Positions 1-25,971 of a DNA stretch of 25,971 nucleotides are shown here, piece by piece. The translations under genes were made by a program, and so were the position numbers. The stretch spans positions 1 to 25,971 of the forward strand of contig JAUVIY010000003.1 of assembly GCA_030592625.1 (NCBI GenBank), given 5' to 3'. The stretch comes from Spirochaeta sp. (GTDB lineage Bacteria > Spirochaetota > Spirochaetia > DSM-2461). The first letter of the stretch is position 1; every line of letters begins with the position of its first letter. The notes under the pieces were generated by a model, which worked only from the letters and a program-made list of their open reading frames with translations, ran no database searches and was not told the DNA's origin.

Positions 1-29
1 ATAATAAATTATGTATTCGACCCCATGAC

Positions 30-65
30 GAGGTTCTTACAAAATGGTAATTTTGAAAGAACCTC
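30..65. other. Long imperfect hairpin upstream of the operon
   Basis: Two 16-base arms (30-45 and 50-65) are reverse complements except for one A-A mismatch, with a four-base loop GGTA. The outer arm is GAGGTTCTT, matched by AAGAACCTC. There is no T-run on either side, so it is not a classical Rho-independent terminator. It could still end transcription of a gene to the left of the window, or act as a protein-binding dyad. The structure is seen directly; the role is unknown. Confidence 0.6.
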
Positions 66-89
66 ACAATATTGCAATTAAGGGTGGCA

Positions 90-114
90 TACAATTGGAA
101 ACTGAACAATTGTA
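90..114. promoter_or_regulatory. Operator-like inverted repeat TACAATTG-N9-CAATTGTA
   Basis: Perfect 8-bp arms separated by 9 bp, centred at about 102. This lies just upstream of the candidate -35 box and about 60 bases before the predicted transcription start, the position expected for an activator or a distal repressor site. The SorC-type regulator encoded by the fourth gene of the operon is the obvious candidate ligand-responsive binder. The assignment is inference. Confidence 0.5.
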
Positions 115-128
115 CAGACTGTAACATA

Positions 129-157
129 TAGACAGTATAGAAAAATCAAGATAAAAT
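129..157 (+). promoter_or_regulatory. Predicted sigma-70-like promoter of the sugar operon
   Basis: TAGACA (129-134) and TAAAAT (152-157) are separated by exactly 17 bp, each one mismatch from consensus. The predicted start near 164 leaves a leader of about 23 bases containing a GGAG ribosome binding site (176-179) ahead of the ATG at 187. Confidence 0.5.
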
Positions 158-186
158 GCTAATGACAATTTTACTGGAGTGAAATT

Positions 187-1131
187 ATGAACCCATCTGA
201 TGTAGTCGAACCGGCGGTGCGGGAAAAAATTGCCGCTATCGCGGGGAGTATTAGAAAGCGGGTCATGAAATATACGATTTCCAATAATGGGGGATACTTG
301 AGTCAGGCATGTTCCTCGGCTGAGATACTTGCATCCCTCTATGTAAAAATCATGAACCTGGGGAAAAGTGAGGCGCCTGCGGTTCCTCCACCCTTTCCGG
401 GTGTACCCGGTAAAAATAACCGGGATTACTTTACCGGAGGGGGGTATAACGGGCCGAAAACTCCGGATCTGGATCGGTTCTACTTAAGCCCCGCGCATTA
501 CGCTCTTGTTCTTTACACAGTCCTTATCGAAACAGGCAGGATGAATCCAAATGGGTTGGATCAGTTCAACCAGGATGGAACTTCTGTGGAAATGATCGGC
601 GCGGAACACTCTCCCGGCTTTGAAATGATGGGAGGATCCCTTGCTCAGACATTGAGTCAGAGTGCCGGTATTGCACTGGCAAGGAAAATCCGGAATGAAA
701 CGGGAAGAGTTTGGGTTTTTCTTTCCGATGGGGAATTCCAGGAAGGGCAGACCTGGGAAGCGATTCAAACCATGTCATTCTACGGGATCGACAATATCGG
801 TGTATATATCGACATTAACGGTCAACAATGCGATGGGGAAGTGTGCGATGTAATGTCCCTGGAACCACTTTCCGCCAGAATTCAGTCTTTCGGCGGCCGG
901 GTGATTACTGTGGACGGGCATGATATCGATGCCCTAATACAGCCGGCAAAGTTGAAACCAAATGGATGCCCGCTTTTTATTCTTTGCTATACCGATCCCT
1001 GCAAAGGCATCCCGCTTCTTACTAAGCGTAGACCGAAACTGCATTATGTTCGATTCAGTTCTCCCGAAGAGAGGGAGGAGTATCGCAGGTATTATGAAAC
1101 CAATATGCAGAAACCGGGTGAGGGGAAGTAA
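187..1131 (+). CDS. Transketolase, N-terminal (TPP-binding) subunit
   Basis: This 314-aa protein is the N-terminal half of a split transketolase. It binds the diphosphate of thiamine diphosphate. Visible landmarks are GGYLSQACSSAEIL (about 35-48), a GSLAQTLSQSAGIALA helix (149-164) and the Mg-TPP motif SDGEFQEGQ (180-188) followed by DINGQQCDG (209-217). The SPAHYALVLY segment replaces the usual SPGH. The start has a GGAG box 8 bases upstream. The partner subunit begins 3 bases after the stop. Split transketolases of this type serve specialised sugar pathways (for example AptA/AptB acting on apulose 4-phosphate), so this pair is more likely pathway-specific than the housekeeping enzyme. Here it leads an operon with an RLP, mtnK, mtnA and an importer. 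The family call is secure; the substrate is unknown. Confidence 0.93.
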   Translation: MNPSDVVEPAVREKIAAIAGSIRKRVMKYTISNNGGYLSQACSSAEILASLYVKIMNLGKSEAPAVPPPFPGVPGKNNRDYFTGGGYNGPKTPDLDRFYLSPAHYALVLYTVLIETGRMNPNGLDQFNQDGTSVEMIGAEHSPGFEMMGGSLAQTLSQSAGIALARKIRNETGRVWVFLSDGEFQEGQTWEAIQTMSFYGIDNIGVYIDINGQQCDGEVCDVMSLEPLSARIQSFGGRVITVDGHDIDALIQPAKLKPNGCPLFILCYTDPCKGIPLLTKRRPKLHYVRFSSPEEREEYRRYYETNMQKPGEGK

Positions 1132-1134
1132 GAC

Positions 1135-2142
1135 ATGGAAATAGTAACAAAGGTTCATACGAACAATTTAGTTCACTGGGCAAAGGATAAACCGGAGGTA
1201 GTCGTTCTGTCCGCCGATTTGACAAGTTCCACGGAAATCAACCTGTTCCAGGAAACATATCCGGAGCGTTTTTTCTCCATGGGTGTGGCGGAGCAGAACA
1301 TGATCAGTTTTGCAGGCGGGCTTGCCCGGGAAGGATACATTCCGTTTATTCATACATTTGCGGTGTTTATTTACCGGCAAGCCTTAAATCAGATTATCAG
1401 TTCCATCGCTTATTCCAATCTTCCGGTAAAATTTTTCGGATTTCTTCCAGGGATAACCACACCTGGTGGGGCAACTCATCAAGCTATCGATGATGTTGCC
1501 GTTTTACGCTCTGTACCTAATATGACAATCTTTGAAACAGGAGACGCAACAGAAGTTGAAAGTATCCTTGACGAAGTACTCAAAGTGGACGGACCTGTTT
1601 ATATCAGGATGCTACGGGGGGAAATACCCCGGCTTTTTAAGAAAGATGAACCATTCTTGCAGGGACGGGCAAGAGTCTTAAGCAGGGGAGAAGATATCAC
1701 CCTTCTTACCGCTGGAATATGCACGGAAGAGGCTATGCGGGCAACTTCTGTTCTTAAGCGCAACGGCATTTCCATCGAACACCTCCATATCTCCACTCAC
1801 AAGCCTTTTATTGATTCCGCCGTAGTAAAAGCTATAGCCAAACCGAACTATGGAGTCATCACGATGGAAAACCATACCATTATCGGCGGGCTTGGTACGG
1901 AAGTTGCCGAACTCATGGCTGAAAATGGAACAGGTAAAAAATTATTCCGTATTGGGCTGAAGGATACTTTTGCCCACGGCGGAAGCAGACCGTATCTGAT
2001 GAAAGAATACGGTCTCGATGCAATGTGCCTTATCAGCCAAGTGGAACAGATAGTTAACCGGTCGTTCGGGATTTCGGAGAAGGATCTGGAACATGTTCGT
2101 ATCGAGGCTGTCCACAGCCAGGCAAAAGAGGAGGCGCTCTGA
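1135..2142 (+). CDS. Transketolase, C-terminal (pyrimidine-binding) subunit
   Basis: This 335-aa protein completes the split transketolase with the PYR and C-terminal domains. GVAEQNM (50-56) carries the catalytic glutamate (about E53) that activates the thiamine cofactor. GATHQAIDD (112-120) holds the conserved His and Asp residues near the active site. The C-terminal domain (about 190-310) has the usual HTIIGGLG motif. It should form a heterotetramer with the upstream subunit and move a two-carbon unit between a ketose phosphate and an aldose phosphate. The stop overlaps the RLP start by one base (TGATG), indicating translational coupling and a shared pathway. A DXS-like role on 1-deoxy- or 1-methylthio-ketose phosphates is a hypothesis; the sequence alone does not give substrate specificity. 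Confidence 0.93.
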   Translation: MEIVTKVHTNNLVHWAKDKPEVVVLSADLTSSTEINLFQETYPERFFSMGVAEQNMISFAGGLAREGYIPFIHTFAVFIYRQALNQIISSIAYSNLPVKFFGFLPGITTPGGATHQAIDDVAVLRSVPNMTIFETGDATEVESILDEVLKVDGPVYIRMLRGEIPRLFKKDEPFLQGRARVLSRGEDITLLTAGICTEEAMRATSVLKRNGISIEHLHISTHKPFIDSAVVKAIAKPNYGVITMENHTIIGGLGTEVAELMAENGTGKKLFRIGLKDTFAHGGSRPYLMKEYGLDAMCLISQVEQIVNRSFGISEKDLEHVRIEAVHSQAKEEAL

Positions 2143-3287
2143 TGAATACAGGTTCTCTGCAGGATAAACTGAAAGGCATCAGGTTTTCCGTTACTTATAG
2201 AATTGCAGGAGATGAATCTTTTGCGACAGCTCAGGCTGAAGAACTCTGTTATGAGCAAACAGTTGAGTTTCCCAGGGACCTCGTGCCGAAGGGGGACATT
2301 GAAGATCACATCGTTGGTTGGATAGAGAATGTATCCGAATTCGAGTCGGGGTCATATCGGGTAGATATCAGTTTTGCTATTGAAACGGCAGGGAACGACC
2401 TGGTGCAGTTAATGAACGTGATTTTCGGTAATATCAGTATAAAACCCGGAATCAGAGTAGAAAATTTTTCCTTGCCGAAGGAAATGCTCGAAAAATTCCG
2501 TGGCCCAAGGTTTGGGAAAGTTGATTTTCGAAAACGGCTGAATGTGTTTGACCGGCCATTTATCTGCACTGCCCTTAAGCCCATGGGTTTATCGCCAGGC
2601 CAGCTGGCTGAACAGGCGTATGCGTTCGCAAAGGGAGGACTCGATCTTATCAAGGATGATCATGGCCTGACGAACCAGGTGTTTTCACCTTTTGAAGAAC
2701 GGGTAGCCAGGTGTCAGGAAGCGGTGGACAGAGGCAACAGTGAATCCGGTAATTCATGCGTCTACCTGCCCAATATAACCGGCCCGGCAGATCAGATAGC
2801 AGGCAGGGCGGAAAAGGCAAAAGCCATCGGAGCACAAGGGCTTCTTGTATGTCCCGGTCTTGTTGGATTGGATACAATGCGGATGATCGCCGATGACGAC
2901 TCCATTGGTCTGCCGATTATGGCCCACCCATCCTTTACCGGAAGTTATGTTACCTGCAAAGAGAATGGATTAAGCCATTATACAATATATGGACAATTAA
3001 TGCGCTTAGCCGGGGCAGATATGACTGTCTTCCCGAATTATGGAGGGAGATTTTCCTTCAGCAAGGACGAATGTCTTGAAATCACCAGGGGGTGCTCAGT
3101 GGATATGGGACCGATTTCCCCGATTATCCCTGCACCCGGGGGCGGTATAACGACTGACCGCGCAAAGGAATTGGTGGAAATATACGGAAAGGATTTTGTC
3201 CTCCTGATAGGTGGTGGAATGCATCGCAGGGGAAAAGATCTCGTTGAAAACAGCAGGTATTTTCTTGATATGATCGCATCGCTATAG
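2142..3287 (+). CDS. RuBisCO-like protein (form IV)
   Basis: This 381-aa protein has the RuBisCO large-subunit fold but not CO2-fixing chemistry. The N-terminal domain carries the RLP-type EQTVEFP segment (38-44). The barrel has TALKPMG (K146, equivalent to K175 of RuBisCO), IKDDHG (K171-D172-D173-H174, the carbamylated lysine and metal ligands, with His in place of the usual Glu), AHPSF (H262), GGRFSF (301-306), PAPGGG (330-335) and GGGMH (357-361). The loop-6 lysine needed for carboxylation has no evident equivalent. Known RLPs act as enolase in the methionine salvage pathway, as an isomerase turning 5-methylthioribulose 1-phosphate into 1-methylthioxylulose 5-phosphate (Rhodospirillum), or in isoapionate breakdown. 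With mtnK and mtnA in the same operon and no mtnB/C/D, the isomerase-type reaction is favoured. A preceding GAGGAGG box overlaps the upstream gene. Confidence 0.93.
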   Translation: MNTGSLQDKLKGIRFSVTYRIAGDESFATAQAEELCYEQTVEFPRDLVPKGDIEDHIVGWIENVSEFESGSYRVDISFAIETAGNDLVQLMNVIFGNISIKPGIRVENFSLPKEMLEKFRGPRFGKVDFRKRLNVFDRPFICTALKPMGLSPGQLAEQAYAFAKGGLDLIKDDHGLTNQVFSPFEERVARCQEAVDRGNSESGNSCVYLPNITGPADQIAGRAEKAKAIGAQGLLVCPGLVGLDTMRMIADDDSIGLPIMAHPSFTGSYVTCKENGLSHYTIYGQLMRLAGADMTVFPNYGGRFSFSKDECLEITRGCSVDMGPISPIIPAPGGGITTDRAKELVEIYGKDFVLLIGGGMHRRGKDLVENSRYFLDMIASL

Positions 3288-3297
3288 AGGGTTTATT

Positions 3298-4281
3298 ATG
3301 TCCAGGTACCCGGAAGATTTGGTTATTGCAGTGGCTCACTTCTATTACATCGAAGGGTTTACCCAGGAAGAAGTAGCTTACCGACTCAATACTTCCAGGG
3401 TTATGGTAACCAGAATGCTGAAAAGGGCACGGGAATTAGGTTTAGTACAGATAAACATAAAAAAACCGCTGCCTGCCCATTATAGACTATCACTGTCACT
3501 GGAATCAAAGTTCGGACTTAGGCTTGCCCGGGTGGTTAAAACGGGTGCGTCGGAGGATGAAACCCTTGAGGCAACAGGAAGGGAGGGCGCCGAACTTCTT
3601 GAGTCTCTTATACAACCTCATTGCAGAATCGGAGTCGCATGGAGCAAAACTGTGTGCTCGATCCTTCCTTTTGTTAAAAAACCACACAAAAAGGAATGCA
3701 TTGTCAATGAACTTGCGGGTACGTATCTGTCTCCGGAGATACCCTACAGCGTCAGCTGGCAGTTGGCGGAAAAACTAAAAGCCCCGATAGATAGTATACC
3801 TGTTCCAGTTCTGGTACAGAGTGAGGATGCAAAGGAAGTTATGCTGAAGGAGGAAATGATCCGGAATGCTTTGGATAAGGCGAAAACGGTTAATTTTGCA
3901 TTTGTTGGATTAGGAGAAATTTCTGAAAAATCAAGTTTGTCTCGAAGCGGATATATTACTGAAGAATTTATAAGGGAGATTGAAAACAAAGGCGCAGTCG
4001 GTGAAATCCTCATGAGGTACTACAACGCTGAAGGTGAATACATTCATACTTCGTTCGAGTCAAGAACAATATCCCTGGAATGGAATTCAATACGAGATCT
4101 TCCCCTGATAATCGGAATGGCATATGGCGAAAATAAGATACCCGCCATAACCGGAGCCATCAGAGGGGGTTTAATCCATGGTCTTATAACGGACAGAAAA
4201 ACCGCCGAGGCCTTACTTTCCGATGATAACGTCCCCGGAAAAGGTCACGGCAGAAACCCGCTTGTAGAGGCGGGAAATTAA
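3298..4281 (+). CDS. SorC/DeoR-type sugar-responsive transcriptional regulator
   Basis: The 327-aa protein starts with a helix-turn-helix (about 20-50: FTQEEVAYRLNTSRVMVTRM) and continues with the SorC sugar-phosphate-binding domain, recognised from IGVAWSKTV (about 106-114), FAFVGLGEI (about 201-209) and the C-terminal GLIHGLITD region. Members of this family bind a phosphorylated sugar pathway intermediate and switch the operon they sit in. It lies 10 bases after the RLP and 24 bases before the binding-protein gene, which has its own strong ribosome binding site. It probably controls the promoter at 129-157 through the inverted repeat at 90-114 (inference). The likely effector is a ketose 1- or 5-phosphate of this pathway. 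Confidence 0.88.
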   Translation: MSRYPEDLVIAVAHFYYIEGFTQEEVAYRLNTSRVMVTRMLKRARELGLVQINIKKPLPAHYRLSLSLESKFGLRLARVVKTGASEDETLEATGREGAELLESLIQPHCRIGVAWSKTVCSILPFVKKPHKKECIVNELAGTYLSPEIPYSVSWQLAEKLKAPIDSIPVPVLVQSEDAKEVMLKEEMIRNALDKAKTVNFAFVGLGEISEKSSLSRSGYITEEFIREIENKGAVGEILMRYYNAEGEYIHTSFESRTISLEWNSIRDLPLIIGMAYGENKIPAITGAIRGGLIHGLITDRKTAEALLSDDNVPGKGHGRNPLVEAGN

Positions 4282-4305
4282 CAACCTACAAATCAGGAGG
4301 TTTGT

Positions 4306-5400
4306 ATGAAAAAAAATCTGTTGTTTCTCGTGATGATTTCACTCATCACAGTCATGGCTTTTGCCGGAGGGAAGCAGGAACCGGCTACGGTACCCGATAC
4401 GCTTGAAGGGGTACCGGAGACGATTTCTAATAATCCCGACGGTGTAAAGATCGCGGTAATCAGAAACCTCGGTTCCGACGACCACACGAATCAGTTTCTC
4501 GCCGGAGCAAAAGAGGAAGGGGAAGCACTGGGGTTCAAGGTAGACACGTTCATTTCCAACGGTGAAGACGCGAAGTTCCAGGACTATGTCAACCTGGCCC
4601 TCAATAAGGATTATGACGGTATTGTTCTTTCTCATGGAAGGGATCCCTATGCGACTGACCTTGTAAAAGAAATTGTTGAAAAGGGTATCGCTGTTTCCTG
4701 CTTCGATACGGCCCTTGGGGAATCGATACCCGGCGTTACAGTTACTTCGCAGAAAGATGAGTCTCTCGCCGATATGTCCCTTGGGAACCTTGTTGATGAT
4801 TTCGGTGGTAAAGCTAATATCCTGAAACTCTGGGTGGCGGGATTCCCTCCAATGGAAAGACGGCAGGTTATCTATAAAAAAGTTCTGACCGATAATCCGA
4901 ATGTAAATGAGCTCGAGCTAATAGGGGCTGTATCCGCGGATGTTCCCGGGGATACCGCAAACCAGGTCGGTGCCGCTCTTGCTAAATATCCAAAGGGTGA
5001 AATCGACGCAATCTGGGGGTCCTGGGACGCCTTTGCACAGGGTGCGTATAAAGCGCTGGTCGAAAACAATCGCACCGAGATTAAACTGTACAGCATCGAT
5101 GTTTCGAACCAGGATCTTCAACTCATGCAGGAAGCGGGAAGTTCCTGGGTATCTACTGCAGCTGTTGACCCGAAACTGATCGGCCGGCTCAACATGCGTC
5201 TCGTAGCCAGGAAAATTGCGGGAGAATCCACACCGGAGGCATTTGAATTCGATGCCGCGCTTATTAAACAGGCGGATTTGAAAAAAAGCAGCAGTACGGT
5301 AAATATGTCAAACCTGGCAGATATAATCCCGGGATGGGGTGAATCCGACGAATTTAATGAACCATGGATGGACGTACTTCGGGACCATTACGGGAACTGA
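4306..5400 (+). CDS. Sugar ABC transporter periplasmic binding protein (RbsB/COG1879 type)
   Basis: This 364-aa exported binding protein begins with a signal peptide (residues 1-20, hydrophobic LLFLVMISLITVMAFA) followed by a charged, disordered linker. There is no lipobox cysteine. Two periplasmic-binding lobes follow, the first opening with GVKIAVIRNLGSDDHT and the second holding the IWGSWDAFAQG hinge region. The ATG has an AGGAGG box 6 bases upstream. It delivers ligand to the ATPase and permease encoded next. Context with mtnK and mtnA points to a 5-modified ribose such as methylthioribose or 5-deoxyribose as ligand; the sequence itself only says monosaccharide-like. Confidence 0.9.
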   Translation: MKKNLLFLVMISLITVMAFAGGKQEPATVPDTLEGVPETISNNPDGVKIAVIRNLGSDDHTNQFLAGAKEEGEALGFKVDTFISNGEDAKFQDYVNLALNKDYDGIVLSHGRDPYATDLVKEIVEKGIAVSCFDTALGESIPGVTVTSQKDESLADMSLGNLVDDFGGKANILKLWVAGFPPMERRQVIYKKVLTDNPNVNELELIGAVSADVPGDTANQVGAALAKYPKGEIDAIWGSWDAFAQGAYKALVENNRTEIKLYSIDVSNQDLQLMQEAGSSWVSTAAVDPKLIGRLNMRLVARKIAGESTPEAFEFDAALIKQADLKKSSSTVNMSNLADIIPGWGESDEFNEPWMDVLRDHYGN

Positions 5401-5436
5401 TACCAGGGATTTAAGAAGTGGATTTACCGCGCCAGG

Positions 5437-6951
5437 ATGGGAACAATGAAATCCGTTAAACTGGAAATGAGGAATATTTCTATCGAGTTTCCCGGTGTTA
5501 AGGCATTACAGGATGTCACCTTTGCAACGAACGCCGGGATTTCTCACGCACTTGTAGGTGCAAATGGCGCAGGTAAATCCACATTGATGAAGGTGCTGTC
5601 CGGCGCCTATAACCATTATACAGGCAGCATCTTCATTGATGGCAGAGAAGTTGAAATCCGTTATCCCCGGGATGCCAAAGATCTGGGAATCGAAATTGTA
5701 TACCAGGAAGTGGATACAGCCCTTATTTCGAATTTGACTGTAGCTGAGAACATAATGCTTGATGCTATGGTAAACGATATGGGGAGACGACAGTTTGTCA
5801 GATGGAAACAGATTCACAGTGAAGCCCGGCGGATTCTCGATCTTCTGAATGTCCGGATCGATACAAGAAAGCTGGTAAGCCAGTTAACGATGGCCCAGAA
5901 ACAGATGATCCTCATTGCGAGGGCTATCTACAAAGAGCCCCGGTTTCTTATCCTCGATGAACCCACCGCCTCCTTAAGTTATTCCGAAACAGAGGAGCTT
6001 TTTCGTGTCGTCCGGGACCTCATGAAAAGAGGCATTGGCGTCATATTTATTTCCCACAGGCTTTCGGAACTGAAGGAGATCTGCAATGAAATTACTGTGC
6101 TCCGGGACGGCGAATATGTGGGGCACGAAGCAATGGACGAAATCAGCATAAATGAGATTATCGAAATGATGCTGGGGCGACGTTTTATCGAAAGCTATCC
6201 AAAATATAAAGTGCCTATCGGTGAGATAGTTTTTGAAGTTGAACAATTAAGCGATGGCAGAAATGTAAGGGACGTTAATCTGTATGTGAGGTCCGGTGAA
6301 ATTGTAGGGATCGCGGGACTGGTTGGTGCGGGAAAATCCGAACTGTGCAAGACGATCTTTGGGGCTTCTTCAGCGGAATACAGGAAGGCCTCTTTCCACG
6401 GCAAAACTTTTAACATCAACAACCCCTTTACCTCTGTTGCGCAGGGTCTCGCACTGGTCCCGGAGGAACGCAGAAAAGAGGGCGTCCTCGTTCAGGAAAG
6501 TGTTGCTGTAAATCTTACCGCTGCGGCTCTTTCCAATTTCTGTGGTGTGATGAGATTCATCAATTTCAGTAAAGAGCGGAGCACTGTTCAGGATATGATA
6601 CGCAGCCTGGGGATTAAAACCCCCACGGAATACCAGAAAGTACGGTATCTCTCAGGAGGGAATCAGCAGAAAGTCGCTGTCGGGAAATGGCTTATTACGA
6701 AATCGGATATGTACATTTTAGACGAACCAACAAAGGGGATAGATGTGGGGGCTAAAACAGACATCTTCAACCTTATAGGGAACCTGGCAAAGAAGGGCAA
6801 AGCAATAATTTATGCTTCCTGCGAGCTTGCTGAAGTTCTGGGTATCACCGACCGTGTGTACGTGATGTATAACGGAAGAATTGTTAAAGAACTGGAGACG
6901 AAGAATACAAACGAGGAGGAGCTCCTGTTCTACTCGACGGGGAGTCAATAA
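5437..6951 (+). CDS. Sugar ABC transporter ATPase, two-domain (RbsA type)
   Basis: This 504-aa cytoplasmic protein has two fused ABC domains. Domain 1: Walker A GANGAGKST (41-49), a weak signature SQLTMAQKQM, and Walker B FLILDEPTA. Domain 2: Walker A GLVGAGKSE, signature LSGGNQQKV and Walker B YILDEPTKGID. Domain 1's degenerate signature is normal for RbsA-type proteins. The start is ambiguous: the ATG at 5437 or the ATG at 5446, the latter better spaced from an AGGATGG box. The 36-base gap after the binding protein is the largest inside the transporter block; the permease starts 2 bases after this stop. It energises import of the operon's sugar. Confidence 0.92.
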   Translation: MGTMKSVKLEMRNISIEFPGVKALQDVTFATNAGISHALVGANGAGKSTLMKVLSGAYNHYTGSIFIDGREVEIRYPRDAKDLGIEIVYQEVDTALISNLTVAENIMLDAMVNDMGRRQFVRWKQIHSEARRILDLLNVRIDTRKLVSQLTMAQKQMILIARAIYKEPRFLILDEPTASLSYSETEELFRVVRDLMKRGIGVIFISHRLSELKEICNEITVLRDGEYVGHEAMDEISINEIIEMMLGRRFIESYPKYKVPIGEIVFEVEQLSDGRNVRDVNLYVRSGEIVGIAGLVGAGKSELCKTIFGASSAEYRKASFHGKTFNINNPFTSVAQGLALVPEERRKEGVLVQESVAVNLTAAALSNFCGVMRFINFSKERSTVQDMIRSLGIKTPTEYQKVRYLSGGNQQKVAVGKWLITKSDMYILDEPTKGIDVGAKTDIFNLIGNLAKKGKAIIYASCELAEVLGITDRVYVMYNGRIVKELETKNTNEEELLFYSTGSQ

Positions 6952-6953
6952 AA

Positions 6954-7958
6954 ATGAATACGCAAGTGAATAATAGTATCAGTCAGAAGAAGTTCGCTTT
7001 TTTTGAACTTTTCTACAAGTGGGGAACCCTGATAACGATAGTACTTCTTGTCTTGTTTTTCGGAATAGTTCGGAGGTCCTTTCTATCGCCCGGGAACATT
7101 ATCAATATTTTCAGATCCATATCCATCGTTACGGTTATCGCTATCGGTGTTACTGTTTCTCTTGCCGTGGGAGGGCTTGATCTCTCTGTTGGTTCGGTCG
7201 TGTCTCTTTCTGATGCGGTTGTCCTTTCATTATTCATCTGGTATGGAAGCAGTACGGTCCTTGCTTTGCCTGCAGCCATACTGGCGTGCCTTATCATCGG
7301 CGCTTTTAATTCCTTCCTGATTATTAAAGTGCGGATTCCAGATATCATCGCAACACTGTCAAGTTTATTTATATTCCAGGGAGTGGCGATGACCTACACA
7401 TTCGGAGGTTCCATAACGGAAAACATGACTATGCGGGATGGCTCGACAGCTACCGGTCATCTCACAGCGGCTTTCTCATCAATAGGCCAGGTACCTGCCA
7501 TTATCATCATCATGGTTGTTGTTGTTGGGATAGTTCACGTTTTTCTGACCTATACAAAGCACGGCAGGTATATCTATGTTATCGGAGGGAACATGGAAGC
7601 AGCCCGCCTGTCCGGTATTCCTGTCAACCGATACCGTACGGCAGCGTACCTCATTTCTTCTTTGTTTGCGGCCCTGGGGGGTATCATGCTTGCCTCAAGA
7701 ATAGGCTCTTCCCAGGTAAACGCCGGTTCAGCTTACCTCATGGATGCTGTTGCCGCTACCTATATCGGATTCTCTGTCGGGGGCGCGGGAAAACCCAACG
7801 CTTTGGGGACATTTATCGGCGCCATTCTCATAGGAATACTGCAGAACGGTCTTGTCATGGTATCCGTTCCTTATTTTGCTATGGACATTGTAAAAGGCGC
7901 TGTACTTGCACTGGCCCTGGCAATGACCTATTTCAGAAAACAGGACGGAGGCATGTAA
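6954..7958 (+). CDS. Sugar ABC transporter permease (RbsC type)
   Basis: This 334-aa inner-membrane protein has eight to ten hydrophobic segments. It shows the family landmarks GGLDLSVGSVVSLSD (about 72-86) and, near the C-terminus, TYIGFSVGGAGKPNALGTFI (about 268-287) followed by an IGILQNGL helix. It forms a homodimeric channel with the two-domain ATPase. The stop overlaps the mtnK start by one base (TAATG), so import and the first kinase step are translationally coupled. That coupling is the best evidence that the imported ligand is the kinase substrate. Confidence 0.92.
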   Translation: MNTQVNNSISQKKFAFFELFYKWGTLITIVLLVLFFGIVRRSFLSPGNIINIFRSISIVTVIAIGVTVSLAVGGLDLSVGSVVSLSDAVVLSLFIWYGSSTVLALPAAILACLIIGAFNSFLIIKVRIPDIIATLSSLFIFQGVAMTYTFGGSITENMTMRDGSTATGHLTAAFSSIGQVPAIIIIMVVVVGIVHVFLTYTKHGRYIYVIGGNMEAARLSGIPVNRYRTAAYLISSLFAALGGIMLASRIGSSQVNAGSAYLMDAVAATYIGFSVGGAGKPNALGTFIGAILIGILQNGLVMVSVPYFAMDIVKGAVLALALAMTYFRKQDGGM

Positions 7959-9178
7959 TGACAGATTTCAGCAGTTATTTTCTGATGAACGCTGAAGACG
8001 CCGCGGAGTATTCAAAAATCCAGCTTAATTACTTCAGCCCTGATGCTGATCTCGAGCAAACGGAGATTGGGGACGGGAACCTCAATTATATCTTCCGAAT
8101 CAGGGATAGAAAAACCGGAAAATCTGTTGTTATTAAGCAGGCAGGTCATACTGCCCGCATATCTGACGAATTCAAAGTTTCTCCAGACCGTAACCGGATA
8201 GAATATGAAAAGCTGAAAATGGAAAATGAACTCGTTCCCGGACTGGTTCCGCTGGTGTATCATTATAATGAGGTGATGAACTGTCTTGCGATGGAAGACC
8301 TTTCAGACCATGTCATCATGCGTAATGAACTGTGCGAGCATAAAATATTTCCACGGTTTGCGGACCATATATCCACGTACATGGCGAATACTCTCCTGCT
8401 GATATCAGATGCTGTAATTGACCATAAAAAAAAGAAGGAGATTGTAAACAGATTTATTAACCCTGATTTATGCGAAATAACCGAGGATCTGGTTTATACC
8501 GAACCATTTAACGATATAAACAAGAGAAATAATGTCTTTCCGCCTAATTCTGATTTTATTTCCCGGGAAATCTATTCCGATAAAAAACTGCTCTTGGAAA
8601 CAGCGAAAATGAAATTCGACTTCATGTGCAATGCCCAAAGCCTTATACATGGCGACCTGCATACAGGATCGATTTTCGTTACCCGGGACTCTACAAAAAT
8701 AATCGATCCGGAATTCGCATTCTTTGGTCCCGCCGGCTATGATATCGGGAATATCATCGCCAACCTGATATTCGCCTGGGCCAATGCAGAGACTACAATG
8801 GAGGATGAAACCGCCCGGAAAGAATACACCCGCTGGCTGGAAGAAACAATTATAGATGTTCTCAATATGTTTGTGAGTAAATGGAAAGAATTGTGGAAAG
8901 AGCGGGTATCGGAAGTATCAGCGACTTACGAAGGTTTCGATACATGGTACCTGGGGAGAATCCTCCGTGATACAGCCGGTGTAACAGGACTGGAACTCTG
9001 CAGACGTATTATCGGGATTGCTCAGGTAAAAGATATTACCTCAATTGCATCTACGGAGAAGAGGCTCAGGGCGGAGCGTCTGTGTTTAAGAACGGCAAAA
9101 AGGTGTATCTTCGAACGTGATACGATAACAACTCCTGAGCAGTATCTGAACATAGTAAGGTGGGCCGCGGAGAAATAG
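7958..9178 (+). CDS. mtnK: S-methyl-5-thioribose kinase
   Basis: The 406-aa protein belongs to the aminoglycoside-phosphotransferase-like fold and matches MtnK closely: GDGNLNYIFRI (38-48, nucleotide loop), VVIKQ (57-61), MEDLSDH (112-118), the catalytic loop HGDLHTGSIF (231-240) and metal-binding DPEFAFFGPAGYDIG (250-264). HGDLHTGS and DPEFAF are hallmarks separating MtnK from homoserine or choline kinases. It phosphorylates methylthioribose at C1; MtnK-type kinases are also known to use 5-deoxyribose in the DHAP shunt. Length is normal for the family (about 400 aa). It is coupled to the upstream permease and the downstream mtnA, so imported sugar is phosphorylated at once. Confidence 0.95.
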   Translation: MTDFSSYFLMNAEDAAEYSKIQLNYFSPDADLEQTEIGDGNLNYIFRIRDRKTGKSVVIKQAGHTARISDEFKVSPDRNRIEYEKLKMENELVPGLVPLVYHYNEVMNCLAMEDLSDHVIMRNELCEHKIFPRFADHISTYMANTLLLISDAVIDHKKKKEIVNRFINPDLCEITEDLVYTEPFNDINKRNNVFPPNSDFISREIYSDKKLLLETAKMKFDFMCNAQSLIHGDLHTGSIFVTRDSTKIIDPEFAFFGPAGYDIGNIIANLIFAWANAETTMEDETARKEYTRWLEETIIDVLNMFVSKWKELWKERVSEVSATYEGFDTWYLGRILRDTAGVTGLELCRRIIGIAQVKDITSIASTEKRLRAERLCLRTAKRCIFERDTITTPEQYLNIVRWAAEK

Positions 9179-9180
9179 GA

Positions 9181-10245
9181 ATGAATGGAATCAATACTAT
9201 CCGTGCTGTTTTTTTGAATAGTCAGCGAGATGCTCTGATAATTCTCGATCAGACACTTCTGCCGAATGAAGTAAAATATCTGTCCTTATCAACCCCGGAA
9301 GAAATATTTCAGGCGATCTGTGAACTCAAAGTCCGAGGAGCCCCTGCTATCGGAATTGCCGCAGCGTACGGCCTCTGTGTTGTTCTCCGCAATTTTCCGG
9401 GGGATAGTTTCGAGGAGTTTTACAATGAATTTATTCGGATAAAATCATTATTTGCCTCGTCCCGCCCTACGGCTGTCAATCTTTTTTGGGCATTGGAACG
9501 CCTCGATGCCAGGGTTCTCCGGGACCGATGGAAGCCCTTAGCGAATATAAAGGAAGCTTTGTATGAGGAGGCCGCGGCAATCGCCTCGGAGGATGAAGAG
9601 GTCTGCAGACAAATAGGGGAACACGCCCTGACCCTGTTACGGGACGGATGGGGAATCCTTACGCACTGTAATGCCGGAACCATCGCGACAACTCGCTATG
9701 GGACAGCGCTGGCGCCGATTCACATCGGTACACAGAAGGGATACAGGTTTACGGTGTACGCGGACGAAAGCCGTCCTCTTCTGCAGGGAGCACGGCTCAC
9801 CACCTGGGAACTTACGGCCGCTGGTATAGACGTTGTCCTGATCTGCGACAATATGGCCTCCATAGTCATGAAACAGGGAAAGGTTCAGGCAGCTATTGTA
9901 GGGTGTGACAGGGTAGCGGCGAACGGTGACGCGGCGAATAAAATCGGAACCTCAGGTGTCGCGATCCTGGCCAGGCATTACGAAATTCCTTTTTACGTTG
10001 CCGCACCCATCTCAACAATCGATATGAACTGCGCAACCGGTGACGATATTATAATAGAGGAACGTCCATCTGAAGAAATAACAGAGAAATGGTATAAAAA
10101 ACGGATGGCTCCGGAGGGGATCCGGGTTTACAATCCGGCTTTCGATGTTACAGATCATGAATTGATAAGTGCGATTGTAACGGAAAAAGGAATTATCTAT
10201 CCCCCGTATAATGAGCAGCTTCCTTTGGTTGCGGGGCGGAACTGA
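9181..10245 (+). CDS. mtnA: S-methyl-5-thioribose-1-phosphate isomerase
   Basis: The 354-aa eIF2B-fold isomerase converts methylthioribose 1-phosphate to methylthioribulose 1-phosphate. It has RGAPAIG (52-58), the catalytic cysteine in THCNAGTIATT (C163), ADESRPLLQGARLT (194-207), the catalytic aspartate in VGCDRVAANGD (D243) and NKIGT (253-257). All residues that define active MtnA against eIF2B subunits are present. The ATG at 9181 is preferred to the upstream GTG at 9160: it has a GGAG box about 8 bases ahead, gives the usual family length and avoids overlapping mtnK by 19 bases. It is the last gene of the operon; no mtnB, mtnC or mtnD follows. Confidence 0.95.
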   Translation: MNGINTIRAVFLNSQRDALIILDQTLLPNEVKYLSLSTPEEIFQAICELKVRGAPAIGIAAAYGLCVVLRNFPGDSFEEFYNEFIRIKSLFASSRPTAVNLFWALERLDARVLRDRWKPLANIKEALYEEAAAIASEDEEVCRQIGEHALTLLRDGWGILTHCNAGTIATTRYGTALAPIHIGTQKGYRFTVYADESRPLLQGARLTTWELTAAGIDVVLICDNMASIVMKQGKVQAAIVGCDRVAANGDAANKIGTSGVAILARHYEIPFYVAAPISTIDMNCATGDDIIIEERPSEEITEKWYKKRMAPEGIRVYNPAFDVTDHELISAIVTEKGIIYPPYNEQLPLVAGRN

Positions 10246-10322
10246 ATCCGCCGATTCAATTCATGGATCCTCTCCGTCGGGGGTAATTCGGCGCTCCCTT
10301 TAGCAACCATGAGGTAATGAAG

Positions 10323-10351
10323 AAAAACCCCTCAATTATTAAGGTGAGGGG
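10323..10351 (-). terminator. Terminator-like hairpin
   Basis: CCCCTCA (10328-10334) pairs with TGAGGGG (10345-10351). On the minus strand the stem is followed by five T residues, so it would stop leftward transcription, for instance across the transposase remnant and into the 3' end of mtnA. It lacks a T-run in the plus direction and is a poor terminator for the sugar operon itself. Confidence 0.5.
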
Positions 10352-10389
10352 CACTTGTAGAGGAGAGAGAAAAAAGTGTTTCTGAGTTT

Positions 10390-10710
10390 ACTTTGACTTC
10401 TATGGGGCTGACTCACACTGACGATTCTCTGGGGAACACTCCTGGAATGACTTGAATGATGTTCTTTCTGTTGCCCATAAATCTTCCTGATGACTGAGAG
10501 CTTATAAACCCGTGATGTAGTTTTACATCTGAACCGAGTTCAAGTGCTGTTCCGAAACGACATTTCGAACCTGTCTTTCCGTTACCAGGAGGAAGTGGTC
10601 CAAGGCTTCCCTTCGTATCGATCTGATCACACTTTCCATGTAGGCATTCATATTCGGTGCAGCGATAGAGGTCCTTACAGCTGGTTCAGATCAACGATTC
10701 GAGATAGCGC
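10390..10710 (-). pseudogene. Decayed integrase-core (rve) transposase fragment
   Basis: Reading the minus strand from about 10690 gives EPAVRTSIAAPNMNAY, then SIRREALDHFLL and TERQVRN, ending near 10526. This is the conserved block before and around the last catalytic glutamate of DDE integrase-core transposases (family pattern: RTS.RAPNMNAY.ER..RSIRREALDHF). After a frameshift a HHGF stretch near 10510 resembles the following RPHQG motif, and a further stretch with a PGVFP motif near 10430 could be the tail. An in-frame stop precedes the block and no start exists. No terminal inverted repeats were found. Confidence 0.7.
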
Positions 10711-10936
10711 CAAGTCGAAGATGTATGTCTGAATTGATGAGTAACGTTTGAAAACTCAGTCTCAATCGAATCAAAGAGGGGAGATTCCACCTTAAATCGA
10801 ACCAGGAGCAGTTCGGAATATCAGGCTCGGCATATAAAGCCTCAGAAAAATACCTCCTGCCAGGACATGATCCGGAAAATCGGTATATCCTGGAGGATAT
10901 CCCTCTGGTGTTCCTGGGACAATCGGGAATTCATTT

Positions 10937-11539
10937 TCAGATATCCATGTTCGAGAAATCCGAGGCAGCATCCACTACACGGTTCAGATGACGCTCGGCA
11001 TCATACTCATTTCTACCGGTAATACTGACCTTGCTGACAGAATACTTGGCACCACCCCCTTTCAGTATGAGGATGCCTTCCAGATGGGGAGTACCTGAAC
11101 TGTCATTTTCCGGTGAATCGGCGATAAAGACGGCCCGGATATCTTCATTTACGGCCGTCAAGCGATACAGAGGGCGACCGGATCGGGGAATCTCAACATA
11201 GTCCAGTTTCTCCATGGTCAACTCCAGAACCTCTCCGGAAGAGAGGCTGATCGAGAGTTCGCCTCCGGGCAAATAAACGAATCGGGATTCCCAGCCGAGA
11301 CTCTCAAGGTGGAATCGAATGGATCCTGAACTGTCGTTTCCCGGTTCACCGACAATACCGGTCTGACCGTTGAAGTGAGCGAAATACCCGCCGCCGATAT
11401 GGATGAACTTTTCGTTTTCCGGAACGTACGATGCCGAAAGGGCCAGTGACTCCCATGGAGATGATTCGGGACATTTGTGAACCGGACCCGAAACTACTGT
11501 GAGGACCGCCGAAAGGATGATTGCCGCTGCGATTTTCAT
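10937..11539 (-). CDS. Small exported protein of unknown function
   Basis: I do not recognise a family. The start at 11539 (MKIAAAI) is chosen over an ATG at 11563 because an AGGAGG box sits 5 bases upstream and an N-terminal signal peptide follows directly (residues 1-20, hydrophobic AAAIILSAVLTVV). The mature 180-aa part looks beta-rich, with alternating hydrophobic residues and two similar stretches, GNDSSGSIRFHLE and ENDSSGTPHLEG, about 77 residues apart. There are no catalytic motifs. It is transcribed divergently from a large SARP-type regulator 171 bases away and is the natural target of it (inference). Probable location is periplasm or cell surface. Confidence 0.7.
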   Translation of the reverse strand: MKIAAAIILSAVLTVVSGPVHKCPESSPWESLALSASYVPENEKFIHIGGGYFAHFNGQTGIVGEPGNDSSGSIRFHLESLGWESRFVYLPGGELSISLSSGEVLELTMEKLDYVEIPRSGRPLYRLTAVNEDIRAVFIADSPENDSSGTPHLEGILILKGGGAKYSVSKVSITGRNEYDAERHLNRVVDAASDFSNMDI

Positions 11540-11600
11540 TCCCGCCTCCTGCTTGTGAGGCAAGATTAGGAGTGCGGCATTACACAGCTGTGACGGGTAT

Positions 11601-11619
11601 CGTTACAGAAAACGTTACA
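11601..11619. promoter_or_regulatory. Direct repeats CGTTACA-N5-CGTTACA, possible SARP site
   Basis: Two identical heptamers begin 12 bp apart between the divergent exported-protein and SARP genes. A third TTACA lies at 11580-11584 and a fourth at 11705-11709 beside the SARP start. SARP activators are known to bind direct heptamer repeats spaced by about one helical turn, so this is a candidate site. Function is inferred. Confidence 0.45.
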
Positions 11620-11710
11620 TGACCGTGAAGTAAAAAAAATATCTTTTTTCTCAGTGTGAATTCGTATAAGAAAGAATAAAATTAGCTATAATTGTCACTG
11701 GAAGTTACAC

Positions 11711-13891
11711 ATGGTCAGGTTCGACTGGCTTGGATCGCCCCAGGTCCTGAAAGATGGACTATGCATTCACATCGAAAGACGAAAGGCCCTGGGAATACTC
11801 GTATATCTCTCCGTCAGGAGCTTGCCGGCCGCCCGGGAGGAGCTCAAGGCATTGTTCTGGCCTGAGGCCGATACTTCGGGTGCGAGCCGGTCGCTGAGAA
11901 CCGCTTTGTCCGAAATCCGGAAGAAACTCCCCGGCATCCTCATGAACACCGGGAACGATACCCTAAGCTTGGATCAGGATTTACTGGAATGTGATATCGG
12001 AATCCTTTATCGATATGTCGATCACGCCAAATCCCTGGAGGAACCCGAAGCGTCCGCCCGGGAATACTCCCGGGCCGCTTCACTATGGAGGGGTTCCTTC
12101 CTTCAAGGATTTAATATCCGGGCTTCGTATCGCTTCGACGACTGGATGCAGCTCCTGTCCGAATCCCTTCGGAATGATCTCATCGATATTCTTGAACCCC
12201 TGACAGAGCTATACATGTCTTCCGGCCGTTTCGGAGCAGCTCGGTCTACTCTCTATACCTGGCTGGACATAGACCCTCTGGATGAAACGGCTCAAAGACT
12301 GGTAATGAAAACCTGCCTCGCTTCTGGAGACAGGGCGGAAGCATTACGGCAATTCAATCGATTTCGCAAAAAACTGGACGAGGAATTGGGTCTTTCCCCA
12401 TCTCCCGAATCAATCAAACTTGCGGAAGAAATCAGAAAGCCCGGGATCGAGACGATTCCTATGCCCCCAATATATTTCAAGAAGACCTTCCGACTTGCCG
12501 GTCGATCCGCCGGTCCCCAGTCTGGGGAAAGTGATGGCCGGCGATCCGATCTTATCTTGAGCCAAGCATTAAAAGAGAGTTTCTCCCGTCGCCGGGAAGT
12601 CGTGTATATCGACCCTGTGGATATCGACGGGAATCGGGATAATGATATAGACCTGACCCGGTTGGGACATCGTCTGGGTACCCGATATGTTCTGGACTGC
12701 TCGTTTCGTAACTCCTCACAGAATCGGCAATCTCTTAATATGAACCTCACGGATGCCATTGATGGAGGGGTTCTCTGGGACAAGAATTCACCCATCGCGA
12801 CCCCGGATCTTCCCGCATTGGCAGGTGAGATAACAGAAGAGATTATCCGACGATTGGCGGGAACAACAGCCGATCCCCTGCCATCGGTGAGAGAATCGCC
12901 CGACAGTCGGGCCTGGCACCTCCAGGGTGTGCATTATCGGCGATATGGAAAGCTTGAGGACCTTATTAAATCTATTGATTGTTTCAATAAAGCCAGCTTA
13001 GCGGATCCGGCCAATTTGCGTGCAACATCCGAGAAAGCTTTGAGCTATGCCTGTGCCGGCGCTTTCGGTACCTGGGTGATGCCCCCGGATGAAGCTTACG
13101 GTCTGGCCCGTGATTTATCCCGAGAAGTACTTGAAGAATCCCCCGGTGATTCCATCGCCCTGCTCACACAAGCGACTGTGGAATCGGAATATGACCGGAA
13201 TCCTCTCCTGGGGCTCCGGGATACCCGTCTGGCCCTGGTGGCTGATCACGACAATCCTGAAATACTGATACAACTCGCCCAAACTCTCCAGGGACTTTGG
13301 CGCAGGGAGGAGGCTCTTGAAGCCGCACGATCGGCCTATCTCCGAGATCCCGCCGACTATTGTGCTATGCTAACCTTGCATAGCGCACTCCGGGCAACGA
13401 GACGGTTCCGGGAATGCCTGGAGATTGATAACCGGTTCGAAACACTCTACCCGGGTCACGTGCACGGTCCGGTTATCAGGAGCATGACCTATTCATTCAT
13501 GGGGGATAATGAAAAGGCCTGTGTCATCATGGCTCCCCTCCTACCCGAGGATCCTGATGTACACTTGACGCCTTTCATCGGTAACCTGGGCTACTTCCTC
13601 GGCCGCGCCGGGAAGATTCCCGAGGCCGATTCATTCCTGAGTCGAATGGAGAAACAGTACAGGATTGGAGCACTCTCCTCTTACCCGATAGCCTTCACTC
13701 TACTGGGTCTCCATCGAATACCGGAATGCCTGGATTGGTTGGAGATTGCCGAAAAAGGGAATGATATATCTCTAAGTATAATCAACTTCAATCCCGAGTG
13801 GGAGGAGCTGCTCCCTCATCCACGTTTCCGCGTCCTATGCAGGAAAATGGGTGTGGTGGATCTACCGGAAGTATATGAAGGAGCGGATTAA
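11711..13891 (+). CDS. SARP/BTAD-type transcriptional regulator with TolB-like and TPR regions
   Basis: The 726-aa protein begins with a winged helix of the OmpR-like kind used by SARP activators (about 1-85, including REELKALFWPEADTSGASRS) and continues with the bacterial transcriptional activation domain (about 100-245, ending in AEALRQFNRFRKKLDEELGL). Residues about 275-385 resemble the TolB-like domain of adenylate-cyclase or CadC-type regulators (GHRLGTRYVLDCSFR, then a GGVLWDKN motif). The rest (about 395-715) is helical TPR-like repeat. There is no membrane segment. A TATAAT (11687-11692) lies 18 bases before the start, and only a weak GGAAG box is present. Such one-component regulators usually sense an internal signal through the TPR part. 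The target is probably the divergent exported protein. Confidence 0.85.
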   Translation: MVRFDWLGSPQVLKDGLCIHIERRKALGILVYLSVRSLPAAREELKALFWPEADTSGASRSLRTALSEIRKKLPGILMNTGNDTLSLDQDLLECDIGILYRYVDHAKSLEEPEASAREYSRAASLWRGSFLQGFNIRASYRFDDWMQLLSESLRNDLIDILEPLTELYMSSGRFGAARSTLYTWLDIDPLDETAQRLVMKTCLASGDRAEALRQFNRFRKKLDEELGLSPSPESIKLAEEIRKPGIETIPMPPIYFKKTFRLAGRSAGPQSGESDGRRSDLILSQALKESFSRRREVVYIDPVDIDGNRDNDIDLTRLGHRLGTRYVLDCSFRNSSQNRQSLNMNLTDAIDGGVLWDKNSPIATPDLPALAGEITEEIIRRLAGTTADPLPSVRESPDSRAWHLQGVHYRRYGKLEDLIKSIDCFNKASLADPANLRATSEKALSYACAGAFGTWVMPPDEAYGLARDLSREVLEESPGDSIALLTQATVESEYDRNPLLGLRDTRLALVADHDNPEILIQLAQTLQGLWRREEALEAARSAYLRDPADYCAMLTLHSALRATRRFRECLEIDNRFETLYPGHVHGPVIRSMTYSFMGDNEKACVIMAPLLPEDPDVHLTPFIGNLGYFLGRAGKIPEADSFLSRMEKQYRIGALSSYPIAFTLLGLHRIPECLDWLEIAEKGNDISLSIINFNPEWEELLPHPRFRVLCRKMGVVDLPEVYEGAD

Positions 13892-13894
13892 GTA

Positions 13895-13938
13895 AAAAGA
13901 AAGTCCGGAATATTATTTTCTTAGATTATCGGGCTTTA
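13895..13938 (-). terminator. Relic tRNA terminator, also placed after the SARP gene
   Basis: AAAGTCCG (about 13902-13909) and CGGGCTTT (about 13930-13937) form an 8-bp stem with one G-U pair. On the minus strand it is followed by CTTTTTA. Its layout is the same as the terminator after the intact tRNA-Val, so it looks like a decayed copy of that unit. It may now help end the SARP transcript. Confidence 0.5.
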
Positions 13939-13941
13939 TGC

Positions 13942-13985
13942 TGGGCAATGGCAGACTCGAACTGCCGACATCTGACGTGTGAAGG
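13942..13985 (-). repeat. Truncated tRNA-Val(CAC) 3' half, copy A
   Basis: This segment matches bases 19241-19284 of the intact tRNA-Val with three substitutions. It covers the 3' acceptor strand, T-arm, variable loop and the anticodon arm up to the anticodon loop, then diverges into GTGAATCC. The D-arm and 5' acceptor are missing, so it is not functional. It is in direct orientation with the intact gene and lies left of the lipid-type operon. Confidence 0.85.
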
Positions 13986-14176
13986 TGAATCCTTGTAATC
14001 GAACCGCCTTTCAGTAAAGGGCGGGTCTTTGGATTGTAATCCCCCCGAAAAATGGTCGTCATTATTAGTAAAGATTCCATATTTTCTACAGCGTTCGTTC
14101 CCGGCCGGTAACCATGAATAGGTTACTCTCTATTCAGGCACACTGCCCTCGGTCAACTTAGATCGGCCCATATACC
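13986..14176. other. Short gene-free interval with dyads
   Basis: It contains a CCGCC/GGGCGG hairpin near 14012-14031 and a perfect inverted repeat TGAATAG-N8-CTATTCA (14115-14136). The latter could slow transcription after the phosphatidyltransferase gene but lacks a T-run. No coding sequence is seen. Confidence 0.4.
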
Positions 14177-14794
14177 CTACAAATCCAGACCGTAGAAAAT
14201 CGAAAAGAGAATTGTGAGGATGACAAGGACGTAAAACCACTTTCCAGAGAATTTCGGAGTTTGAACAGGTGCTAAATTGAACACCGCCAGAATCATCAAT
14301 ACAGCATAGAGAATACCTGAAAAGACCGAACGGTCGAAGAACCGTTCACTTAAAAAGAAGACTGCAAGGACAACAATATTGTTATCCAATGCCAGCCCTT
14401 GGTACGTGTGGCTATCGACAAGTCCGAACACATTGAAGTAGCTCAGGCGAATGGCGGCAACAGCGACAAGAAGGAATGCTCCAGGCAGGAACCAGACGCC
14501 GAAACCACCGTATGCAAGAAGAAACACACCTGGAACAACTCCGAAACTGACTATATCAATCAGCGAATCAAGATTCGCGCCCAGGGCTTTTTGGTCGTCA
14601 GAGCGGTGTTTCATTCTCCGGGCCACGATACCGTCGGCCCAATCGAAGACTACGGCCCATAGGGTTGCTACGATAGCCAGAGAGAATGCGCCGAGGATCG
14701 CAGCATATATAGCGGTAACTGCGCATAAAAGGCCCACAAGGGAAACGATATTCGGGGGATCCAGCACAAGGGCTATCATGTTCTTTTTGTTCAT
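14177..14794 (-). CDS. CDP-alcohol phosphatidyltransferase family membrane enzyme
   Basis: The 205-aa integral membrane protein has about five to six hydrophobic segments. It carries the family signature DGIVAR...G...D...D (about 54-80: DWADGIVARR, then GANLDSLIDIVSFG). The AR-to-G spacer is longer (12 residues) than in the minimal motif, closer to phosphatidylserine-synthase-like members. The family moves a phospho-head-group from a CDP-alcohol to an alcohol acceptor in the membrane. It overlaps the upstream PLP enzyme by 4 bases (ATGA) and follows a nucleotidyltransferase, so its CDP-activated substrate is probably made by that neighbour. Whether the product is a phosphatidylethanolamine-like lipid, another aminoalcohol lipid or a phosphonolipid is not shown. 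A GGAAAGG box supports the start. Confidence 0.9.
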   Translation of the reverse strand: MNKKNMIALVLDPPNIVSLVGLLCAVTAIYAAILGAFSLAIVATLWAVVFDWADGIVARRMKHRSDDQKALGANLDSLIDIVSFGVVPGVFLLAYGGFGVWFLPGAFLLVAVAAIRLSYFNVFGLVDSHTYQGLALDNNIVVLAVFFLSERFFDRSVFSGILYAVLMILAVFNLAPVQTPKFSGKWFYVLVILTILFSIFYGLDL

Positions 14795-15909
14795 TTCGTG
14801 CCCTTTCCCGGCTGATTCAGCACCTCGGACAGAGCACGGAACAACTCGCGATTTTCCGGTTCGGTACGACAGGCGATCCGGAGATAACGATCGGCATCGG
14901 GTTGGGTTTTTCCCACACAGTCTTTGACAAGAATGTTGTGATCTATGAATAGTCTCCGGGCTATATCGGGGCCATTGGCCGCATCTTCCGGTAATCGACA
15001 GAAAATAAAATTGGCGTCCGGCTTGTGAAGGGTCATCCCGGGGATTGTCCCCAACATCTTGTACATACTATCCCGGTCAGCACGGACTCTCGAACAGCTC
15101 TCCTGGAATTCCTGGTAATACTCAGGCAGTATGCGTAAGAACTCTTCTGCGAAACCGTTCAGATTCCAGATGTGGACACCTTTACGTACGGCTTCGGCAA
15201 AATCATCATTCGCTGTAACCATATACCCGATCCTGAGCCCGCAAATCCCGTAAGCTTTGCTCATGCTTTTAAAGATGGCCACATTAACATGGTCATCGAG
15301 TGCACCTTCCAGAGACCATTCATCGAGTTCTTCGGTGAAATCGAGAAAGGATTCATCGATAATCAGGATACACCCTCGAGATTCCAGTTTTCGTGCGAGA
15401 CGTTGCAGGTCGGCCCTGGGCACGGCTATGGAAGTCGGATTGTTCGGAGTTACCACAACCGCGACATCGGCCCCCACCCGGACTGCTTCTGCTGCGAACT
15501 TGTCTACATCCAGGTGAAAGGAAGGAAAATCCAGAGGGAACTCGACAACGCTGTCAACGGGTGCGGCATTTACATATTCGTTGAACGACGGTACCGGGAT
15601 TATAAGCTTCCGGGCCACTTGCCCTGAAACAATCTTAATCAGTTCGGCTGCACCATTTCCCACTACGATACGCTTTGCGTTCTGGTTGATTATGGTTCCA
15701 ACAAGCTCAGCCAGGGCATGCTGAGCCACAGGATAGTTCAAAACAAGATCGTGGATACTATCTTTCAGTCGGGAGAACAGAGCTTCAGGCGGGAAATATA
15801 GATTGTAGAGGTAGGCATGATCGATAAAGCCGTGCCGATAATAGCCACCATGCTGTGAAGATACAAACTTGTATTTAACCGCTCTGCTGGAATTTGATTC
15901 ATGTTCCAT
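14791..15909 (-). CDS. PLP-dependent class I/II aminotransferase-fold enzyme (CobD/HisC-like)
   Basis: The 372-aa protein is a fold-type I PLP enzyme. Motifs are VVTPNNPTS (about 165-173), the PLP-ring aspartate in LIIDESFLDF (about 203-212) and the Schiff-base lysine in FKSMSKAYGICGLRIGYM (about 236-253). An unusual N-terminal GGYYRHGFIDHAYLYNLYFP replaces the usual HisC start. The nearest known families are histidinol-phosphate aminotransferase and threonine-phosphate decarboxylase (CobD). There are no histidine or cobalamin genes here. Between a cytidylyltransferase-like gene and a CDP-alcohol phosphotransferase it could decarboxylate phosphoserine or phosphothreonine, or transaminate a head-group precursor (inference). 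It overlaps the upstream gene by 11 bases. Confidence 0.87.
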   Translation of the reverse strand: MEHESNSSRAVKYKFVSSQHGGYYRHGFIDHAYLYNLYFPPEALFSRLKDSIHDLVLNYPVAQHALAELVGTIINQNAKRIVVGNGAAELIKIVSGQVARKLIIPVPSFNEYVNAAPVDSVVEFPLDFPSFHLDVDKFAAEAVRVGADVAVVVTPNNPTSIAVPRADLQRLARKLESRGCILIIDESFLDFTEELDEWSLEGALDDHVNVAIFKSMSKAYGICGLRIGYMVTANDDFAEAVRKGVHIWNLNGFAEEFLRILPEYYQEFQESCSRVRADRDSMYKMLGTIPGMTLHKPDANFIFCRLPEDAANGPDIARRLFIDHNILVKDCVGKTQPDADRYLRIACRTEPENRELFRALSEVLNQPGKGTK

Positions 15910-16771
15910 ATCTGAGGTTTCTTATCGTGTCTCCGGTGAACCCCTCATTTAGGAATCTGTGCTGAGGCAACGGAATTTCAGGCTTGTCGGCTACATCAGG
16001 TTGTATCGACGGGAAGAGTTTCTCCGCTTCCCTGAGATCCGCAATCGTGTCGATTTCGTACCATGGCTTATCTTTGAAGGAAACCTTCTGGAAAGACAGG
16101 GATCCTTCGTCAACCAGATCGGAAAAAACCGTTTCGTAATAATCATTCACCTTCCCGGCAGAAATCACGGCGTCCAATCGCTGTGAGACAGCATCCCAGG
16201 AAGCCCTGGAAAGACTATAGATATTCACAGTCTTATAGGTTGCTTCGTTAGGGAATTTCGCATTTCCGTTGGTGAAAGCGTTAACGCTTCCGGTATCCGT
16301 CAACGTGACGCCGGTACCATTCATCCAGGATCCGAAATTATCCAGGGCGATTCTATCCGGGTATAGCATTCCTTCCAGAAGGGATTCATCGAAAACGAGA
16401 TCGCTCTCGAAAAGTACGAAGGGCTCACTGAGGTATTTCCGCGCCATCCAAAGCGAATAAATATTATTTGTGGTTTTATACTTTGGGCTGTGTACATATT
16501 CGATTTTCAGTTTACCTCGGGAATGACCGAGTTCCTCCCGAATCCGATTTTCCAGGTGTCCCGTAACAACCACCAATCGTTTAAATCCGTGCTTTCGAAG
16601 GTTCGAGATCAGGCGCTCCAGAATGGAAGTTCCGTTTACCATAGTCAGGCATTTCGGTTCGTCTTGCGTCAGGGGAAATAACCGGCTCCCTGTTCCGGCA
16701 GCCAATAAAAGTGCCGTAGTCACTTTCTTTTCGTCATGTGTGTGTCGTTTCAAATTGGATTCCTTGTTCAC
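15899..16771 (-). CDS. Nucleotidyltransferase, LicC/PntC-like (probable phospho-head-group cytidylyltransferase)
   Basis: The 290-aa protein has the nucleotidyltransferase core LLLAAGTGSRLFPLT (about 21-35) with the substrate-activating lysine in DEPKCL, a metal-site FESDLVF, TNNIYSLW and the C-terminal WYEIDTIADLREAEKLF. The NNIYSLW and WYEIDT pattern resembles LicC (phosphocholine) and PntC (2-aminoethylphosphonate) cytidylyltransferases more than hexose-phosphate ones. No choline kinase and no phosphoenolpyruvate mutase are in the window. The start is uncertain: GTG at 16771 lacks a ribosome binding site, and a GTG at 16723 would begin right at the core. It is the first gene of the three-gene operon, and its C-terminal tail overlaps the PLP enzyme, which suggests a near-fusion arrangement. 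Confidence 0.82.
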   Translation of the reverse strand: MNKESNLKRHTHDEKKVTTALLLAAGTGSRLFPLTQDEPKCLTMVNGTSILERLISNLRKHGFKRLVVVTGHLENRIREELGHSRGKLKIEYVHSPKYKTTNNIYSLWMARKYLSEPFVLFESDLVFDESLLEGMLYPDRIALDNFGSWMNGTGVTLTDTGSVNAFTNGNAKFPNEATYKTVNIYSLSRASWDAVSQRLDAVISAGKVNDYYETVFSDLVDEGSLSFQKVSFKDKPWYEIDTIADLREAEKLFPSIQPDVADKPEIPLPQHRFLNEGFTGDTIRNLRYGT

Positions 16772-17599
16772 GTTATCGCAGTGAAAAATATAACCGCCGT
16801 AGAAATACGACTATGAACGACCGCAGGAGAAGAATCGGTATGGATCAGCGTCCGCAAAAAGAAAGCTATATTATGGGTAGTATGTCGGTGGCGAGAATCC
16901 GTTAAAATCGTTCACGTTTGAAATCGTAAAGGCACGCAAAGAGCTGGACTCCTTCATGAAAAACGCCTGCGAACGAATTAAACAGACCCTGACAGGAACA
17001 TCAGGTAGCGGTGATTCGTCCTACTCCAAACGAATCCGCCCATGGGGTAGTCGGTATCGTCGACGTATTACTTGCAACGTCCAGAAACCGATTCTAAAGA
17101 GACAAGTATTCAACACCCGAATTTTCTCCGATGGAGCTTAATCGATGAATTATCGACTACGACTTTCCAACCGGAAACAAAAATCCAGGATTTGATTATA
17201 ATTGCAGGATAGTGAATGTGTTACGAAGTCAAACAATTACATCAGACACAGAAGCGTTTGCACGCTTAAGAGTTTAGGTGCTTCATACCTACCCCTAGAA
17301 TATCAGAAATGTCATTAAGTGTCCACGTCGCCCTTTGCGTAGTGACACTTCCCCTGGAATCAACCACTGGCTCTTCAGTATTCTGTGTTCGAGTTCAACA
17401 CATTTCGGACCAACCCCCCTTTTCTTTTAGCTACACCATAAATTGGACATAGCCTGGGAGAATTCAACCATGGCAACAAAAGGTATCAAAGAGGTTTATT
17501 TATTAATGTGAGTGCTAACTACAACAGATTTCTTCTACCTCATCCGTTCCCTTTCGAATATTGAGGTTATGAAGAACTGAGATCACCTATGGCAAAATA
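16772..17599. other. Gene-free interval upstream of the lipid-type operon
   Basis: No convincing gene is present. A TATATT hexamer (about 16785-16790, minus) could be the -10 box of the operon but has no good -35. A 61-codon plus-strand frame at 16956-17141 has no ribosome binding site or family. An imperfect dyad AAGTGTCCAC/GTGACACTT lies near 17314-17350. The stretch is AT-rich with many stops in all frames and looks like decayed DNA. Confidence 0.5.
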
Positions 17600-17625
17600 G
17601 TTTTGCTTACAGAATTGCTGACAGT
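17600..17625. repeat. 26-bp direct repeat, first copy
   Basis: A 26-base word starting GTTTTGCTTACAGAA and ending GCTGACAGT occurs exactly at 17600-17625 and 18113-18138. Its last 13 bases (AATTGCTGACAGT) recur at 19161-19173, just beyond the terminator of the intact tRNA-Val. It marks the outer edge of a duplicated tRNA-terminator block. Confidence 0.85.
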
Positions 17626-17645
17626 ACTGCAAACAGAACGATATG

Positions 17646-17689
17646 AAAAAGAAAGCCTGTCAGCATAATTACTTACACCGCCAGGCTTT
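17646..17689 (-). terminator. Duplicated tRNA-Val terminator
   Basis: AAAGCCTG (17652-17659) pairs with CAGGCTTT (17682-17689), with an A-run on the left that gives CTTTTTC on the minus strand. The block 17613-17712 aligns with 19161-19258 (terminator plus tRNA 3' end) with scattered changes, mostly in the loop. Confidence 0.65.
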
Positions 17690-17694
17690 ATTGC

Positions 17695-17878
17695 TGGGCG
17701 ATGGCAGACTCGCCCTCCAGTCACCGACATCGTGTCGGCCGCGGGATCGTTACTCGCCGCCTTCGGCGCCTGCGGTACGACCCGTATCCGGGTCGCTGGT
17801 AGAGCCTTCCGCAGCCCTCCTGGCTGCTCCTCCTCCCTACCGGTCGGCGGCTCAACCCTTCGAGTCTGCCATCACCCA
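17695..17878. repeat. GC-rich element bounded by inverted tRNA-Val 3' ends (copies B and C)
   Basis: TGGGCGATGGCAGACTCG (17695-17712) and its inverted partner CGAGTCTGCCATCACCCA (17861-17878) are 18-base arms with one mismatch, both derived from the tRNA-Val 3' end. The 148 bases between them are far more GC-rich than the surroundings and hold consecutive hairpins: CCGACA-TCG-TGTCGG, CGACCCG-TATC-CGGGTCG and GCAGCC-CTCCT-GGCTGC. Frames crossing it are open on both strands but give arginine/serine-rich products, not credible genes. It resembles a small non-coding mobile or REP-like element. Confidence 0.7.
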
Positions 17879-17900
17879 CTGAGATATCGATTCCGGAGAT

Positions 17901-17937
17901 AAAAAAACAAAGGAGCAACCGGTTAGGCTGCTCCTTT
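17901..17937 (-). terminator. Strong Rho-independent terminator beside copy D
   Basis: AAAGGAGCA (17909-17917) and TGCTCCTTT (17929-17937) form a perfect 9-bp stem with an 11-base loop, followed on the minus strand by GTTTTTTT. It stands directly after the truncated tRNA copy D in the same place as the terminator of the intact tRNA, but its stem sequence is different. Confidence 0.75.
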
Positions 17938-17943
17938 TGACAG

Positions 17944-17987
17944 TGGGCGATGGCAGACTCGAACTGCCGACTTCTGCCGTGTGAAGG
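17944..17987 (-). repeat. Truncated tRNA-Val(CAC) 3' half, copy D
   Basis: All 44 bases are identical to 19241-19284 of the intact tRNA-Val, from the discriminator base through the anticodon loop. It then continues GTGAATCCTT, the same junction as in copy A. The 5' half of the tRNA is absent. It lies right of the lipid-type operon, so copies A and D are direct repeats around it. Confidence 0.9.
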
Positions 17988-18112
17988 TGAATCCTTTGTT
18001 GTTATTACTTCTTCTCTCTTCATCCCTGTTGGTATTAAGTATATTTCGTGAAAAGAGATAGTTCAATATTGCTTACTCGGGCTTATCACCTCTTGATACT
18101 TATTAATATTGT

Positions 18113-18138
18113 GTTTTGCTTACAGAATTGCTGACAGT
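18113..18138. repeat. 26-bp direct repeat, second copy
   Basis: Exact copy of 17600-17625, 513 bases apart in the same orientation. Here the following sequence is different and has no terminator or tRNA remnant, so only the outer edge of the block was copied or survives. Confidence 0.85.
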
Positions 18139-18209
18139 CCTTTCTAAACAGGTGGCCGGAATACGCACACATGAAGGAGAGAGTCTCAACTTGATTCAGG
18201 AACCATTTT

Positions 18210-18326
18210 CAGGGGTAATTACAGACGTGCCCTCAGAAACGATTAAACGAAATGACTCCCATCGAGTATGAGAGTATGCTTTTACAGGATTCAGCTAATG
18301 CAGCCAGTGGTCGAATTGCGGGGTGA
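18210..18326 (+). pseudogene. Probable IS3-type transposase C-terminal remnant
   Basis: The frame 18252-18326 reads MTPIEYESMLL followed by QDSANAASG and a stop. The TPIEYE motif is the usual end of IS3-family OrfB, and an out-of-frame YRRALRND just upstream may be the remains of the preceding basic motif. An in-frame stop and a frameshift separate the two. No catalytic residues survive. The family call rests on a short motif. Confidence 0.4.
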
Positions 18327-18437
18327 GATCAGGGACATTCAGACAATTCCCAAGTTTTTGACGTGGGTTCGATTCTGTACTAATAGGCGTTTTCACCCTA
18401 CTGAGAATCAAAATGAAATCGGGCTTCTCCTTCACCA

Positions 18438-18854
18438 CTAATCATCGTCAAGGATATAAAGGTCATAAGTACCAGGAACATCGCCCAGCTCTTCGATTGC
18501 AAGATAGTAAGTTACACCGTCGGTCAAGCTTGGCGTCGAGTCTATTTCATCTCCATTACCCAACGAATCGTTTTTGAAACCAATAACTCCAGGGTTGGAA
18601 TAGCTAGGATTCGTAAAAAGTGTCCACGACATGTCTGAGCTCAGGTTGGTGAGTGAGACAGTATGGGGGTCGTTATTATTCGCTGAGAAATTGTAATAAT
18701 GAGTTCCAGAAGCTGTGATAGAGATATTTGAGTATTGAGTATTTAAATTGATCGGGATTGTCGTTATTAAATCTGGATCATTAGTACTGGGACCTTTACA
18801 GGAAATAAGAAGAGCCAATAGAAGAACAGAAACTCCAATAATCACTCTTTTCAT
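18438..18854 (-). CDS. Small lipoprotein with PPC-like beta domain
   Basis: The 138-aa protein has a lipoprotein signal ending in LLALLISC (cysteine at about 19), followed by a PST-rich linker and a beta-sandwich stretch (about 38-135). THYYNFSANNNDPHTVSLTN and DGVTYYLAIEELGDVPGTYD resemble the bacterial pre-peptidase C-terminal (PPC) domain, a small carbohydrate- or protein-binding module. The ATG has an AGGAGG box 8 bases upstream. It is AT-rich, unlike its neighbours, and lies between two copies of the tRNA-Val 3' half, consistent with island cargo. It stands alone and probably sits on the membrane surface. Exact role unknown. Confidence 0.8.
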   Translation of the reverse strand: MKRVIIGVSVLLLALLISCKGPSTNDPDLITTIPINLNTQYSNISITASGTHYYNFSANNNDPHTVSLTNLSSDMSWTLFTNPSYSNPGVIGFKNDSLGNGDEIDSTPSLTDGVTYYLAIEELGDVPGTYDLYILDDD

Positions 18855-19192
18855 AGATGAAACCTCCTTTTAAAAGGATAACATATACTTTCTATTAATA
18901 CAAAATGGGATCTCTGAGATTCCTAAGCTTCAGTTTGCATCGTTGCGGTTATACGCGAATCGCCGTACTGCGAAGTATTAACTTGAACAACGTAACAATG
19001 TAGATCTCGTGTCGCAGATTCAATGATATTTGTGAACCGCCCCGGCTTTACCGGAGACATAATTGCTTGATTGTATAAATCCTTGGTATGGCTGCTCAGA
19101 AATATTTCTACCCAAACCACGGGAGTCAAATATCCCTTTTTTCGGCATCATTTTCTTGGAAATTGCTGACAGTATTGCAAACAGCACGATAT
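18855..19192. other. Intergenic interval left of tRNA-Val
   Basis: The right part (19161-19192) belongs to the duplicated tRNA-terminator block. On the minus strand TTGTAT and TATCCT with a 17-bp spacer near 18870-18900 could be the lipoprotein promoter (weak). Frames over the rest lack starts and ribosome binding sites. Confidence 0.4.
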
Positions 19193-19236
19193 AAAAAGAA
19201 AGCCTGGCGGTGTAAATGCTTACACTACAAGGCTTT
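19193..19236 (-). terminator. Terminator of tRNA-Val
   Basis: AAAGCCT (19199-19205) pairs with AGGCTTT (19230-19236), and inside it GTGTAA pairs with TTACAC around an ATGC loop. On the minus strand the stem is followed by CTTTTTA. It begins 5 bases after the tRNA 3' end. Confidence 0.8.
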
Positions 19237-19240
19237 ATGT

Positions 19241-19313
19241 TGGGCGATGGCAGACTCGAACTGCCGACTTCTGCCGTGTGAAGGCAGCACTCTAGCCGCT
19301 GAGTTAATCGCCC
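19241..19313 (-). tRNA. tRNA-Val (anticodon CAC)
   Basis: A complete 73-base cloverleaf folds on the minus strand: acceptor GGGCGAT with ATCGCCC, D-arm ACTC/GAGT, anticodon stem CTGCC/GGCAG around loop TTCACAC (anticodon CAC, reading GUG), and T-arm GGCAG-TTCGAGT-CTGCC. The discriminator base is A; CCA is not encoded (ACA follows). A promoter and a terminator flank it. Its 3' half is repeated at 13942, 17695, 17861 (inverted) and 17944, a pattern expected of an integration target. Confidence 0.95.
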
Positions 19314-19325
19314 GATGCGAAGTGA

Positions 19326-19354
19326 AATATACACGAGGCGATGCGCTTAAGCAA
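19326..19354 (-). promoter_or_regulatory. Promoter of tRNA-Val
   Basis: On the minus strand TTGCTT (19349-19354) and TATATT (19326-19331) are 17 bp apart, and the predicted start is only about 5 bases before the tRNA. None of the truncated copies has it. Confidence 0.6.
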
Positions 19355-19376
19355 GTACGGATTGTCACTCCGGAGA

Positions 19377-19904
19377 TCAGTCTTCCATCAGCAGCAGTTT
19401 GTGGAGCTTGGGCTCTATAACCAGTTGGCAGTAGCTCTGCCCGCGGTTGGATTTAAAGTAATCCTTGTGGTAGGCCTCGGCGGGCCAGAAGGTTTCCAGG
19501 GGGAGAATCTGAGTGACCGGCAGGTTCTTGTGGGTTCCGGCATCGATGAGGTCTTTCAGGGATATCTCGGCGAGTTCTTTCTGGTTCTCGTCGGCGTAAA
19601 GGATGATGGATCGGTACTGGGATCCGACATCATTGCCCTGACGGTTGATGGTTGTGGGATCGTGGGCACGCCAGAAGATTTCCAGGATGGCTCCCGATGA
19701 TATGAAGGTTTTATCGTAGCAGATCTCCACGACTTCGGCATGGCCGGTTTCGCCGGTGCAAACCTGTTTGTAGTCGGGGTTCTCTGCAACGCCTCCGGCA
19801 TAGCCGGGGCGGGTGGATGTGACTCCTTTGATACGCTTGTAGACGGCTTCGATGCACCAGAAACATCCGCCGCCGATAACGATACGCTCAATATTATCGG
19901 TCAT
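19377..19904 (-). CDS. msrA: Peptide-methionine (S)-S-oxide reductase
   Basis: The 175-aa protein reduces methionine S-sulfoxide in proteins and free amino acid. The catalytic motif GGCFWCIEA (about 11-19) holds the reactive cysteine at C13. RPGYAGG, GETGHAEVVEICYD and the FWRAHDPTTINRQGNDVGSQYRS block are all typical of MsrA. A second conserved cysteine in GQSYCQLVIEPK near the C-terminus may resolve the sulfenic acid. A GAGGAG box precedes the ATG by about 8 bases. No msrB domain is fused. It fits an anaerobe coping with oxygen exposure. It is transcribed alone; the stop is 23 bases before the tRNA-Val promoter. Confidence 0.97.
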   Translation of the reverse strand: MTDNIERIVIGGGCFWCIEAVYKRIKGVTSTRPGYAGGVAENPDYKQVCTGETGHAEVVEICYDKTFISSGAILEIFWRAHDPTTINRQGNDVGSQYRSIILYADENQKELAEISLKDLIDAGTHKNLPVTQILPLETFWPAEAYHKDYFKSNRGQSYCQLVIEPKLHKLLLMED

Positions 19905-19985
19905 TCGGAACTCCTCAAGACTCTGAGTCTAAGACATCGTGGCGAGGCGATGCAAAAACGCCAATAATTAGACGGGCGGCGGCCT

Positions 19986-22900
19986 TTATGAGCTCTCCCG
20001 GATTGGTTCTTTAACCTTCCGGGGAAACGCCAGATAAGGAATTATAACGTCGTTTTTATCCCCCCCGGTGCCGTCGTAGGTGATGGACACAACGGGTATT
20101 CCGGTGATTTCCTCGATTTTTTTCCGCATGGCTTCCGTGATGAGACCTGCGCAGCAGAACGAGGGGCTGGTCTGGACGAATAGTGTCAGATCGTCATGCC
20201 GGTTCGACAGGTAATGGATTTTCAGAAGATTCTCCATTGACTCGCCATGGTGCTCCAGGGTGACACCATAGGGTGCCAGTATGGCCTCGGGATCGTCGTT
20301 GTAGGTTTCTTCAGGACCGGCCAATGGAGCAAAGAGCTTATCATAGGATCGTTCCAGGAATTTCAGGGCCGCCAGGAACACTTTCCAACCGGCGACTTCC
20401 CTGTAGCGCTTCTCCTTGAACAGTCGTATGAAGTGGGTATTGGAGATCATTTTGGCATAGCGGGTGTAGGGCATGGTTACCACCTCTCCACCGGCGGATT
20501 CGATGAACCGGACGAGATTCTGGTTCATCACGTCATTGTCACGAACGTAGACGTCGCCGAATATGGCCACCTTGGGGCGAGGGGTACGGGTGACGGGGAT
20601 GGCTTCGAACCTGGTGACGATATCCTTCGCAGCGTCCATTTTCTCGCCCCGTCCCATGAACACCTTTGAAAGGCGATCCCGGGCCATGGCCAGTACCCGG
20701 TCGGTCTCACCGGAATTATCCTCGTAAGGGCGGATGCGGCAGGCGATACGCTTGATGAGGCCGCCGAACATGTACGCGTAGTAGGTGTTCACCAGAGACA
20801 GAGGTGTGGTGGCGCTGAGTCCGATGTCATCAATATGAATCTTTATGTGCTCCAGGCCCCCGCCTTCCTGTTTGAGCAGATGCATGATGTGTCTGGGGTA
20901 AAGGGGAATGTTGCATGACCAGTTGCTCTTCAGCATCCACAGAACGGTCTTGCGAGGGTTTAGCCGGTGTTTTCGGACGTAATGTGCCACTTCCCGGGCG
21001 ATAACGCTCAATGGCAGACACTGACCTTCGGAATTCCGGCTTCCCTGCCTCACCAGCTCGTCGGTTTCTTCCAGCAGCCGGGCGTCGATGCCTTCCCGGC
21101 GCAGGTTGGAGGTGACCAGGGTCATCACATCGGCATCCCAGTTGGGAATGAGCAGCACCTTGCCCCGGATATCCACCGTTCCGCCCTGTTCGAATGACGT
21201 TGGCATATAGTTGACATCTCGTGGAGTCTCCCCGGCCTGATAGCGGAAATGGTTTCGGAAAGAGCGGACCGCCGCTTCCACCCGGGTGCCGTATCCGACG
21301 CTTGAACCGTGGCCGTCCAGTTCGAGGATGAGATAGGGTTTGCCCTTCTTCTCCCAGAGTTCCCGGACGTAGGGGACAACGAATGAGTCGGGGGAGCACA
21401 TAAAGCTGGTTACCAGGACCGGATAAGTCCCTTTCATGTCGGCGATACGCTCGGCGTATTTCATAATTCCTGCAGCATACCCCCAGGGCAGATCGTCGCC
21501 GCCGTCGGCGTTCAGCATGTCCATGTCGAACACCCGGGCTCCTGTTTCGGTAAAGAGACGGGGAATGTCCTTGTTCATACCTGCATCGGCGACGACATAG
21601 GGCCGGCCCAGAAGCACGACGTTGATATCGTTTTCCCGAGCCCGGTCGGCGTAAAATCTTCGTAAATCATCACGCTTCCCGTCGAACCAGTCCCGGGCTT
21701 CGTTCCAGGCGATTTCGAGTTTTCTGAAATCAGGGGCAGGGCCGGGCAGGCTGCAAAGAACCTCATGAACGGCCGACTTTCCCCGAAAATCCTTGTACGC
21801 CGTTTTCACCAGGGGGGTGAGGATTCGGCCTTCGGGGGCCAGCTGACGAACCAGGGAAGGGGCGAACTGGCTGTAATAGCAATAGCTGTGGGTGTCCCCT
21901 TTGGGACCTTTTTCATTCAGGTAAAAGGGGACGAAAACGTAATCCGCCTGCTCCGCCAGCCGGGCCACCCGGCCATGAAGGGCGGTCATCGGGGCGCAGA
22001 ACTCGGCACCGGTAAGGGCCCTGCCGCTCTCGATGGGATCGACGCTGCGGTCGATGATGGTGGGGATACCCAGCAAAGAGAAGAACATTTCCCAGAAGGG
22101 AAGTTCGCCGGTCATGTAGAGGGCGGCCGGAAGTCCCAAAGTATAGGAGCCGGCGGTCGCGCCTGCGGCGTTGTGATCGGCGTTGTGAACCTTGAAGATA
22201 TTGGCCCGTTCGTCCAGGGGCTCGGATCCTTCACCGGCCAGCGCCACATACTTATCGGTATCATAGTCCCGCCCGCAGAGGAAACCGTAGGCGATGGTAT
22301 CCCCGTCTACTTCAGCCAGGGTGAGCTTACAGGCATTCCTGCAGAGACTGCAAATTTCGGTTCGCACCGGAATATCCTGCTTCCAAAGGCCGGTACCCCT
22401 GAACTTACCGGGTAACGGCTCCTCATCGATCAGCTGCAGGGCGGCTCCCAGTGCGCCGGTATGGCTGCAGTACCGGGATAAGAGAATGGGCTTGTCCAGA
22501 GCCTGCTCGAATGCGGCCACCAGGGTTCTGATCCGGGCGGTGGCACCCTGGAAGAAAATCTTTTTCCCGATACGGCTCCTCACCGCCACTTTATTAAGGT
22601 AATTCTCCCGGACGCTGTGCAGTGCTGAAGCCAGGACTTCGTTTACCTCATAACCTTCACTCATCAGATGGTTCAGGTCGCGCTGCATGAAGACGGTGCA
22701 TCGATCGCTGGTGAGAGGTGCTGAGATGTTTTCGGTCCGACCGGCATAGTCGATGATGACGCAGCCCATAAGGGCGGCCTGCTCTTCCAGGAAGCTTCCG
22801 GTGCCGGCGGCGCAGACGTTGTTCATCACCGATCCGGTGACCCGGCCTTCCGAGAGGGTAGTGAACTTGGCATCCTGACCCCCGATTTCGATGATGGTGT

Positions 22901-24221
22901 CCACTTCCGGATCCAGATGGACGGCCGCCCGGGCGTGGGCGGTGATTTCGTCCAGGATGAGGTCGGCGCCGAGGATTTCTCCCACCAGCTTTCGTCCCGA
23001 TCCCGTGCTTGCGCAGGACTCAACCTCGATTCCGGAACCATGTTTTTCCAACGCCTCTTCCAGGGCCATCAGGACGCCTTTCATGGCTTCCACCGGTCGT
23101 CCGGCGGTTCGAGTATAGAGCCCCAATAGAACCTTGCCGCCTTCGCTTACCAGGACCGCTTTGGTACTGGTTGATCCGATATCGATGCCCATGGTTGCCC
23201 GACCCGAGGCCGGGAGTTTTTCGAAAATTTCCACTTCCACCGGATAGCGGCCCTTGCGTCCTTCCACCGGGACTTCCCAGGAGTCGAAGCAGGAAAAATC
23301 CGGATACGGTGATTTCTTCAGGGTCAGGGGCGGATATCTGAAGCCTGTTTCGAGATTGACCTCCGCGTGCGCCGCGATAATGTCCGCGGCATCCCTTCGA
23401 ATCGGGGTGTCTCCGTCGAGGGCGGCGTCCCGGTCCAGGAAATCCCATACGGCGCCCATGGCCCCGTAGAGCGGTGCCGATTCATCCACCATCGGTTTTG
23501 TGCCGGTGAGATCGCCGATGTGCCTCACCACCGCCGTGTTCAGGGACACGCCGCCGCAGAGTACCAGGGGTTCGGTCGGCGGACTGCCGTCGAGAAGTAC
23601 GTCCAGGAGATTTCCCGCCAGACCCCGGGAGAGGCCGTCGGCGATGGCCTCCAGGGAGAACCCTTCCTGCTGGGCATGGGTGAGGTCGGTCTTGGCGAAA
23701 ACAGCGCAGCGGGTGGCGATTTTCGGCGCTTCGGAATCGTTGGACTCGGCAAGGGCGGCCAGTTCGGCGGCCGAGGCCAGCCCCAGGCGTTCGGCCTGCT
23801 GGTCCAGGAAGCTTCCGGTTCCGGCGGCACAGGAGGTGTTGCCCTTGAAACTCCGGTATTCGCCTTCTCCCGACCAGGAGAACAGGCCGAATTTCTCCCC
23901 GCCGACGGACAGCAGGGAGCCGATACGGCCGTGGAGGCGCCTCGCGGCGGTCATGACAGCCACATGGTCGTCGGTAATCGAGTCCGGGGATTCCACCAGC
24001 GGGGCGGCGGAACGGGTAGCGGTAACAACCTCCCATCCGGTATTGCCGTCATCGGCAGATATCCAGTCGGCGAGAACGGTAATCAGGGTTTCCCGGGGAT
24101 GTCCGTTATGAAAACGGTACTCCCGGCGAAGGAGCGTACCGTTACTGTCGGTTTCTATAATGGAAACGGTTACTGAGCCGGTGTCAATTCCAAGGATTCG
24201 CATCGTGTGTTTTACCATCAT
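19986..24221 (-). CDS. Giant acyl-CoA dehydratase activase (tandem BadF/HgdC ATPase, DUF2229, HgdB-like)
   Basis: This 1411-aa protein belongs to the large 2-hydroxyacyl-CoA dehydratase activase-related family. Two ASKHA ATPase domains come first: one from GIDTGS (11-16), the other from MGIDIGSTSTKAVL (344-357). Each has the iron-sulfur motif CAAGTGSFL (C131 and C470) and a second cysteine (C172, C508). A cysteine-rich segment follows (about 624-655: CSLCRNAC, then FLCGRD), then DUF2229 (about 690-900) and HgdB/COG3581-like regions to the end. The family drives low-potential electron transfer by ATP hydrolysis under anaerobic conditions, but the substrate of these fused members is mostly unknown. 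The first ATPase domain looks degenerate. The ATG at 24221 follows GGAGGAGGAGGG. Composition is clearly GC-richer than the rest of the window. Confidence 0.92.
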   Translation of the reverse strand: MMVKHTMRILGIDTGSVTVSIIETDSNGTLLRREYRFHNGHPRETLITVLADWISADDGNTGWEVVTATRSAAPLVESPDSITDDHVAVMTAARRLHGRIGSLLSVGGEKFGLFSWSGEGEYRSFKGNTSCAAGTGSFLDQQAERLGLASAAELAALAESNDSEAPKIATRCAVFAKTDLTHAQQEGFSLEAIADGLSRGLAGNLLDVLLDGSPPTEPLVLCGGVSLNTAVVRHIGDLTGTKPMVDESAPLYGAMGAVWDFLDRDAALDGDTPIRRDAADIIAAHAEVNLETGFRYPPLTLKKSPYPDFSCFDSWEVPVEGRKGRYPVEVEIFEKLPASGRATMGIDIGSTSTKAVLVSEGGKVLLGLYTRTAGRPVEAMKGVLMALEEALEKHGSGIEVESCASTGSGRKLVGEILGADLILDEITAHARAAVHLDPEVDTIIEIGGQDAKFTTLSEGRVTGSVMNNVCAAGTGSFLEEQAALMGCVIIDYAGRTENISAPLTSDRCTVFMQRDLNHLMSEGYEVNEVLASALHSVRENYLNKVAVRSRIGKKIFFQGATARIRTLVAAFEQALDKPILLSRYCSHTGALGAALQLIDEEPLPGKFRGTGLWKQDIPVRTEICSLCRNACKLTLAEVDGDTIAYGFLCGRDYDTDKYVALAGEGSEPLDERANIFKVHNADHNAAGATAGSYTLGLPAALYMTGELPFWEMFFSLLGIPTIIDRSVDPIESGRALTGAEFCAPMTALHGRVARLAEQADYVFVPFYLNEKGPKGDTHSYCYYSQFAPSLVRQLAPEGRILTPLVKTAYKDFRGKSAVHEVLCSLPGPAPDFRKLEIAWNEARDWFDGKRDDLRRFYADRARENDINVVLLGRPYVVADAGMNKDIPRLFTETGARVFDMDMLNADGGDDLPWGYAAGIMKYAERIADMKGTYPVLVTSFMCSPDSFVVPYVRELWEKKGKPYLILELDGHGSSVGYGTRVEAAVRSFRNHFRYQAGETPRDVNYMPTSFEQGGTVDIRGKVLLIPNWDADVMTLVTSNLRREGIDARLLEETDELVRQGSRNSEGQCLPLSVIAREVAHYVRKHRLNPRKTVLWMLKSNWSCNIPLYPRHIMHLLKQEGGGLEHIKIHIDDIGLSATTPLSLVNTYYAYMFGGLIKRIACRIRPYEDNSGETDRVLAMARDRLSKVFMGRGEKMDAAKDIVTRFEAIPVTRTPRPKVAIFGDVYVRDNDVMNQNLVRFIESAGGEVVTMPYTRYAKMISNTHFIRLFKEKRYREVAGWKVFLAALKFLERSYDKLFAPLAGPEETYNDDPEAILAPYGVTLEHHGESMENLLKIHYLSNRHDDLTLFVQTSPSFCCAGLITEAMRKKIEEITGIPVVSITYDGTGGDKNDVIIPYLAFPRKVKEPIRESS

Positions 24222-24265
24222 CCCTCCTCCTCCGGGGCAATCAGAAGTCGGATAGATGTACGTTA

Positions 24266-24294
24266 AATTTACTCCATGATCGGAATGGGTTCAA
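24266..24294 (-). promoter_or_regulatory. Predicted promoter of the activase gene
   Basis: On the minus strand TTGAAC (24289-24294) and TAAATT (24266-24271) are separated by 17 bp. The predicted leader is about 35 bases and includes the purine-rich ribosome binding site. Confidence 0.45.
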
Positions 24295-24297
24295 TAA

Positions 24298-25419
24298 TTA
24301 TAGCGAAATATCCGCAAGCCAGGATACCAGGCTGCGCAGCTCGGAGCCATCGGGAAAAGTTTTTCCCCGCTTCGGTTCGACGACCAGTTGAAGCGCCGTA
24401 GAGCCTGGAAATACCCGGCGGAAGAATCCGAGATTTGCTGACATGGTTTTATCACCGGCCTTTACCTCTATAAGATGCCGTACTGATCCGTTTTCGCTGA
24501 CGGCAAAGTCAACTTCCTTGCCGTCTTTGGATCTGAGATAGTTCAGTCCGAGGCTGCGACCCTCGGTATCTTCGCGAAAATGACACTCCTTTAACAGCGC
24601 ACATGCCGTGAGGTTTTCTATGCGAGCCGCTTCACCATTCCTTACCAGGGCCGTGTCAAAGAAGTAGTATTTAGGCATTTTCAGGATGGAACGAGCCACG
24701 TTTCGGTGAATGGGTCTCAAGGGAAAGATAACATAGAGATCTTCCAGTATCTCAAGCCATCTTTTAACTGTTTTTTCATCCTTTTGCAGATCTCGGGCCA
24801 GGGAGGCATAGGATACTGGAGACCCGACGCAATTCTTCAGCAAATCGATCAGCACTTCAATTGATTTGATATCCCTGACATTCGTGATATCAAGAAGATC
24901 CTGCCGTAGGATTATATCCAGATGACTCCGACGCCACTTGCCATAAAAAATATCTGAAGTCTCAAGGAAAGGTTCAGGGAAACCTCCCCATTTCATGATG
25001 CGGCTGAACGCATCTTCGGGCTCGATTTCATTCCTGACTTCTTTGATATCAAAGGGATGCAGTCTGTAACCAAAGAATCTTCCGGCCAGAGAATCCCCGG
25101 TTTTACGAGTCGTATTCAGCCGGGCGCTTCCGGTGACAAGTATGCCCGGTGGTATGCCTTCAACGTCGTAGACGCCTTTTACCATAGTTTTCCAATTCGG
25201 CATTTTGTGGAGTTCATTGAAGATGACCAGAGGTTTTTGCCGGTCCCAGCTCCGCTCCCTGATGATGTTGCGGTGTTCATCAAAATCATAATTCAAATAC
25301 TCGGTTTCCGGACTGAGTTGCCTGGAGAGTGTCGTTTTGCCGGATTGCCGGGGACCTGAAAGAATGACGATACGTTTCTTGAGATCGCCTGTTATCGAGG
25401 GTTCGAGATTTCTCCTCAT
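24298..25419 (-). CDS. AAA ATPase with DUF4143 (AAA_14 family)
   Basis: The 373-aa protein has Walker A GPRQSGKTT (about 21-29), a Walker B-like VIFNELHKM (about 66-74), the sensor VTGSARLN (about 94-101), a winged-helix middle (about 190-240) and a C-terminal DUF4143 region with a PD-(D/E)XK-like EVDFAV...LIEVKAG (about 298-315). The function of this widespread, patchily distributed family is not established; it is often found in accessory DNA. The Walker B aspartate is replaced by asparagine (codon AAT). There is no ribosome binding site, and the promoter's -10 box is only 6 bases before the ATG, so the mRNA is probably leaderless. It is a single-gene unit. Confidence 0.88.
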   Translation of the reverse strand: MRRNLEPSITGDLKKRIVILSGPRQSGKTTLSRQLSPETEYLNYDFDEHRNIIRERSWDRQKPLVIFNELHKMPNWKTMVKGVYDVEGIPPGILVTGSARLNTTRKTGDSLAGRFFGYRLHPFDIKEVRNEIEPEDAFSRIMKWGGFPEPFLETSDIFYGKWRRSHLDIILRQDLLDITNVRDIKSIEVLIDLLKNCVGSPVSYASLARDLQKDEKTVKRWLEILEDLYVIFPLRPIHRNVARSILKMPKYYFFDTALVRNGEAARIENLTACALLKECHFREDTEGRSLGLNYLRSKDGKEVDFAVSENGSVRHLIEVKAGDKTMSANLGFFRRVFPGSTALQLVVEPKRGKTFPDGSELRSLVSWLADISL

Positions 25420-25425
25420 ATGACT

Positions 25426-25453
25426 ATTATGGCGCTAACTCCGGAAAAGTCAA
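25426..25453 (-). promoter_or_regulatory. Promoter of the DUF4143 ATPase, predicted leaderless start
   Basis: On the minus strand TTGACT (25448-25453) and CATAAT (25426-25431) lie 16 bp apart, each one base from consensus. Transcription would begin at or next to the A of the ATG at 25419. Confidence 0.55.
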
Positions 25454-25631
25454 GACTAATTCGGAATTGACTCCGGAATGATGAATGTGCCAACCTGGCT
25501 TTCCCGCGGAATGAGTTCGAAAATACCGTACCAAACTGCTGGCATTCTGGTCCATCCTAAGACCGTTCCAAGAAAAACTTATCACAGCTTTGCGCGCCAG
25601 AGGTCATTTTCCATCATTTTTCATATGGTTC

Positions 25632-25659
25632 TTGACAAATTCTGGAAATAGTTTATCTT
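25632..25659 (+). promoter_or_regulatory. Predicted promoter of the PadR-type gene
   Basis: A perfect -35 box TTGACA (25632-25637) and TATCTT (25654-25659) are 16 bp apart. The predicted start near 25666 falls at the edge of the palindrome at 25668-25686. Confidence 0.55.
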
Positions 25660-25667
25660 ATGTATAG

Positions 25668-25686
25668 TACTATTCAATGAATAGTA
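25668..25686. promoter_or_regulatory. Operator-like palindrome TACTATTCA-A-TGAATAGTA
   Basis: Nine-base arms are perfect around a single central base and cover the predicted transcription start, the classical place for a repressor. PadR-family proteins commonly repress their own operon, so self-binding is likely but inferred. The flank repeats part of it (ATTATTGAATG). Confidence 0.6.
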
Positions 25687-25730
25687 TTATTGAATGCATA
25701 AGCGGCCGGTAATCGGTCGAGGAGGAAAGC

Positions 25731-25971
25731 ATGAACAATCAATTCAAGAAGGGGGTGTTGGAACTCTGCGTCCTGGAACTGGTGCGCCGTAAGGACTTTT
25801 ACGGCTATGAACTGGTCCAGGAAATTTCCAGGGACATCGACATCTCGGAAGGGGCGCTGTATCCGATACTGCGGCGTCTCTCCAAGGAAGGCATCTTCGA
25901 AACCTATCTCGAGGAATCAGACGGGGGCCCCCCCCGTAAGTACTATCGCATTACGGACGATGGTAAAGAAC
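25731..25971 (+). CDS. PadR-family transcriptional regulator (partial, runs off the window)
   Basis: Only the first 80 codons are present. They form the winged-helix domain of Pad[21 protein letters not shown] (about 10-29), the recognition helix in [15 protein letters not shown] (about 40-54) and the wing [16 protein letters not shown] (about 65-80). The ATG follows AGGAGGAAAGC. PadR repressors of this type usually control a membrane protein or transporter gene just downstream, which here lies outside the window. The C-terminal dimerisation part is not visible. Confidence 0.93.

Follow-up and report, generated by a model that had tools for sequence, protein, structure and literature searches.

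The nine-gene operon in this window (the whole stretch of 25,971 nucleotides that was analysed) probably encodes a salvage route in which a split transketolase consumes 1-methylthio-xylulose 5-phosphate (MTXu-5P), the predicted product of a RuBisCO-like protein (RLP), instead of a cupin doing so, and forms glyceraldehyde 3-phosphate, methanethiol and an acetyl unit. We give this reading a probability of roughly 60%. A sequence-only reading of the same DNA had proposed a different route from 5-methylthioribulose 1-phosphate (MTRu-1P) that ends at a transketolase, and this proposal is supported by the recurrence of the gene module, a near-perfect co-occurrence, the exclusion of the cupin and changes in the active site.

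In the proposed pathway the importer would bring in 5-methylthioribose (MTR), which MtnK would phosphorylate and MtnA would then isomerise to MTRu-1P. The RLP, as a predicted 1,3-isomerase, would turn MTRu-1P into MTXu-5P, which the split ThDP enzyme would take in the place of the cupin methylsulfurylase. A transketolase-like cleavage between C2 and C3 would free glyceraldehyde 3-phosphate, and the remaining ThDP-bound carbanion would have methylthio as a beta leaving group, so that elimination of methanethiol appears most likely. The acetyl unit left over would be acetate or acetyl phosphate, and methanethiol could be recaptured as methionine. Both the assignment of substrates to the enzymes and the loss of methanethiol are inferred. 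Because the RLP step resembles a known MTRu-1P 1,3-isomerase, only the transketolase step would be new.

Features of the operon and its upstream region, in window coordinates
Feature	Position	Strand	Evidence
TKN, N-terminal (ThDP-binding) subunit of split transketolase, RLP-linked clade	187..1131	+	PF00456; Y at TktA His26, M at TktA His100; best PDB 6yak
TKC, pyrimidine and C-terminal subunit of split transketolase	1135..2142	+	PF02779, PF02780; L at TktA His461, G at TktA Asp469; best PDB 6yaj
RLP, DeepYkr-like, predicted 5-methylthioribulose-1-phosphate 1,3-isomerase	2142..3287	+	PF00016 / RuBisCO_large; best PDB 3qfw
SorC/DeoR-type sugar-sensing transcriptional regulator	3298..4281	+	PF04198, 206.6 bits
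Periplasmic sugar-binding protein, predicted 5-methylthioribose binder	4306..5400	+	related to a 5-methylthioribose binder
ATPase of ribose-type ABC importer	5437..6951	+	PF00005, two stretches
Permease of ribose-type ABC importer	6954..7958	+	PF02653
MtnK, 5-methylthioribose kinase	7958..9178	+	TIGR01767, 417.4 bits (cut-off 275); best PDB 2olc, methylthioribose kinase
MtnA, 5-methylthioribose-1-phosphate isomerase	9160..10245 (start may be 9181)	+	TIGR00512, 418.2 bits (cut-off 279)
Inverted repeat, 16-nt arms, 4-nt loop, 94% complementary arms	30..65		upstream of operon

The open reading frame check recovered all nine genes on one strand (187-10245, +), each at the position given before. 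They had been described as co-directional and overlapping; their number, place, strand and families are correct, but five of the eight junctions are gaps of 2-36 bases. The other three overlap, two by one base and the third, between MtnK and MtnA, by 19 bases, and this last overlap disappears if MtnA starts at ATG 9181. As the window begins at base 1 of its contig, there may be further genes upstream of TKN. The inverted repeat is possibly an operator for the SorC regulator, or else the end of an upstream gene. In the stretches upstream of TKN in four relatives no inverted repeat, and so no shared operator palindrome, was found, and an Rfam scan of the window found no element upstream of TKN, its sole match being a tRNA.

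Comparison of RLP loci shows that TKN-TKC-RLP is a real module. TKN and/or TKC adjoin the RLP gene in 61 of 83 RLP loci, and the gap between TKC and RLP has a median of -1 base and is at most 100 bases in 47 of the 57 loci measured. In locus L029 the regulator, importer, MtnK and MtnA come after these three genes in the same order as in the window. The recurrence of the first three genes together with this repeated order shows that the arrangement is not due to chance. The module is distributed over many phyla and is also found in a Lokiarchaeote. Across 392 genomes of the phylum, the RLP and this transketolase clade are each present in 15 genomes, 14 of them in common, and the clade is set off by a sharp identity gap (55% versus 40% for the next TKC match). 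It also has an extra conserved segment at about TKN residues 67-89.

The RLP is nearest to the Rhodopseudomonas palustris RLP structure 3qfw (257.6 bits, next PDB chain 172.2 bits), rather than to MtnW or RuBisCO, and has the stretches IKDDHGL and FPNYGGRF in common with it. We take 3qfw to be RLP1/RPA2169. An MtnW enolase was rejected, since two MtnW models score 228.6 bits (409 needed) and 176.1 bits (513.6 needed), as was the apionate RLP OiaX (81.7 bits, 700 needed). The protein resembles the DeepYkr type and is predicted here to form MTXu-5P; the product of the DeepYkr RLP and the subsequent cupin step are given in passages of PMC5893883. Between 67 transketolase-linked and 14 cupin-linked RLPs there is no alignment column with different dominant residues (at least 80% in each group), and KDDH is kept in all 67 and all 14.

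The relationship between the transketolase and the cupin appears to be one of replacement. Among 50 RLP genomes, 33 have the transketolase clade, 14 a cupin, none both and 3 neither, where a cupin was counted as methylsulfurylase-like for matches of 91-272 bits. Weaker cupin matches of 39-60 bits occur in 8 of the 33 transketolase genomes, and we read these, like the 47-bit cupin of the window's own assembly, as unrelated cupins. On the RLP tree the two labels alternate with at least 10 changes, and 3 for the cupin are forced by well-supported branches. Gene content, module, co-occurrence and cupin exclusion are established by sequence. Isoprenoid supply was considered as an explanation for the choice of partner and rejected because the Dxr pattern is not clean: Dxr is present in 22 of the 33 transketolase genomes and in 10 of the 14 cupin genomes, and its absence from the other 4 cupin genomes means that the choice of partner cannot be put down to 1-deoxyxylulose 5-phosphate (DXP) serving isoprenoid synthesis.

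Might a standard route elsewhere in the genome (methionine salvage through MtnB and MtnD, or else the DHAP shunt) complete the job, with the RLP-transketolase pair being unrelated? The own assembly is 73% complete, so genes could be hidden. Within this 73%, MtnD, Dxr and Dxs were not found, MtnB has no match over the cut-off and the only cupin is the weak generic one already mentioned; canonical methionine salvage was rejected because MtnB and MtnD are missing from this part. One class II aldolase is encoded elsewhere in the assembly, scoring 43.8 bits on the MtnB model, which is below the cut-off, and by eye it belongs to an AraD-like pentose cluster. A standard route would fit locus L085, whose genome has MtnB and MtnD besides the transketolase pair, and the class II aldolases found in 33 of 42 transketolase genome handles (40 genomes), mostly with weak scores on the MtnB model. 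Over the cut-off, however, only 2 of the 42 handles have MtnD and 1 has MtnB, and we regard this explanation as very unlikely.

As for the substrate of the operon, MTR appears favoured over 5-deoxyribose on account of the importer binding protein here, and of the riboswitch and MTA-phosphorylase homologues in relatives. A SAM riboswitch was detected with Rfam in 2 of 35 transketolase loci and in none of 6 cupin loci; in one case, L075, it lies directly upstream of TKN, about 95 bases before its start. An MTA/MTI-phosphorylase homologue is found behind the RLP in L024 and L014, MetX adjoins in L030 and Rpe in L081. The same enzymes could instead degrade 5-deoxyribose: MtnK and MtnA would form 5-deoxyribulose 1-phosphate, the RLP would turn this into DXP, and the transketolase would split DXP into glyceraldehyde 3-phosphate plus a C2 unit at the acetaldehyde level. 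Passages of PMC6079011 and PMC10986504 describe MtnK/MtnA homologues that act on both sugars, and aldolase or LsrF modules fitting 5-deoxy sugars are present in some relatives. The absence of Dxr from 11 of the 33 transketolase genomes is a further point for this alternative, as DXP would need another use there. We nevertheless consider it unlikely, because the importer's binding protein has a relative in an MTR transporter, because the riboswitch, the phosphorylase homologue and MetX stand beside a few relatives, and because the transketolase stands in for a cupin whose substrate is MTXu-5P. It also has to be said against our preferred reading that the riboswitch occurs in so few loci and that one genome, G290, has the transketolase pair without an RLP.

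The active site of the clade was compared, in TktA numbering, with that of 15 ordinary split transketolases. At the donor-binding His100 position the clade has methionine in 51 and leucine in 3 of 54 sequences, and all 15 ordinary enzymes have histidine; in the TKN of the window the residue is Met136. Such a replacement would suit a 1-methylthio donor and a 1-deoxy donor equally well, and passages of PMC7661550 report that H100F and H100L raise transketolase activity on pyruvate, a donor without the C1 hydroxyl. The acceptor side is altered too: His26 is replaced by tyrosine, Asp469 by glycine in 64 of 64 sequences and His461 by leucine in 63 and valine in 1 of 64, and the Arg358 position is variable (S31, T12, A6, Q4, L3, 8 others). 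Cofactor and catalytic residues are retained, namely Asp155 (54/54), Asn185 (53/54) and Glu411 (64/64), as well as His473, His261, Ser385 and Arg520. An ordinary pentose-phosphate transketolase that handles pentoses in the operon is highly improbable; split transketolases are common, and several of these genomes also have an ordinary one listed (33-42% identity), but we rejected this reading on the active site and on the RLP linkage of a distinct clade.

The retained fold and catalytic residues would also fit a true transketolase or lyase that releases no thiol, where the methylthio-C2 unit is passed to an aldose phosphate or freed as 2-methylthioacetaldehyde and the sulfur ends up in a product of two or more carbons. 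According to passages of PMC5893883 the DHAP shunt yields this aldehyde. But a one-step aldolase already makes the same aldehyde, so an RLP plus a ThDP enzyme would bring no gain; together with the loss of acceptor-side residues and the signs of sulfur recovery in relatives (SAM riboswitch, MetX), this makes the alternative rather improbable. The acceptor-side changes are a difficulty for methanethiol elimination from MTXu-5P as well, since the lost residues bind the half that MTXu-5P and xylulose 5-phosphate have in common, which suggests that the phosphate end is held differently or that the true substrate differs. Another difficulty is that family scans found neither phosphotransacetylase nor acetate kinase among the nine operon genes. 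The changed acceptor side likewise speaks against 5-deoxyribose serving as an acceptor that is extended to 7-deoxysedoheptulose, as by the promiscuous Synechococcus transketolase (passages of PMC8102628); that route requires neither MtnA nor the RLP, and we see almost no chance for it.

To our knowledge, anaerobic recovery of the methylthio group, without the oxygen-dependent MtnD, is understood only in part. The cupin route depends on a thiol such as glutathione, and volatile products are lost from the DHAP shunt. We tentatively suggest, at somewhat below even odds, that the pair represents a new class of ThDP enzyme, a methylthio-ketolase converting MTXu-5P to glyceraldehyde 3-phosphate, methanethiol and acetyl phosphate or acetate, which with MtnA and the RLP would form an oxygen- and glutathione-independent methionine salvage found across many phyla of bacteria as well as in one or more Asgard archaea. 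If true, this widespread pair would fill a gap in oxygen-free methylthio recovery, assign a function to the many genes that at present bear the names 'ribulose-bisphosphate carboxylase large chain' or 'transketolase', and add a new methanethiol-forming reaction to the sulfur cycle. Among the matches listed in the open-licence PMC literature there is no description of an RLP-transketolase pair; passages of PMC7895386 treat transketolase with true RuBisCO and leave RLPs out.

Several known systems resemble parts of this operon. Ordinary split transketolases, including that of Carboxydothermus hydrogenoformans (6yak/6yaj), have the same two-subunit layout and cofactor residues; the clade differs from them in the five replaced positions, the extra TKN segment and the RLP linkage. 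The SqwGH 6-deoxy-6-sulfofructose transketolase is likewise split, recruited for a sulfur sugar and changed in its phosphate-site motif, with a head-group motif RAFDR (passages of PMC11659671) where the clade has mostly S/T-S-F-L-R and the window T-S-F-L-R. It transfers a sulfur-free C2 unit, unlike the reaction proposed for the RLP-linked enzyme. From a ThDP carbanion, phosphoketolase eliminates water and Xsc (sulfoacetaldehyde acetyltransferase) eliminates sulfite; the same beta-elimination to acetyl-ThDP is proposed here, where the leaving group would be methanethiolate, and neither family had a match in the family scans of the window. The DHAP shunt and 5-deoxyribose disposal (MtnK or DrdK, MtnA or DrdI, class II aldolase) have the same first two enzymes and often a sugar transporter, whereas the nine-gene operon has the RLP and transketolase and no class II aldolase. 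The MTA-isoprenoid shunt of Rhodospirillum rubrum and R. palustris consists of MtnP, MtnA, a DeepYkr RLP and the cupin MTXu-5P methylsulfurylase; it shares with our operon MtnA and a DeepYkr-like RLP, which in the operon would likewise lead to MTXu-5P, and, like the route proposed here, needs no oxygen. The operon differs from it in having a split ThDP enzyme where the cupin is not found, in an entry by import and MtnK, and in a product that need not be DXP.

The nine co-directional genes that the sequence-only reading had placed in the window were recovered as open reading frames, and each family is backed by family scans, with MtnK and MtnA passing the curated cut-offs of their models. The window opens contig C97 in an assembly of 2.84 Mb, 438 contigs and 73% completeness. 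A near-perfect inverted repeat with 16-nt arms, about 120 bases upstream of the N-terminal transketolase subunit (TKN), is a candidate operator of the SorC regulator. In the family scan, no curated NCBIfam model scored above its cut-off for the RuBisCO-like protein (RLP). Two MtnW models require 409 and 513.6 bits, of which it reaches only 228.6 and 176.1, and with the OiaX model it scores 81.7 bits against 700. The closest solved chain is 3qfw (258 bits), which has IKDDHGL and FPNYGGRF in common with the window RLP and which we take to be R. palustris RLP1. According to the available parts of one paper, DeepYkr RLPs give 1-methylthio-xylulose 5-phosphate (MTXu-5P) and its ribulose epimer at 3:1, and the methylthio group is then removed with glutathione by the cupin RPA2170, numbered next to RLP1, RPA2169 (PMC5893883).

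The nine-gene neighbourhood, which it had been proposed to seek in other genomes, was found with the same content and order in locus L029. Our wider set of 83 RLP loci consists of the best 80 of 563 confirmed stretches from a genome contig scan, biased toward close relatives, and three from a separate search; L003 and L045 are one contig. Among them, TKN and/or the C-terminal subunit (TKC) adjoins the RLP in 61 and the cupin in 7, the two are together in none, and 15 have neither within the stretch examined, some stretches being short; one of these 15, L078, carries part of a TKC right at the edge of its contig. The median gap between TKC and RLP, as measured with a crude gene caller, is -1 base, and it is at most 100 bases in 47 of the 57 loci with both frames measurable. 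Carriers of the module among the matches listed include Spirochaetota, Chloroflexota, Bacillota, Nitrospirota, Planctomycetota, Acidobacteriota, Calditrichota, Pseudomonadota, Deinococcota, Myxococcota and one Lokiarchaeote. In L046, L048, L081 and L085, MtnK-MtnA lies upstream of TKN-TKC-RLP and is read in the same direction. Apparently natural single-chain TKN-TKC fusions were seen as long open frames in Nitrospirota and in genome G247.

The two families also travel together across the phylum. Among 392 evenly drawn genomes, the RLP (E-value at most 1e-60) is found in 15, the TKC clade (at least 55% identity; the G231 match is in two fragments) in 15 and both in 14 (Fisher p 1e-23, kinship ignored), and the next-best TKC match beyond the clade is 40% identical. 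Genome G215 has the RLP without the transketolase (TK) clade, its RLP match lying 473 bases from the contig start, and G290 is the opposite case, carrying the TK pair but no RLP match anywhere in its genome. The G290 pair belongs to the same clade (Y26, M100, G469) and adjoins a class II aldolase/epimerase-like gene and a zinc alcohol dehydrogenase; this TK may have another source of its substrate.

For 50 genomes taken from the best 80 of 563 loci (TK lies near the RLP in 29, the cupin in 7 and neither in 14), genome-wide searches gave the TK clade in 33, the cupin (at least 91 bits) in 14, both in none and neither in three. The cupin scores only 91-103 bits in four of the 14 cupin genomes, and matches of 39-60 bits in eight further genomes, every one with TK, were left uncounted. 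The 14 loci not picked by label divide genome-wide into 4 TK, 7 cupin and 3 neither. MtnA is present in 48 of the 50. In the window's assembly and 15 other phylum genomes, the cupin search returned five matches of 43-51 bits and nothing stronger. On a quick tree of 85 RLPs and 5 outgroup rows (a script removed ten rows as short or over-long; L001-L003, L092, L104 and L105 excluded as copies or pieces; L097 marked 'none', yet its genome G244 carries TK on a different contig), TK and cupin states switch at least 10 times, and at least 3 cupin changes are forced by well-supported branches. Since the mean over shuffled labels is 13.3 cupin changes, the cupin label is weakly clustered. TK-linked (n=67) and cupin-linked (n=14) RLPs have no alignment column with differing dominant residues (at least 80% in each). 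The exclusion of the cupin, the alternation on the tree and the lack of a distinguishing column make it most likely that TK and cupin replaced one another behind the same RLP.

We compared 54 distinct TKN and 64 TKC clade sequences, some possibly one gene cut differently, with 15 ordinary split transketolases in E. coli TktA numbering. His26 is Tyr in 54/54 clade sequences (His in 15/15 ordinary enzymes), Asp469 is Gly in 64/64 (Asp in 13/15, Asn in 2/15), His461 is Leu in 63/64 (His in 11/15), and Arg358 is replaced by Ser, Thr, Ala and others (Arg in 13/15). His100, which directly follows a one-residue alignment gap, is Met in 51/54 and Leu in 3/54 (His in 15/15). His261 (54/54), Glu411, His473 and Arg520 (each 64/64) and Ser385 (63/64) are retained. 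Position 66 is divided between His (32/54) and Gln (22/54), and Glu160 is kept in 27/54 and replaced in 27/54, both being invariant (15/15) in ordinary enzymes; clade subgroups with different chemistry are possible. The roles of TktA His26, Asp469 and the individual phosphate residues are presumed here, and the loss of acceptor residues would argue against ordinary transfer to a second substrate. The available text of two papers gives the phosphate motif as RSFHR in transketolase and RAFDR in SqwGH (PMC11659671), and describes His100 as a donor-binding residue that is Phe in 1-deoxyxylulose 5-phosphate (DXP) synthases, with pyruvate activity raised in transketolase H100F and H100L (PMC7661550). 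Met or Leu at this position therefore fits a donor without a C1 hydroxyl, such as a 1-methylthio or 1-deoxy compound.

A link with sulfur metabolism is visible at some loci. SAM riboswitches occur in 2 of 41 Rfam-scanned loci (35 TK, 6 cupin), both TK loci: in L075 one lies about 95 bases upstream of the TKN ATG, a second precedes MetQ and a third lies further on, and in L030 one is directly behind the RLP, ahead of MetX and a Cys/Met PLP enzyme. The nucleoside phosphorylase behind the RLP of L024 scores 266.6 bits with the MTA-phosphorylase model (cut-off 274.85) and 228.7 with the methylthioinosine-phosphorylase model (cut-off 223), and a 42% identical homologue lies behind the RLP of L014. 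The RLP of L081 overlaps at its end with Rpe, which scores above cut-off and might serve to convert the ribulose epimer. Such neighbours are rare across the best 80 of 563 loci (MTA phosphorylase 2, MetX 2, MtnK 10, MtnA 12). Among 42 genome handles, or 40 genomes (G047/L045 and G380/L012 are pairs), MtnD is above cut-off in two, one barely, MtnB in one and Dxs in 29; the Alicyclobacillus genome (L085) has both MtnB and MtnD. Dxr is found in 22/33 TK and 10/14 cupin genomes.

Other modules adjoin the RLP-TK genes. LsrF (3-hydroxy-5-phosphonooxypentane-2,4-dione thiolase) occurs there, accompanied by a dehydrogenase and by MtnA or MtnK; it is above the curated cut-off in four loci and has BLAST homologues in L062 and L082. 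Because C4 oxidation of 5-deoxyribulose 1-phosphate or DXP would give exactly the LsrF substrate, this module may degrade 5-deoxyribose by a second route that ends in acetyl-CoA and DHAP. The Alkalispirochaeta alkalica cluster behind the RLP-TK operon is possibly a microcompartment for 5-deoxypentose breakdown. Elsewhere in the window, three overlapping genes form a set that would fit the synthesis of an unusual phospholipid or phosphonolipid head group.

Coordinates of the features discussed, in the window and in loci (L) of other genomes
Sequence	Positions	Strand	Feature
Window	30-65		inverted repeat
Window	187-10245	plus	TKN, TKC, RLP, SorC regulator, binding protein, ATPase, permease, MtnK, MtnA
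Window	11711-13891		BTAD-domain transcriptional activator-like protein, directly after the operon
Window	14177-16771	minus	nucleotidyltransferase, aminotransferase class I/II, CDP-alcohol phosphatidyltransferase; overlapping
Window	19986-24221	minus	BadF/BadG-type CoA enzyme activase, 1411 residues, two activase stretches and DUF2229
L075	7863-7964		SAM riboswitch
L136 (G290)	220-3881		TK pair locus
L091	5980-7818		apparent TKN-TKC fusion
L109	613-2496		apparent TKN-TKC fusion
L053, L058 genomes			apparent TKN-TKC fusions
L045	15753-20167; 11375-12418		LsrF module
L038	3635-7798		LsrF module
L090	3919-8012		LsrF module
L081	11106-13869		LsrF module
L168	1815-6873		A. alkalica: two EutN/CcmL shell genes, class II aldolase, MtnK, DeoR regulator, MtnA
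L012	17470-21114		A. alkalica shell-gene cluster

In the proposed pathway MtnK and MtnA would act as their family membership predicts, the RLP, from its family resemblance, would form MTXu-5P, and the TK would act on the RLP product, as the linkage, the cupin exclusion and the donor site suggest. We put the probability of a pathway in which TK consumes the RLP product at about 0.6. The TK may then release methanethiol and leave an acetyl product; ThDP chemistry and the sulfur context point to this elimination, which, drawn by analogy, we hold tentatively and at somewhat below even odds. The literature searched, of partial coverage and chiefly open papers, contained no report of an RLP-transketolase pair, which is not proof of novelty. 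For the elimination step, phosphoketolase and Xsc offer precedents in ThDP chemistry.
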